IMG/VR virus record: IMGVR_UViG_3300042295_000291
Span: 1 to 44,363 of that record
Length of the DNA: 44,363 nucleotides
Direction: 5' to 3' (one strand)
From: a virus
The notes beneath the pieces were generated by a model. The model searched no databases. It was not told the origin of the DNA and saw nothing but the letters and a program-made list of their open reading frames with translations. Position numbers and translations under genes: made by a program. Below are positions 1-44,363 of the stretch, in pieces; positions within the stretch are counted from its first letter, which is position 1, and each line of letters begins with the position of its first letter.

Positions 1-2442
1 GTGAATGGAGTCAGTTCTGAATGGTCGCTTGGTAGTGCATTAGATGCAGGATCTACTTCTTTTACCATTACAAATGGTTCTTTTAAGTGCGTCACATACA
101 ACCTTACTGCGTCACAAATAGCCTCAGATAACCAAAATTCAAGAACAATTGATTTTGGGTCGGGTACGCATACCCTATCAGGATCCTCGCCTGTTAGTTT
201 GGGGTCAACAGAAACAACTAGGGCAAATTTGTCCGTTGTTCCAGGAACTGCACAATTAAATTTTTCATCCGCAAACCCATCGCCGTTTGGGAACAACCAA
301 TCCTTCTACAACGTCGCCTTCACCAGCACCTCCGCAGGCACCGTCACCATCAACGGGGCCAATAGCTTCAACAACCTGTCCTTCACCGGCATCACCTCTG
401 CTGGTCTGAAGATCATCAGCGTCACAGCCAACCAGACCATAACAGGCACCTTCACCTGTTCAGCAGGCACCAACGCCACGATGCGTCATTTCGTTCGCTC
501 TAACACGCTCGGCACCACACGCACATTGACCTGCGCTGCCGTGTCCCTGACGGACGTTGACTTCAGAGACATCACCGTAGCCGGTGTAGCCGCGCCAGCA
601 ACAGGCACGCGCATCGGAGACTGTAAGGGCAACAGCGGCATTACGTTTGATGCTGCGAAGACGGTTTATTTTATTGGCACAGGCGTAAACGTAAACTGGG
701 GCGCAGCGGCATCATGGTCAGATTCTGTTGGAGGGGCGGCAAGTGGTATTTGGTTCCCGCTTGCACAAGATACGGCAATTGTTCCAACTGGAACCCCAGC
801 AAGCGGATCTACCATCACCATCAACCAAAGCTACAACATTGGCACCATCGACATGTCGGCTAGGACGACGAATACGATGACGCTGGCGACGGGCTCAACC
901 ACACCAGCGATCTACGGCAACTGGGTAAATGGTACGGGAACGACAATAACAAACTCTGGAAGTAATGTCACTTTTGCTGGCAGATCTTCGCAAACAATTA
1001 CATCCGCGGGCGTATCTTTTACAACAATTGCTGTATTTATTGATTCTCCGGGCGGCGTTGTAAGTTTATCTGATGCCTACACGGGGACGGCGAGCACAAC
1101 AAACGCATTACAAATCACTAATGGTACTTTTGATGCCTCTGGTTACAGCGTCACGCTATCTGGTTCCGCCAGTACGCTGTCTTCTTCCAACTCAAACATA
1201 CGAACAATTGCTGTCGGCTCTGGTACTTGGACCATTGCAGGTACTGGGGGATGGAGCGCAGCCACCTCCACCAACCTCACCGTCACCGGCACCGGCACCA
1301 TCAGCCTCACCTCTGCGTCAGCCAAGACCTTCGCAGGCGGCGGCATCTCCTACACCAACATCACCCTCAACCAAGGCGGCGCAGGTACGCTGACCATCAG
1401 CGGCAACAACACTTTCGCCAACATCACCAACACCTACAAAGCCACTGGTGCCACCGCCATCAACTTCGGCACCACAACGCAGACGGTTGGCAACTTCACC
1501 GCTGCGGGCGAAGCTGGTAGGGTATTGACGCTGACGGGCACATCTGCCTCTTCGCCTGCAACACTGGTCCTGACCTCCGGTACGGTGACCACGCCGGACT
1601 ACCTGACGATCACGGGTATCCGCGCCTACTCGCTGACCACAACGTGGTACGCGGGCGCCAACTCGACCAACAACGGGTCACTGGGCTGGTACTTTGAAGC
1701 AGCGGGGGGCACGGTATACAGCGCATCTTTCAGCGACACAGCAACTGGCGCAGACGCAGTTTCTGTCGCGGCATCAATTTTTGGCGCAGCTTACAGTGAG
1801 ACGGCTACCGGTATAGATGCATTCGCGGCATCTGGAACATTCAACGTTTCGTTGAGTGATACGGCAACAGGCTCGGATGCTGTCACATCGAACTTTGTCT
1901 TTAGTGCGGTTTTTTCTGATACTGCTACAGGTGCAGATACCGTAGCCGCTTCCGCTTCGATAGGGATATCTTTCTCTGACACAGCTACCGGCGCCGATGC
2001 TATCTCGGGAGCGCTTTCTACTAGCGCTTCTTTCTCTGATACAGCTACCGGCGCAGATGCGATCTCTGCCAGGGCCTCGTTCGCAGCCTTCTTTTCTGAC
2101 ACGGCTACAGGCGCAGACGCGGTCTCAGTGAGCGTCACGTTCGGTGCGGCTTTCTCCGACAGTGTCATGGGGGCTGATACGCCCGCAGTTGCTGCGTCTA
2201 CGTTCAGCGTAAGCATCCTTGACACAGCCCAGGCACTGGACACGCCCACTGCGGGCGGCACGTTCAATGTCTCGTTCAGCGACGCCGGAGCTATCACGGA
2301 CCTTGTGGCGGGCAGCTACCTCTGGAATCCAATAGATGACAGCCAGACCCCGAACTGGCAAAATGTTGTGACGGCGCCGCCTACGACCTGGGTCGAGATC
2401 AACGATACCCAGTCCCCGGGCTGGGTTGAAATCCAAACTTGA
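1..2442 (+). CDS. Tail fibre / adhesin-like protein, 5' end missing
   Basis: Open from the first base with no RBS in view, so the true start almost certainly lies upstream; the GTG at base 1 is only the first usable codon. The visible 813 residues are rich in Gly, Ser, Thr and Asn in short alternating beta-strand patterns, as in beta-helical phage fibres. Two similar modules can be seen (about residues 50-230 and 395-570), each with an 'RTI..GSGT' strand followed by a 'GTVTINGANSF' or 'GTLTISGNNTF' segment. Residues about 575-770 are ten copies of an FSDTATGADA-type unit. The C-terminus has two short 'P.W..V/I' turns. Role: host recognition or virion decoration (inference). Base composition alternates between AT-rich (1-300, 960-1200) and GC-rich stretches, as expected of a mosaic fibre. 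It is followed directly by another fibre-type gene. Confidence 0.72.
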   Translation: MNGVSSEWSLGSALDAGSTSFTITNGSFKCVTYNLTASQIASDNQNSRTIDFGSGTHTLSGSSPVSLGSTETTRANLSVVPGTAQLNFSSANPSPFGNNQSFYNVAFTSTSAGTVTINGANSFNNLSFTGITSAGLKIISVTANQTITGTFTCSAGTNATMRHFVRSNTLGTTRTLTCAAVSLTDVDFRDITVAGVAAPATGTRIGDCKGNSGITFDAAKTVYFIGTGVNVNWGAAASWSDSVGGAASGIWFPLAQDTAIVPTGTPASGSTITINQSYNIGTIDMSARTTNTMTLATGSTTPAIYGNWVNGTGTTITNSGSNVTFAGRSSQTITSAGVSFTTIAVFIDSPGGVVSLSDAYTGTASTTNALQITNGTFDASGYSVTLSGSASTLSSSNSNIRTIAVGSGTWTIAGTGGWSAATSTNLTVTGTGTISLTSASAKTFAGGGISYTNITLNQGGAGTLTISGNNTFANITNTYKATGATAINFGTTTQTVGNFTAAGEAGRVLTLTGTSASSPATLVLTSGTVTTPDYLTITGIRAYSLTTTWYAGANSTNNGSLGWYFEAAGGTVYSASFSDTATGADAVSVAASIFGAAYSETATGIDAFAASGTFNVSLSDTATGSDAVTSNFVFSAVFSDTATGADTVAASASIGISFSDTATGADAISGALSTSASFSDTATGADAISARASFAAFFSDTATGADAVSVSVTFGAAFSDSVMGADTPAVAASTFSVSILDTAQALDTPTAGGTFNVSFSDAGAITDLVAGSYLWNPIDDSQTPNWQNVVTAPPTTWVEINDTQSPGWVEIQT
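1726..2310 (+). repeat. Ten 60-bp tandem coding repeats in the tail fibre
   Basis: The Asp of the SFSDTATGADA motif recurs at exact 60-base spacing (codons ending at 1737, then each 60 bases to 2157), then at 63 and 60 bases. Copies 4 to 7 are the most alike; copies 8 to 10 have drifted. Each unit is 20 residues: a conserved half FSDTATGADA and a variable half of small and hydrophobic residues. Confidence 0.9.
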
Positions 2443-2450
2443 GGGGCACC

Positions 2451-3389
2451 ATGCCTTCTTCATACACCGCCCTGCTGAAGTTCGAACTTCCTGTTCAGGG
2501 AGAGCTGTCGGGCACCTGGGGCAACGTGGTCAACACGGCCATCACCACGCCCATCTCGCAGGCCATCGCAGGGACGACCAGCATCAACGTTGCAGGCACG
2601 GACTACACCCTGACGAACGGGGACGGGTCTACGCCCAACGAAGCGCGGCACATGTTCATCACGGCCATCGGCTCGCCCGGTGCGGCGCGGAACGTGATCT
2701 GCCCTGCCACCAGCAAGCTCTACGTCTTCACCAACAGCACGTCAGGCGGCTTCGCCATGACGCTGAAGACCCCTTCGGGATCTGGCATCGCCGTCCCCGC
2801 TGGGCAGCGCAGGCTGCTGTATTGCAACGGCACTGACGTTGTTGAGGCCATCACCGGCTTCACCGACGTAGCTATTGGAAATATATCCGGAGCACCCACG
2901 ACTGCGACTGCTAGTTTTGGAACGAACACAACCCAGCTTGCTACAACCGCTTTTGTACAGGCCGCTCTACAGGCGTTGCATCCTGTTGGGTCTATCTACA
3001 TCAACGCCACTAACGCAACCAACCCTGGCACGTTGCTCGGGTTTGGCACTTGGGTTGCATTCGGTGCCGGGCGTGTCCCTGTCGGCTTCGACTCCACAAA
3101 CGTCCTGTTTGATACTGCCGAAGAAACCGGCGGTTCTGCGGATGCGATAGCGGTCAGCCACACGCACACGATCACTGATCCCGGACACTCGCACACGACG
3201 ACCATCCCGACTTCCGCAACCGGTAACAGTGCGCAAGCTTTGTACTCAACGAACAGCGCCGGCACCAGTTCGACCATAACCTCCTCCACCGCAACGACCG
3301 GCATCAGCGTGAACACGGCGGGGTCTAGCGGTACAAACGCCAACTACCAGCCGTACATCACCGTTTACATGTGGAAACGGACAGCGTGA
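2451..3389 (+). CDS. Collar-type tail fibre / baseplate protein
   Basis: 312 residues from the ATG at 2451, which has GAGGGG six bases upstream; an in-frame TTG at 2439 would overlap the previous stop and is less likely. The C-terminal third has the pattern of phage tail-collar and Gp10-type baseplate C-terminal domains: 'HPVGSIYIN', 'GTWVAFGAGRVPVGFD', a His-rich 'SHTHTITDPGHSHT' strand and the ending 'NYQPYITVYMWKR'. In this family the His-rich strands bind metal within a trimeric knob. The N-terminal part (from 'YTALLKFELPVQGELSGTWG') is of a type common in small phage fibre proteins. It follows the large fibre by 8 bases and probably forms the same tail-tip assembly. Confidence 0.8.
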   Translation: MPSSYTALLKFELPVQGELSGTWGNVVNTAITTPISQAIAGTTSINVAGTDYTLTNGDGSTPNEARHMFITAIGSPGAARNVICPATSKLYVFTNSTSGGFAMTLKTPSGSGIAVPAGQRRLLYCNGTDVVEAITGFTDVAIGNISGAPTTATASFGTNTTQLATTAFVQAALQALHPVGSIYINATNATNPGTLLGFGTWVAFGAGRVPVGFDSTNVLFDTAEETGGSADAIAVSHTHTITDPGHSHTTTIPTSATGNSAQALYSTNSAGTSSTITSSTATTGISVNTAGSSGTNANYQPYITVYMWKRTA

Positions 3390-3403
3390 GCTAAGGAGTC
3401 ATC

Positions 3404-3814
3404 ATGGAACCGATTGACCTGAACACCCTGAAGGCCCAGGCCGCAGTTGAACTCAAGCGGCTGGAGGCTCAGGCCACCGCCAAGGAAGTCGCTGCCAAGG
3501 CCATCGGCAAGACGGCCATCGTCTGGATCTTCCTGCTGGTGCTGGTGGGTGTTGTGTCGTCGGCTTTCCTGAACACCGAAGCGCTTCCTGCTGTCATCGG
3601 TCTGGTGGCAACCGCCACGATGGCTCTGATCCAGATGGTCAACGGCATCGTCAACGAGACCAAGAAGGAAGAGAAGCCCGAGATCACGATCATCAAGGAG
3701 TTGATCGGGCGCCTGGACAAGCCTGAGCGTCAGGAAGCGTCCATGAAGGTCAGTGTCGAAGGCGACAAGGTCACCGTCCAGCGCGGTGATGATGTCATCT
3801 CCACCAAGGGGTAA
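3404..3814 (+). CDS. Holin-like two-TM membrane protein
   Basis: 136 residues, start fixed by AAGGAG seven bases upstream. Residues 8-35 form a charged amphipathic helix, about 37-56 ('TAIVWIFLLVLVGVVSSAFL') are a first transmembrane segment and about 62-79 a second, followed by a Lys/Glu-rich tail. Small size, membrane topology and position immediately before a second holin-type gene and an endolysin suggest a lysis role (holin, or antiholin to its neighbour). No family is recognised from sequence alone, so the assignment rests on topology and context. Confidence 0.6.
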   Translation: MEPIDLNTLKAQAAVELKRLEAQATAKEVAAKAIGKTAIVWIFLLVLVGVVSSAFLNTEALPAVIGLVATATMALIQMVNGIVNETKKEEKPEITIIKELIGRLDKPERQEASMKVSVEGDKVTVQRGDDVISTKG

Positions 3815-3816
3815 AC

Positions 3817-4320
3817 ATGCTCTCTCTGCTTTCTACCCTCGGTGGTCTGCTGATCAGCGGCCTGCCCAAGCTGCTGGAGTTCTTCCAGAACAAGAGCGAC
3901 CAGAAGCACGAGATTGCCCTGGCGCGTCTTCAGACCGAGCGTGAACTCCAGCTTGCAGCCCAGGGATACGCCTCCCAGGCCAAGATGGAGGAGATCCGCG
4001 TCGAGCAGGTTGCGATGCAGACCGAGGCGCAGATGACCGAGGCTGCGCTCAAGCATGATGAGAAGGTGCTGGAGAAAGCCAGCCGCTGGGTGGCAAACTA
4101 TGTCGGCACGGTGCGCCCGACGGTGACCTATATTTTCATCATCGAGTTGGTGCTGATCAATGCGGCCTTGACGTTGTACGTCTGGAAGCATCCGGGTCTG
4201 ATTCAGTCGGTTGACGACCTGATTCGCGTTACCGCGATCATCTTCAGTGAAGACGAGATGGCGATGTTGGGCGGAATCATTGGGTTCTGGTTCGGCAGCA
4301 GGCAGTGGAGCAAGAAGTGA
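3817..4320 (+). CDS. Holin of GTA 3-TM type
   Basis: 167 residues; RBS AAGGGG precedes the ATG, two bases after the previous stop. It has an N-terminal hydrophobic segment (3-20), a long charged helix likely to form a coiled coil (25-90), a transmembrane segment at about 103-122 ('TYIFIIELVLINAALTLYVW') and a terminal one at 148-161 ending 'GFWFGSRQWSKK'. The 'VGTVRPTVTY' lead-in and 'GFWFGSR' ending match the holin family that releases gene transfer agents (GTA_holin_3TM). Role: forms lesions in the inner membrane so that the endolysin can reach peptidoglycan. The stop overlaps the endolysin start by 4 bases (GTGA). Confidence 0.78.
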   Translation: MLSLLSTLGGLLISGLPKLLEFFQNKSDQKHEIALARLQTERELQLAAQGYASQAKMEEIRVEQVAMQTEAQMTEAALKHDEKVLEKASRWVANYVGTVRPTVTYIFIIELVLINAALTLYVWKHPGLIQSVDDLIRVTAIIFSEDEMAMLGGIIGFWFGSRQWSKK

Positions 4321-4820
4321 AGCTCAGCCCCGAGGGCGCTGCGCTGATGCACAGGTATGAGGGCTACAGAACCCGGCCCTATCTGTGCCCTGCGCACATC
4401 TGGACCGTCGGGTACGGGCACGTCCTGTATCAGGACCAGATCCAACTGCCCATGGTTCGCAAAGAGGGCTACACTGGGTTCATCCGCATGAACTACCCGC
4501 TACGTCCGGAGCACAACCGTGTCTGGTCCAAGGAAGAGATCGAGAGACTATTCGCGGTGGACGTCGCTGCTTTTGAACGAGGTGTTCTTCGTCTGGTTCC
4601 CGGCTGTGTTGGTCATCAAGGGCGCTTTGACGCTCTGGTCTCTTTTGCGTACAACGCAGGGCTAGGGAATCTGCAGCGCAGCCAGATCCGCATGAAGGCC
4701 AACCGCGATGACATCGAGGGAGCCGCAGACGCGTTCATGCAATGGACCAAGGCTGGCGGCAAAGAACTCCCGGGTCTTGTCAAGCGGCGCAGGGACGAGC
4801 GTGCGCTGTTTCTGAGGTAG
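4317..4820 (+). CDS. Endolysin, GH24 lysozyme (T4/lambdoid type)
   Basis: 167 residues from the GTG at 4317, chosen because it overlaps the holin stop as GTGA and has GGAG six bases upstream; an in-frame GTG at 4305 is an alternative. The GH24 catalytic pattern is present: Glu15 in 'YEGYRTRPYLCP', Cys24 at the place usually held by Asp or Cys, and Thr30 in 'WTVGYGH', spacing E-8-C-5-T as in the family. 'SFAYNAGLGN' (Asn/Ala motif) and the C-terminal 'MQWTKAGGKELPGLVKRR' helix complete the fold. It cleaves the MurNAc-GlcNAc bond of peptidoglycan. An extra loop of about 25 residues ('VLYQDQIQLPMVRKEGYTGF') follows the active-site strand. No signal peptide or TM segment, so export should depend on the holin. 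Confidence 0.92.
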   Translation: MKLSPEGAALMHRYEGYRTRPYLCPAHIWTVGYGHVLYQDQIQLPMVRKEGYTGFIRMNYPLRPEHNRVWSKEEIERLFAVDVAAFERGVLRLVPGCVGHQGRFDALVSFAYNAGLGNLQRSQIRMKANRDDIEGAADAFMQWTKAGGKELPGLVKRRRDERALFLR

Positions 4821-4823
4821 ACC

Positions 4824-6707
4824 ATGCCACTGAAAAAGCTAGTCCTGAAGCCCGGTGTAAACCGAGAGAACACTCGCTACACCAACGAGGGCGGCTGGTA
4901 TGACTGCGACAAGGTCAGGTTCCGCTACGGCACCCCGGAGAAGATCGGCGGCTGGGCGCGTGTCTCGGTAAACACCTTCCTGGGCATCTGCCGCTCTCTG
5001 TGGCCCTGGGCCACATTCTCCGGCGCAACGTACCTCGGGACCGGCACCAACCTCAAGTACTACATCGCGTTCGGCGGGGCGTACTACGACATCACGCCGC
5101 TGCGCACAACCACGACGCTGGGCACTGATCCGTTCACCGGCAACGGCACCACAACCGTTGCCGTCAGTGCGCCTGCACACGGCTGTACCAGCAACGATTT
5201 CGTGACGTTTAGTGGCGTAACGGGCACGTATGCGGCGCTGCTCAACGGAGAGTTCCAACTCACGTACATCGACGCCAACAGCTACACCATCACCACGAGC
5301 AGCGCCATTCCTGCGGGCGCGACGGGTGGTTCAGCGGTGTCCGCTGCGTATCAGATCGGTATCGGCGGAGAGATAGAAAGCCCAATTTCAGGCTGGGGTT
5401 CTGGTACGTGGGGCAGCGGCACCTGGGGCTCGGGATCGGTTGGCTCGCAGCCGCTGCGGATCTGGAACCACCAGAACTTCGGGCAGAACCTGATCTACGG
5501 CCCCAAAGGGGGTCCGCTGTACTACTGGGATGCAACCGTAGCCAACCCGTTGACCACGCGGGGCGTGGCGCTGTCGGGCATTTCAGGGGCAACTGACGTA
5601 CCGTCTTCGGTCAATCTGTTCATGGTGTCGGATGTGTCGCGCATCGTCATGGCGTTCGGCTGCCCTGACTACGGCAGCACCACGCTTGACCCCATGCTGA
5701 TCCGGTGGTCTGATCAAGAGAGCGCGATCAACTGGACGCCTTCGGCCACCACCCAGGCTGGCAGCATTCGGCTGTCCCACGGCAGCTTGATCCAGGCCGC
5801 GCTTCAAGTTCGCCAGGAGATCTTGGTCTGGACAGATACGTCGCTGTACTCGATGCAGTACCTGACGGGTGAGCCGTGGTGGCAGGCGCAGCTTCTGGCC
5901 GACAACATCAGCATCCTCAGCGACCGGGCGTGCGCCGTTGCGGCGGGCGTTACCTACTGGATGGGTAACGAGAAGTTCTACATATACGACGGGCGCGTGC
6001 AAGCGCTCCCCTGCGACGTTCGGGAATACGTGTTCCGCGACTTCAACTACAGCCAGAAAGAGTTGATCTTTGCCAGCACCGTTGACCAGTTCAACGAGAT
6101 TTGGTGGTTCTACTGCTCTGCTGACTCGACGGTCGTGAACAAGTATGTAATCTACAACTACGCTGAAAGGGTCTGGTACTACGGCACGCTCACCCGCAGC
6201 GCGTGGGTTGACGCAGGTCTGATTGGGGACTACCCGGTGTCCGCAGGCACGAATACCTTAATCTACCAAGAGTTCGGTGTTGACAACAACGAGACGGGCA
6301 CTGCGGTGCCCATCACTGCGTACATCACGTCGGCGGAGTTCGACATCGACGACGGACACAACTTCGGGTTCATCTGGCGTGTTCTTCCGGACATCACCTT
6401 CCGGGGCTCGACCGCTGCGGCTCCTCAAGCTACGCTGAGCATGTTCCCGCTGCAAAACTCCGGCTCAGGCTACACGCGCGGTACGGTCCCTGTGAACAGC
6501 ACAAGCGCGGACATGTCTGTGGCGGGAGAGAACGCCTACCCGATCATCCGCAGTGCTACGGTGCCTGTGGAGCAGTTCACGGGCCAAGTCAACATCCGCG
6601 TCCGTGGGCGGCAGATGTCCATGAAGATTGCCTCTGAAAACCTGGGCGTCCAGTGGCAGCTAGGTGCGCCGCGTATCGACATTCGGCAGGACGGGCGCAA
6701 GTCGTGA
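4824..6707 (+). CDS. Virion structural protein, 627 aa
   Basis: Begins 'MPLKKLVLKPGVNRENTRYT', followed by 'EGGWYDCDKVRFRYGTPEKIGGW', a start typical of a large phage virion protein seen in many environmental podovirus-like genomes, usually without an assigned function. The rest is rich in Trp, Tyr, Gly and short beta strands ('FMVSDVSRIVMAFGCPDYG', 'LVWTDTSLYSMQYL'), compatible with a beta-propeller. Residues about 190-205 hold short tandem 'GSGTWGSG' repeats. By position after lysis genes and by composition it could be a tail hub, needle-adaptor or DNA-stabilising protein, but which one cannot be told from sequence. ATG at 4824 is four bases after the endolysin stop. The stop overlaps the next GTG by 4 bases. 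Confidence 0.65.
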   Translation: MPLKKLVLKPGVNRENTRYTNEGGWYDCDKVRFRYGTPEKIGGWARVSVNTFLGICRSLWPWATFSGATYLGTGTNLKYYIAFGGAYYDITPLRTTTTLGTDPFTGNGTTTVAVSAPAHGCTSNDFVTFSGVTGTYAALLNGEFQLTYIDANSYTITTSSAIPAGATGGSAVSAAYQIGIGGEIESPISGWGSGTWGSGTWGSGSVGSQPLRIWNHQNFGQNLIYGPKGGPLYYWDATVANPLTTRGVALSGISGATDVPSSVNLFMVSDVSRIVMAFGCPDYGSTTLDPMLIRWSDQESAINWTPSATTQAGSIRLSHGSLIQAALQVRQEILVWTDTSLYSMQYLTGEPWWQAQLLADNISILSDRACAVAAGVTYWMGNEKFYIYDGRVQALPCDVREYVFRDFNYSQKELIFASTVDQFNEIWWFYCSADSTVVNKYVIYNYAERVWYYGTLTRSAWVDAGLIGDYPVSAGTNTLIYQEFGVDNNETGTAVPITAYITSAEFDIDDGHNFGFIWRVLPDITFRGSTAAAPQATLSMFPLQNSGSGYTRGTVPVNSTSADMSVAGENAYPIIRSATVPVEQFTGQVNIRVRGRQMSMKIASENLGVQWQLGAPRIDIRQDGRKS

Positions 6708-8083
6708 GTATCTTTTACAGCATCGTCAAGCGGTTCACAGCACCTTCGCTGCCAAAACCGACACAGACGTATGACCAAAGGTACTTTGACGCGCTAGTCA
6801 ACGTCCTGCGGCTGTACTTCAACCAACTTGACGACCTTCTGGGGCGCATCGTGGCAGTAACTTCGGCAACCGTCCCGGTATCAATTGGCGGCACCAACGT
6901 TGATGCGTTTGGCCGTCTGCGCACCAGCAGCCCGCTGACGCTGTTTGATTCGTCGCACCGTTTTTCGGACAACAACCTTTGGGTAAACGACACTTCAGCC
7001 GCCGGAACCTTCACTGTAGCGTTCAATGCCGCCCAAGGTCTTGTGGATCTCACAATCGATACGGCAAGCGGCAGCAAGATCATCCGCGAGACGACGAAAG
7101 TTTTCTCTTACCAGCCTGGAAAAAGCCTGCTGGTAATGTCCACGTTTGTGATGGCCCAAACAAAAACTAACCTGCGCCAACGTGTAGGCTACTTTGGGGC
7201 TTCAAACGGACTCTACCTTGAACAAAACGGCAGCAGTGTATATTTTGTCGAGAGAAGTTTTGTAACCGGCGTAACCACTGACACGCTTGTTGCACAAGCG
7301 AACTGGAACCAAGATCCGCTTAATGGCACGGGTCCATCAGGTATCACGCTCGATCTGTCAAAAGCGCAGATCTTGTACATGGATATTGAGTGGCTGGGTC
7401 TGGGCACCTGCCGCTTGGGGTTCATCATCAATGGTGTGTTTGTTCCGGCGCACAACTTCAATCACGCGAACCTGATCACAACGACGTACATCACCACCGC
7501 CTCCCTGCCTTTGCGCTACGAGATTGAAAACGTGGCGGGCACTTCTTCGTCAAGCACGATGAAGCAGGTTTGTTCGACGGTGATCTCTGAAGGGGGCTAC
7601 GAGCTTCGAGGGTTGCAGCAAGCTGTCGGCACAAATATCTTGACACCAAGAACGCTGACGACCGCAGGCACCTTGTACCCTATCATCTCAATTCGACTCA
7701 AGTCTACCCGCTTGGACGGCATTGTCATCTTGACCGCGCTGTCTATCATGGGCATCACCAACAACACCAACTACCAGTGGAGCGTGGTGGCATCAGGTAC
7801 GACTACTGGGGGTACATGGGTGAGTGCGGGGACGAGTTCGGCTGTGGACTACAACATCACAGGCACTGCAACAGCAGGCGGGCGCATCCTGGCTTCAGGC
7901 TACTTCCAGGGATCAAATCAAGGGTCCAACACCATTGACATCTTGAAGGAAGCCTTGTTCTCTTTTCAGCTTGAACGGAACTCATTCACCGCCACGCCCT
8001 ACGAGCTTACGCTTGTATGCACGTCGTCGTCGAATGGAGATCAGGTTCATGCCTCGATGGACTGGGAAGAGATCAGCCGGTAA
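6704..8083 (+). CDS. Virion structural protein, tail-associated
   Basis: 459 residues from the GTG at 6704, which overlaps the previous stop as GTGA; an upstream in-frame ATG at 6653 would need a long overlap and gives a low-quality N-terminus. Residues 1-50 form a short helical head ('YFDALVNVLRLYFNQLDDLL'). After it comes a long beta-rich region opening 'VDAFGRLRTSSPLTLFDSSH', a motif shared by many large phage fibre or baseplate proteins, with 'QRVGYFGASNGLYLEQNG' and 'LYMDIEWLGLGTCRLGFIING' strands. This looks like a jelly-roll domain. The likely role is peripheral tail or baseplate; the exact part is not known. Translational coupling to the previous gene suggests fixed stoichiometry. Confidence 0.6.
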   Translation: MSIFYSIVKRFTAPSLPKPTQTYDQRYFDALVNVLRLYFNQLDDLLGRIVAVTSATVPVSIGGTNVDAFGRLRTSSPLTLFDSSHRFSDNNLWVNDTSAAGTFTVAFNAAQGLVDLTIDTASGSKIIRETTKVFSYQPGKSLLVMSTFVMAQTKTNLRQRVGYFGASNGLYLEQNGSSVYFVERSFVTGVTTDTLVAQANWNQDPLNGTGPSGITLDLSKAQILYMDIEWLGLGTCRLGFIINGVFVPAHNFNHANLITTTYITTASLPLRYEIENVAGTSSSSTMKQVCSTVISEGGYELRGLQQAVGTNILTPRTLTTAGTLYPIISIRLKSTRLDGIVILTALSIMGITNNTNYQWSVVASGTTTGGTWVSAGTSSAVDYNITGTATAGGRILASGYFQGSNQGSNTIDILKEALFSFQLERNSFTATPYELTLVCTSSSNGDQVHASMDWEEISR

Positions 8084-8111
8084 TTTGACTCAGTGATATT
8101 GGAGGGATGCC

Positions 8112-9110
8112 GTGAGAGTCGATAAAGATGGCGTAGTGCATTTTGATACCGGAGGCGGGGACTTTAGCGGCTATGGGGATGGCTCCGGTCAAGGCGGGGG
8201 GTTTAACGACGGCTACAGTAGCCCCGGAGAAGCAGATCAAACGGCAGCGAATACGGCGGTAATGGACGCCGCGCTTGCGTCCGCGCCTGCACATGTCCAA
8301 GATTTCATGGCGCCGACTTCTTTTGCGGAGTTGGCTGCGGCTGTTCAGGGGATGAACCTTGCGCAAAAACAGCAAGACGATTATCAGTTCGGCTTTGATC
8401 GCGGACCCATGCATTCGCCAGGGGTCAGCTACGCGGATCTGAATACACTTGCGCAAGCAGGACTCGGGAAGATGGATGTCCCGGGATTCACCCAAAACAT
8501 AGAGCAAGCCCTCGCCGCACAGAACGTCCACAACGTCCTGAACTACGCTGCTCCCGCGCTTGCCAGTCTGGTTCCTGGCTACGGCACGGTGTCCGCGCTT
8601 GGCAAGGGCATTGCAAACATCCACGGCCTGATGACGGGCAGGCTGTCCGCTAAGGACGTCGTGCCTGGGCTGGTTGCGGGGTTGGTTGGTGCGAGGACTG
8701 GGATTCCTTCCGGTATCGTCGAAGGCATCCTCACTAACGATCTTGGCAAAGCCGTAGGCTCCGGTGCGCAAGCAGGGCTTGGCGCTCTCGTAGGTGGCCT
8801 CACAGGCAACCCATTGGCCGGCGCGTTGGCAAGCTCAACGCTTGGCCCCGCAGTCAACAGGGCAGCGTCAGAAGCTGTAGGTGGGACGAAGTCTGGCAGT
8901 TTAGGCGCAGCCCTCGGTCTACCTTCGGCGCCGTCCCAGGGGTCATCTCCCACAGGCAACACCTACGGCGACACAGGTATCAACGCAGACACCTATTCTG
9001 TCCTGGCAGCGATAGAACAGGCAGCGCAAGAACCCAAGCAGCCCGCGTGGTCCTCACAGATGACTGCAGGACGCTACGGCCCCCTGATGGAATATGAGTT
9101 TGGAGCGTGA
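8112..9110 (+). CDS. Gly/Ala-rich virion or ejection-module protein
   Basis: 332 residues; GTG start at 8112 with GGAGGG about six bases upstream. The N-terminus is Gly/Asp-rich (residues 10-40). A central stretch of about 130 residues (roughly 140-270) is made of small and hydrophobic residues with repeated Gly ('LVPGYGTVSALGKGIANI', 'AGLGALVGGLTGNPLAG'), resembling membrane-interacting segments of phage ejection proteins. The C-terminus has 'MTAGRYGPLMEYEFG'. No named family is recognised. It opens a run of five consecutive genes of similar low-complexity style that ends in the giant polyvalent protein, so a role inside the capsid or in DNA delivery is the best guess. Confidence 0.5.
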   Translation: MRVDKDGVVHFDTGGGDFSGYGDGSGQGGGFNDGYSSPGEADQTAANTAVMDAALASAPAHVQDFMAPTSFAELAAAVQGMNLAQKQQDDYQFGFDRGPMHSPGVSYADLNTLAQAGLGKMDVPGFTQNIEQALAAQNVHNVLNYAAPALASLVPGYGTVSALGKGIANIHGLMTGRLSAKDVVPGLVAGLVGARTGIPSGIVEGILTNDLGKAVGSGAQAGLGALVGGLTGNPLAGALASSTLGPAVNRAASEAVGGTKSGSLGAALGLPSAPSQGSSPTGNTYGDTGINADTYSVLAAIEQAAQEPKQPAWSSQMTAGRYGPLMEYEFGA

Positions 9111-9111
9111 T

Positions 9112-9837
9112 ATGAGCGACGTAGATACCAGTTCATACGAATGGATGTTTGGGTCTCCAGACAATTGGAATACTTCAGTCTCTGACGCAGATGTAGCGGC
9201 GGCCATGGGCTACGACATCGGCGCCCCATCGTCGTATTTTCTTCCGTCGTCCGGAGCTAACGCTGATAGCAGTGGGCTCGCGGGTCTCTTCAGCGCTGCC
9301 CTTGGTGGTGCCAAAACCCTCGGTACATCTCTGCTGACGACGCCGCGTGGTATTGCGACGCTGTTGGCGATGATCTATGGTGCACGCAACACGAGACCTG
9401 ACAGCGGAGGCATCAACCTGAACCTCTCCCCGTCCAAGGTCACACGCACCATCGTCCCGGGCAAGTACGGCCCCGTTGCGAAGACCTCGTTCGCCGCTGA
9501 TGGTGGACTCATGCAGGCATACGCTGCCGGTGGCATGGTCACTGGTACGCCGCAACGCCCCCTGCCCATGGAGGACGGAGGCTTCGTCATGACGAAGAAG
9601 GCTGTAGATGGTGCAGGCGGGCCGCAGGGCCTCGCGCAAATGCTGCCTGGGGCCAAAATGATCCACGGCCCAGGTGATGGGTCTGGTCGAGATGACCGTG
9701 TCCATGCCAGAATCGGTAACACGACTCCGGCCAGGGTTTCCAGCGGCGAAGCCTACGTTCCGAAAGCAGTTGTTGATGAAGCAGGTGGGGCCAAGACGCT
9801 CTATGCCATGATGAACCGGCTTCAAAGGAGCGCATGA
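9112..9837 (+). CDS. Virion-associated protein with Gly-rich C-terminal motif
   Basis: 241 residues from the ATG at 9112 (GGAG six bases upstream); the ATG at 9094 lies inside the previous gene without an RBS. The C-terminal half carries 'GGLMQAYAAGGMVTG' followed by 'GPGDGSGRDDRVHARIG' and 'ARVSSGEAYVPKAVVDEAGG'. This matches a short sequence style found at the ends of many phage tail and internal virion proteins ('G.GDG.SD.I.A.LS.GEYV.P'). Its function is not known. It overlaps the next gene by 4 bases (ATGA). Confidence 0.55.
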   Translation: MSDVDTSSYEWMFGSPDNWNTSVSDADVAAAMGYDIGAPSSYFLPSSGANADSSGLAGLFSAALGGAKTLGTSLLTTPRGIATLLAMIYGARNTRPDSGGINLNLSPSKVTRTIVPGKYGPVAKTSFAADGGLMQAYAAGGMVTGTPQRPLPMEDGGFVMTKKAVDGAGGPQGLAQMLPGAKMIHGPGDGSGRDDRVHARIGNTTPARVSSGEAYVPKAVVDEAGGAKTLYAMMNRLQRSA

Positions 9838-10664
9838 TGAACACCAATGTGAGCCCAACCGGCACCGTTGCCCCCGGCTTTGAGGGCTACCTCACGGACA
9901 TGCTCAATCGTTCGTGGGGGTTGGCGCAGCAAGAGTACACGCCCTACACCGGGCGGCGGTTTGCCTACGAGACGCCTGAAGGTGCACCGGGCTACTCCCC
10001 GCTGGAGGAGGAGGCATTTACCAGCCTGGGCGGTATCGGCTCGTATCAGCCGGGGCAGTTCAACACGGGCCTTGGTCCGGTCGGGTCCGTTCAGGACTAC
10101 ATGAACCCGTACCTGCAGAATGTCGTTGACATCCAGGCCCGGGAAGCCCGTAGGACCGCTGACATCAGCCGCAACACCGAGCAGGCTCGCCTTGCCCAGG
10201 CCGGTGCCTACGGCGGCAGCAGGCAGGCCATCATGGAAGCCGAGCGCCAGCGCAACCTGGGAACCCAGATCGGGGACATTCAGGCCAAGGGGCTCATGGC
10301 TGCGTATGAGCAGGCTCAGAAGCAGCGCCTCGGAGAGGCGACCCTCGGGCTTGAAGGTCAACGTCTGGGCGAAGCCTCGCGGCAGTTCGGTGCTGGCCAG
10401 GACCTGAAGACCATCGCGGATCAGATGAAGGCTGGTACGCTTCAGCGTGGCATCGCGCAAGAACCTCTGGACTTTGGCTACAAGGAGTGGTCCGAGTCCA
10501 TGAACTACCCGTACAAGCAGCTTGGCTTCATGCGCGACATCGTCAGCGGCATGCCTATCAATTCGCAGCCCTATCAGCCAGGGACGTCGTCATTTGGCTC
10601 TGCTATCCAAGGCGGGCTGTTTGCGAATAGCATCTACGACATGATGTTTGGGAAGAAGTCATGA
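9834..10664 (+). CDS. Helical virion protein of the ejection module
   Basis: 276 residues starting MMNTN; the first ATG overlaps the previous stop and AAGGAG lies just upstream. It has an N-terminal 'FEGYLTDMLNRSWGLAQQEYTPYTGRRFA' segment, then a long Gln/Ala/Arg-rich helical part with regular seven-residue hydrophobic spacing (about 90-190, 'ARRTADISRNTEQARLAQAG'), ending 'YPYKQLGFMRDIVSGMPINS'. This is a recurring protein type in environmental phages, located next to ejection or internal virion genes. A rod-like internal protein is plausible; no enzymatic motif is seen. Its stop overlaps the next start (ATGA). Confidence 0.55.
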   Translation: MMNTNVSPTGTVAPGFEGYLTDMLNRSWGLAQQEYTPYTGRRFAYETPEGAPGYSPLEEEAFTSLGGIGSYQPGQFNTGLGPVGSVQDYMNPYLQNVVDIQAREARRTADISRNTEQARLAQAGAYGGSRQAIMEAERQRNLGTQIGDIQAKGLMAAYEQAQKQRLGEATLGLEGQRLGEASRQFGAGQDLKTIADQMKAGTLQRGIAQEPLDFGYKEWSESMNYPYKQLGFMRDIVSGMPINSQPYQPGTSSFGSAIQGGLFANSIYDMMFGKKS

Positions 10665-12265
10665 TGTTCAATCCTGGGCAGTCTCAGTCTGGTGGGCTTG
10701 GCAGTGCGCTGGCCCAGGGGTCCGGCGTGCCGGATGATCAGTTTGCGCGTTTGGCTACGCAGTCCATGCAGCAGACCGGCGTGACGCCGATTGCCATGCT
10801 TGCGGATCTGGCTCGGAGGATCACGGCCAAGAAGAACGCAATGATGAACCAAGGGCTCCAGGCAGGTGCCCAGATGGCCCGCAAGCCTGCGACTCTCAAG
10901 GACGAGATCGACCAAGAAGCTCTGGCTCTAGGGATCGGGTCTCAGCCGTATGGCTACGCCGGGGGCGGACTTGTCGCGTTCCAAGATGGTGGTGAGCCAA
11001 AGGAAGAGCCTCTGACCATAGAGGACCTTCTTGCTGCGAATCTGGAGGATATCCAAGCAGATGAGTTCGCTGGGTTTACCCCGGACTCAATCGTATCGGT
11101 GACGGATCAACTTAGAGTAGAAGACGTACCTAGGCTCAATAGAATTAGAGAACTGGAAAGGCAGATTACAGAGCTTCAACAACGAAGCCCAAGCAACGCT
11201 CGACTGCCAGGGCTGATCACAGAGTTGAATGCACTAAAGGCAAGCGCTGCGCCCGCTGCCGCTGCTCCTGCCGCCGCTCGTCCCTCCGCTGCTCCTGCCG
11301 CTGCTCCTGCCGCTGCTCCTGCCGCTGCTCCTGCCGCTGCTCCTGCCGCTGCTCCTGCCGCTGCTCCTGCCGCTGCTCCTGCCGCTGCCGTTGCTCGTCC
11401 TCCCGCTGCTCGTCCTCCCGCTGCTACTCCCCCTGCCGGTGCACCTACCGTCCCGGCTGGTATCCCGGCTGACATCGCGGAGTACACGAAAGTCGCTAAT
11501 GCGGGGATCACTGGCATGGAAGGTAGGGGCGGAGTGACCCCTGGGGAACTGCAGCTTCGTGAAGCGCTGATTGCTGCGCAGCAAGCGGAGCGTCAGCAGC
11601 CTGTGGAGTACAAGGAGCCTGAAGGGCTGACCACTCGGGAGATGCTCCAGCTTGCGTCCTTCGACCCCACAAAGGGCCGGTGGATGGGTAGCCTTGCAGA
11701 AAAGGCCGCTGGTGTCATGAGTGCTCGGGAAGCCAAAGCGGAAGAAGCCAAGAAACTCAACCGTGAGATCGACGCTGCAAACCGCAAGCTCAACACGGCC
11801 TTGGCGCAACAGCGTCTGGCGTACTCTGTCGGGGATAGACAAACTCGGGAAGCTGCAGATCAGGCGGTCCTCAACGCCAGGATCGCACTGCGGGAGAAGG
11901 TCGTGCAGTTTGGCATCCAGGCAAGCGACGCCGAATCGAGGCGAATTTCGGCGGAGGCGGCTAGAGCCGCTGCAAACCGAGCGACGAGTAATGACGGAAC
12001 TAATCAGCAGCGCTTGGCAATCCAAAGAATGAAGGCGGATCCTGGCTACAAGGGGGTACAGGAGGCTTTGCTTAACGCGCAAAAAGCCGCCGCTGCAGCC
12101 CCAACCAACACTGCCCTACAAGAAAAACTTCGGAAAGCTCAGGCGGACGCAATTACTTTGATGCGCAGGTATGGAGTAGATCGCGGGGAGGATCCTGATC
12201 TTTCTACTGGCACTGAAACGGCACCTATTGATCGTTCAGGCTGGAAAGTCCAAGAAGTCAAGTAG
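10661..12265 (+). CDS. Internal virion protein with Ala-Pro hinge
   Basis: 534 residues; ATG at 10661 overlaps the previous stop, with GGGAAG upstream (a second ATG follows at once). Residues 1-110 include 'YGYAGGGLVAFQDGGEP', a Gly-rich motif common in proteins of this module. Residues about 190-265 form a low-complexity hinge of AAPA units. Residues 330-500 are strongly helical and Ala/Arg/Glu-rich with coiled-coil character ('KLNREIDAANRKLNTALAQQ'). It probably forms an extended internal or ejected protein; the molecular activity is unknown. It precedes the giant polyvalent gene by 5 bases. Confidence 0.55.
   Translation: MMFNPGQSQSGGLGSALAQGSGVPDDQFARLATQSMQQTGVTPIAMLADLARRITAKKNAMMNQGLQAGAQMARKPATLKDEIDQEALALGIGSQPYGYAGGGLVAFQDGGEPKEEPLTIEDLLAANLEDIQADEFAGFTPDSIVSVTDQLRVEDVPRLNRIRELERQITELQQRSPSNARLPGLITELNALKASAAPAAAAPAAARPSAAPAAAPAAAPAAAPAAAPAAAPAAAPAAAPAAAVARPPAARPPAATPPAGAPTVPAGIPADIAEYTKVANAGITGMEGRGGVTPGELQLREALIAAQQAERQQPVEYKEPEGLTTREMLQLASFDPTKGRWMGSLAEKAAGVMSAREAKAEEAKKLNREIDAANRKLNTALAQQRLAYSVGDRQTREAADQAVLNARIALREKVVQFGIQASDAESRRISAEAARAAANRATSNDGTNQQRLAIQRMKADPGYKGVQEALLNAQKAAAAAPTNTALQEKLRKAQADAITLMRRYGVDRGEDPDLSTGTETAPIDRSGWKVQEVK
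11288..11383 (+). repeat. Eight perfect 12-bp repeats encoding AAPA
   Basis: The unit gctgctcctgcc is repeated eight times without a single change and is flanked by imperfect copies on both sides. It encodes an (Ala-Ala-Pro-Ala)n hinge. Absence of synonymous changes implies recent slippage or expansion. Confidence 0.95.
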
Positions 12266-12270
12266 TACTC

Positions 12271-15200
12271 ATGACAACCTACCAAGTCACCGCACCGAAC
12301 GGCAAAACCTACCATGTCGAAGGCCCGCCTGGAGCGAGCCAGGAGGAAGTCATCCGTGCGGTGTTGGCGCTAAAACCGGAAGCTGGTGCACGGCCCCCGG
12401 AACCTACGTTCTTTGGTCAGGTTGGTGAAGCCTTCAAGGGTCTGGTCCCCGGTGCTGTCGGTCTAGTCGAAAGCGCTGCTATTGGTGCCTCTGCTCTTCT
12501 GCCAGAGGAGCAAGAACGCGCCGCTCGTGAAGCTATCGCCAGGATAGCTGGTGCCGCCAAGGCGCCCTTCGCCCCGGCCCCGGGGTACGAAGGAACTGTC
12601 GGACGCAAGATCGGTGAGGCTGTAGGTTCCACAGGACCGTTCCTGGCTGCAGGCCCCCTTGGGTTGGCTGGTCGTATCGGCGCTACCGCGTTGGGCGTTG
12701 GTGCCGGTGCAGGCGAAGCGCGGACCCGGGCCGAGACGGAGGGAGCTACCGCTGAGCAGCGGGGCACGGCCACCGCTCTGGGCACCATCCCTGGCGCCTT
12801 GGAGATCTTCGCGCCGTTCAGGATCCTGTCCCGCATCCCCGAAGGGGAAGTGCTCACCGCAACGGCCAGGGTCAAGCGTGCGTTCGTTGCTGGCGGCGAA
12901 GAAGCTGCGCAGGAAGCCGCCTCGGGCCTTGCGCAGAACCTGATTGCTCGGGGGGTGTACAAGCCTGAGCAGGCTCTGATTGAAGGGCTTGGTGAACAAG
13001 CCGCCTATGGGGGTGCTACCGGTGCCATCGTACAGGGGCTGATGGACCTTGCCTTGGGACGTCGCGCCCGGGGTGCGGGTGCTGAGCCTTCCACCGGTGA
13101 GCTCGCCCCCATTGATGTCCGCCGTCAGGAAGCTGCCAAGGCTGAGGCCGAGAAAGCCGCCAAGACCGCCCCTGCGCAGCCCACAACAGCACCGCCGCCC
13201 CCTGAAGCTGCCCCCGGCGAAGCTGCCCCCTCCACCGTGCTCGACGACGCTGCTGTTCGGGCGTTGGGGTTTGCCCCTGGCAAAGGGAAGCGGAAGACCT
13301 TCTACGACAAGCTCGTCAACAAGGACCTGAGCAATCCGAAAGACGTCGAAACTGTCCGCAGTATCCTGGAGAACTTTGTAGAGAAAGCTCGCAACCAAGG
13401 GCCGGAACTCAAGGGCGCAGCGCTCAAGGCGGCGCAGTTCTTGGAGACGTTGCCAGCCAAGGAAACGCCGAAACCTACAGAAGCACCCAAGCCCCCCGCT
13501 GCTGTAGTACTTCCTACCGCCACGCAAGCGACTACACCTACGGTGGAGGAAGCCGCCCCGCAAGAACCTACAGTTACCATTGAGCCCCCTGTTCGCCCTG
13601 GGTTCATTAGGGTGTATCACAGTGGTTCTAGGGGGGAAGGAGATTCTGGTAGGTGGGTAAGCACACAACGCTCTTACGCTTCTAATTACAGGCCAGACCT
13701 GCCTCTTTTCTATACGGATATTCCTGATAGCGATCCGCGTGTAAACAACATCGACTACCCTGAGCAGGGTGTAAGACAAGGATTCACATTCAATTTTGAA
13801 CTAACACCGGAAGAAGCTACGACGCTCAGGGAAATCGAAAGAGCTACACCGAGCCTCACTGCACCCACAGTAACTACGGAGACCCCAAGTGCGTCCAATG
13901 TTCCAACTGAGCCAAAGCCAAGTGGAGCAGGCGTTCCAGTGGCTGGCGGACCCGTTGCCGTCAGCCCCGCCCAAGGAACTGGAGCCACTGAGCCAGTACG
14001 AGTGGTTCCTCCTGTCGAGGATGTTGGACAGCCTCCTGCAGGAGAAGGACAGCAACCCCCTGCAGTAGCGCCCCCGAGCGAAGCCCCTGCGCCTAAGCCC
14101 GCTGCTCCCAAGGCAGCAGAGCGTGCTACCACTGGTGTTGAGTACACCGAAGAGGATATCGACCGGGCGGTGGAAGCTGGCTTGTTCACAGAAGAACAGG
14201 CCGAGGTGTACCGTGCAGAACTGCGTGGAGAAGAAGCTCCGCAGACTGCTATGGGTTTGGCGTTTGAACGTCGTGTAGCTGATCTCAAAGCACAGATAGA
14301 CGCACTGAAGCAGAAGAATGGTAGGGCGCCTGCACCGAAGTCGAAAAACCGCGCCAAATACGACGAACTCAAGGCACAACTTGATACGCTTCTAACTTCT
14401 GAGAAAGGTGATCTCGTTGATCGTCTGGAGAAGATGGGTGCATCTGGCGTTCTGGGTGCACGCGGGGAACGGCCTGTCATCGACCTTGATGCAGTGAAGG
14501 AGAACCTTCTCAAGGCCCGTGCGGAACCGGGCATGTACCAAGCTGTGCTTGCTTACATTGGTGTGGATGCCGAAGGCAACTACCTGCCCACCACGTACTC
14601 CCGCGAGGAAGCCGCCGAACTGGCAGGAATGGAACGTAGCTCGGGTGCGAATGTGAGCCGCGTGGCCCAGGCAATGGGCATCGATGCGGAAGCAGTGAGC
14701 CGGTTCCACGCTGGTCAGACTGACATTATTGTTCGTGGCAAAAACGTGTCTGAAGCAGGCACTGGCGCTACCGATCTTAAGCCTACCCGAGGAGTGCTAT
14801 ATGAAGCTCCTAAGGGAAAGAAGAAAGCTAAAGTCGCAGACCTTCTGAAACCCGCACTTACAGAAACAGGTACGCTTAATTTTTCTGGGCTGACTGACAA
14901 GCAGGTTGCAGATATCTACGCTAGAGCTTCTAACTACGATCCTAGTAAAGGTAACAACCGCGACGTCATCAAGCAGCTAAATGAAGAGATCGCAGTACGT
15001 ACAAAGAAAGACCGCAAGTCCATGCAGTCGGCACTTGACCGTGCCTACAAATTTGTACGGAAGGAAGAGGAAGCTGCACTAGAGGAAGAGGAAACTGAGC
15101 GCGCTGAGGACGAAGCCACCGAACCTATCGTTCGTGAGGGGAAGACTGGCGCAAGAAGGTTCAAAGGGGAGGAAAAAACGTCTCTCGAAGATGAAGACGT

Positions 15201-18200
15201 TCGCTATCGCACCATCCCTCAAACCCCTCTCGTCCAAGGCGTTATCTCCGATGCCCAACTCCGCAAAATTGTTGCGGACATTGAAAAAGCGCTGGGTGGT
15301 AATCTTGACATCACCGTCCTCGATGACGTCACCGATATAGACAATAAGCAGGTTGCTGGGTCGCGTGCTGGTGCGGTAATCAGAGGCAAGATCTATCTTT
15401 TCCGTAGCGGTATCAAAGAGGGCATTGAAGGTCAGAAGACTATCTTCCATGAAGTCTTTCACAAGGGTCTAGCCAATCTGTTGTCGCCCGCTGAGTACCG
15501 GGCATTGATGACGAAGTTCTACAACCAGAGCGCAGCGATGCGTCAGGCGGCGGACGACTACCTCACTTCGGAAACCGGGAAGAAAGACACTAAGGGAATG
15601 AGCCGGGAAGAAGCTCAAGTCCTGGCAGTGGAAGAAGCGCTCGCTGAAATAGCAGAGCAGACCAAGCTCACTGGCTCCATGCTGCGGCAGCTTGGGAACT
15701 TCTTCGCCCGGTTGGCCGAGCGGATCGGTATGCCAAACCTTGCTCGTGCGATCCGCACGATGGGCCTCGGCCCACTGCAAGCCTTCATCCGTGAGGCTAT
15801 CCAGGCAGGGATTGGTTCTGGCGGAGTTGGAGTGGCAAGGTTCCGCACCGTCACCCCCCAGACCGAAGCTGCAACGGCGGGTGTCAACGCCATCGGTAAG
15901 GAGTCCAAGAAGAGCCTTGCGGATCTCCTCAGGCGCAACCCTGCGCTGGCTGCACGGATCAAAGCGACGGACTACCTTGCAGGGCTGGATGACATCTTCA
16001 CCAAGGCTTACGCAGGGAAGGTGCGCGACGCTACGGGCAACCTGAACCCCATGGTGCTGATCTCCCGGGCGCTTGACCATGGGCGTGTCAGCCTCGAAGC
16101 TATGCGTACTGGGGGCTTGAAGATCAAGGACGGGCTTGTCCAAGCTGCTGAACTGACGGTGCCTGAGGACTCGAAGGAGTTCCCGCTCGTCGCTGGCAAA
16201 ACCATCAGCTACCAGAAAGATGTCATCGAGCGTCTGGCGAAGGAAGCTGAGAAAGCTGGGACGACCTACGAGAAGTACCGCACCCAGGTGGACACCGTGC
16301 TCTACGGGCACCGCGAGTACTACCTCCGTGAGCACAACCGTGAGGTTGAAAAGCAGGCACTGGCGCTGGAAGCAGCGGGCAAAACCAAGGAAGCTGATCA
16401 GCTACGTGAAGATCAGACCATTGAGTTGCTCATCAAGGATGACGCCAAGCTGGATGCGCTTGAAGCGGAGTTCCAGAGAAACAAGGACATCCAAGAGATC
16501 TCCCAGACCCTGGATGCAATCCGCTTCAACAATCTGGATGTGCTGGTCGAAACCAACCGTCTGTCGCCTGAGAAAGCCCAGGAGTACAAGGACAACATCG
16601 GCTACATCCCGTTCAAGCGGATTGTTGAATACGAAGCAGGATTCGACACTGCTAGGGGCGGCAACCGTGGTATTGCTGCACTGAAGAACATTCGGAATCT
16701 GGAAGGTAGCAGCCGCGAATCGCTGTCCGTCATCGAGAACTTCGCGGGGTTCATGGACTGGTCAACCCGCGAAGCCATGCTCAACAATGCTTCCCTGTCC
16801 GCGTTGAAGGACATGGAACTGCTGAAGCTCGCCAAGAAGGGGGCCAACAACGAAGTCGGCGCTACCGGTGCAAACGTCAAGGTGTACGACAAAGGGGAGA
16901 AGGTCGAGTACTACGTCCCTGATCCGGCGCATGTAATCGCGTTCACTTTCCAGCCACCGGAACTGTCGTCTGTCTTCAAAAAGATGCAGACTGCTTCCAA
17001 CATCCTGCGTGCTGGTGTCACCTCGATGCCACCGTTCGCAGTCAAGCAGATCTTTGACGACATCGCACGGGCCTACGCCTATTCCGGGGTGAAGAACCCC
17101 ATACAACTGACGGCTCGTATCCTTACCAGTTTCCCTGCGAACTGGTACCGCGAAGCGTTCGGTAAGAAACAGAATGCCACCGTCCGGGAGATGGCGAAGC
17201 TCGGTATCTTCGGCACGTTCGATTTCACCAAAGGTGGGAACCTTCGGGACATCCTGCAAGAAGCTGGGGCCGAGGGCAAGTCTGTTGGCAAAACCATCAT
17301 GCGATTCATGGAGGCCGGTGCCAAGGCTTCTGACGTTTCTGTGCGCCAAGCTATCTATGAACAGGTGCTGAAAGAAACTGGAGATGCTGCAGCGGCAGAG
17401 TCTCGTGCCCGAGAGATCATCAATTTCTCCAGGCGGGGTTCAGCTAACTTCATGAACACGATGATTGCCATCGTGCCGTTCTTCAACGCATACGCCCGAG
17501 GTATGGACAAGCTGGCAGTGGCCGCTGCGGGCAAAGCTGTTGGACAATCGGTAGGACAAGCTAGAGCGATGTTCTACAAGCGTATGGGCGTGATGACAGC
17601 CATGGGGCTTGCTTACGCCCTGATGATGTCTGATGACGACGAGTACAACGCACTGCCTGACCATGTGCGGGACACGAACTGGATCCTCCCTTATGGTAAG
17701 GATCTTGGTTTTACTCCAGCGATCCCCATTCCTGCCGAACTCGCATTCTTCTTCAAAGCTATCCCTGAGCGTGTAGTTCGCTACTACAAACTGCAAGGGA
17801 CAGATGAAGAGAAAGCAGCTATCGAGGTCGTGGGTAATTTGCTGAAGCGTGGGGTGGACGTGTTTTCGTCCCCCAACGTCACGCCGCAGTTGCTTCGTCC
17901 GTTCGTCGAGAACATCACGAACTACTCGTGGTTCCTCGGTCGCCCGCTTGAGTCGCAGGGCCAGCTTGCACTGGACCCCTTCCAGCGCTTCGGCACCGGC
18001 ACGTCCGACACCGCAAAAGAAGCGGCCAAGAAGCTCGAAGATCTGTACCAGACAACTGGTGTGGAACTGTTCCGCGTTTCTCCAATCAAGATTGAGAACG
18101 CTATACGTGGCATCTTCGGTACTACGGCGGGTGTAGCGCTGGCTATGACAGACGCGTTCATTAACCCCACGCGAACTGACCGCCCCCTGCACCAAATGCT

Positions 18201-18579
18201 CGCTGCCCAACTCACAGGTGCGTCGGCTGTGATGAAGGACCCTGTCGGTACGAGGTACCTTGACGAGGTTTACGATCTGGAAAAGGATGTCAACCGCGTC
18301 AACTCAACGTATAACCGTATGTTGGAGCGTGAGCCTGAGAACGCTGACGAGTACCTGCGTAAGAACGTAGGCTTGTTCTCCATCCGCCCTGCAGTGTCGT
18401 CCTTGATGAAGACAATCAAGGAACTCAACGACGAAGCTGCTTTGGTTGACCGTACTACGGAGATCGATGAGGGAGAGCGCCGCATGCTGATCAATCAGCT
18501 ACGTGCTCAACAGAACGAGATCGCGCAGCAGGTAGGGATGCTGCGTACCCAGGCCCGGAAGATCCAACAGGGGCTATAA
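12271..18579 (+). CDS. Giant polyvalent ejection protein: zincin and LPD38-like domains
   Basis: 2102 residues, the largest gene. It opens 'MTTYQVTAPNGKTYHVEGP', a short N-terminal module common in phage polyvalent proteins. Residues 40-260 are Gly/Ala-rich helices likely to meet membrane. Residues about 441-530 ('IRVYHSGSRGEG', 'WVSTQRSYASNY', 'LFYTDIPDSDPRV') resemble ADP-ribosyltransferase-fold domains of phage polyvalent proteins (tentative). Residues 660-715 form a coiled coil. HEVFH at 1060-1064 is a zinc-peptidase HExxH motif, with 'VEEALAEIAE' (1120-1129) offering a third ligand. From about 1567 to the end ('ASNILRAGVTSMPPFAVKQIFDD', 'NFSRRGSANFMNTMIAIVPFFNAY', 'SPIKIENAIRGIFG') the pattern matches LPD38. 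Such proteins are packaged and injected with the DNA. GC content falls to about 40-53% over 13620-13800, against about 70% in the line I counted at 12540. The start is ATG 12271 with a weak RBS. Confidence 0.8.
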   Translation: MTTYQVTAPNGKTYHVEGPPGASQEEVIRAVLALKPEAGARPPEPTFFGQVGEAFKGLVPGAVGLVESAAIGASALLPEEQERAAREAIARIAGAAKAPFAPAPGYEGTVGRKIGEAVGSTGPFLAAGPLGLAGRIGATALGVGAGAGEARTRAETEGATAEQRGTATALGTIPGALEIFAPFRILSRIPEGEVLTATARVKRAFVAGGEEAAQEAASGLAQNLIARGVYKPEQALIEGLGEQAAYGGATGAIVQGLMDLALGRRARGAGAEPSTGELAPIDVRRQEAAKAEAEKAAKTAPAQPTTAPPPPEAAPGEAAPSTVLDDAAVRALGFAPGKGKRKTFYDKLVNKDLSNPKDVETVRSILENFVEKARNQGPELKGAALKAAQFLETLPAKETPKPTEAPKPPAAVVLPTATQATTPTVEEAAPQEPTVTIEPPVRPGFIRVYHSGSRGEGDSGRWVSTQRSYASNYRPDLPLFYTDIPDSDPRVNNIDYPEQGVRQGFTFNFELTPEEATTLREIERATPSLTAPTVTTETPSASNVPTEPKPSGAGVPVAGGPVAVSPAQGTGATEPVRVVPPVEDVGQPPAGEGQQPPAVAPPSEAPAPKPAAPKAAERATTGVEYTEEDIDRAVEAGLFTEEQAEVYRAELRGEEAPQTAMGLAFERRVADLKAQIDALKQKNGRAPAPKSKNRAKYDELKAQLDTLLTSEKGDLVDRLEKMGASGVLGARGERPVIDLDAVKENLLKARAEPGMYQAVLAYIGVDAEGNYLPTTYSREEAAELAGMERSSGANVSRVAQAMGIDAEAVSRFHAGQTDIIVRGKNVSEAGTGATDLKPTRGVLYEAPKGKKKAKVADLLKPALTETGTLNFSGLTDKQVADIYARASNYDPSKGNNRDVIKQLNEEIAVRTKKDRKSMQSALDRAYKFVRKEEEAALEEEETERAEDEATEPIVREGKTGARRFKGEEKTSLEDEDVRYRTIPQTPLVQGVISDAQLRKIVADIEKALGGNLDITVLDDVTDIDNKQVAGSRAGAVIRGKIYLFRSGIKEGIEGQKTIFHEVFHKGLANLLSPAEYRALMTKFYNQSAAMRQAADDYLTSETGKKDTKGMSREEAQVLAVEEALAEIAEQTKLTGSMLRQLGNFFARLAERIGMPNLARAIRTMGLGPLQAFIREAIQAGIGSGGVGVARFRTVTPQTEAATAGVNAIGKESKKSLADLLRRNPALAARIKATDYLAGLDDIFTKAYAGKVRDATGNLNPMVLISRALDHGRVSLEAMRTGGLKIKDGLVQAAELTVPEDSKEFPLVAGKTISYQKDVIERLAKEAEKAGTTYEKYRTQVDTVLYGHREYYLREHNREVEKQALALEAAGKTKEADQLREDQTIELLIKDDAKLDALEAEFQRNKDIQEISQTLDAIRFNNLDVLVETNRLSPEKAQEYKDNIGYIPFKRIVEYEAGFDTARGGNRGIAALKNIRNLEGSSRESLSVIENFAGFMDWSTREAMLNNASLSALKDMELLKLAKKGANNEVGATGANVKVYDKGEKVEYYVPDPAHVIAFTFQPPELSSVFKKMQTASNILRAGVTSMPPFAVKQIFDDIARAYAYSGVKNPIQLTARILTSFPANWYREAFGKKQNATVREMAKLGIFGTFDFTKGGNLRDILQEAGAEGKSVGKTIMRFMEAGAKASDVSVRQAIYEQVLKETGDAAAAESRAREIINFSRRGSANFMNTMIAIVPFFNAYARGMDKLAVAAAGKAVGQSVGQARAMFYKRMGVMTAMGLAYALMMSDDDEYNALPDHVRDTNWILPYGKDLGFTPAIPIPAELAFFFKAIPERVVRYYKLQGTDEEKAAIEVVGNLLKRGVDVFSSPNVTPQLLRPFVENITNYSWFLGRPLESQGQLALDPFQRFGTGTSDTAKEAAKKLEDLYQTTGVELFRVSPIKIENAIRGIFGTTAGVALAMTDAFINPTRTDRPLHQMLAAQLTGASAVMKDPVGTRYLDEVYDLEKDVNRVNSTYNRMLEREPENADEYLRKNVGLFSIRPAVSSLMKTIKELNDEAALVDRTTEIDEGERRMLINQLRAQQNEIAQQVGMLRTQARKIQQGL

Positions 18580-18614
18580 AAAATTGCCCCCGGGGAGCGA
18601 ACTCACCCGGGGGC
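18578..18614 (-). terminator. Intrinsic terminator of the minus-strand operon
   Basis: Read on the minus strand: arms GCCCCCGGG (18614-18606) and CCCGGGGGC (18594-18586), an 11-base loop, then AA and a run of six T (18583-18578). There is no T-run on the plus side, so it ends leftward transcription after the 79-aa gene. It overlaps the stop codon of the giant + strand gene, so the two convergent blocks meet here with almost no spacer. Confidence 0.88.
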
Positions 18615-18657
18615 CAACTAGGAGGGAGACCGACTCAGGAGCAATCGGCGGGGCGGA

Positions 18658-18897
18658 CTATACCTCACGCCAGATGCGGATGCCAAGCATCCCGTCCTCG
18701 ATCCGTTCTGCCCATGTGAGCTTGAACCCCACGCGGCTGTAGCGGTGCACCAGCACCCACGCCATGGACCGCGCTTCCAGGCACGGCACGAAGAAGCTCT
18801 GACCCGGCTCAAGCCACTGCGGCAACCGGTACCTGACGCCCCTGATCGTGGCAACCTCAGGCAGTTCATGCGGGAGCCGACGATCCATCGAGGTCAT
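18658..18897 (-). CDS. Small protein after the primase-helicase, 79 aa
   Basis: Starts inside the end of the primase-helicase gene (32-base overlap). The sequence contains 'RLPQWLEPGQSFFVPCLEARS', a 'G.SFFVP' style found in several small phage proteins of unknown function, and ends 'EDGMLGIRIWREV'. The related 80-aa protein at 34299-34541 has the same plan ('VGDSFLIPF' then 'SDGLRVWR'), so the two may be distant paralogues of a small beta-rich domain. It is the last gene before the operon terminator. Function unknown. Confidence 0.65.
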   Translation of the reverse strand: MTSMDRRLPHELPEVATIRGVRYRLPQWLEPGQSFFVPCLEARSMAWVLVHRYSRVGFKLTWAERIEDGMLGIRIWREV

Positions 18898-21664
18898 CGA
18901 GGTTCATCAGACTGCGGGCGTTCTGGAATTCCAGCACATCGACCGCCCCCAGGTCGGTACGCCAGCCAGCGCCCATGCGCTTCTTGGTGACGTTGACCGT
19001 GCCTCCGGTTTCTTGCTTGAACAGCGGACCTATCTCCTTGGCGTTGATGTAGTTGGTGGCGCACCACTTGGTGAACTCCCGCTTGTTGATGAACAACGTA
19101 TCGGTATCAGGTTCATACCTGATAATCAGTTCAGCCTGAGGTTCCACCCTAGGTGCTTCCGGTAAGCCGCTGGGTCCAGTCTTCCTGTTGACGATCAGGA
19201 TGTTCCTGATGTTCTTGTTGATGAACGACGACACCGTGCTGGATGCAGTGGTGCTGACAGCCTTGAGTTCATCACGCAGGTCGCGCACCTTGTTGACGAG
19301 CTTCTTGGCGATGCGACCGATGTCGTATCTAGTCAGCCCCAGGTGGTTTGTCACCAACCCTGCCGACACCATGCAGATCACGGCGTTCAGCTTGTACCGT
19401 TCGGTCTGGGTCCAGCGCTCCATACCGTAGATCTTGTCTCTGGTGTTCTCCCAGATCCGCTTCACTTCATCAAGATGCGGGATGACATAGCGCATGAATA
19501 TGTCACCGGCCAGACCGTAGTTGTCCAGAATCTTGTTGAACGTCAACTGTGCACCGAGCACATCGTCAGGTAGGGGGGTGTCCAGGCGGATCTCCAACGA
19601 CCGTGCAAGTTCCCCCTGAGGATCAGACTTGATCGTTGACAGCCTATCTTCGAGGGTAGTGTTGCTCGACATGATAGTGATCTGCTTCCAACGGGTATTG
19701 TTCACACGCTCCGCGTTGGTGTTCGCCTGCATTCTGTCTCTAGCACGGCCTTGCGTAGAGTTGTAGAGCAGGTCAGAGATCTCCATGGGGTCCGCGTTGG
19801 TCATCTCGTCGATGGTGACGATGATGCCGTTCATCAAGCCCATGCGGTGTATCTTCGTGAGCTTCGTGTCCTGCGCGTCCTTCATCAGGTTTACAGGGTC
19901 TCCGAAGATCGAGTTCGCAATCCGCAGGATGGTGGTCTTGCCCGTGCCTGACTTCTTCGAGTAGTAATTCAGCACAGCCCCGCTCTCAGGGGACAGGTGC
20001 ATGAACACACTCCCGAAACCAGCCAGCACACCCGCCGCGTGCATATCCATCTCGGGCTTGTTGTACAGATCGACTACGCTCTTCCAGTCATCGATATTGC
20101 CTTTGGGTGTGAACCAGTTGACGTAGTTCTCTAGAGGCTTGGACGTTGGGCTGTGAATGACACCGTTGTGCGTGTATTCACGATTACCGATAACGAAAGT
20201 GTTATCAGCGGTCCAGCCAAACTTGACTCGCATGTTGTCGGCTTTCTCAGCTTTTTGCAGTTCTTCGATCATCTTGCTGAACAGCAACTGCAGGCCACTC
20301 AGTTGACGATCCTCAAACGCAATGACCCCCTCACGGTTTACGCAGTCCCGGAACTTGTCCTTGGATGCGACTTCGCTTTGTTGTATCGTGAACTCACGTA
20401 CATCGTTGTGCGGAAGATGGTGCCTGACCCAGAGCGTGTCGCCACCACCATGGTTGTCGCGCATCCGCCGGTAGATGTAGATGTCGTAGGGGTTGACCAG
20501 CACGGTCTTGTCCCCCTGCGGGTTGTACTGCTTCATGTACACGCCGCCAGTAGCCCCACGCACGAAGGGTGCCGGGTAGGCCGGGATCGTCTCTTCGCGG
20601 TCTTCGACCTTGACCGCCACCGGTTCGGTCGTTGTCTTGATTTCCGCCCCAAGCTGAATCGGGGACGTGATCTTGCCCAGGTGCGGGCACTTCTCGCACA
20701 GCGGCCCCTCGTCCAACCCCCTGAACGTCTCACAGGTGTACGGCCCCTTGGTCAGCGAAGCCTTGGCCTCGGTCTCCTCAGGGCTGTAGTTAGGGTGGTT
20801 CTTCGAGATCTCGTGTATGGCCCAGTCCCTGTCCTCGCAGTGCTGTGCAATCGACAGCACGCCGCGCCACAGCGGCTCGGCAAGGGTCTCAGGGTTGCGG
20901 ATCGCGTTGTTGATCTGCTCGCAGCCGAAGCTGCCAACAGACTTCATCCAGATGGTGTGAAACTTGTTGGTCTTGTTGGGGTCAACGAAGAGCTTCTTTG
21001 TCTCCTCTATCGAGCCCTTGGACAACGCCCGCGCTTTGGCGAACATATCCGCTTGGGATACTTCGACGCCAATGATCTCGCGCAGCGTGTTGAAATCATG
21101 GTGCTTGATCGGCGTGAGCAGCGCGACGGTAGCACCGTTCTTGGTGTTGACCGTGCCCGGAATACGCAGTACCCGGACATAATCCGCAGTGCAGGCACCG
21201 TCAACCTTGAAGTTCTCAGCGACACACCTATGCTTCAGAGCCTCAGCTACCGCATGCCATTCATGCAGTGCGACGCTGTCGTTGAAGATCCAGTGTGCAT
21301 GGATACCGTTACCCGAGTCGATGAGCGTGGGTCTTGGCAATCCAACGGAAGTGCAGAATGTACGCAGGGCTCCTAGCCCTTCTGCTTTGTCTTTGTATGG
21401 TTTTTTCTCTCCGCAGTCTATGTCTATGTACAGTTCGCGCTTCGCTACGGCGTTCTCTGCGTTCGCTTTTTTCTGCGCTCCAAACCCTGCTGTTGCGTAG
21501 TAGAGGTCGAGTCCACTATGAACAAGCTGCTCCGCTTGTTCCGCCATCTCCTCGAATGATGACGAGAAGACATTGCGACGCTTGTCCGTGGGTTTGTGGA
21601 TTAGCCGTAGTACATAACGCGTGCCTTGTGGGAGGATGCTTCTGAAGAAGTCTGTGAAAGCCAT
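18866..21664 (-). CDS. Primase-helicase (AEP-type primase fused to DUF927-like helicase)
   Basis: 932 residues. Archaeo-eukaryotic primase motifs lie in the N-terminal domain: 'ELYIDIDCG' (acidic D81/D83), 'SGNGIHAHW' (H122/H124) and 'YVRVLRIPGTVNTKNG' (161-177). A Cys/His cluster (C311, C323, C326, H328) fits a zinc-binding linker. The C-terminal domain has Walker A 'KSGTGKTT' (571-578), Walker B 'IIVTIDE' (614-620) and the 'NYVNWFTPKG' lead-in of DUF927-type superfamily 3-like helicases. It should unwind the fork and lay primers for the family A polymerase at 27620. The start codon lacks a good Shine-Dalgarno sequence; the upstream HTH gene ends 57 bases before it. Confidence 0.88.
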   Translation of the reverse strand: MAFTDFFRSILPQGTRYVLRLIHKPTDKRRNVFSSSFEEMAEQAEQLVHSGLDLYYATAGFGAQKKANAENAVAKRELYIDIDCGEKKPYKDKAEGLGALRTFCTSVGLPRPTLIDSGNGIHAHWIFNDSVALHEWHAVAEALKHRCVAENFKVDGACTADYVRVLRIPGTVNTKNGATVALLTPIKHHDFNTLREIIGVEVSQADMFAKARALSKGSIEETKKLFVDPNKTNKFHTIWMKSVGSFGCEQINNAIRNPETLAEPLWRGVLSIAQHCEDRDWAIHEISKNHPNYSPEETEAKASLTKGPYTCETFRGLDEGPLCEKCPHLGKITSPIQLGAEIKTTTEPVAVKVEDREETIPAYPAPFVRGATGGVYMKQYNPQGDKTVLVNPYDIYIYRRMRDNHGGGDTLWVRHHLPHNDVREFTIQQSEVASKDKFRDCVNREGVIAFEDRQLSGLQLLFSKMIEELQKAEKADNMRVKFGWTADNTFVIGNREYTHNGVIHSPTSKPLENYVNWFTPKGNIDDWKSVVDLYNKPEMDMHAAGVLAGFGSVFMHLSPESGAVLNYYSKKSGTGKTTILRIANSIFGDPVNLMKDAQDTKLTKIHRMGLMNGIIVTIDEMTNADPMEISDLLYNSTQGRARDRMQANTNAERVNNTRWKQITIMSSNTTLEDRLSTIKSDPQGELARSLEIRLDTPLPDDVLGAQLTFNKILDNYGLAGDIFMRYVIPHLDEVKRIWENTRDKIYGMERWTQTERYKLNAVICMVSAGLVTNHLGLTRYDIGRIAKKLVNKVRDLRDELKAVSTTASSTVSSFINKNIRNILIVNRKTGPSGLPEAPRVEPQAELIIRYEPDTDTLFINKREFTKWCATNYINAKEIGPLFKQETGGTVNVTKKRMGAGWRTDLGAVDVLEFQNARSLMNLDDLDGSSAPA

Positions 21665-21721
21665 GGGGGCACGGAAGTAGCCCAGGTGCGACGAGCACCG
21701 GGGAAGCTGGCTGGGGGAGGG

Positions 21722-21955
21722 TCACGCCGGGGGCAGGGTGGAACGATAGTACGCCAGCACGCGCTCACGCAAGTGCTTCGACACATCTCGCTTACCCGAG
21801 AACCAGCGGTAGACCGCCACCTTGGTCACGTCCAAGGCGTGGGCAACGTCAGCCACCGGAACCTGCCGGTGTATGCAGAGCCGCCCCAGTTGGACGCCAA
21901 GCAGGCTTGGGTCTGCATCGGCGTTGAGCCGAATGATTTTTGCGGTGTAGGGCAT
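21722..21955 (-). CDS. Small HTH DNA-binding protein
   Basis: 77 residues from the ATG at 21955; a longer in-frame version from 22033 would add a low-complexity Pro/Gly stretch that also holds a GTCCCGG/CCGGGAC hairpin (21972-21995 region), so I prefer the short form. 'VPVADVAHALDVTKVAVYRWFSGKRDV' has the length and hydrophobic spacing of a Cro/CI or CopG-adjacent helix-turn-helix, with the recognition helix 'TKVAVYRWFSG'. It lies between the SSB-like and primase genes. It could be the repressor for the palindromes seen at the right end, or an accessory of replication initiation; both are inference. Confidence 0.68.
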   Translation of the reverse strand: MPYTAKIIRLNADADPSLLGVQLGRLCIHRQVPVADVAHALDVTKVAVYRWFSGKRDVSKHLRERVLAYYRSTLPPA

Positions 21956-22056
21956 GGTGGTAGGTGGGGCGGTCCCGGCGCAACCCGGGACTATTGCGGG
22001 GGTAGGAGACCTTTGGAAGGAGCCCCCGCTCACGCGCTTGTCGCCGCCCCGTTCAA

Positions 22057-23046
22057 TCAGTCGTCAGCGTCGTCGCCCCACTGCGACAGGATGTTGCTGA
22101 CATCGGGCACCGCAGGGGCCGGTGCCTTGGCTTCACGCACAGCGGGCTCTTCGACCGGCGCAGGGACCGGGGCGGACTTGGTGACCTTGAATCCGCTTGC
22201 CGCAGGCTTGGGTGCAGGGGCGGGCTTCGGAGCGGGCGCAGGGGCCACAGGGGTGGGCGCAGCAGAGAACACCGGCATGGGGGCCGGAGCGGGCTCAGGC
22301 GCAGGCACAGCCGTGCCGTCCTCAGGTGCACCGTCCATCTCACCCACGGTCATCGTCACAGCGTCGATGGCAGCGGGCTCGTCCTTGCGGGCGACGATGG
22401 AGTTGTACTCGTCCACTTCCAGGGGACGCACCGCGCTGAACGTCACCTTGACACCCTCAGCCTCGGTGTCGAACCGAAGCTCCGTCACCACCGCATTGAC
22501 CTCGATGCCGTGACCGCCCAGGAAACGAGCGTACTGCTGCAGGCCCATCTTGCGACCTTCGCCTTGGCTGAAGATCGACTGCGGCGGGATGGTCATCGCG
22601 TAGATGTCACCATCGATGTCGTTCTCCAACAGCACGGCCAGACGACGTTGGAAGCGGCAAGCACGAGTGTCCGGGCGATCACCAGAGCCCTTGATGTTCT
22701 GCGGGCACTTGTCGCAACTGCTGGCCTGGGGCGCCTTCACGCTGGCATGCGGCAGCTTGCCATCCTCGGACCAGCAGATGGGGCGGGCCTTCGTGCCCTT
22801 GACGTACTTCTCGGGGTAGTAGGTGCGGGAGTTCGCACTGGCAGCACGAACGACCACGATGTTCATCGAGCGGTTCTCGTTCTTGGCAACCTCTTGCCCG
22901 CCGACGATGAGGCGGAAGACACCGCCTTCCAAGCTGATGCGCTTGCTGCTGGTGCCCATGAGCGACCGGGTCAGGTCGCTGAGTTCACCACGCTTCAAGT
23001 GTGCAGGCAGTTGACTGCCGTTCTGGAAAAGAGTCATTTCAGACAT
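22057..23046 (-). CDS. Putative single-stranded DNA-binding protein with acidic tail
   Basis: 329 residues; RBS AAGGAG precedes the ATG. The N-terminal 230 residues form a compact domain opening 'MSEMTLFQNGSQLPAHLKRG', with a Cys cluster 'SSCDKCPQNIKGSG ... TRACRF' that may hold zinc. Then comes a Pro/Ala linker of about 80 residues and a short acidic end 'SQWGDDADD'. Folded domain, flexible linker and acidic tip is the layout of SSB proteins, whose tip recruits partners. Homologous-looking proteins sit beside phage primases in environmental genomes without assigned function. The position between replication genes supports the idea; the OB fold itself cannot be shown here. Confidence 0.5.
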   Translation of the reverse strand: MSEMTLFQNGSQLPAHLKRGELSDLTRSLMGTSSKRISLEGGVFRLIVGGQEVAKNENRSMNIVVVRAASANSRTYYPEKYVKGTKARPICWSEDGKLPHASVKAPQASSCDKCPQNIKGSGDRPDTRACRFQRRLAVLLENDIDGDIYAMTIPPQSIFSQGEGRKMGLQQYARFLGGHGIEVNAVVTELRFDTEAEGVKVTFSAVRPLEVDEYNSIVARKDEPAAIDAVTMTVGEMDGAPEDGTAVPAPEPAPAPMPVFSAAPTPVAPAPAPKPAPAPKPAASGFKVTKSAPVPAPVEEPAVREAKAPAPAVPDVSNILSQWGDDADD

Positions 23047-23457
23047 TCAGGCTCTCCTTACGGTAACCGTGTACTTGGTTTCGACATTCATGCCCTTGGG
23101 CATCTTGTCTGGATTTGCTTTGAGGAACTCCCCCATAGCTTTCTGCGCAACGCGCCTCTCAAGTAGATCGAGTGCTTGGTTCTCCTTAACGAAGTTGTGC
23201 ATGGACTCCCAGTCGGAAGTCCAATAAGAAGTCCTGACACCACGGATGATGGTGCCTGCGCTGGTCTTGATGCTATCGCCACCAGCACGCTTACAGACAT
23301 CGAGCAGCGTGTGCTCGATGATTTCCATTTGGTCCTTGATGGCCTTGTCCTTGGCCTCGTACTCTTGGGTCAGGGCGGAACGCGCGTCGCGCATCTTGAT
23401 GTACGCCCTGACGAGTTTTTCAGTGGGCACTTGAGGTGCCTCGATACTGGGCTCCAT
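23047..23457 (-). CDS. Replication-module protein of unknown function, 136 aa
   Basis: ATG with AGGAGATCCC upstream; the stop abuts the SSB-like start. The N-terminal 60 residues form a charged helix ('VRAYIKMRDARSALTQEYEAKDKAIKDQM') with coiled-coil spacing, followed by a compact part 'DSIKTSAGTIIRGVRTSYWTSDW'. This plan (long helix, then a small beta-rich head ending near 'KTKYTVTVRR') occurs in phage proteins next to SSB or recombination genes, but I cannot name the family. It is the first gene behind the internal promoter at 23484-23512. Confidence 0.6.
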   Translation of the reverse strand: MEPSIEAPQVPTEKLVRAYIKMRDARSALTQEYEAKDKAIKDQMEIIEHTLLDVCKRAGGDSIKTSAGTIIRGVRTSYWTSDWESMHNFVKENQALDLLERRVAQKAMGEFLKANPDKMPKGMNVETKYTVTVRRA

Positions 23458-23483
23458 GGGATCTCCTAGGGTTGAGGGTTCAG

Positions 23484-23512
23484 AGTTTACGTGGCAACTT
23501 TGGGCGTGTCAA
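23484..23512 (-). promoter_or_regulatory. Sigma70-type promoter for the SSB/primase sub-operon
   Basis: On the minus strand: TTGACA (23512-23507), 17-base spacer, TAAACT (23489-23484; 4 of 6 matches to the -10 consensus). The first gene downstream begins at 23457. The -35 hexamer overlaps the stop codon of the upstream gene (23509-23511), so the promoter is embedded in a tight gene junction. Confidence 0.6.
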
Positions 23513-24267
23513 GCGGTGAGGCGATAGTCTTTCTTGACCTTCCCTCCCTGGCCCGCACAGACCACGGTTGCGCTGACCCAGACCTTCTTGCCTGTGGGCA
23601 GGCGCCGGATGTGCCCGCGCCGAAGGTGCTCTCTGGGCGAACGGTGTGACCCTCCCGTGGCCTGTGAAGCCGCGCTATCCTCCGCTCGTCCAATTGTTAG
23701 GAAGTGATAGTCGTCAAAGGGCAAAGCGTCTTTAGAACTTTTGTTAGGCTTCCGTCCTTTCTCTTTTGTGATACTTACATTAGAGCATTGCAGGGCGTTG
23801 ATGAAGTCTAGAAGTGATTCAAGTTCATGTTGTATGTCAGACAATACCGGCGAACTTGTATGTACTCTCAGTGTGATCTTGCCATCTTGTTTGAATAAGT
23901 AATCTATTTTCGGGATACTAAAGTCATGCAGAGCTAGCCACTTGTTACTAGCATCTGCCCAGAACGCCGCTTTGCAGGCGAGATCGTTTTCTCTTTCTTC
24001 AGCAACTACTACACGTTTAGAAGATTTGATCTCCCCCTCTTTGGGCTCTTCAGATACCAAATATTCCAAAGCAGTTAGGTTGAACGGTAGATGGAGTTCT
24101 ACGTTTCCATCAAGTCCTCTAAGTTCGGTGTCGTCTATGATCTTGCCGCCATCTGGCAAGCAAAATTTGGTCGCCTTCTCGGCAACCTCAGCAATCTCTG
24201 ACAAGCCTTCCATAGGGTTCGCTTTGTCTTGCTTGATTATTTGTCTGCAAAAATTCAGTGGTTGCAT
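23509..24267 (-). CDS. Unknown protein with AT-rich N-terminal part and conserved C-terminal motif
   Basis: 252 residues from the ATG at 24267, preceded by AGGAGAAGAGAA; an upstream in-frame codon (24294) lacks this. The last 45 residues, 'GSHRSPREHLRRGHIRRL', 'GKKVWVSATVVCAG' and 'VKKDYRL', match a short basic motif found at the C-terminus of many phage proteins of unknown function. The first 190 residues are unlike it. Bases 23700-24270 are about 40% GC in the lines I counted, whereas the last 180 bases and both neighbours are near 60% or more, so the gene looks chimeric. Function unknown. Confidence 0.65.
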   Translation of the reverse strand: MQPLNFCRQIIKQDKANPMEGLSEIAEVAEKATKFCLPDGGKIIDDTELRGLDGNVELHLPFNLTALEYLVSEEPKEGEIKSSKRVVVAEERENDLACKAAFWADASNKWLALHDFSIPKIDYLFKQDGKITLRVHTSSPVLSDIQHELESLLDFINALQCSNVSITKEKGRKPNKSSKDALPFDDYHFLTIGRAEDSAASQATGGSHRSPREHLRRGHIRRLPTGKKVWVSATVVCAGQGGKVKKDYRLTA

Positions 24268-24303
24268 TTCTCTTCTCCTAGTTGAATGGCGCATTCTGAT
24301 GTT

Positions 24304-25860
24304 TTAGGTGGTTAGTACCTCCTGGCGGTAGAGGTCGAGCAGGGTGCTCATGTCCTCGGTCTTCAAGTCCAGCGCGTCATAGAGCTTGCGTTCCACCTGG
24401 GTGCTGCACAGCCGCACAACGAGGCAGGGGTTCTTCTGCCCCGAGCGGTGCACCCGGGCATTGGCCTGATGGTAGGTCTCGTTCGACGTCACAGGCCCCC
24501 ACCAGACCACGGTGTTGGCTGCGTGCAGGGTGACCCCGTGCGAAGCTGCCGCAGGCTGGATGAGGAGCACTCGCGGCTCGGGCTGGGTCTGGAAGTCAGC
24601 GAAGATCTTGTTGCGCTGCCCCACGGGCACGCTGCCATCGATCACTTCAACGGTGTACTCATCCTTCTTGAGCTTCTCGTGCAGTACCTTGATGGTGTGC
24701 CGGAAGGGGACAAAGACCAGCACCTTGTGAGTGCTCTCTTCGATGGCTTCCAGCAACACGTTGTACCGGGTAGTGATGTCGAACTCAACCGCGTTACCGT
24801 CGTCCGAGTAGACCGCACCGCAAGAGACTTGCAGTAGCTTGTTGAGATTGGTAGCAGCGTTGACTGAGGTCACGGTCTCGCCCCCTGCCGCCATGATGAA
24901 CTGCTCCTTTAGCAGCTTGTAGTACTTGGACTGCTGCGGGGTCAGAGGCACGTCCCGTGTGGTGTACAGAAGCTCGGGTAGATCCAGGCAATCGTCCTTG
25001 GTGAACCGGATCGCTGGCTGCAGAACTTGGTTGACGATCTCTTGTGCGTTCGATTTCGCTTTCCATTTGAACTGCGTGACCTTGTGCATCACCCGGTCCC
25101 GGAATGCGTAGAAGTAGTTCGGCACAGACGTGTCATCCATCATCTTCGCCAACCCATAGGCATCGGTCGGCGCCTGCGAGGCAGGGGTACCGGTCGCCAT
25201 CCACAGCCACGTATTGGGGGTGATGAGTTGGTTGATGGCCTTCCAGCGCTTGGTCGTCGCTGTCTTCACCGCGTTCGCTTCATCGATGATGATGAGGTCA
25301 AACCCCCCGGCTTTGAGTTCGTTGAGGACCGTCTCCACACCGTCGAAGTTAATCACCACAAACTCAGCGTCTGAAGCGATGATCTTGGCCCGCTTCTTGC
25401 GGTCACCGTAGGCCACGTCCACCCTGCGGTGCATCAGCGTCTTGAACAAGTCCGCCTGCCATGCCGGGGCCATGATGGACAGCGGGCAGATGACCAGTAC
25501 CCTTCGTACAAACTTGCGTCCAAGAAGGTAGTCCGCAGCCCAGGCGAACGAAGCGGTCTTGCCCGTGCCCGGGTCATTGAAGCAATACGCCCGCTTGTGC
25601 AGTGTCATGAACGCTGCGGTCGTCTTCTGGTGCTGGAACGGCTTGAACACCCCAGGCCACTTGTAGCGGCCCAGGATGGGTGAGGGCACGTTCTTCACAC
25701 CCAGATTGCGCAGGACCCGCGCTTCGTCCAACCCCCACCACACCAAGACGTCAGAAGTCCCAGAGCTTTGGGCGACAACTTTCGCCTTCGGTATGGTGGC
25801 TAGAACCCGCTCGGGGTTGCGCAGCCGAAGCAGAAGCGCTTTGTTTTCAATGATCTGCAT
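24304..25860 (-). CDS. SNF2-type superfamily 2 DNA helicase/translocase
   Basis: 518 residues. Helicase motifs in order: 'PFQHQK' Q-like motif (74-79), motif I 'NDPGTGKT' (95-102), motif II 'IIIDEANA' (190-197), motif III 'MATGTPAS' (221-228), then in the second RecA domain 'VFVPF', 'VIDGSVP' and motif VI 'QANARVHRSGQ' (465-475). The RVHRSGQ signature is typical of SNF2-family enzymes. Phage members are thought to act in fork restart, recombination or displacement of bound proteins. It is flanked by a DEDDh exonuclease, with the polymerase further upstream in the same operon. Confidence 0.9.
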   Translation of the reverse strand: MQIIENKALLLRLRNPERVLATIPKAKVVAQSSGTSDVLVWWGLDEARVLRNLGVKNVPSPILGRYKWPGVFKPFQHQKTTAAFMTLHKRAYCFNDPGTGKTASFAWAADYLLGRKFVRRVLVICPLSIMAPAWQADLFKTLMHRRVDVAYGDRKKRAKIIASDAEFVVINFDGVETVLNELKAGGFDLIIIDEANAVKTATTKRWKAINQLITPNTWLWMATGTPASQAPTDAYGLAKMMDDTSVPNYFYAFRDRVMHKVTQFKWKAKSNAQEIVNQVLQPAIRFTKDDCLDLPELLYTTRDVPLTPQQSKYYKLLKEQFIMAAGGETVTSVNAATNLNKLLQVSCGAVYSDDGNAVEFDITTRYNVLLEAIEESTHKVLVFVPFRHTIKVLHEKLKKDEYTVEVIDGSVPVGQRNKIFADFQTQPEPRVLLIQPAAASHGVTLHAANTVVWWGPVTSNETYHQANARVHRSGQKNPCLVVRLCSTQVERKLYDALDLKTEDMSTLLDLYRQEVLTT

Positions 25861-25863
25861 AGG

Positions 25864-26397
25864 TCACTTGAGCGCGAACTTGTGGTCTTCCACCATCTGC
25901 AGCAGCCGCAGAGCTTGCGTCTTGGCATCGTCCAGCGCGACGTGTCCAGTACCCACACGTCCCACCCTGGTCTTCATGAACATCGCGGAAATCGTCCGGT
26001 AGCAGCGATCATTCCAGAAGTGCCAGGGCACATCGTGCTTGACAGCACGGTAGGCAGCGGTTATCAGTGCGTTGTCGAAGTTTGCACCGTTACCCCAGAC
26101 AATAGCCGTGTCCAGCGGGGGCATCCACATGGTGAACTTGGTGAGTGCTACTTCGAGCGAGAACTCCCCCTGGAACGCAGCCCGCCGAGCTTCGTCAGAC
26201 TGCTTGCCCCACCACTCCAGGGTGCTCTTCTGTGCACGCAGTCCAGCAGCCTTGCACGATTCCGGGTCGATGGTGACGTAGAACTCTTCCCCCAGACCTT
26301 TCTCAGCGCTGAATTTCACAGCACCGATGCTGAGGATGATGTCCCCCGGGCGGGCGCCCAAGGTCTCGATGTCTACCATTACATGATTCTGTTGCAT
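25864..26397 (-). CDS. DEDDh 3'-5' exonuclease (Rv2179c/exonuclease VIII-like)
   Basis: 177 residues from the ATG at 26397, which has GGAGTGGAG directly upstream; an in-frame start at 26433 is weaker. Catalytic residues of the DEDDh class are visible: D9 and E11 in 'VMVDIETLG', D108 in 'GNGANFDNALI', H152 and D157 in 'GHVALDDAKTQA'. 'LEWWGKQSDEAR' is typical of the Rv2179c-like branch. Expected role: 3'-5' trimming of DNA or RNA, here probably in recombination or nucleotide recycling. It ends 3 bases before the helicase gene. Confidence 0.86.
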   Translation of the reverse strand: MQQNHVMVDIETLGARPGDIILSIGAVKFSAEKGLGEEFYVTIDPESCKAAGLRAQKSTLEWWGKQSDEARRAAFQGEFSLEVALTKFTMWMPPLDTAIVWGNGANFDNALITAAYRAVKHDVPWHFWNDRCYRTISAMFMKTRVGRVGTGHVALDDAKTQALRLLQMVEDHKFALK

Positions 26398-26453
26398 TCT
26401 CCACTCCAAAAAGACATCCAGCCCAAGGGACAAAGTCCGTTGAGCTAGCGTTT

Positions 26454-26470
26454 GCCCCGATCCCCGGGGC
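26454..26470 (-). other. GC-rich hairpin after the HNH gene
   Basis: Arms GCCCCG and CGGGGC with a 5-base loop, lying 5 bases beyond the HNH stop in the gap before the exonuclease RBS. There is no T-run, so it is a stability or processing element rather than an intrinsic terminator. Confidence 0.6.
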
Positions 26471-26474
26471 GGGG

Positions 26475-26741
26475 TTACTTGCCCGAGTTCGGGCCTTTGA
26501 AATTCCGTGCGCTGTTCGCGCTGAACGACTTGAGCCGCACGTTCCCGGGCTTGCTCTTGCCGCCATCCTTGATAGGAGTCACATGGTCGAGGGCCTTGCC
26601 CCTGCGTGAATCCCTACCGTTCTCTTTGTCCCAGGCTCTGCGAGCACGCTGCCGTTCGGACTGCTTGGCCCTGCCACCGTTGGCGAGGAAGTCCGCGTAC
26701 TCCTTCTTGTGGTCTCTGTCCTTCATGTCCTTGTAGGGCAT
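26475..26741 (-). CDS. Small HNH endonuclease
   Basis: 88 residues, GGAGG upstream. The N-terminus is very basic ('YKDMKDRDHKKEYADF', 'SERQRARRAWDKENG') and the C-terminal half holds the HNH core: D52-H53 in 'ALDHVTPIKDGG', N67 in 'PGNVRL' and a final Asn in 'SANSARNF'. The zinc-binding Cys pairs of larger HNH proteins are absent, as in several short phage versions. It sits between the Cas4-like nuclease and the exonuclease. It may be a free-standing homing-type nuclease or a replication nickase; the sequence does not decide. Confidence 0.8.
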   Translation of the reverse strand: MPYKDMKDRDHKKEYADFLANGGRAKQSERQRARRAWDKENGRDSRRGKALDHVTPIKDGGKSKPGNVRLKSFSANSARNFKGPNSGK

Positions 26742-26742
26742 G

Positions 26743-27426
26743 TCAACCTCCGTTGGCCCCGTTGTGGGGGCAGGTCGTTACGATGCAGTGCCGCTTACAC
26801 AGCCCTGACGGGCTAGGGTTCCACACCCCCAGGTTGTGCGCAACCTCCAGGCGGCGCACGTCCTCCATCCACTGTCTCCAGTAGAGCTTCTCTTGCGCGG
26901 CTTCGTAGTCCGCTGGCTTGAAGTTGTTGGCAACGACAAATAGCAGCCCAGCCCGCACCTTACGGACGAACGGGAAGTGCTTGAAGATCATCAGTGCCAT
27001 TAACTCAAGCTGCGCTGTGTCAGCGTACTTCGTGGACTTGCTGGTCTTGTAGTCCACCACCCGGGCGATGCCCTTCTCTTCGTTGATGATGAGCAGGTCC
27101 GCGATACCCCGGCACCACACCGTGCTGTCTCTGAATCCGCAGGGGTTGAGTTCCTTGGTCAACCCCATCTCGTACTCGCAGTACTTCGTCCCAGGCAGCG
27201 AACGAAGAGCGCTTAGGTGTGGCTTCGTGAAGCTGAACTCTGGTGGAAGCTCGACACCATCCCGCATGAAGTTCTCTGCCGCTGTGTGGAAGTTCTTTCC
27301 GTACAACGTAGCCTCAGTGTGTTCGGGCTCCTTGAAGTTCTTCGCTACCTTGATCTCGTAGAACTTTTTTGGACAAGTCTTGAAGGACTTGAGGGACGAG
27401 TAGGACCAGGGTCCGGGCAATGTCAT
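26743..27426 (-). CDS. Cas4/RecB-like PD-(D/E)XK nuclease with Fe-S cysteines
   Basis: 227 residues. 'WSYSSLKSFKTCPKKFY' is the Cas4/AddB-type N-terminal motif with C18. Nuclease residues: H47, D110 in 'GIADLLI', D125 and K127 in 'VVDYKTSKS', Q139 of the 'QLELMALM' helix. Three more cysteines close the protein (C210, C214, C219 in 'LCKRHCIVTTCPHNG'), so together with C18 a 4Fe-4S cluster is expected. Related enzymes are exonucleases that make 3' single-stranded ends. The ATG overlaps the previous stop (ATGA). No cas1 or cas2 or CRISPR is nearby, so this is a recombination nuclease rather than a CRISPR part. Confidence 0.88.
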   Translation of the reverse strand: MTLPGPWSYSSLKSFKTCPKKFYEIKVAKNFKEPEHTEATLYGKNFHTAAENFMRDGVELPPEFSFTKPHLSALRSLPGTKYCEYEMGLTKELNPCGFRDSTVWCRGIADLLIINEEKGIARVVDYKTSKSTKYADTAQLELMALMIFKHFPFVRKVRAGLLFVVANNFKPADYEAAQEKLYWRQWMEDVRRLEVAHNLGVWNPSPSGLCKRHCIVTTCPHNGANGG

Positions 27427-27623
27427 GACGAGCGCGGACGGGCCGAAGGCCCGTTCTCCATGATGGCAAGTACGCCCTGAAGGATACGCACTTCCACGCC
27501 AAGATGCAAGGCCGCTTCGCTCGCTTCAGCGTACCGGTGCTCAAGGCACAGGTCATGGATCTGTTTGATGAGCCGCTCGATGGTGATGAGCGGCATAGCG
27601 TAGTCGTTGAGGTTCTCGTTCAT
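27423..27623 (-). CDS. Small helical protein between polymerase and nuclease
   Basis: 66 residues, overlapping both neighbours by 4 bases (ATGA at each junction). Predominantly helical: 'ITIERLIKQIHDLCLEHRY' and 'AEASEAALHLGVEVRILQGVLAIM'. No family recognised. Such tight coupling between a polymerase and a recombination nuclease suggests a small accessory factor, but nothing in the sequence shows its role. Confidence 0.6.
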   Translation of the reverse strand: MNENLNDYAMPLITIERLIKQIHDLCLEHRYAEASEAALHLGVEVRILQGVLAIMENGPSARPRSS

Positions 27624-29476
27624 GCTTCCCCGTAGTTCCGGCCTATGCCGGATTCGCAGTTGATCGGACAGCCTTTGGCCCAGTCAGGCACCCACCGCAT
27701 GCACTCCTCGACGTAACCCCGAGCGGCCTCGACTTCTTCTTCCCGGGCCAGGGCAACGACGCTGTCGTGAACGGTGAGCTTGGTCGGTAGTTTACGTGCA
27801 ATCCGTAACATCTGATACATCACGATGATCCGGGCAAGTGCTTGGCATACGTTTTCCACCAGCTTGCCGCCGTAGATATCCACTATACCGGTGTCGTCTT
27901 TGTAGGACCAACGACTGCGCCCAGAGTCGAAGACACGGTGAAGTTGCGGATAGCTGATGTACAGCCCGCTGGGTAGGCGTACACCGTACTTACCTTCTAT
28001 CCTGACTACGCCTTCACGTCCAAACCACATACTGTTGTTGTCGTACATAGCTTGGATGGAACGTTCTCCTTGGTTCCAAAGGCCCACGATCTTTGGCACG
28101 CTGTCACGGTAGGTCTTGATGATCCGCTCGCACTCGTCCGCAGGCATGTCCACTGAGGGCTTCGCTGCCTTGAGCGTTACCTGCAGCTTCCCTGCCCCGG
28201 TCTGGTAACCGCAGCCGAGGACTACAGTCTTGCCTACAAAACGTTCTTGCTGATCCGCCTTGGTAATCTGCCTGCCGAAGATCGTCGTCGCCAGCTTGCA
28301 GTACACGTCCACACCGTTGGCGAAGTCTTGCACCAGATCGTCTTGCCCAGCCCACCACGCCAGCATGCGGGCCTCGATGTTGGACGAGTCGCAGTTGATG
28401 ATGACCCACCCGGGCGGTGCCTCGATGCACTCCTTGAGCCCCACGTTGCCCCGGGACGGCAGGTTCTGCAGGTTGATCCCGTCACCACCCGACGAGCGCT
28501 TGGTCCGAGCATAGGCGTACTTCAGCGGCACGGGGAACCGTGGGTCGCGCTTGGCGATGTCGATGAACCGCTGCGTGCGGGTCTCTTCCAGGGTGCTCTT
28601 CACCCCCAGGCGGGCAGCGGCCAGGGCCTGCACGGTGGGGCTCTCGTGTTCCAGCAGGGCCTTCATGCCCACGTCGGTCTTGGCAAACGCAAACGTACTC
28701 TTGCCCGTGGTCGGGCTGATCTTCATAGGCACATCGACGCCCAGGGTCTCCAGCAAAACCGCGAAGCGTTGGTTGGACATGAGTTCGGACTTGTCCACCG
28801 TGACCCGCTCCATGAGCGCAGCCTTCTGTGCCACAACTTCTTCGAGATGACCTTCGAGCTTGTTCAGGTTCAGCCGTAGCATGGGCTCTGTGAACATGCG
28901 GATGTGCAGGTCGATGAGCTTGAGTTCCTGCATTGGGAACACGCCACGGTTGTCCCCGTCGCTCGGGTCGTACCACCCGTTGGACATGAGACGCCACAGG
29001 TCATAGCACAACTCCACATCTTTGAGGCAGTAGGCAACGTACTGCTGGAACTCTGAAGGGCTGAAGTCTTTCCTCCTCATCCCCATGGCGTTCTGCACGA
29101 ACGTGCCCTTGTCATCCAACCCGTAGCGTTTCGCCAGGGAAGCGAGGGAGTTGTTCCTCGATCCGAACATGGCACGGCCCATGGACAGGGTGTCCAGCCA
29201 CGCAGCCGGGTTCACCCCAAAACGCCAAGCCAGGATCGCACCGTCGAACAGGGTGTTGTGGCACAGGACCGCGTAGCGTCCCCACTCGATCTCGTCGAAC
29301 TGGTGTTTGATCTCAAGGTGCGTGCCCTCGATGAAGTCGAGCCTGCCATCCGGCCAGCGTATGCCAACCATGATGACCTCGAATCGTGGATCACGCACAT
29401 ATTCTTCAGTTGTCAGCTTGCTTAGACTGTACTCCTTGTCGTAATACGTTTCAAAGTCAATCGTGAGGATCTCCAT
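27620..29476 (-). CDS. polA: Family A DNA polymerase with 3'-5' exonuclease domain
   Basis: 618 residues from the ATG at 29476 (GGAGCGGAAG upstream; overlaps the VRR-NUC stop by one base). Exonuclease: D7 and E9 in 'ILTIDFETYY', D78 in 'CHNTLFDGAIL', Y149 and D153 in 'YCLKDVEL' (DEDDy). Polymerase: motif A 'INCDSSNIEARML' (D363), motif B 'RFVGKTVVLGCGYQTG' (R412, K416, Y424), motif C 'LTVHDSVV' (H570, D571). Two features differ from E. coli Pol I: the residue matching Klenow F762 is Leu420, and motif C is HDS, not HDE. No 5'-3' exonuclease domain is present, as usual in phages. This is the replicative polymerase. Confidence 0.95.
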   Translation of the reverse strand: MEILTIDFETYYDKEYSLSKLTTEEYVRDPRFEVIMVGIRWPDGRLDFIEGTHLEIKHQFDEIEWGRYAVLCHNTLFDGAILAWRFGVNPAAWLDTLSMGRAMFGSRNNSLASLAKRYGLDDKGTFVQNAMGMRRKDFSPSEFQQYVAYCLKDVELCYDLWRLMSNGWYDPSDGDNRGVFPMQELKLIDLHIRMFTEPMLRLNLNKLEGHLEEVVAQKAALMERVTVDKSELMSNQRFAVLLETLGVDVPMKISPTTGKSTFAFAKTDVGMKALLEHESPTVQALAAARLGVKSTLEETRTQRFIDIAKRDPRFPVPLKYAYARTKRSSGGDGINLQNLPSRGNVGLKECIEAPPGWVIINCDSSNIEARMLAWWAGQDDLVQDFANGVDVYCKLATTIFGRQITKADQQERFVGKTVVLGCGYQTGAGKLQVTLKAAKPSVDMPADECERIIKTYRDSVPKIVGLWNQGERSIQAMYDNNSMWFGREGVVRIEGKYGVRLPSGLYISYPQLHRVFDSGRSRWSYKDDTGIVDIYGGKLVENVCQALARIIVMYQMLRIARKLPTKLTVHDSVVALAREEEVEAARGYVEECMRWVPDWAKGCPINCESGIGRNYGEA

Positions 29477-29766
29477 TACTTCCGCTCCAAGAACCACTGT
29501 TCCAGAAGTTCGATTGTATCCTCCCTGACCACCATTGCGCTACCCCCGGCCTTCTGGATTTCAGCCATCTCACGCTCTTGTAACGCAGTTGGTTTGTTGA
29601 ACCCTGCCTTGCACTCGACGCCAAGGAACATGCCCCTGAAGCACACGATGATGTCGGGCACGCCCGCACGTCCGTAGCCGTTCTGCGCTGGGAAGAAGTA
29701 GTACGCCTTGTACTTCTTGATGATGTCAACGCATCGGGCCTTGACCTTGGATTCCGGAGTGCTCAC
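29476..29766 (-). CDS. VRR-NUC domain nuclease
   Basis: 96 residues from the GTG at 29766, which overlaps the previous stop as GTGA; an ATG nine codons further upstream (29793) is possible. VRR-NUC residues are clear: 'GRAGVPDIIVCFRG' (D38), 'LGVECKAG' (E51, K53), 'TALQEREMAEIQKAGG' (Q63), then 'AMVVRE'. These small PD-(D/E)XK enzymes cut branched or Holliday-type DNA in related phages. It directly precedes the polymerase, with a one-base stop/start overlap, so co-production is likely. Confidence 0.9.
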   Translation of the reverse strand: MSTPESKVKARCVDIIKKYKAYYFFPAQNGYGRAGVPDIIVCFRGMFLGVECKAGFNKPTALQEREMAEIQKAGGSAMVVREDTIELLEQWFLERK

Positions 29767-30032
29767 TTCGCCCCCTTGAGACGTGCTTCCCATGTTGTTC
29801 GTTGGGATTGCAAAGTTGAATCGGATTTGGGTGTCTCCGTCTCTACCTCGATCAGCTTCTCAAGGTAGTGCTTTGCCTTACGCAGGTCTTCCACACCACC
29901 CTTCTGTCTCCAACGGGAGACGTACTTGACGACGTTCCCCTCAAGGTAGTTGAGGTTGTTGGCGATGATGTAGTCCCACGGCTGCATGGGCTTGTCTTTG
30001 TAGTGACCTGGGCCGATGTTGTTCGCGCTCAT
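29763..30032 (-). CDS. DUF3310 family protein
   Basis: 89 residues from the ATG at 30032, which overlaps the previous stop (ATGA) and has GGGGAA upstream. It carries the DUF3310 pattern: 'GHYKDKPMQPWDYI', 'YLEGNVVKYVSRWRQKGGVEDLRKAKHYLEKLIE'-type helices (KYVSRW and GGVEDLRKA are the core). The family is widespread in phages next to nucleotide-metabolism or replication genes; its activity is unknown, although the fold has been likened to MazG-type all-alpha pyrophosphohydrolases. Confidence 0.85.
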   Translation of the reverse strand: MSANNIGPGHYKDKPMQPWDYIIANNLNYLEGNVVKYVSRWRQKGGVEDLRKAKHYLEKLIEVETETPKSDSTLQSQRTTWEARLKGAK

Positions 30033-30259
30033 TTGCTTCCCCATCTAAGGTTATGTTGCTCTGGTTTGATCTTGCGATCTTTCAATCGGTGCCTTGACTG
30101 CGTCAGTGTCGGCATGGTCATGCCGGGTTCCGCCGTCTCGCAGGAGACGAACGACTTGAGGCACTTAGGGCACATGCGCCTGCGCCAGACCTGCCCGTCC
30201 AGTGGGCGGCTTTCCAGTACCGTGGACTTCCCGTCCTTGTTGCAATGCGGACATCTCAC
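30029..30259 (-). CDS. NrdR-like / Ogr-like zinc ribbon protein
   Basis: 76 residues, GTG start. The first 40 residues copy the N-terminal zinc ribbon of NrdR: 'MRCPHCNKDG' (C3, C6) and 'WRRRMCPKCLKSFVSCE' (C30, C33), with the 'ESRPLDGQVWRRR' strand between. The ATP-cone domain of true NrdR is missing; the rest is a short basic tail. It may bind DNA or host RNA polymerase (inference from the family). It overlaps the upstream gene by 95 bases in a different frame, the largest overlap in the operon. Confidence 0.7.
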   Translation of the reverse strand: MRCPHCNKDGKSTVLESRPLDGQVWRRRMCPKCLKSFVSCETAEPGMTMPTLTQSRHRLKDRKIKPEQHNLRWGSK

Positions 30260-30557
30260 GTTTCTTCATCCTCTGTCTTGCGGACCGTTGGGTCGGAGTC
30301 ATCCTCGGCGGGCGCTTGGCATCAGGTGCACTGCCCCACCCCCAGACAGCGATTGTGTAGCGGCCCAGACCGTCCTGGCGCCACAGCGCTACGCGAACTA
30401 GCTGCCGGTTGCGCAGGGCACGGAGAAATTTCCGTGTGGTGTTGGCCGCCAGCCCCGAGATCTCGTGAAGCTCTTTCGGCGTGCCGCCCGTGCGGACCAG
30501 GGCCTCGACCACCGCCGCGTAGGCAGTGGTGTTACTGAGGTGTGTGTTTAGGGCCAT
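30165..30557 (-). CDS. Winged-helix type regulator-like protein
   Basis: 130 residues from the ATG at 30557 (GAGGGG upstream). Residues 10-75 look like a winged helix-turn-helix: 'AVVEALVRTGGTPKELHEISGLAANTTRKFLRALRNRQLVRVALW' gives helix, turn, recognition helix and wing. The C-terminal part is basic and disordered ('RMTPTQRSARQRMKKREM') and its last 95 bases are shared with the zinc-ribbon gene, so the true end may matter less than the HTH. It could regulate early genes; no target site can be assigned. Confidence 0.6.
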   Translation of the reverse strand: MALNTHLSNTTAYAAVVEALVRTGGTPKELHEISGLAANTTRKFLRALRNRQLVRVALWRQDGLGRYTIAVWGWGSAPDAKRPPRMTPTQRSARQRMKKREMSALQQGREVHGTGKPPTGRAGLAQAHVP

Positions 30558-30729
30558 GAACCCCTCCCTCAAATTGAATTGGCGGTCCAATCTTGTCCGC
30601 AGATACCCATTTAGCTACCAAAACAAGACCGCCAATGTTTTCAGACATCACTGCAACAATCCCGCTTGGTGACTGTGCGTAGTGCTTGATGCCACTTATT
30701 AGGGCACGAGCTTCGGTGTCGTCAATCAC
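30532..30729 (-). CDS. Small protein, 65 aa, GTG start
   Basis: GTG at 30729 overlaps the previous stop (GTGA) and has GAGGAG upstream. 'SGIVAVMSENIGGLVLVAKWVSADKIGPPIQFEGG' is a beta-rich core. No family recognised. Overlaps the start of the next gene by 26 bases. Confidence 0.55.
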   Translation of the reverse strand: MIDDTEARALISGIKHYAQSPSGIVAVMSENIGGLVLVAKWVSADKIGPPIQFEGGVHGPKHTPQ

Positions 30730-30872
30730 ATCAATGCCTCCTCACCCTGGCCCCGCTCAGCGCGGGCTTGCTTGGCGAACCACCGAGCCACGATGGCGCG
30801 TTCCTCGTCCGTCTTGAAAGGCCACAGCCAGCGAGCAAGCGTCAGGCCCGAGGGGTGCATGGGTTCGTTCAT
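30726..30872 (-). CDS. Very small protein, 48 aa
   Basis: Not a long ORF but well supported: ATG at 30872 overlaps the previous stop (ATGA), GGAGG lies eight bases upstream, and its stop overlaps the next start (GTGA). Sequence in parts: 'MNEPMHPSGLTLARWLWPF', 'KTDEERAIVARWFAKQARAE'. Amphipathic helix with Arg and Trp. Function unknown. Confidence 0.6.
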   Translation of the reverse strand: MNEPMHPSGLTLARWLWPFKTDEERAIVARWFAKQARAERGQGEEALM

Positions 30873-31102
30873 TTTGGTTCCTCCGCAAGTCCGCGCCATT
30901 GCTTAAACGGCCTGCCTTTTGTTGGGCCATAACACATTGTGTACATCGCATCCTTGGGTGTTGATCCTTGTGGATACCAATTGACGCAATCCCAGTAGGC
31001 GTAGACAGCCTCTGTTTCTTGATCGGGCCAGCTTTGATCGACCATGTAAACACCAAGGTAAATGGGAGCAACATCCATCGAAAACCAAGGCGTCAGCTTC
31101 AC
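30869..31102 (-). CDS. Small phage protein with YWD motif, 77 aa
   Basis: GTG at 31102, coupled on both sides by 4-base overlaps. 'MKLTPWFSMDVAPIYLGVY' and 'YAYWDCVNWYPQG' resemble a common small prophage protein type ('PWF..DV.P...GVYE', 'Y.YWDG..W') of unknown function, found in early operons. Aromatic-rich, probably a small beta barrel. Confidence 0.65.
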   Translation of the reverse strand: MKLTPWFSMDVAPIYLGVYMVDQSWPDQETEAVYAYWDCVNWYPQGSTPKDAMYTMCYGPTKGRPFKQWRGLAEEPK

Positions 31103-31278
31103 TGCTTTTCCTTGGTCAGCTTGGAAATACAGGGTTCGTCAAGTACCCACGGGCCGAGCCACACGGTGCGTGTGGCTGCAGGATGCAGCGGGCTGACCTT
31201 GATGTTTCTCAGGCAGTCCTCGCACTCGGGCTTGTGTGCCCCGGCGCACCGGGCCACATCATTGGGTAGGTAGTTCAT
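31099..31278 (-). CDS. Small Cys-rich protein, 59 aa
   Basis: ATG at 31278 overlaps the previous stop, and its own stop overlaps the next GTG. 'VARCAGAHKPECEDCLRN' offers three cysteines and a histidine in zinc-finger spacing (C11, C19, C22, with H15), followed by 'RTVWLGPWVLDEPCI'. A short Cys motif of this kind recurs in phage early genes. It may bind metal; function unknown. Confidence 0.62.
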   Translation of the reverse strand: MNYLPNDVARCAGAHKPECEDCLRNIKVSPLHPAATRTVWLGPWVLDEPCISKLTKEKQ

Positions 31279-31370
31279 GCCAACCCCGCCAATCTAAACG
31301 CCAACTCCGTTGGCACTGTCCGTTGCACATACGCCCGATGCAGCGGGCACCAGTAGTAGATGATGGTCAT
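31275..31370 (-). CDS. Tiny ORF, 31 aa
   Basis: ATG at 31370 overlaps the previous stop (ATGA), has GAGGAA upstream, and its TGA overlaps the next ATG. Begins 'MTIIYYWCPLHRAYV'. Kept because it fills the only gap in a chain of coupled genes exactly; the protein itself gives no clue. Confidence 0.45.
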   Translation of the reverse strand: MTIIYYWCPLHRAYVQRTVPTELAFRLAGLA

Positions 31371-31576
31371 GTGTTCCTCGCCCTGATCTCCGCAGCACAC
31401 CACTGCGCAATGCCCTCAATACTGGCGTGCTGGTCGCAGATGTCGGCGCAGGCAGCGCGCTCTGCTTCTACTGCCGCTTGCGCCGCTGCGGTGGCGGCTT
31501 TCATGGCATCAGCGACGCCTTTGTCGTAGCTCTCCATCACCAGTTGGCGGAGTTCTTTTCTGAGGTCCGTGGTCAT
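31367..31576 (-). CDS. Ead/Ea22-like early protein, 69 aa
   Basis: ATG at 31576, GGGGGAA upstream, coupled at both ends. 'VEAERAACADICDQH' and the closing 'CAAEIRARNT' match a motif shared by many phage early proteins ('E.EACA.VCD ... CA.AIRARG'). The neighbour at 31573-31977 ends with the same motif, so the pair probably arose by tandem duplication. Function unknown. Confidence 0.65.
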   Translation of the reverse strand: MTTDLRKELRQLVMESYDKGVADAMKAATAAAQAAVEAERAACADICDQHASIEGIAQWCAAEIRARNT

Positions 31577-31977
31577 TTGTTCCCCCTTGCGCGGATGGCG
31601 GTGGCGCAGTCGTACACCCACGAGATGTATCCAGTTGGACCCTCGCCTTCGTCGTCCATCTTCTTTGCTGCGGCATCACACACCTTCGCACACGCCTCAC
31701 GCTCCATCAACAGCCCCTCGGCAATCTGCGTGCCAAGGTGGTCCAGCAGATCCTCTATCGTGTCACCGTGGCCGGTGGCGTAGCCGCAGTTGCGCATCCA
31801 GTGGGCGACTTTTTCGCGTTCTGCTGAGGCGACGAGGGCGGCGAAGCGTTCAAGCCTCTGCAACTCGGCCAGTTCTTGGTCCGTCAGCGCCCCCTCTCTG
31901 CCGTCGTATATGTGCAGCAAAACTGCACTACGCAATCCAACCATCCGCGCCAGCTTAAGGATGTCTTCTCGGGTCAT
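31573..31977 (-). CDS. Ead/Ea22-like early protein, 134 aa
   Basis: ATG at 31977, coupled by ATGA on both sides. Two helical pairs precede the C-terminal 'MEREACAKVCDAAAKKMDD' and 'YDCATAIRARG' segments of the family. Its first half ('ILKLARMVGLRSAVLLHIYDG', 'ELAELQRLERFAALVASAER') is a separate helical module, also seen alone in other phage early proteins. Role unknown. Confidence 0.65.
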   Translation of the reverse strand: MTREDILKLARMVGLRSAVLLHIYDGREGALTDQELAELQRLERFAALVASAEREKVAHWMRNCGYATGHGDTIEDLLDHLGTQIAEGLLMEREACAKVCDAAAKKMDDEGEGPTGYISWVYDCATAIRARGNK

Positions 31978-32201
31978 GTCCTGCTCCTTTCCGGCCACGA
32001 TGCGGGCCTGTCGGTCCATTCAATGTCGTCCAAAAAACTTTCGACATATGCAGATTCTGCCGCTTCCTCGGCCGTCATCCTGATGTGCACCGGCTGGCTC
32101 CATTTCCTACCATTCCACCAACGCAGGAGGTCTGGGTTACGGCGGCGGCTCGCCGGCCACCAGCCGACAGAAGGCGGCGGGCCTTTGTGCCATGTGGTCA
32201 T
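31974..32201 (-). CDS. Small Trp-rich protein, 75 aa
   Basis: ATG at 32201, coupled at both ends. Opens 'MTTWHKGPPPSVGWWPAS' with 'DLLRWWNGRKWSQPV': a small domain with six tryptophans, typical of short phage proteins of unknown function. The C-terminus is acidic ('AEEAAESAYVESFLDDIEW'). Confidence 0.6.
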   Translation of the reverse strand: MTTWHKGPPPSVGWWPASRRRNPDLLRWWNGRKWSQPVHIRMTAEEAAESAYVESFLDDIEWTDRPASWPERSRT

Positions 32202-32281
32202 GTCCTGCTCCTGAGCCACCGCCACAGCGGCAGCAGTGCTAGTCCGCTGGCGAATCCGCGCAGAAAGGCGCGGAGTTTCAT
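32198..32281 (-). CDS. Tiny membrane protein, 27 aa
   Basis: ATG at 32281 overlaps the previous stop and its TGA overlaps the next ATG. The peptide has a basic start ('MKLRAFLRG'), a hydrophobic core ('FASGLALLPLW') and a basic end ('RWLRSRT'), the layout of a single-pass or amphipathic membrane peptide. Such peptides in phage early operons often act on host membrane proteins; that is inference. Confidence 0.55.
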   Translation of the reverse strand: MKLRAFLRGFASGLALLPLWRWLRSRT

Positions 32282-33000
32282 GCTTGCCCCTCCGCTTTGG
32301 CGATGGCGGCGCGAACGTATTCCGACAACTGTTGTTGTGACATCTGCACCGACAGGGGATTGACGATGCTTTGCCGTATCAACTTCAGCGCCTTCAGCAG
32401 TTCCGGCTCGCGGCGGGGTGGGTTGCTCTTGATCTTGTGCAGCAGAGCCACTCGCTCCATGTCCCAGCCCTTCTGCCGCTCGGCCATCGGGCGGTTTGCA
32501 ATGCCGTCGCACTGCGAGGCGTGGCGCAGTTGAACCTCAATCATCCCGTCGATCAGTTCAAGCTCTCGGTCTGTCCACGCCACCGGTTCCTGCTCCGTCT
32601 CGCGGCGGGGTGGGCGTGCATATAGCGGCTCGGTGTACGTTGCCGCGCGGCCTTTGCCACCGAGACCGTAATCGGTCTCCCACGCGGCCCTGCGTGCAAC
32701 GCTCACGATGTCGTCCGTCGCGGGGTCTCGCCACGCCATCGGCTCCTGCTCCTCCTGCTCCTCCTGCGCCAGCCCTTTCGCACACACGGCGCATAGCTTT
32801 GCGCGCTCGCAGGTTTCACCGCATTGGTTGCGCGGCTCCGGCTGCGCCAGCGCGGCGCGGAGGCCATGCGCCGCTTGATTCCCCGCTGCGTAGGCTTTGC
32901 TCCCGTAGGGTAGGTCAAGCGCACGAAATTCAGCCTTCATGGCCTCCAACGCCTCCAGCGCCTGCTCCAGCACTGCGCGGGGTACGGTGATGATGGTCAT
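32278..33000 (-). CDS. Ead-like early protein with repeated 'EPLYARPP' style segments
   Basis: 240 residues, coupled at both ends. An N-terminal helix ('VLEQALEALEAMKAEFRALD') is followed by a Cys cluster ('NQCGETCERAKLCAVCAKG') and by two copies of a linker: 'QEEQEEQEPMAWRDP', then 'EPLYARPPRRETEQEPVAWT' and 'NPPRREPELLKALKL'. Such strings of 'EP.AW' and 'PLY..PP' are a hallmark of poorly characterised early proteins in many proteobacterial phages. The repeats may link small binding segments. Function unknown. Confidence 0.65.
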   Translation of the reverse strand: MTIITVPRAVLEQALEALEAMKAEFRALDLPYGSKAYAAGNQAAHGLRAALAQPEPRNQCGETCERAKLCAVCAKGLAQEEQEEQEPMAWRDPATDDIVSVARRAAWETDYGLGGKGRAATYTEPLYARPPRRETEQEPVAWTDRELELIDGMIEVQLRHASQCDGIANRPMAERQKGWDMERVALLHKIKSNPPRREPELLKALKLIRQSIVNPLSVQMSQQQLSEYVRAAIAKAEGQA

Positions 33001-33287
33001 TCAAACCCCCTTTCCTTGAGCCTTTGCTCGCGCTCGTTGCGTCGCTGCTCCATCGCCAGGAACTCACAGCCCTGAGCGCATTGCGGATGCGCGGCACGCT
33101 CCCAGAGAGATTTCTGTCTGCTCCATTGCTCTCGGCGATCCTTCAGCCACTGGACGTCCTTGTCGTGTTGTTCCAGCGCGGCGCGGAATCGTTCCGCGTA
33201 GTACTTGAAGTGCCCGCATCCTCCGCAGTCGTTGTCGGCAACAGAATCGGCGACAAACTCCTGCACGGCTTCGCGTAGCGTGGTCAT
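32997..33287 (-). CDS. Small early protein with Cys cluster, 96 aa
   Basis: ATG at 33287 (GGGGGAAGAA upstream), coupled at both ends. 'NDCGGCGHFKYYAERFRAALEQHD' opens with a C..C pair followed by a helix; 'HPQCAQGCEFLAMEQRRNER' gives a second C...C pair. The four cysteines could hold a zinc ion. No family recognised. Confidence 0.6.
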   Translation of the reverse strand: MTTLREAVQEFVADSVADNDCGGCGHFKYYAERFRAALEQHDKDVQWLKDRREQWSRQKSLWERAAHPQCAQGCEFLAMEQRRNEREQRLKERGFE

Positions 33288-33508
33288 TTCTTCCCCCAAT
33301 CGCAGGTTATGCCGCCTCTGCCGCTGCTATTGCTGGACAGCACAATGCAACGGGTTCCATCGTCCATAACCACAGGCACGATATAGGAGAAGTTGTTACC
33401 GGGTGTAGTAATCACACGCCACCCTTTTGGTGTTGTCTCCGACTCGTAAAACCCTGTGGGCGCGCAGCCTGCAATGAGCAGCACCGTTGTTAAGAGGATG
33501 AGTTTCAC
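33284..33508 (-). CDS. Small lipoprotein, 74 aa
   Basis: GTG at 33508 overlaps the previous stop (GTGA). The N-terminus 'MKLILLTTVLLIAGC' is a type II signal peptide with lipobox LIAGC (C15 lipidated). The mature part ('WRVITTPGNNFSYIVPVVMDD', 'GGITCDWGKK') is a small beta domain with two cysteines. Envelope lipoproteins made early by phages often block superinfection or mimic host components; here this is inference. Confidence 0.72.
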   Translation of the reverse strand: MKLILLTTVLLIAGCAPTGFYESETTPKGWRVITTPGNNFSYIVPVVMDDGTRCIVLSSNSSGRGGITCDWGKK

Positions 33509-33756
33509 TTGATCACCCCCACAGGACCGAAAATCAACCCGATCAGAATGATCGCAATGACCGCGCCCAGCACCTTGGGCCACAGCGGCTCGGGCTGGGG
33601 CTCGATGTACTTGTGCGCCTCGATCTCGTCGGGATCGACGCAGGGCTCGGCGGGGAGCCACTCCTGCCCGCAGTAAATGCATTTGTAGCCGCCAGAAAAC
33701 CACGGCCTCCATTCATGTTCTCCCGTTGTTGACGGCTTGCAAACGTCTTCGTTCAT
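33505..33756 (-). CDS. Zinc-ribbon protein with C-terminal TM helix, 83 aa
   Basis: ATG at 33756 with AAGGAG upstream, overlapping the previous stop. 'HEWRPWFSGGYKCIYCGQEW' carries a C26..C29 pair as in half a zinc ribbon, with C6 and C39 as possible partners. Residues 61-78 ('KVLGAVIAIILIGLIFGP') are a transmembrane segment, so it is probably a tail-anchored membrane protein facing the cytoplasm. Its stop overlaps the lipoprotein start, so two envelope proteins are made side by side. Confidence 0.65.
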   Translation of the reverse strand: MNEDVCKPSTTGEHEWRPWFSGGYKCIYCGQEWLPAEPCVDPDEIEAHKYIEPQPEPLWPKVLGAVIAIILIGLIFGPVGVIK

Positions 33757-33908
33757 GTCAACTCCTTCCGTTGTACATGCGTGGCGAGCAGCCACTTGTC
33801 GCCCAGCCTGCGGATGGCCTGCACCCAGGCCCTCTGGTTGTATCTGTCCAGGCGTCGGTCGCCCGTGTTCCACAGGGCGCGGGCCTTCTTGAGCATCTTG
33901 GTCTTCAC
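33753..33908 (-). CDS. Small basic protein, 51 aa
   Basis: GTG at 33908 overlaps the previous stop (GTGA) and its TGA overlaps the next ATG. Sequence in parts: 'MKTKMLKKARALWNTGD', 'NQRAWVQAIRRLGDKWLLA'. Short Arg/Lys/Trp-rich proteins with 'W...IR.LGDKWLLA' occur in other phage early operons. Function unknown; probably helical and nucleic-acid or protein binding. Confidence 0.62.
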   Translation of the reverse strand: MKTKMLKKARALWNTGDRRLDRYNQRAWVQAIRRLGDKWLLATHVQRKELT

Positions 33909-34180
33909 GGCGTCTCCACGATCTCGTACCCTGCGTTGCGCAGCGCCCTGGGGATGTCCTTATCCCCCTGGAAACTGCCCGGGAGTTCGTGCCAATCCTT
34001 GACATCCCCTTGCGGGGTGGCTGCGAACATGTAGGTCTCCGACCCGCCGTACCTGACAAGCTGTAGGTCGATAGCGCTCACGATGACGTAGTCATGTTCT
34101 TCGTATGGAGGCTCCATGCGGAACAGCCACGCTTCGCCTCGGAAGTTGTCCGGCTTCTTGATCTTGTATGCCTTGTTCAT
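33905..34180 (-). CDS. Small early protein, 91 aa
   Basis: ATG at 34180 with AGGAG five bases upstream; a GTG at 34186 is less well spaced. It is mostly beta ('WLFRMEPPYEEHDYVIVSA', 'YGGSETYMFAATPQGDV') and ends with a helix 'KDIPRALRNAGYEIV'. It is the first gene after the terminator at 34250-34274 and opens the chain of 4-base overlaps. Function unknown. Confidence 0.62.
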   Translation of the reverse strand: MNKAYKIKKPDNFRGEAWLFRMEPPYEEHDYVIVSAIDLQLVRYGGSETYMFAATPQGDVKDWHELPGSFQGDKDIPRALRNAGYEIVETP

Positions 34181-34206
34181 GTTCACTCCTAGTTGGTTTA
34201 TGTCTA

Positions 34207-34241
34207 CCGCCTTTCAGGCGGATGGCCATTCGCAAAGCGAA
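34207..34241 (-). other. Two short hairpins in the leader of the 34180 gene
   Basis: CCGCC/GGCGG (34207-34221, 5-base loop) and TTCGC/GCGAA (34229-34241, 3-base loop) lie between the terminator and the RBS of the 91-aa gene. They could stabilise the 5' end of read-through or processed mRNA. Confidence 0.5.
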
Positions 34242-34249
34242 CAGCCAAC

Positions 34250-34274
34250 AAAAACGCCCTGCCTAGGCAGAGCG
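34250..34274 (-). terminator. Intrinsic terminator after the 80-aa gene
   Basis: On the minus strand the stem 5' CGCTCTGCC / GGCAGGGCG (34274-34255, one T-G pair, very short CCTAGG top) is followed by TTTTTG (34254-34249). It lies 25 bases after the stop at 34299, so it ends or attenuates the transcript of the single gene in front. Confidence 0.72.
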
Positions 34275-34298
34275 TTGAGTGGTGAGCGTCTTGTGACG

Positions 34299-34541
34299 TC
34301 AGGCAGTGCGCCAGACACGCAGACCATCCGACATGGTAGCCGTGCGGTACTCCGCTTCCGCAACCTTCTTCTTGGCCGCAGCCACCTTGCGGCGCCACGA
34401 GTCCACCAGCTTCGGCTCCGTCGTGTCGAACGGGATCAGGAAGCTGTCGCCAACTCCCATGTCGAGCAGAGGAAACTCGACAGCGCGACGGCCACGGGCC
34501 GGACGGGGAAGGTCAACACCAGATTCGATTTGGAACGTCAT
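34299..34541 (-). CDS. Small protein of 'VGDSF.IP ... RVWR' type, 80 aa
   Basis: Contains 'FPLLDMGVGDSFLIPF' followed by a helix 'DSWRRKVAAAKKKVAEAEYR' and a closing 'SDGLRVWR'. This plan (strand with 'VGDSF.VP', helix, 'dG.RVWR' strand) is common to very small phage proteins thought to bind nucleic acid. It is alone between a promoter (34672-34700) and an intrinsic terminator (34250-34274), unlike every other early gene here, so it is probably produced separately. A distant relative may be the 79-aa gene at 18658. Confidence 0.72.
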   Translation of the reverse strand: MTFQIESGVDLPRPARGRRAVEFPLLDMGVGDSFLIPFDTTEPKLVDSWRRKVAAAKKKVAEAEYRTATMSDGLRVWRTA

Positions 34542-34665
34542 GTCGGTCTTTCAGAACAGCGCCGGTTCATCCGGCAGAGGCGCGGCCCGAGTGGCAGGCG
34601 GCGAGACGATTAGCACCGAGCCTGAGGCTTCGATGCTGACTGGGAACGGCCACTCCGTTGATTGA
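34542..34665 (-). other. Leader of the 80-aa gene
   Basis: About 120 bases between the predicted start of transcription (near 34665) and the ATG at 34541. A 60-codon frame crosses it (34733-34551) but starts before the promoter and lacks an RBS. No clear structure beyond that. Confidence 0.4.
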
Positions 34666-34671
34666 AGCTCC

Positions 34672-34700
34672 AATGTAGCAGGGCACCAAGGTGCTGTCAA
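34672..34700 (-). promoter_or_regulatory. Sigma70 promoter with palindromic spacer
   Basis: Minus strand: TTGACA (34700-34695), 17-base spacer, TGC then TACATT (34677-34672), i.e. perfect -35, extended -10 (TGn) and 4 of 6 -10 matches. The spacer holds an inverted repeat GCACC-TT-GGTGC (34694-34683), well placed for a repressor that would compete with RNA polymerase. Confidence 0.7.
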
Positions 34701-34716
34701 CACCCATTGAAGACTG

Positions 34717-34995
34717 TCAGGGGGTTTTCTCATTTGTGGTGTGGGTGTGGAAGGTCCCAGGCGGCTCGATCCAGTAGGCCCTGATGCCTATACGCACTCC
34801 GATGTCAGGTATGTCGCTCGGGTACGCTGCGTCGAGCAAGGCTATTGCTTCGAGCATCCACTGCGGTATCTGGTCGGTGCGGTACCACCCGTCGCACACA
34901 GACTGAGGCACCCTAGGGAAGGTCTTGAGGAAGATCCCACCCGGGTGGAGATCTATCCGATACGTTGTGTCTGGATTGCGCTTCTCATCGATCAT
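34717..34995 (-). CDS. Unknown early protein, 92 aa
   Basis: ATG at 34995 overlaps the previous stop (ATGA). Contains 'YRIDLHPGGIFLKTFPRVPQSVCDGWYRTDQIPQWMLEAI'-type beta then helix order (positions about 12-50) and 'GVRIGIRAYWIEPPGTFH'. No family recognised. It is the last gene before the promoter at 34672-34700. Confidence 0.6.
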   Translation of the reverse strand: MIDEKRNPDTTYRIDLHPGGIFLKTFPRVPQSVCDGWYRTDQIPQWMLEAIALLDAAYPSDIPDIGVRIGIRAYWIEPPGTFHTHTTNEKTP

Positions 34996-35273
34996 TCCTT
35001 CTCCTTCTCCTTCGCAGCGTCACGTTGCGCCTTGGCCTCTGCCTCGGCACGGAGCTTCATGAACTCCACCGGGCCGATGGACTCCAGCTTGACTGCGCCA
35101 TCCTCCACCAACGTAGCGTAGTTGGCGCTGTGGCCCCCGCTCCACTGGTAATCTATCTTGTAGATGTCGTTGTTGGCAAGCATGTTGAACACAGCTATGC
35201 CCGCGTCTTTGGGCACGATGAACTTGTTGCCGTGGATGGTGAGAATGATCAGGTCGAACGGTGGTTTGCTCAT
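34992..35273 (-). CDS. Unknown early protein, 93 aa
   Basis: 'FDLIILTIHGNKFIVPKDAGIAVFNMLANND' then a beta strand 'YQWSGGHSANYATLVED' and a long charged helix at the end ('RAEAEAKAQRDAAKEKEKE'). The preceding gap (35274-35318) holds a CCGC/GCGG hairpin. No family recognised. Confidence 0.6.
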   Translation of the reverse strand: MSKPPFDLIILTIHGNKFIVPKDAGIAVFNMLANNDIYKIDYQWSGGHSANYATLVEDGAVKLESIGPVEFMKLRAEAEAKAQRDAAKEKEKE

Positions 35274-35318
35274 GATGATTCCTTGGTTGGGGGTTGAGAT
35301 CCGGTCCCGCGATGCGGC

Positions 35319-35582
35319 TTACTTCCTTGCGTCATACAGTGCCTCCGCTAGTACGAAGGGCGGTTCCTCGGATTCGATAGCCATCCGCCACCCTTCAGCA
35401 AAGATAACCCAGGTTTTAGTTACACCGTAGTACTTGAGATGCATCAGGCCCTTGTACGTCACGTACCCTTCCGGCATGGTGTGCCTTTGATAGAGCCCGA
35501 ATCGCTGTATGGCCGCAAGTTCATCGACCAACTTCCACTCACGCTCGGGGCCTAGGGGCTTGGGTAGTTCATGTTGGGACAT
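35319..35582 (-). CDS. Unknown protein downstream of the VWA gene, 87 aa
   Basis: ATG at 35582 lies inside the end of the VWA gene (14-base overlap). 'EREWKLVDELAAIQRFGLYQ' helix, then 'YVTYKGLMHLKYYGVTKTWV' and 'EGWRMAIESEEPPFVLAEAL'. Its coupling to the VWA/AAA+ genes suggests that it may serve the same system. No family recognised. Confidence 0.6.
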   Translation of the reverse strand: MSQHELPKPLGPEREWKLVDELAAIQRFGLYQRHTMPEGYVTYKGLMHLKYYGVTKTWVIFAEGWRMAIESEEPPFVLAEALYDARK

Positions 35583-36777
35583 ACAGCGTCTCCCCCACCG
35601 GGGCACGCAGACCCTTGGTGCTGATGCACCACAGCACAGGGCAGGGCAGCGTCGCAGGCCAGGGCGTGTACCCATCCGTGAACATGATCACAGCATCCGC
35701 GTTGATGCCGCGCTTCTCCATGTAGCGGAACATCGACCGCACGTCGGTACCGCCGCCACCCTTGGGCTTGGTCACGTTGGCGATGTCGCGCACGCGCTCA
35801 CCCTCGTACACCTCGTGCGCTGCCACCTCGGCGTCCCAGTAGATGACGTCCACCGTCTGGGGGCTGACCGACTCACACGCACCAGCCACCTCAGTCAGTG
35901 CCCGTCGCAGTTGCGCTTCACCGATGGACCCGCTGGTGTCGATGCCGATGACGATGCGGTCCACGCTCTCGGTGTATTTGCTTGGCATGTACATGTCCTG
36001 CCCAAGCCAGCGCCGTGCTGGCCTGCGCCATGTGCTCATGTCCTCACCCTTGGCGGTCGTCTTCAGCCAATCACGCAGCACGTCCTGCCAGGGCACCACA
36101 GGCTCCAGCAGTGCCTCGACGTCCCGCGCCATGCCATGGCCCAGCTTGCCAGCGATGAGTGCGCCTTGACGCAGGGCCGTGTCCACGGCCTTGGAGACCT
36201 CCTCGGCTTCGGCTTCGGTCAGGGGCTTCATACGCCCGTCAGCAGGGTCGTCACCCTCACCACCCCCGGGCTGCGCGGGCTGATGCTCGTCGAACTGCTG
36301 GCCCTTGGGGCTATTGCCCCCGCCCCCGCCGCCTTGCGGCTTGGATTGGGCTTGTTGTTTGAGCCTGCGGTACACCTCACCGGTATCCATACCCTTGAAC
36401 TGCTGGTCGCAGTAGGCATGCTTCCAGATCGTCAGGAATTGTTCGCCCGGATCTGCTTCCTTCAGCATGAGGTTGATCACCATGTCCTTGGCGATGTTGC
36501 TCAGCTTAGCGTCTTCCTGATCGAGCTTGGCCCAGGTCGTCATGTGCATCAACAGCACATGGTAGTACTCGTGCAGCACCACGAAGCGCAGCAGCTTGTC
36601 GTCGCACTCGTCAATGAACTTGCGGCCATACAGCACGTCCCTGCCGTTGGTCGCCGCAGTGGGGATGTCGTCCACCACAGACCACGTACCGATCATCAGG
36701 ATCGGGCTGATCGCAGTGAAACGCTCGTCACGCATGATGGCGCTACGCGCCTTGGTGATACGTTGTTCTGGGGTCAT
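35569..36777 (-). CDS. CobT-like protein: DUF2201 metallopeptidase-like domain plus VWA domain
   Basis: 402 residues. The N-terminal domain has 'VVLHEYYHVLLMH', an HExxH motif (H69, E70, H73), followed by 'IAKDMVINLML', as in the DUF2201 N-terminal metallopeptidase domain. A Gly/Pro/Gln-rich linker (145-180) leads to a C-terminal VWA-like domain with MIDAS motif 'IGIDTSGSIG' (D280, S282, S284), a Thr in 'GGGGTDVRSMF' and an Asp in 'VIMFTDGYTPW'. VWA proteins of this kind work with MoxR-type AAA+ ATPases, one of which is encoded just upstream. Its RBS (AAGGAG) is part of a GCTCC/GGAGC hairpin. Named cobalamin gene cobT in some annotations, but no cobalamin pathway is present here. Confidence 0.87.
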   Translation of the reverse strand: MTPEQRITKARSAIMRDERFTAISPILMIGTWSVVDDIPTAATNGRDVLYGRKFIDECDDKLLRFVVLHEYYHVLLMHMTTWAKLDQEDAKLSNIAKDMVINLMLKEADPGEQFLTIWKHAYCDQQFKGMDTGEVYRRLKQQAQSKPQGGGGGGNSPKGQQFDEHQPAQPGGGEGDDPADGRMKPLTEAEAEEVSKAVDTALRQGALIAGKLGHGMARDVEALLEPVVPWQDVLRDWLKTTAKGEDMSTWRRPARRWLGQDMYMPSKYTESVDRIVIGIDTSGSIGEAQLRRALTEVAGACESVSPQTVDVIYWDAEVAAHEVYEGERVRDIANVTKPKGGGGTDVRSMFRYMEKRGINADAVIMFTDGYTPWPATLPCPVLWCISTKGLRAPVGETLYVPT

Positions 36778-36781
36778 GATA

Positions 36782-36812
36782 GCTCCTTCGGAGCCCCGGG
36801 CGATGCCGGGGC
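36782..36812 (-). promoter_or_regulatory. Hairpins covering the RBS of the VWA gene
   Basis: The Shine-Dalgarno sequence AAGGAGC forms the 3' arm of a GCTCC-GAA-GGAGC hairpin (36794-36782), five bases before the ATG at 36777. A second 7-bp stem GCCCCGG/CCGGGGC (36812-36793) abuts and shares its outer bases. The start of the VWA gene may therefore be restrained relative to the ATPase. Confidence 0.55.
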
Positions 36813-36822
36813 GGTTGGTTTG

Positions 36823-37875
36823 TCAGCGCATCATCCAGTTGTTGGCGGTGCACCAGTTGGTGAAGTTGATGTTCCTAGCTGCGAACACAGACTTGCCCCT
36901 GATACGGAGCAACTGATTCACGAACACGCCTTGCAGTTCCAGAGGCAAGCGCTTCATGTAGGTCATGACAGGGTTGAGGGTATCCTCCATGGTGCGGTTG
37001 ATCGCCCGGTGAACCACCATCATAAGCGCTGCGGGGTTGTCAGGCAATGCTGCCATATCCGGGTTGTTGATGATGGACTGCCACGCCGGGAGCTTCCTAC
37101 CCAACTGCACATACACCTGCAGATCAGCCGCCGAGCGGTAGCCAATCAAGCCAGACAGTGCAGCTCGTTCAGCGTCGTCGTCCTCGATCTCCGCATCCAG
37201 CACACGGCCAGCAGCGGCGAGGGAGCGCGGCGTGCAGAACGCCTTGCGACCGGGGTCCTTGCGGTGCCAGATGTACGGGTTCTGGTCAGGGTTGTTCACC
37301 GTGTCGTCGTCCGCCAGCACGTCAGGCGTCTCCGTGACCCAGGCCAGGACAGCATGGTGCACACCGTTCTCGACACCCCACTGCACCCACTCCTCGGCGG
37401 TGGGCTTGCGCATGGTCACCACTGACATGCGATTGCGGACGTGCATCTGCAGGCTGTCACCCACACCCTCGGCGCTGAGGTTGGTCGTGCCGAAGACGAT
37501 GCTGCCAGCAGGCAGCGGGCGGTTGCCCACACGCCGGTCCAAGATGACCGGCAACAGCGCGTTCTGTACCGAGCGCGGGGCCTTGCCGAACTCGTCCAGG
37601 CAGATAGCCACAGGCTGCTGACCATGCACGCCGAAGATGGCGTTGGGGTAGAACGTGCTGGTGCCCGTGGCGTGGTCCACGGCGGGGAGTTGGATGTCAC
37701 CCACGTCGATCTGGGTGCAGTCGATGTAGACCGCACGGTGCCCGGGGAACCGCGCTGCCAGCATGTACAGCATGCTGGACTTGCCCGAACCCGAGGGACC
37801 CTCCACCAGCACGCTGGTGTGGGAACCGACCGCGCCGATGACGTTGGCGCACTGATTGATGCTGAGCTTGATCAT
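36823..37875 (-). CDS. MoxR/CobS-like AAA+ ATPase
   Basis: 350 residues. Walker A 'VEGPSGSGKSS' (24-34), Walker B 'ICLDEFGKAP' (91-100), sensor 1 in 'IVFGTTNLS' (127-134), arginines in 'MHVRNRM' (144-150). The 'ADIQLP'-like segment 'VGDIQLPAVDHATG' after strand 2 is typical of the MoxR/CobS branch. Such ATPases remodel a substrate together with a VWA partner, here the neighbouring gene. Phage copies are often annotated as cobaltochelatase subunit CobS, although a cobalamin role is unlikely. A long gap with three hairpins separates it from the gene upstream. Confidence 0.9.
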   Translation of the reverse strand: MIKLSINQCANVIGAVGSHTSVLVEGPSGSGKSSMLYMLAARFPGHRAVYIDCTQIDVGDIQLPAVDHATGTSTFYPNAIFGVHGQQPVAICLDEFGKAPRSVQNALLPVILDRRVGNRPLPAGSIVFGTTNLSAEGVGDSLQMHVRNRMSVVTMRKPTAEEWVQWGVENGVHHAVLAWVTETPDVLADDDTVNNPDQNPYIWHRKDPGRKAFCTPRSLAAAGRVLDAEIEDDDAERAALSGLIGYRSAADLQVYVQLGRKLPAWQSIINNPDMAALPDNPAALMMVVHRAINRTMEDTLNPVMTYMKRLPLELQGVFVNQLLRIRGKSVFAARNINFTNWCTANNWMMR

Positions 37876-37892
37876 GGTTTCTCTCTCCTAGA

Positions 37893-37904
37893 TTTACTGG
37901 TAAA
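37893..37904. promoter_or_regulatory. Operator-like motif copy 1 (TTTACTGGTAAA)
   Basis: Inverted repeat TTTAC-TG-GTAAA in the leader of the MoxR gene, just upstream of its RBS. With two flanking bases it matches a site at 41085-41098 over 14 bases in the opposite orientation; a near copy is at 39802-39813. Confidence 0.4.
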
Positions 37905-37970
37905 GGGGCCGAAGCCCCGGGGGATCACTCTTGCCCCGCCTTGCGGCGGTGCGCTGTGGATCACAGCGCA
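37905..37970 (-). other. Three hairpins between the DUF3150-like and MoxR genes
   Basis: In the transcribed strand: TGCGCTGTG/CACAGCGCA with a 3-base loop over the upstream stop (37970-37950), CCGCC-GCAA-GGCGG (37949-37936, GNRA tetraloop) and GGGGC-TTCG-GCCCC (37918-37905, UUCG tetraloop with C-G closing pair). None has a T-run. Likely mRNA stabilising or processing elements that set the ratio of the two proteins. Confidence 0.65.
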
Positions 37971-38977
37971 AACTTATCCAGAATGTCCTGCATCGCGGAC
38001 TTGGTAGCCCGCTGCAGTTCGGTGGACTCCTTGAGCGAGTCGATGTCCACCCGTGTGAGGGCAGTCTCAAGGTCCTGCCGTGCCGCTTCGAGCCGGGGGT
38101 CGTTGGTGACGTTGAGGTCACGCAACATGGCGCACAACTCCAACCCCTGCTCCAGCATGGAGTCGTACAGCTTGGGGCGGCGCTTCTTCTTGATGTCCAT
38201 GCGGACAACGCCCTCCTCAAACACATCCTTGATCTCAGACCCTACGACATTCCCATAATCATCGTACACAGGCACCTCCTCGGTGCCTACCTTGACGGCG
38301 CCCATGATGGGCTGTTCTTCCACTGCGTCGGGGTCATGCTCCAGCACGGCGGTCATGCGCTCGTGCACCCACTCGACCTGGGCCTTCACACGTTGCCATG
38401 TGTCAGCCACGGCGCCTGAGACCCGTTCCGCGAGGGCACGCTCATACTGCGCCTTCAGTTGGGCAGCGGCTTCGTTGCCGATGTCCACACGAAAATCCCC
38501 GGCCAAAGGCACCGGGCTGACGGACAGCACGAAGCGGAACTTGCCACGCACTTCGGACACAGGCGGGTACTCGCTGCGGTCGAACAGCGCACCCATCTCG
38601 AAGGCTTGCTTGGAGATCTCGGTGCCGTACACATTCACGAAGACGTTCAACAGATCGTTGAACCGCTGCTCGTACTTCGCAGCCTGCTCCATGACCCGCA
38701 GGTACTGGGCAGTGGTGATGAGCCTGCCACCGTTGTCGTCCCAGGGCAGGGTGGCGTTGTTGAACCACACGCGGGCTTCACCGCGCAGGGTCTTGATGGC
38801 TTCGAGGGACGGGCACTCGGAGAACAAGTGCTTGGATACCGTCGCCGCACGGCGGGACTTGGCGCCCTTGTTCGCCAGGACTTCCGCCTGGGTGTTCTTG
38901 TCCAACTTCCGTGCTTCCCACACAGATATGTTGAGACTTCCGATCATGGCGGAAGATGCGATGCTGATGGTGTTCAT
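37961..38977 (-). CDS. DUF3150-like partner of the MoxR-VWA pair
   Basis: 338 residues, mostly helical with several coiled-coil-prone stretches ('LRVMEQAAKYEQRFNDLLNVFVNVYG', 'AAAQLKAQYERALAERVSG'). The opening 'GSLNISVWEARKLDKNTQAEVL' and the position beside CobS- and CobT-like genes match the DUF3150-type protein that accompanies this pair in other proteobacterial phages; the family name is given from memory of that arrangement and is tentative. It may be the adaptor or substrate loader of the ATPase complex. It starts four bases after the previous stop. Confidence 0.6.
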   Translation of the reverse strand: MNTISIASSAMIGSLNISVWEARKLDKNTQAEVLANKGAKSRRAATVSKHLFSECPSLEAIKTLRGEARVWFNNATLPWDDNGGRLITTAQYLRVMEQAAKYEQRFNDLLNVFVNVYGTEISKQAFEMGALFDRSEYPPVSEVRGKFRFVLSVSPVPLAGDFRVDIGNEAAAQLKAQYERALAERVSGAVADTWQRVKAQVEWVHERMTAVLEHDPDAVEEQPIMGAVKVGTEEVPVYDDYGNVVGSEIKDVFEEGVVRMDIKKKRRPKLYDSMLEQGLELCAMLRDLNVTNDPRLEAARQDLETALTRVDIDSLKESTELQRATKSAMQDILDKFAL

Positions 38978-38980
38978 GGT

Positions 38981-39175
38981 TTACTCCTTGGTCTTCAGTT
39001 GGTCGCGCACCCACAGCGCCAGCAGCCGTGCGTCGGCAGTGGCAGCGTTGACGTAGATGAGTTCTTCGGGGCGATTTGCGAACGGTTCCGTGTAGGCGTC
39101 CACAGTACGCATGACATCTGCAAGCAGGCTGTCGATGTGACGCAGTGCGTCATGTACGTTTTTCGGTGGTTGCAT
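38981..39175 (-). CDS. Small helical protein, 64 aa
   Basis: ATG at 39175 with GAGAGAG upstream. All-helical: 'VHDALRHIDSLLADVMRTVDAY' and 'AATADARLLALWVRDQL'. Directly precedes the DUF3150-like gene. No family recognised. Confidence 0.6.
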   Translation of the reverse strand: MQPPKNVHDALRHIDSLLADVMRTVDAYTEPFANRPEELIYVNAATADARLLALWVRDQLKTKE

Positions 39176-39193
39176 TTCACTCTCTCGGGTTAT

Positions 39194-39207
39194 GCCCCCG
39201 TAGGGGC
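39194..39207 (-). other. Hairpin with UNCG tetraloop
   Basis: GCCCC-TACG-GGGGC on the transcribed strand, in the gap between the 76-aa and 64-aa genes; C-G closing pair. No T-run. Confidence 0.6.
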
Positions 39208-39213
39208 GGGGTA

Positions 39214-39444
39214 TCAGTTGAACGTGATGAAGCACACGAGGCATTCCCCGTGCGGGCGGAGTTCGATCATGTCACCGTAGTCCACGGTGACGGTACGCTT
39301 ACCCGTCCACCCTACCGCTGCCTTGGCACGCCGCACGCAGGCGTACCTGCTCAGCAGGTCAGGGGCTTCGAGCGTAGCCCTGCGCACCCAACCGTAGTTG
39401 GGCTCGTGACCGAACGTGTCGGTGACTTCAATGTTGATCTTCAT
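39214..39444 (-). CDS. Unknown early protein, 76 aa
   Basis: Starts one base after the previous stop. Beta-rich: 'MKINIEVTDTFGHEP', 'GKRTVTVDYGDMIELRPHGECLVCFITF', with a basic helix 'LLSRYACVRRAKAAVG' between. No family recognised. Confidence 0.6.
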   Translation of the reverse strand: MKINIEVTDTFGHEPNYGWVRRATLEAPDLLSRYACVRRAKAAVGWTGKRTVTVDYGDMIELRPHGECLVCFITFN

Positions 39445-39445
39445 T

Positions 39446-39775
39446 TCACTTCTCTCCTTCCAGTTGCTTAATCATTGCCTTGGCTTGGGCGACGGCTTCG
39501 TGGACCATGTCTCTGTAGTAATCACCCTCCTTTACGAACTGCTCCACGCTGTCGTAGCAGCAGCCACCCAGGTACTCGGTGGCAAGCACGATGCCCTGCT
39601 TGGCGGCCTCTACCTTTGCGATGAAGTAAGCCCACGTCCCGTCATTGATCTTACGTAGCGTCTCTGCGCGTTGTTCCTCGGTCTCGTCCCAATCCGGGGG
39701 CATATCCTCCGGGGTAGTGGATAGAACAATGTCAAAACCGTCAATGGTTTCTTTGTGTGCGGGTTCCCAATACAT
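39446..39775 (-). CDS. Unknown early protein, 109 aa
   Basis: RBS AAGGAGAG upstream of the ATG at 39775. 'KETIDGFDIVLSTTPEDMPPDWDE' then a helix 'EEQRAETLRKINDGTWAYFIAKVEAAKQG' and a Cys pair in 'YLGGCCYDSVEQF'. The leader carries a 16-bp palindrome and a GNRA hairpin, so this gene may be regulated separately. No family recognised. Confidence 0.62.
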   Translation of the reverse strand: MYWEPAHKETIDGFDIVLSTTPEDMPPDWDETEEQRAETLRKINDGTWAYFIAKVEAAKQGIVLATEYLGGCCYDSVEQFVKEGDYYRDMVHEAVAQAKAMIKQLEGEK

Positions 39776-39791
39776 AGCGTCTCTCCTTCCA

Positions 39792-39813
39792 GTTAAACGC
39801 GTTTAACAGTAAA
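39792..39813. promoter_or_regulatory. 16-bp palindrome overlapping motif copy 2
   Basis: GTTAAACGCGTTTAAC (39792-39807) is a perfect palindrome. It overlaps TTTAACAGTAAA (39802-39813), which differs from the TTTACCAGTAAA sites at 37.9 and 41.1 kb by one base. It lies 17 bases before the start of the 109-aa gene. Confidence 0.5.
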
Positions 39814-39827
39814 CCCCCTTGCGGGGG
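39814..39827 (-). other. Hairpin with GCAA tetraloop
   Basis: CCCCC-GCAA-GGGGG on the transcribed strand, a few bases after the stop at 39834. GNRA loop, no T-run. Confidence 0.65.
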
Positions 39828-39833
39828 TGTCGG

Positions 39834-40046
39834 TCAGCGGTAAATTCCGCCCTTGTTGTTGATGCCGTGCAGGTCGCGCTTGTCGGTCAGCAGGACGTAA
39901 TTGGACTTGTGCATGGGCACCACCGTCCACGAGCGGCGCTCTGCCTTCGCCTCCTCTTCCCCGCACCACAGGCAGAGCCTGTACCCGAGGGCAGCGCGAG
40001 CGGCAGGTACGTCGTCCCCGCACCGGGGGCATGTTGCGTCTGTCAT
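39834..40046 (-). CDS. DksA/TraR-like mini zinc finger protein
   Basis: 70 residues from the ATG at 40046. 'CPRCGDDVPAARAALGYRLC' followed by 'LWCGEEEA' has the C-X2-C ... C-X2-C arrangement and the 'VP.AR' turn of the DksA/TraR zinc finger (C6, C9, C25, C28). The rest, 'SWTVVPMHKSNYVLLTDKR', is a conserved tail in phage versions. TraR-like proteins bind the RNA polymerase secondary channel; this one lacks the usual helical hairpin, so whether it does so is open. Confidence 0.7.
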   Translation of the reverse strand: MTDATCPRCGDDVPAARAALGYRLCLWCGEEEAKAERRSWTVVPMHKSNYVLLTDKRDLHGINNKGGIYR

Positions 40047-40047
40047 G

Positions 40048-40251
40048 TCAGTCCTTCGGACCCGCAGCGCGGGTCGGGTTGGAGTTGTCTGGTGCAAGCG
40101 GGATGTCTCCCGTGCGCTTGCAGTACTCGATGCAGTCGTCGTGTGATGCGTGACGCATCACCGACAGGTGCCCGGTCGGGTTGTAGCTCGACCACTGCGT
40201 GGGGTGGCTGAGCTTGGGAAGCCCCGCCTTGAGTTGGTGCCAGGATGGCAT
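40048..40251 (-). CDS. Small unknown protein, 67 aa
   Basis: Starts one base after the previous stop and ends one base before the zinc-finger start. 'MPSWHQLKAGLPKLSHPTQW', 'HASHDDCIEYCKRTGDIPL'. His/Cys-rich; no family recognised. The end of the gene includes a GACCCGC/GCGGGTC stem. Confidence 0.55.
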   Translation of the reverse strand: MPSWHQLKAGLPKLSHPTQWSSYNPTGHLSVMRHASHDDCIEYCKRTGDIPLAPDNSNPTRAAGPKD

Positions 40252-40252
40252 G

Positions 40253-40534
40253 TCAGTCCTTCGCGTTGATCCGCGCTACGAAATGCGTCTGCGCTTTGCT
40301 CCTGGCGAGTGCATGGCCGACACGGAAGTCGGCACCGATAGCACGGAGGATGTCGTTCATGTGTGCAGCCGTGGTGCGGGTATAGAACCCGTGCCAATAA
40401 AAGACTACAGCACCGTCGGTTTTGACGGCGATAGGGCTGTCGTGCAGGGTGTACGTCTGCCCATCGGTGTGGGCGTTGTGGCACTTGCCCGGCACGCCCT
40501 GAGCGAATGCGTCTGCGGTGGATTGACGGGTCAT
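40253..40534 (-). CDS. Unknown early protein, 93 aa
   Basis: ATG at 40534 overlaps the previous stop (ATGA). 'HNAHTDGQTYTLHDSPIAVK' and 'GAVVFYWHGFYTRTTAAHMNDILRAIG' suggest a small alpha/beta domain; 'HGF.T..T..H.N.IL...G' is a style seen in other small phage proteins. Function unknown. Confidence 0.62.
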   Translation of the reverse strand: MTRQSTADAFAQGVPGKCHNAHTDGQTYTLHDSPIAVKTDGAVVFYWHGFYTRTTAAHMNDILRAIGADFRVGHALARSKAQTHFVARINAKD

Positions 40535-40767
40535 GCCAGCCCCACCATCGCTGCGCGGATCGACGTCACGGTGTACTTGGCACCGTCCGGGGTGTGCGTG
40601 ATACCCGCCATGTTCAGGCGGTCGAGCATCGCATGCGCTGCACGCTCCCTCGGGGTCATGCTCCGAGTGAAGGAAGACCAGTGCCGGTACTGCTTGATGC
40701 AGTCCAGGGCCATGCGGTACAGCCCTTCGTCGTTGAGAATCCACAGAGTTACCTTGCGATTAGCCAT
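40531..40767 (-). CDS. Unknown early protein, 78 aa
   Basis: ATG at 40767 with GGAGGAAGT upstream. 'VTLWILNDEGLYRMALDCIKQY', 'MTPRERAAHAMLDRLN', and 'PDGAKYTVTSIRAAMVGL'. Mostly helical. It precedes the 93-aa gene with a 4-base overlap. No family recognised. Confidence 0.6.
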   Translation of the reverse strand: MANRKVTLWILNDEGLYRMALDCIKQYRHWSSFTRSMTPRERAAHAMLDRLNMAGITHTPDGAKYTVTSIRAAMVGLA

Positions 40768-40777
40768 ACTTCCTCCA

Positions 40778-41059
40778 TCAAGCGAAATACTGACCGACGA
40801 TGACTTGATCTTCGTCAGCGAAGCGGAACAGGACGCCGGAAAAGAACGTCTCCGACACGATGCCGTCCCAGCCTTTGAACTGATCGAACCCGACGCCGCA
40901 GGCTTGGCTGTCATACACGTCGTACCAGTGACCCTTGTACTGCACGAACCGTGCGGTGTAGTCGCCGTCCCCGACGTAGTCGAACTCCGCCCGGACTTTG
41001 TCCGGGAGTTCCGCGAGGCACGCCAGCGGACGCGGGTGGTTGTTGGTACTGAGTTTCAT
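40778..41059 (-). CDS. Unknown early protein, 93 aa
   Basis: ATG at 41059 overlaps the previous stop. Beta-rich and aromatic: 'VRAEFDYVGDGDYTARFVQY', 'GHWYDVYDSQACGVGFDQF', 'GWDGIVSETFFSGVLFRF'. Probably a small globular domain. No family recognised. Confidence 0.6.
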   Translation of the reverse strand: MKLSTNNHPRPLACLAELPDKVRAEFDYVGDGDYTARFVQYKGHWYDVYDSQACGVGFDQFKGWDGIVSETFFSGVLFRFADEDQVIVGQYFA

Positions 41060-41262
41060 GGTCTTACGCCTTTCTCTTGGTTATGTTTACCAGTAAATCC
41101 CGACGGGTTTACCTTCGGGAGGAAGATGTACCACTTGTCGTTGTGGTACGGACCCAGGCACCGGAGACCTAGCTCGCGCAGGTCCTTGATGATGGCCGGG
41201 TCCACGGGGCCGGTCTGCTGAATGACCGGGATCCCGAAACGTCTCAGTTTGGTCTGGTTCAT
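41056..41262 (-). CDS. First gene of the main early operon, 68 aa
   Basis: ATG at 41262, weak RBS (AAAGGCG). 'VDPAIIKDLRELGLRCLGPYHNDKWYIFLP' gives a helix, then strands. It directly follows the 500-base structured leader, so any control exerted by that leader acts first on this gene. Function unknown. Confidence 0.55.
   Translation of the reverse strand: MNQTKLRRFGIPVIQQTGPVDPAIIKDLRELGLRCLGPYHNDKWYIFLPKVNPSGFTGKHNQEKGVRP
41087..41098. promoter_or_regulatory. Operator-like motif copy 3 (TTTACCAGTAAA)
   Basis: Same sequence as the site at 37893-37904 read on the other strand, plus two shared flanking bases (TC). It lies inside the 3' part of the 68-aa gene and about 30 bases upstream of the next start. 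Confidence 0.35.
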
Positions 41263-41699
41263 GGTCTGTCGCCTTTCATGGGGTCAAGCCCCGGTGTTCG
41301 CAGCACATGCTGCCTAGAGCACTCGTTGTACCGTGCGGACGGTTTGCGCGAAGCGCTCTAGGCAGGGGGCAGAACCCCCTGCGATGTTGCGACTACGGTC
41401 TCGCCCCACGCTCTCGCGTTGTGCGGATTAGGCACATGGGATCCCCGCTCATGCTGTCGCTATATGTTTGTAGGTTGTGGTTCAGGTATCCACAACAACC
41501 TGCACAGGGTCTTTCCCCTGCGGCCTACGCGTCAACGGTCTCTTACCGTCGATCACGTCGAGGAACTGAACCTCACCCCATTTGTCCTGCCACAGGCAGC
41601 GGTGTCGGGCTAGATCAGTATCTTGTCAGCAGGCTTGTGGGTAAGCCTGCGAAACCCCGGTATAGCGGGGCGCTTGCTAAGCACCCCTCCCGGTACTGG

Positions 41700-41712
41700 A
41701 TTGTTAAAGAGC
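41700..41712 (-). promoter_or_regulatory. boxA-like antitermination element
   Basis: The transcribed strand reads GCTCTTTAACAAT, identical over 13 bases to the boxA region of E. coli rRNA leaders (TGCTCTTTAACAAT). boxA RNA binds NusB-NusE and helps RNA polymerase pass terminators in untranslated RNA. It starts about 63 bases into the transcript, just after the operator palindrome and just before the first long stem. Confidence 0.72.
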
Positions 41713-41713
41713 T

Positions 41714-41732
41714 TGTTATACACTGTATAACA
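41714..41732. promoter_or_regulatory. Palindromic operator copy 1
   Basis: TGTTATACACTGTATAACA, a perfect 19-base inverted repeat with one central base. The 17-base core recurs exactly at 43208-43224 and with two changes at 44153-44169. It lies 50-70 bases downstream of the strong promoter. Confidence 0.75.
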
Positions 41733-41733
41733 T

Positions 41734-41749
41734 ACCGAGCTAGCTCGGT
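41734..41749. promoter_or_regulatory. 16-bp perfect palindrome
   Basis: ACCGAGCTAGCTCGGT, directly beside the operator copy 1 and 25-40 bases downstream of the predicted start of transcription. It can act as a DNA-binding site or fold as a 6-bp RNA hairpin with a CTAG loop. Confidence 0.6.
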
Positions 41750-41780
41750 GTCGATAGGCTGATCTCCCACCGACAGATAC

Positions 41781-41809
41781 ATTATAGCATAGACTGACCC
41801 TTATGTCAA
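41781..41809 (-). promoter_or_regulatory. Consensus sigma70 promoter of the main early operon
   Basis: Minus strand: TTGACA (41809-41804), 17 bases, TATAAT (41786-41781), preceded by TGC (extended -10). All 12 core bases match the consensus. It overlaps the last codons and the stop of the 315-aa gene. Transcription should start near 41774 and run leftward through the leader into the whole early operon. Confidence 0.9.
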
Positions 41810-42748
41810 GTCAATAGCTTCCGTTTGTGTGTCTGTTGTACCGGGCTGTGCTGGTGCAGGTTTGATGGCTTTCTTGACTCCCCATGCGTCCAATGCGGCG
41901 ACCTCTTCGGCAGTCTCGGGCTTGGAACGGGTCTCAAGCAGCTTATAAGCCTTCCGGCTCACCAGCACTACGTTGTCCGATGCCATCGGCCTGGACATGT
42001 CCCTGCGAACAATAGCGATGAGCCTGTTGTCCTTGGGGTAGCTGTGCCTGTCATAGATCAGCGGCAGCCCCAGCAGTGGGCACCGTTCGGGGAACAACCG
42101 CTCCCCATGATGCTTGATGAGCAGGTCCTCGGTGTCGAACTTGCCGTATCTTGCGACGGTGCCAGACCCCCGGACAACGTCCCTGCTATAGGCAGCACTC
42201 TTTGCACGTTGTACCTCACCCACCAAAGCACGCCACCGTGGGTCGTGCTTGTATTCGGCAGGCTTCGCGCGGCCTACGGCCTCGGTGCCGCCCATGGCGC
42301 GGCGCACCACAAGAGGGGACACCTCGAACAGTTCAGCCACAGCGGGCACGACTTGGAACTCCTCCAGGCCGCTGCGCTCCATGATCTGGCGCACGGTCTC
42401 ACGCAGGCCCAGGTCCCTGATCTCGGTCCACACGTTGTTGGGGGTGACCTTGTGTATGGTGTCGATGGCGCTCTGCACGGTGTGCACCGTCAAGGGGTCC
42501 AGGGCTGTGATGTCGGTGGCGCCTGCGGCGCCCTGGAGCAAGGGTGTACAGTATTCACACAAAGCATAGGTGGTGCCCGCAATGAAGTAGACTGTCCGGG
42601 AGCCGGGAGGGGTGGCGCGGGGCACGGGCTTGTTGTGCAGGGTCTTGGGCACTTGAGGGTGGGGGCGGTAGACCCAGCGGGGAGAGCCTGTGGGCTTCGC
42701 CCGCAGAGCCACGCGTTGGAGCAGGGTGTCGATGTCGGCGTGCTTCAT
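41801..42748 (-). CDS. HNH-related protein of unknown role, 315 aa
   Basis: Residues about 215-275 ('RCPLLGLPLIYDRHSYPKDN', 'SDNVVLVSRKAYKLL') follow the plan of short HNH-type domains ('CP.LGIPL ... N..viS..AN.lK'), but the catalytic His pair is not evident, so it may be inactive or a DNA-binding derivative. The middle part ('GLEEFQVVPAVAELFEVSPLVVRRAMGG') looks like a helix-turn-helix. A C-X2-C pair occurs at 'LCEYC'. A DNA-binding regulator just upstream of the early promoter would fit. The ATG at 42748 has no Shine-Dalgarno sequence; TACAAT lies about 40 bases upstream as a possible -10. Confidence 0.5.
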   Translation of the reverse strand: MKHADIDTLLQRVALRAKPTGSPRWVYRPHPQVPKTLHNKPVPRATPPGSRTVYFIAGTTYALCEYCTPLLQGAAGATDITALDPLTVHTVQSAIDTIHKVTPNNVWTEIRDLGLRETVRQIMERSGLEEFQVVPAVAELFEVSPLVVRRAMGGTEAVGRAKPAEYKHDPRWRALVGEVQRAKSAAYSRDVVRGSGTVARYGKFDTEDLLIKHHGERLFPERCPLLGLPLIYDRHSYPKDNRLIAIVRRDMSRPMASDNVVLVSRKAYKLLETRSKPETAEEVAALDAWGVKKAIKPAPAQPGTTDTQTEAIDLT

Positions 42749-42813
42749 TTGTAGAGTGTGAAGGCTGAAGGGACGGCTATTGTACTACAAAAACGGACTC
42801 GGATGCGGGGGAT

Positions 42814-42835
42814 GTTCGGGAAGTTCCTATTGTTC
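42814..42835. repeat. Three GTTC boxes at 9-base spacing
   Basis: GTTC begins at 42814, 42823 and 42832 exactly, so the boxes are nearly on one face of the helix. The last two with their spacer (GTTCCTATTGTTC, 42823-42835) recur as a perfect 13-base inverted copy at 43124-43136. Confidence 0.65.
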
Positions 42836-42884
42836 GATTTATATGCGAATTTTAAGTGGTTGTGGGGGCTCAGGAAAATGGCAA

Positions 42885-42909
42885 ATGTTCTGTAAAACTC
42901 TATGTTCTG
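42885..42909. repeat. Direct repeat ATGTTCTG
   Basis: ATGTTCTG at 42885-42892 and 42902-42909, in the same AT-rich stretch and containing the same TTC core as the neighbouring GTTC boxes. Confidence 0.5.
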
Positions 42910-43123
42910 GAAGTATGAATAGCTCCACGGCAAGTAAAGAGACTTACATCTCACTAAATATCACTTCTCCCCCTATATATTTTCACTTATATGAAGTTGT
43001 ATTAGGGAAATCCTTACCTACCTACCTATATTCTTTTTAAAAAATAATAGAACAACGGAACAAAAGCGAACTTCTCTTTTGAAATCAAGCACTTGCGTGC
43101 TCGCGTACCCACCGAACATGGCA

Positions 43124-43136
43124 GAACAATAGGAAC
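43124..43136. repeat. Inverted copy of the GTTC box pair
   Basis: GAACAATAGGAAC, the exact reverse complement of 42823-42835, about 290 bases away. A third GAAC lies ten bases upstream (43114). Confidence 0.7.
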
Positions 43137-43205
43137 ATGCCACCCGCGTGCTCGTAAGGCCGCTCGCGGACTCGTTTGGGGACCGGATCTCAGCGTGCGG
43201 GGGCG

Positions 43206-43226
43206 ATGTTATACACTGTATAACAT
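43206..43226. promoter_or_regulatory. Palindromic operator copy 2
   Basis: Same 17-base core GTTATACACTGTATAAC (43208-43224) as copy 1; here the perfect inverted repeat extends to 21 bases. It lies in the non-coding region upstream of the 315-aa gene. Confidence 0.75.
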
Positions 43227-43359
43227 TTGTAGAAATGCTTTTCGGGGGTTCGGTGCTGCCCAGGCGTGCGTTGTGCGTTGCGCTCGCGTACAGGCGCGGC
43301 CTCCTCGCGTACTCGCGTGCCGCTCGCGTGCTCGTTGACATCCGGTCCCGACCGGGCAC

Positions 43360-43391
43360 AAAAAAGCCCGCAGGGCGCGAACCCTGCGGGC
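43360..43391 (-). terminator. Intrinsic terminator of the 212-aa gene
   Basis: Minus strand: perfect 10-bp stem GCCCGCAGGG/CCCTGCGGGC (43391-43366) with a 6-base loop, followed by six T (43365-43360). It follows the stop at 43424 by about 33 bases. A 16-base GC palindrome (43401-43416) lies in between. Confidence 0.92.
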
Positions 43392-43423
43392 TGTGTGGCA
43401 AGCCCCCCGGGGGGCTGCTATCG

Positions 43424-44062
43424 TCAGGACTTCCGGACCCTGCGCATGCAGGCGATCATTTCCAGTCCTGCATCTTTGAACCTATCGACGTCCGCGACGT
43501 CAACCATCTTTGTAGCTGCCGCAATCCATCCCTGGATCGTGACAATCGGGTCTGCCGATTCCGCGGGCTTATCGTCGGTCTTTGCCTTTTTCTCGCGAAC
43601 CTTCTCGACTCCGTTAGCGACATCGATGTATTGACGAATCCGACTCACCATCGGCCCGTCGACCAGCATCATGTAAGTCCGGCGCTGGGTCTTGAGCACG
43701 TCGTCATCGATATCGCGAAGCTGGTCGCGGGTGAGGCCCAAAAGGTCCGCCACTGTCCAACGGTTGGACCCCTTAGGGGTCTGTTCGGAAACCGAACCCG
43801 GGACAACACTATGAAAGGTCATCCCTTTCTTCGACGCGCTAACACCCTGGACGATAAACCCGCGAACCTGATCGTGGACCGACTGATTCCAGAGGTCATT
43901 CGGGTTCTTTTCCGTCGATTTCACCAGCATGCCCGACACAATGCCAGCTTTGGCCAGGGCCTTACCCGCGCGGCTCCACTTGTCACGGGCGCCATGCTCC
44001 GCAGCGGCAGCATCAGATACTGCAGCGGCAACGGGGGAGAGGTCAAACTTAACTTGCGACAT
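43424..44062 (-). CDS. Unknown protein, 212 aa, monocistronic
   Basis: ATG at 44062 with GGAG nine bases upstream. N-terminal part 'DAAAAEHGARDKWSRAGKALAKAGI' and C-terminal part 'ADPIVTIQGWIAAATKMVD' are helical. The centre 'SNRWTVADLLGLTRDQLRDIDDDVLKTQRRTYM' has the look of a helix-turn-helix or a helical binding domain. It stands alone between an operator-bearing leader and a strong terminator, as an early regulator or host-takeover gene would. I do not recognise the family. Confidence 0.65.
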   Translation of the reverse strand: MSQVKFDLSPVAAAVSDAAAAEHGARDKWSRAGKALAKAGIVSGMLVKSTEKNPNDLWNQSVHDQVRGFIVQGVSASKKGMTFHSVVPGSVSEQTPKGSNRWTVADLLGLTRDQLRDIDDDVLKTQRRTYMMLVDGPMVSRIRQYIDVANGVEKVREKKAKTDDKPAESADPIVTIQGWIAAATKMVDVADVDRFKDAGLEMIACMRRVRKS

Positions 44063-44107
44063 GGTATATGCTCCATTGGTTTGTCGCCCCTAGTGCGTCT
44101 AGGTCCG

Positions 44108-44126
44108 GTAGGATTCTGTATCCTAC
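44108..44126. promoter_or_regulatory. Inverted repeat upstream of the 212-aa gene
   Basis: GTAGGAT-TCTGT-ATCCTAC, 7-bp arms with a 5-base centre, between the 212-aa gene and operator copy 3. Just beyond, the minus strand reads TAGAAT (44134-44129), a possible -10 without a good -35. Confidence 0.5.
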
Positions 44127-44152
44127 ATTCTAGGGAAACCGGTGTTTTTGAT

Positions 44153-44169
44153 GTTAAACACCGTATAAC
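44153..44169. promoter_or_regulatory. Operator copy 3, imperfect
   Basis: GTTAAACACCGTATAAC, 15 of 17 bases equal to operator copies 1 and 2, about 90 bases upstream of the 212-aa start. Confidence 0.62.
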
Positions 44170-44293
44170 AGACCCCACCCATCCCCGACCCCCCGCTGGC
44201 AGTTTGGAGTCCCGCGCGCTCGCTGCGCTGTATTCCGCACAAACGAAGACCAAAAGTTATGAAACCCCTCATTAACACTATACAAACTATAGG

Positions 44294-44363
44294 GGGCCAC
44301 TAGGGACTACAAAAACTAAGGGCCACTAGGGACTACAAAAACTAAGGGCCACTAGGGACTACA
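44294..44363. repeat. 26-bp tandem repeat running off the window
   Basis: Two identical 26-base units (44294-44319, 44320-44345) and the first 18 bases of a third (44346-44363) end the window. Each unit begins gggccactagggactac and ends in an A-rich stretch plus ctaa. No differences between copies. The array may be longer in the real genome. Confidence 0.92.

Follow-up and report, generated by a model that had tools for sequence, protein, structure and literature searches.

A three-gene AAA+, zincin-VWA and DUF3150-like block of phages and plasmids: a probable protein-remodelling machine with a possible role in DNA replication and recombination

The virus record IMGVR_UViG_3300042295_000291 (44,363 nucleotides, analysed at full length and here called the window) carries three complete minus-strand open reading frames at 35569-38977, transcribed in the order C, AAA+, zincin-VWA. 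Their products very probably work jointly as a machine that remodels proteins at the expense of ATP and includes a metal-dependent, protease-like part. The AAA+/zincin-VWA pair is already known from N4 and jumbo phages, and protein C is added here as its third partner. From the genomic context we infer the complex, its client, a link to DNA and proteolysis; that one such machine of three genes serves phage DNA replication and recombination seems to us possible, with a probability of roughly 45%.

N4-like phages have the pair among their core genes, hundreds of phage records contain it, and resistance plasmids commonly carry a diverged triad. A single three-part architecture, in which the zincin and MIDAS sites are invariant, unites these scattered genes in one testable question. 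New in this analysis is that plasmid RecT/Bet-exonuclease modules and phage polymerase/exonuclease neighbourhoods contain the same triad architecture, an indication of a role in DNA recombination or replication.

The gene block and its surroundings

A preliminary description of this DNA had proposed a block of a MoxR-like ATPase, a VWA-zincin protein and a helical third protein, lying in an early operon and lacking any cobalamin gene. The layout is confirmed (Table 1), and the residue numbers given for K32, H69 and E70 are correct. Tail, lysis and head genes lie on the left plus strand of the window, and its right part is a long minus-strand gene series including the triad and DNA-metabolism genes, among them DNA polymerase, a PD-(D/E)XK exonuclease, an SNF2-type helicase and a DUF927 primase/helicase-like protein. 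The gap between triad and polymerase amounts to about 6 kb. All three triad genes are under purifying selection (dN/dS = 0.10-0.31) and are therefore not chance open reading frames. BLASTn of the triad block against phage records returned zero matches.

Table 1. Features of the triad and its neighbourhood in the window, from right to left.
Feature	Position	Strand	Evidence or remark
Exact sigma-70 promoter TTGACA-N17-TATAAT, upstream of triad	41781..41809	-	sole exact match in window, same direction as triad
Protein C, 338 aa, DUF3150-like	37961..38977	-	profile homology; conserved residues in 77 homologues
Two short hairpins, C/AAA+ gap	37905..37949	-	no more stable than shuffles
MoxR/midasin-like AAA+ ATPase, 350 aa, phrog_1297, N4 gp24-like	36823..37875	-	Pfam, PHROGs, tblastn
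Walker A GPSGSGKS, residues 26-33	37777..37800	-	G29, K32 invariant in 70 homologues
Walker B LDE, residues 93-95	37591..37599	-	D94, E95 invariant in 70 homologues
Hairpin, AAA+/zincin-VWA gap	36793..36812	-	z -1.3
DUF2201 zincin + VWA/MIDAS protein, 402 aa, phrog_1314, N4 gp25-like	35569..36777	-	Pfam, PHROGs, tblastn, model
HExxH (H69-E70-Y-Y-H73), putative zinc site	36559..36573	-	invariant 72/72
H78	36544-36546	-	invariant in 72 zincin-VWA proteins
DxxxN (D98-N102), candidate third metal ligand region (role inferred)	36472..36486	-	invariant in 72
DxH (D163-x-H165), linker between zincin and VWA	36283..36291	-	invariant in 36-row phage alignment; at least 95% of 72
MIDAS motif 1 DTSGS (D280-S284)	35926..35940	-	D280, S282, S284 invariant in 72
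T344, completes MIDAS	35746-35748	-	97% of 72
D368, completes MIDAS	35674-35676	-	invariant in 72
DNA polymerase (neighbourhood)	27620..29497	-	homologue on same strand after triad in relatives
PD-(D/E)XK exonuclease (neighbourhood)	26743..27426	-	
SNF2-type helicase (neighbourhood)	24304..25860	-	

The proposed early placement is supported by the promoter read from 41809 to 41781. Of 22 close viral loci, several of them near-duplicates, 11 have the same exact pattern upstream of their triad, with a different spacer sequence. Expression timing alone may be the cause of this early, replication-associated placement.

Hairpins between the genes had been taken to set the stoichiometry of the three products. 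Such hairpins are indeed present, and relatives have comparable short ones in the corresponding gaps; this interpretation is nonetheless not supported, since their stability does not exceed that of shuffled sequence (z -1.3 and -0.45). In this phage group, intergenic gaps repeatedly contain short hairpins that are rich in GC, often have UUCG loops and are in some cases followed by a TTTA-type tail (window gaps 36778-36822, 37876-37960 and 39813-39828; relatives L046, L048, L053, L057 and L073).

The scanned genes of the window include no cobalamin gene, as had been stated earlier, and a CobN-like gene was likewise not found in the window. Insertion of a metal in the manner of the cobaltochelatase components CobS and CobT, for cobalamin or another metallocofactor, would suit the AAA/VWA architecture, and a bacterial pair linked to DUF3150 has weak CobS/CobT scores. 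These lie far under the equivalog cut-offs (CobS 91 versus 559 bits, CobT 23 versus 759 bits), on which cobaltochelatase CobNST was rejected; the window proteins themselves match neither family. Metal insertion is thus extremely improbable, and the evidence speaks against reading the cobS and cobT labels of phage and plasmid genes as cobalamin metabolism.

The AAA+ ATPase and the zincin-VWA protein

The ATPase scores 31.6 bits against Pfam AAA_5 (cut-off 22) and matches phrog_1297 (ATPase) with an E-value of 1.4e-47. This score, together with intact Walker A and Walker B motifs, places it in the MoxR/midasin group. Besides the Walker residues, N132 and R217 are invariant across the 70 AAA+ proteins aligned, and the nearest solved AAA modules are those of midasin (E 8e-20).

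The zincin part of the third gene product scores 106.5 bits against Pfam DUF2201_N (PF13203; cut-off 23.2) and its VWA part 62.7 bits against the DUF2201 VWA family (PF09967; cut-off 26.4); the whole protein matches phrog_1314 with an E-value of 6.3e-87. With PF13203 above its cut-off and an HExxH motif, it belongs to the DUF2201 putative metallopeptidases, and its MIDAS residues, encoded next to the ATPase, agree with a MoxR-VWA pair. The claim of a complete HExxH and a MIDAS VWA domain is borne out by alignment of 72 proteins, whose median column identity is 33% (33-39% over the alignments in which zincin, MIDAS and Walker residues are invariant); two alignment rows that were wrong proteins, L028 (A2) and L029 (A3), were left out of the statistics. 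Free variation of these sites among homologues had been named as evidence that would count against the idea, and it clearly does not occur: HExxH and the MIDAS residues D/S/S/D never vary. The conserved DxH in the linker could act as a switch that binds metal, or could mark a site of cleavage; of four plasmid DUF2201-type partners, three gave no match to it in a simple pattern search.

The structure model of this protein (pLDDT 82, pTM 0.60, a single chain without metals or partners) matches in its VWA part, among other VWA domains, the MIDAS domain of MDN1 and NorD of NorQD. The zincin would be the protease-like part of the set, with a putative metal-dependent activity. The PHROGs label of phrog_1314, HNH endonuclease, is unsupported, as Pfam gives a DUF2201 zincin and VWA. 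This label is widespread on phage records of zincin-VWA proteins and is apparently a propagated misannotation.

Protein C

The window protein matches no Pfam family above cut-off, PF11348 (DUF3150) included. Among 18 aligned homologues of C, 8 match PF11348 (best 4.9e-6), and the phage C profile aligns over residues 2-165 with plasmid and bacterial DUF3150 proteins (HH probability 96.4%, E 1.4e-9). The suggested label of DUF3150-like therefore holds only by profile, and C is no formal member of PF11348. Five residues are invariant in 77 homologues (D26, R69, P78, G129 and F132). The description of C as helical is largely, though not wholly, reflected in the predicted model, which is mostly helical and contains some strands as well (pLDDT 84, pTM 0.48, a single chain without metals or partners). 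A fold search with this model gave no PDB match at E <= 0.001, and comparison of the C sequence with solved structures yielded nothing convincing. DUF3150 is not mentioned in the open-access literature searched.

Distant C-like genes were noticed in planctomycete genomes (L037, L038, L040, L043; G003-G006) with E-values of about 1e-20 to 1e-27, and a DUF2201_N match was found nowhere in these genomes. They may be read as C-type proteins with another partner or role.

Linkage of the three genes in viruses

A search of viral contigs with the alignment of C alone found relatives of C on at least 547, of which 80 were kept for locus analysis. The full triad lies on one strand in 68 of the 80, and a polymerase follows it downstream on the same strand, at 0.8-5.3 kb, in all 34 phage loci where a polymerase was seen (34/34), both being non-independent counts, as metagenome loci share descent. 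An exonuclease often accompanies this polymerase. In the other 12 contigs, the contig or fetched stretch stops within about 3.4 kb on the side where the missing gene can lie; since these ends can explain the missing genes, the 12 loci are no clear counter-examples. Four gene orders occur, namely AAA-MP-C (36), C-AAA-MP (26), MP-AAA-C (5) and AAA-C-MP (1), where MP denotes the zincin-VWA gene. Cohesion through four orders is stronger evidence of linkage than simple operon inheritance would be, and C is a real partner of the AAA+/zincin-VWA pair. Pairwise distances of the three proteins also correlate (r 0.90-0.92 in 60 genomes, beyond all 999 permutations), values which shared genome history alone can yield. 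These data support the earlier proposal of a chaperone-like MoxR-VWA set in which the zincin motif is intact and a DUF3150-like protein is the third member, and show the block to be inherited together. In the close relatives L007, L009 and L010, about 0.9 kb of extra sequence lies between the AAA+ and zincin-VWA genes.

Two separate functions might be supposed instead, the pair being a machine and C a DNA-metabolism protein that merely shares its operon. Schitoviridae, which have the pair without a detectable C, and planctomycetes, in which C-like genes occur without the pair nearby, would suit such a division. It appears very doubtful, as C remains no more than a few kb from the pair whichever of the four gene orders applies, and the diverged triads of plasmids retain DUF3150 with ATPase and VWA genes.

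Phage, plasmid and bacterial relatives

By tblastn, the zincin-VWA protein was detected in 715 phage records and the AAA+ protein in 385. Linked matches to phrog_1297 and phrog_1314 identify the window pair as of the N4 gp24/gp25 kind. These two are core genes of N4-like phages (PMC4193335, PMC7650795) and are transcribed in the middle class, not late (PMC4193335); a phage functional-genomics paper gave nothing relevant on them. A search for C in Schitoviridae gave no convincing match, even with filters off, which suggests that C is not always needed and counts against a machine that is three-part throughout. The record of cyanophage MinM2 carries the annotations MoxR, DUF3150 and VWA.

All three phage profiles match directly on plasmids of Burkholderiales and Rhodovastum, which hold a DUF2201-type triad in the order AAA-C-VWA. 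Upstream of the triad, a PRTRC cassette is present on a Cupriavidus plasmid, and a comparable series of genes on one from Burkholderia. These PRTRC-linked triads lie near no recombination genes, which counts against a role in recombination.

A diverged triad of MoxR, DUF3150 and a CobT-like VWA protein with intact HExxH is found on conjugative plasmids (IncC, IncT). A DUF3150 homologue is present in each of 1147 plasmid records, of which 971 are typed as conjugative. In IncC pMG252, IncT Rts1, an E. coli MOBH plasmid and an Enterobacter plasmid, triad genes stand with RecT/Bet and a lambda-type exonuclease, and in three of these four also beside ssb; the annotated AAA ATPase of IncC is parted from DUF3150 by ssb-bet-exo. 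Rts1 (L141) bears an IS2-type element at 10153-11381 inside the VWA region of its triad. The genes ORF100-103 of pCAR1, conserved in R478, Rts1, SXT and R391, were noted in 2009 without function (PMC2642839).

Of 274 genomes from a single bacterial class, five have the diverged branch of DUF3150 with a CobT-like VWA protein, judged by cut-off. All five loci have the CobT-like/VWA partner, four have a Walker-motif ATPase within the fetched stretch, a YqaJ or PDDEXK nuclease adjoins the triad in three, and SSB in one. Among the aligned CobT-like partners from plasmids and bacteria, HExxH and a MIDAS-type DxSxS are present in 8 of 8. The AAA+ profiles of the phage and plasmid/bacterial branches match with an HH probability of 95.2%. 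The zincin regions of phages and the plasmid branch align weakly (24.8%, E 8e-4), and shared function of this domain across the two branches is therefore uncertain.

Proposed function

In studied MoxR-VWA pairs, a client is caught via the VWA/MIDAS site and ATP use in the AAA+ ring alters or frees it (PMC7159879). By analogy, we hypothesize that the AAA+ subunits would assemble as a ring, that the zincin-VWA protein would grip the client through its own MIDAS VWA domain, and that C could be an adaptor giving specificity for a client or DNA complex. ATP hydrolysis would then pull or reshape the client at intermediates of replication or recombination, in the way that midasin or NorQ-NorD handle their own clients, and the zincin, once activated, may clip the client or a subunit. 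This site of action is proposed from the neighbouring genes, namely polymerase and exonuclease in phages, and RecT/Bet, nuclease and SSB genes in plasmids and bacteria.

Whether the same holds beyond phages is a more tentative matter. A mobile-element-wide machine of a midasin-like AAA+ ring, a MIDAS-zincin and a DUF3150 adaptor, common to lytic phages and conjugative plasmids, might conceivably strip or cleave proteins from such intermediates, which we regard as a somewhat doubtful proposition. If true, this machine would have been overlooked because its genes carry the labels cobS, cobT, HNH endonuclease or hypothetical.

The occurrence of triads in both phages and conjugative plasmids, the early placement and the zincin would also fit counter-defence or host takeover, in which the machine would recognise a host protein of defence or regulation and unfold or cleave it soon after infection begins or while a plasmid establishes itself. 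We consider this unlikely, as the sequences are conserved with low dN/dS rather than changing rapidly, and core status in Schitoviridae suggests a basic function; PADLOC gave no meaningful match, though it lists defence and not counter-defence proteins. For the same lack of a PADLOC match, and because C resembles DUF3150 by profile rather than the third parts described for MoxR-vWA ternary systems (VMAP, iSTAND), the suggested relation to conflict systems is not supported; a defence system was rejected on the PADLOC result.

Finally, the pair may fold or assemble virion proteins, with the zincin trimming them during maturation. Such a role in virion assembly was explicitly proposed for jumbo phages (Iyer et al., 2021; PMC7824862) and is suggested by analogy with the Acidianus two-tailed virus; a viral MoxR-VWA precedent exists. 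As a general role it is quite unlikely, because the conjugative plasmids on which diverged triads are common make no virions; moreover, phage triads lie near polymerase and exonuclease genes downstream of a host-type promoter, and N4 gp24/gp25 are middle genes.

Comparison with known systems

Several known systems each resemble the window triad in part. N4 gp24/gp25 of Schitoviridae are an AAA+ and zincin-VWA pair homologous by profile and tblastn, at about 22-29% identity and with no detectable gene for C. Group 2.2 jumbo phages have a MoxR and metallopeptidase-vWA pair of the same two-protein architecture, with no third protein described in the part of that paper considered (PMC7824862). Midasin (Rea1/MDN1) and NorQD share the AAA+ ring and MIDAS/VWA arm, with the best sequence match for the AAA+ and fold matches for the VWA part, but are devoid of zincin and DUF3150 and act on other clients. 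The triads of Burkholderiales plasmids are like that of the window in matching all three profiles directly, and differ in their PRTRC cassette neighbourhood. The MoxR-DUF3150-VWA genes of the IncC/IncT type have the three-part layout, an intact HExxH and a MIDAS-type motif in the VWA partner; in contrast to the window, this partner is of CobT type with a long linker rather than of DUF2201 type, and RecT/Bet and exonuclease genes adjoin.

Follow-up and report, generated by a model that had tools for sequence, protein, structure and literature searches.

An rRNA-type boxA leader ahead of the early operon of an uncultured phage: a candidate signal for Nus-factor antitermination

Gene layout and early leader

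The window analysed here is the entire IMG/VR record IMGVR_UViG_3300042295_000291, 44363 bases from an uncultured bacterial virus. Genes matching structural proteins are read rightward, genes matching replication proteins leftward. A structural protein of Puniceispirillum phage HMO-2011 is 70% identical to its counterpart in the window, and the best-ranked isolate DNA polymerase, from Rhizobium phages, is 37% identical. Every early protein with a family match lies on the minus strand, which makes the long leftward early operon proposed in the original prediction plausible; plus-strand ORFs of up to 638 aa (35509-37425) are also present there. For the two stretches tried (41250-42800 and 1-24000) no DNA-level relatives were found among isolates, nor were isolate relatives found for the 212-aa and 315-aa genes. 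The window has no tRNA genes and no Rfam matches, and its boxA leader precedes protein genes, not rRNA genes.

The early promoter (41781-41809, minus strand) is a TTGACA-17-TATAAT sequence with an extended -10, TG lying one base ahead of the -10 (12/12 matches), just as had been read from the letters; the -35 and the stop codon that ends the upstream 315-aa gene overlap, and the promoter is kept in relatives. It is the best of six promoter-like matches in 24364-44363, where 5.7 are expected at the 9-of-12 threshold. From the position of the -10, transcription is predicted to start near 41774. The RNA would open with a 25-nt predicted hairpin beginning at +1 (41750-41774, minus), absent from the original prediction, which is kept across relatives with differing stem sequence. 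Next come a 16-bp palindrome, ACCGAGCTAGCTCGGT (41734-41749, minus), which can fold as an RNA hairpin and is present in some relatives only (L018 carries CACCGGGCTAACCCGGTG in its place), a 19-bp palindrome, TGTTATACAGTGTATAACA (41714-41732), and boxA, GCTCTTTAACAAT (41700-41712, minus). Both palindromes and boxA thus fall in the first 75 transcribed bases, where they had been predicted. The claimed identity of boxA to that of rRNA leaders also holds, the same 13 bases occurring in the E. coli rrnB leader (L119). It fits exactly the consensus GYTCTTTAANA as quoted in PMC5725501; the host's own rRNA boxA may or may not match it.

At up to two mismatches the boxA 13-mer has one match in the window, against a shuffle mean of 0.36. 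Among 200 near-complete dinucleotide shuffles there was no exact 13-mer, no perfect promoter, and no perfect promoter with a boxA-like sequence within 90 nt. The expected long untranslated leader measures ~512 nt (41263-41774, minus; from the ORF list and fold) between the predicted start and the first early-operon ORF, which encodes 68 aa without a family match (41056-41262, minus). For boxC we take the letters to be GTGTGGG, a motif present in L119. No boxC-like sequence (≤1 mismatch) occurs in the 50 nt behind the window boxA; a few relatives have 1-mismatch matches, at distances other than 18-19 nt behind boxA. The window has no lambda-type boxB (perfect stem of at least 5, loop of 4-6, start ≤16 nt behind boxA), and one short boxB-like hairpin lies behind the boxA of L022.

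Two RNA elements behind boxA

R1 (41501-41563, minus), ~211-273 nt after the predicted start, is a 63-nt RNA of two hairpins whose stems covary, and part of the window's phage family retains it. Across 8 distinct sequences its 22 pairs are paired in 100% of cells and 8 pairs are changed on both sides, and 0/500 shuffles scored as high, R1 having been selected as the best-conserved stretch of the leader. Its covariance model gave 12 strong matches in 60 sources (training sequences included) and three weak partial ones (L022, L025, L102). An R1 signature scan found 14 contigs besides the window, 12 of them known already and two new (L125, L131), all with a promoter and a boxA-like sequence upstream; R1 was seen only in the window's phage family, that is, the window and these 14 contigs.

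The second element, R2, is a hairpin whose internal loop reads GUC/RUKG and which lies 7-8 nt past the 11-nt boxA. The window has an R2 variant (41657-41693, minus), 8 nt after the 11-nt boxA core, with the spacing of the relatives' R2 and without the GUC strand. Over 16 R2 candidates, 146/160 cells are paired (shuffled mean 124.9, maximum 133), the search pattern itself fixing the loop and two of the ten pairs. Thirteen of the 16 have at least 8/10 pairs; the others (L142, L145, L146) are probably chance matches. The unfiltered count was 20 distinct motifs in 1.5 Mb, of which 11 have a boxA (≤3 mismatches) within 30 nt upstream, several of these 11 loci having been fetched by the boxA-type pattern itself. 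Carriers include L010, L020, L040, L079, L125, L137, L138, L140, L141 and L148, and the element links the relatives of the window to a second family (L040, L069, L079, L083, L138, L141, L144, L147, L148), in which L079 shares the structural protein (72%). The early genes of the two boxA+R2 families have a single protein match <1e-5, 8.8 kb behind boxA, several second-family loci holding little downstream DNA. Rfam gave nothing up to E 1 for the window leader, and R1 and R2 were unmatched in the sequences tried.

Conservation of promoter and boxA

Relatives were collected through the early ATPase gene, which lies 4-5 kb away, so that boxA was not a criterion (24 loci). Promoter plus boxA (TTGACA, and ≤2 mismatches in 11, within ~90 nt) occur in 18/24. 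A search for boxA at the same position in related phages had been proposed as a check: all 18 loci that are at least 66% identical and have enough upstream sequence keep promoter and boxA, several of these leaders being duplicates, with ~12 distinct. Of the six loci without the leader, L014, L019 and L028 hold ≤2.6 kb upstream of the ATPase gene and L027 holds 3.5 kb; L029 and L030 (33% identical, 8 kb upstream) lack it, a weak L029 match with a poor promoter having been left out of the counts. The leader is also found in the distant L039, L101 and L117 (ATPase 36-43%), which were fetched by the boxA pattern itself.

The position of boxA is constant in diverged relatives while the flanking sequence changes. 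Information content is 1.78 bits in boxA, a figure inflated by selection of the rows on a boxA match, vs 0.23 in the flanks (18 of 19 leaders, L023 giving no match within the distance limit). GCTCTT is invariant in all 18 leaders and the 3' half varies: we found GCTCTTTAAAA in L023, GCTCTTGAACA in L008 (same contig as L003), GCTCTTTCAAA in L024 and L131, GCTCTTTAGCG in L018, GCTCTTTTACA in L022 and GCTCTTAAACA in L025, the last four variants lying outside the consensus as PMC5725501 gives it. L003 matches the window at 99.9% identity across 3663 bases, and its only three differences (41706, 41700 and 41697; also in L008/L122) are all in or beside boxA. By our own numbering, the one at 41706 adjoins the base of U-141G, a change described in PMC10250234 as blocking complex formation in E. 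coli. These differences may be sequencing errors behind a strong hairpin, or a genuine variant.

The internal terminator

The terminator that had been noted at 34.25 kb is present within the early operon as a hairpin (34276-34253, minus) followed by a T run. It was found in 9/9 early regions in one scan and at 14/25 loci in another. Of the 11 loci without a match, L008 and L016 end before its place and L009 inside it; L017, L025, L026, L030 and L031 end soon past the ATPase start; L027 and L028 are ambiguous; and L029 (33%), with 8 kb behind the ATPase start, lacks it. In some relatives the terminator is followed by another terminator-like hairpin.

Upstream of the terminator lies a promoter-like site at a conserved position, TTGACA-17-TACATT in the window (34672-34700, minus); a TTGACA promoter with a weak -10 occurs 333-439 bp before the terminator in 9/9 loci. 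Between them is an 80-aa DUF7303-like gene (34299-34541, minus), just below the Pfam cut-off in the window and above it in L011. The DUF7303-like ORF is found in 6/9 loci, with other frames in L020, L022 and L023. Promoter, gene and terminator (34700-34253, minus) form a self-contained unit embedded in the early operon, with no boxA-like sequence (≤3 mismatches) in the unit behind its promoter. No strong promoter (≥10/12) lies within 1.5 kb behind the terminator in any of the nine loci; weaker promoter-like sites (9/12) occur further down, e.g. at 29454. With no strong promoter close behind it, this terminator has to be passed by polymerase from the early promoter before the genes for DNA polymerase and helicase are transcribed, unless these distal genes are served by weak or unusual promoters.

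The signal in other viral contigs

A pattern of TTGACA, 15-19, TATANT, 28-58 nt and GCTCTTTAACA matched 85 IMG/VR contigs, vs none with boxA reversed and one with boxA scrambled. The 85 fall into 27 leader clusters. The two largest (31 and 7 members; one contig of each examined) look lambdoid in their early operons, because a CI-like repressor and recombination genes are present. Eight contigs have a tRNA gene whose start lies 13-26 nt past boxA; the same-strand tRNA genes behind boxA in the DNA examined number two in L035, three in L049, three in L063, six in L068, eight in L081, one in L092, 20 in L094 and one in L098, and L035, L063, L068, L092 and L098 have more tRNA genes upstream of the promoter. 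Seven of these eight records, one of them 364 kb, were searched whole and hold exactly one GCTCTTTAACA each. L068 is a real phage, since it carries a terminase and a UvsX-like gene. Near the phage tRNA genes of L063 lies a protein matching the phrog_850 RNA-binding protein (4184-5596, minus).

The exact GCTCTTTAACA is absent from HMO-2011, Roseobacter phage CRP-1, MW202701, PA5oct and HK022. With what we take to be the alphaproteobacterial boxA motif, the HMO-2011 genome gave several mismatched matches, none tied to an early leader.

Hairpins were sought in 35 leaders (the 27 cluster representatives and eight relatives) with an energy of -3 or below and the last paired base ≤5 nt from boxA. 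Such a hairpin ends ≤5 nt before boxA in 33/35 (shuffle mean 13.9, maximum 20), these folds covering only the promoter-boxA piece and long pieces often passing by chance (shuffle fraction up to 0.77).

Operator-like palindromes and the 315-aa gene

The original prediction had listed the palindromes alongside boxA; they do not belong to the boxA signal as such. The 16-bp hairpin is, as noted, found in some relatives only. The 19-bp palindrome has three copies in the window (shuffle mean 0.02 matches): the one next to boxA, an exact one at 43207-43225, and one with two mismatches at 44152-44170, 90 bp upstream of the 212-aa gene. It looks operator-like rather than part of boxA because its sequence is replaced by other palindromes in relatives. 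At ≤3 mismatches, a GTTTACCAGTAAAC-type palindrome is found in L010, L011, L012 and L018; others are AGTTAAACRCGTTTAACT in L020 (5 places), ATTAAACGCGTTTAAT in L023 (8), GTTAACCGCAGTTAAC in L024 (6), TTTCATACWGTATGAAA in L101 (10 places in 6.4 kb) and CTTCATACNGTATGAAG in L117 (7), counts that carry no shuffle control, and the palindrome of L013 occurs once. To judge from their sequences, these dispersed palindromes may act as DNA operators of shifting specificity.

A candidate binder of the palindrome is the putative 315-aa product of the gene that runs up to the promoter (41801-42748, minus). Counterparts at the same place in relatives range from 314 to 392 aa, with a 423-aa frame in L125 and none among the frames of L101 and L117. 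A possible helix-turn-helix at residues 130-151 is a reading of the sequence only, because the predicted fold (mean pLDDT 77, pTM 0.46) had no PDB match at E ≤0.001.

Comparison with known systems

The closest likeness is to the E. coli rrnB P2 leader, which also has a consensus-like promoter, a hairpin, the identical 13-nt boxA and then untranslated RNA; the gap between hairpin and boxA is 3 nt in rrnB (by eye) vs 1 nt in the window. The order boxB-boxA of rRNA leaders is that of the window and the reverse of lambda nut, as PMC6614801 presents it. Unlike an rRNA leader, the window leader lacks a boxC-like motif, precedes protein genes, has the extra R2 and R1, and, between its promoter and its boxA, bears an operator-like palindrome.

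The nutL sites of lambda and lambdoid phages likewise bring a boxA close to the promoter of an early operon that contains terminators, but in the window the hairpins precede boxA, there is no short boxB behind it, and no N-like gene was recognised in a limited search, in keeping with what had been stated from the sequence. HK022 put shares with the window an early phage leader RNA with two stem-loops (R1 in the window) and the lack of a recognised N, but the R1 covariance model gave no credible match in the HK022 genome and HK022 has no exact boxA. The suhB leader (PMC5725501) is likewise a case of rRNA-type boxA outside rRNA; there, according to that source, boxA represses its own gene, whereas the window boxA heads a long early operon. 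Nus-dependent non-lambdoid coliphages are already known: the mEpimmI phages (PMC11893012) use boxA and, unlike the window, are described with Gp17, which is N-like, and with nut sites that contain boxB.

A model for the leader and its rivals

We think it probable, with moderate confidence, that the early-operon leader is an rRNA-type Nus-factor antitermination signal that works without a recognised N protein. Host RNA polymerase would start near 41774, and the first RNA would fold into hairpins and then present boxA single-stranded. Host NusB and NusE (S10), with NusA and NusG, would bind the emerging boxA and remain on the polymerase, probably joined by SuhB. The modified polymerase would be shielded from Rho across the ~512-nt untranslated leader and would pass downstream terminators better, so that the replication genes behind the 34.25-kb terminator are reached; the hairpins after boxA would probably strengthen the complex or the read-through. 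According to PMC10250234, boxA is both needed and enough for the rRNA antitermination factors to be recruited. In a reporter whose noncoding 5' leader is 567 bp long, boxA gives partial rescue from Rho (PMC4807359), and the SuhB-containing complex is reported also to lower intrinsic termination in vitro (PMC6614801). Protection of the leader from Rho is the most secure of the roles that we infer, and passage of the 34.25-kb terminator is likely but less sure.

The antitermination reading of the original prediction stands in part. The kept boxA, the rRNA order, the long untranslated leader and the conserved terminator with no strong promoter close behind speak for it; the claim that polymerase can ignore terminators by virtue of boxA goes beyond what the rRNA boxA literature, as represented by PMC4807359 and PMC6614801, supports. 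Several observations weigh against our reading: the drift of the boxA 3' half, the L003 differences, the missing boxC, the absence of the leader from L029 and L030, and four named phages without an exact GCTCTTTAACA. In addition, PMC4807359 argues that Nus factors may not be needed for rRNA itself to withstand Rho.

That same source argues for a role of boxA in RNA maturation over antitermination, and a related reading of our leader is that boxA acts on it alone, shielding a long structured noncoding RNA or helping it to fold, as in pre-rRNA, with the distal genes served by promoters of their own that went unrecognised. The leader is indeed highly structured and holds the covarying R1, the same signal precedes structured RNA at the phage tRNA genes, and weak promoter-like sites (9/12) such as that at 29454 exist further down. 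What makes this reading unlikely, though well worth keeping in view, is the conserved terminator, which has its own upstream promoter and, in 9/9 loci, is not followed by a strong promoter over the next 1.5 kb. We also consider it rather unlikely that boxA and the R2 hairpin 7-8 nt behind it form a lambda-like nut site for an N-like phage protein that escaped recognition, the host Nus factors being insufficient. N proteins diverge strongly, and R2, whose stems covary over 13 distinct sequences while its GUC/RUKG loop stays constant, looks protein-binding. One contig from each of two boxA-scan clusters has a CI-like repressor and recombination genes, and behind the internal terminator there is a small basic ORF of 51 aa (33908-33753, minus), with a net charge of +10 and as many as 6 Arg within 18 residues. 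However, the window has the hairpin-boxA order of rRNA, and no short perfect hairpin of boxB type starts in the 16 nt that follow its boxA. Among the ORFs with a simple ribosome-site pattern, and the first two ORFs as read by eye, no small Arg-rich protein turned up between leader and terminator, and the two boxA+R2 families share only the one early protein match <1e-5, 8.8 kb behind boxA.

R1 resembles putR in size, in its two stem-loops and in its distance, as far as PMC9378689 describes that element, which would suit a leader RNA of the HK022 type, binding polymerase directly with boxA secondary. This is improbable: run with filters off against the HK022 genome, in which the put element itself was not located, the R1 model gave a best E of 1.2; HK022 has no exact boxA; and the exact R1 signature occurs in just 14 contigs besides the window. 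That boxA is a chance match or a functionless remnant, as its drift in some relatives and the L003 variant might suggest, is very hard to believe given 85 contigs vs 0 and 1 in the controls and its retention in 18/18 near relatives with coverage.

More broadly, non-lambdoid environmental phages might mimic the rRNA leader and add a hairpin, making a boxA-R2 site that confers terminator resistance with host factors alone. On this tentative proposal, about which we remain doubtful, the promoter-hairpin-boxA signal would be in use in several phage lineages that are unrelated, at early operons as well as ahead of tRNA genes. Phage antitermination is known mainly via N, Q and put (PMC9378689); new would be an rRNA-type boxA leader in non-lambdoid phages without a recognised N, and before tRNA genes. 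In the open-licence papers searched we found no description of either. If true, boxA-R2 would be a third kind of phage antitermination, and the leaders of rRNA order in non-lambdoid phages and before tRNA genes would amount to a direct borrowing of the cell's rRNA transcription machinery by phages. These leaders would offer natural minimal systems for studying how boxA acts where neither N nor rRNA is involved, a point that rRNA studies, as PMC4807359 presents them, leave open, and R1 and R2 would be two new structured RNAs.

Host and record ends

The host was sought through relatives in bacterial genomes, where none of 65 pattern stretches was confirmed, and through a stricter promoter-boxA pattern in bacterial genome contigs, which matched only four contigs, all Thorsellia; both routes were set aside. 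In the second boxA+R2 family, the Rfam Betaproteobacteria-1 RNA occurs in L040 (2604-2735) and L141 (8348-8496), an indirect hint at the host and the sole one obtained. At the right end of the record, a 26-base direct repeat is present in nearly three copies (44294-44363), which may mark an assembly end or a repeat array.
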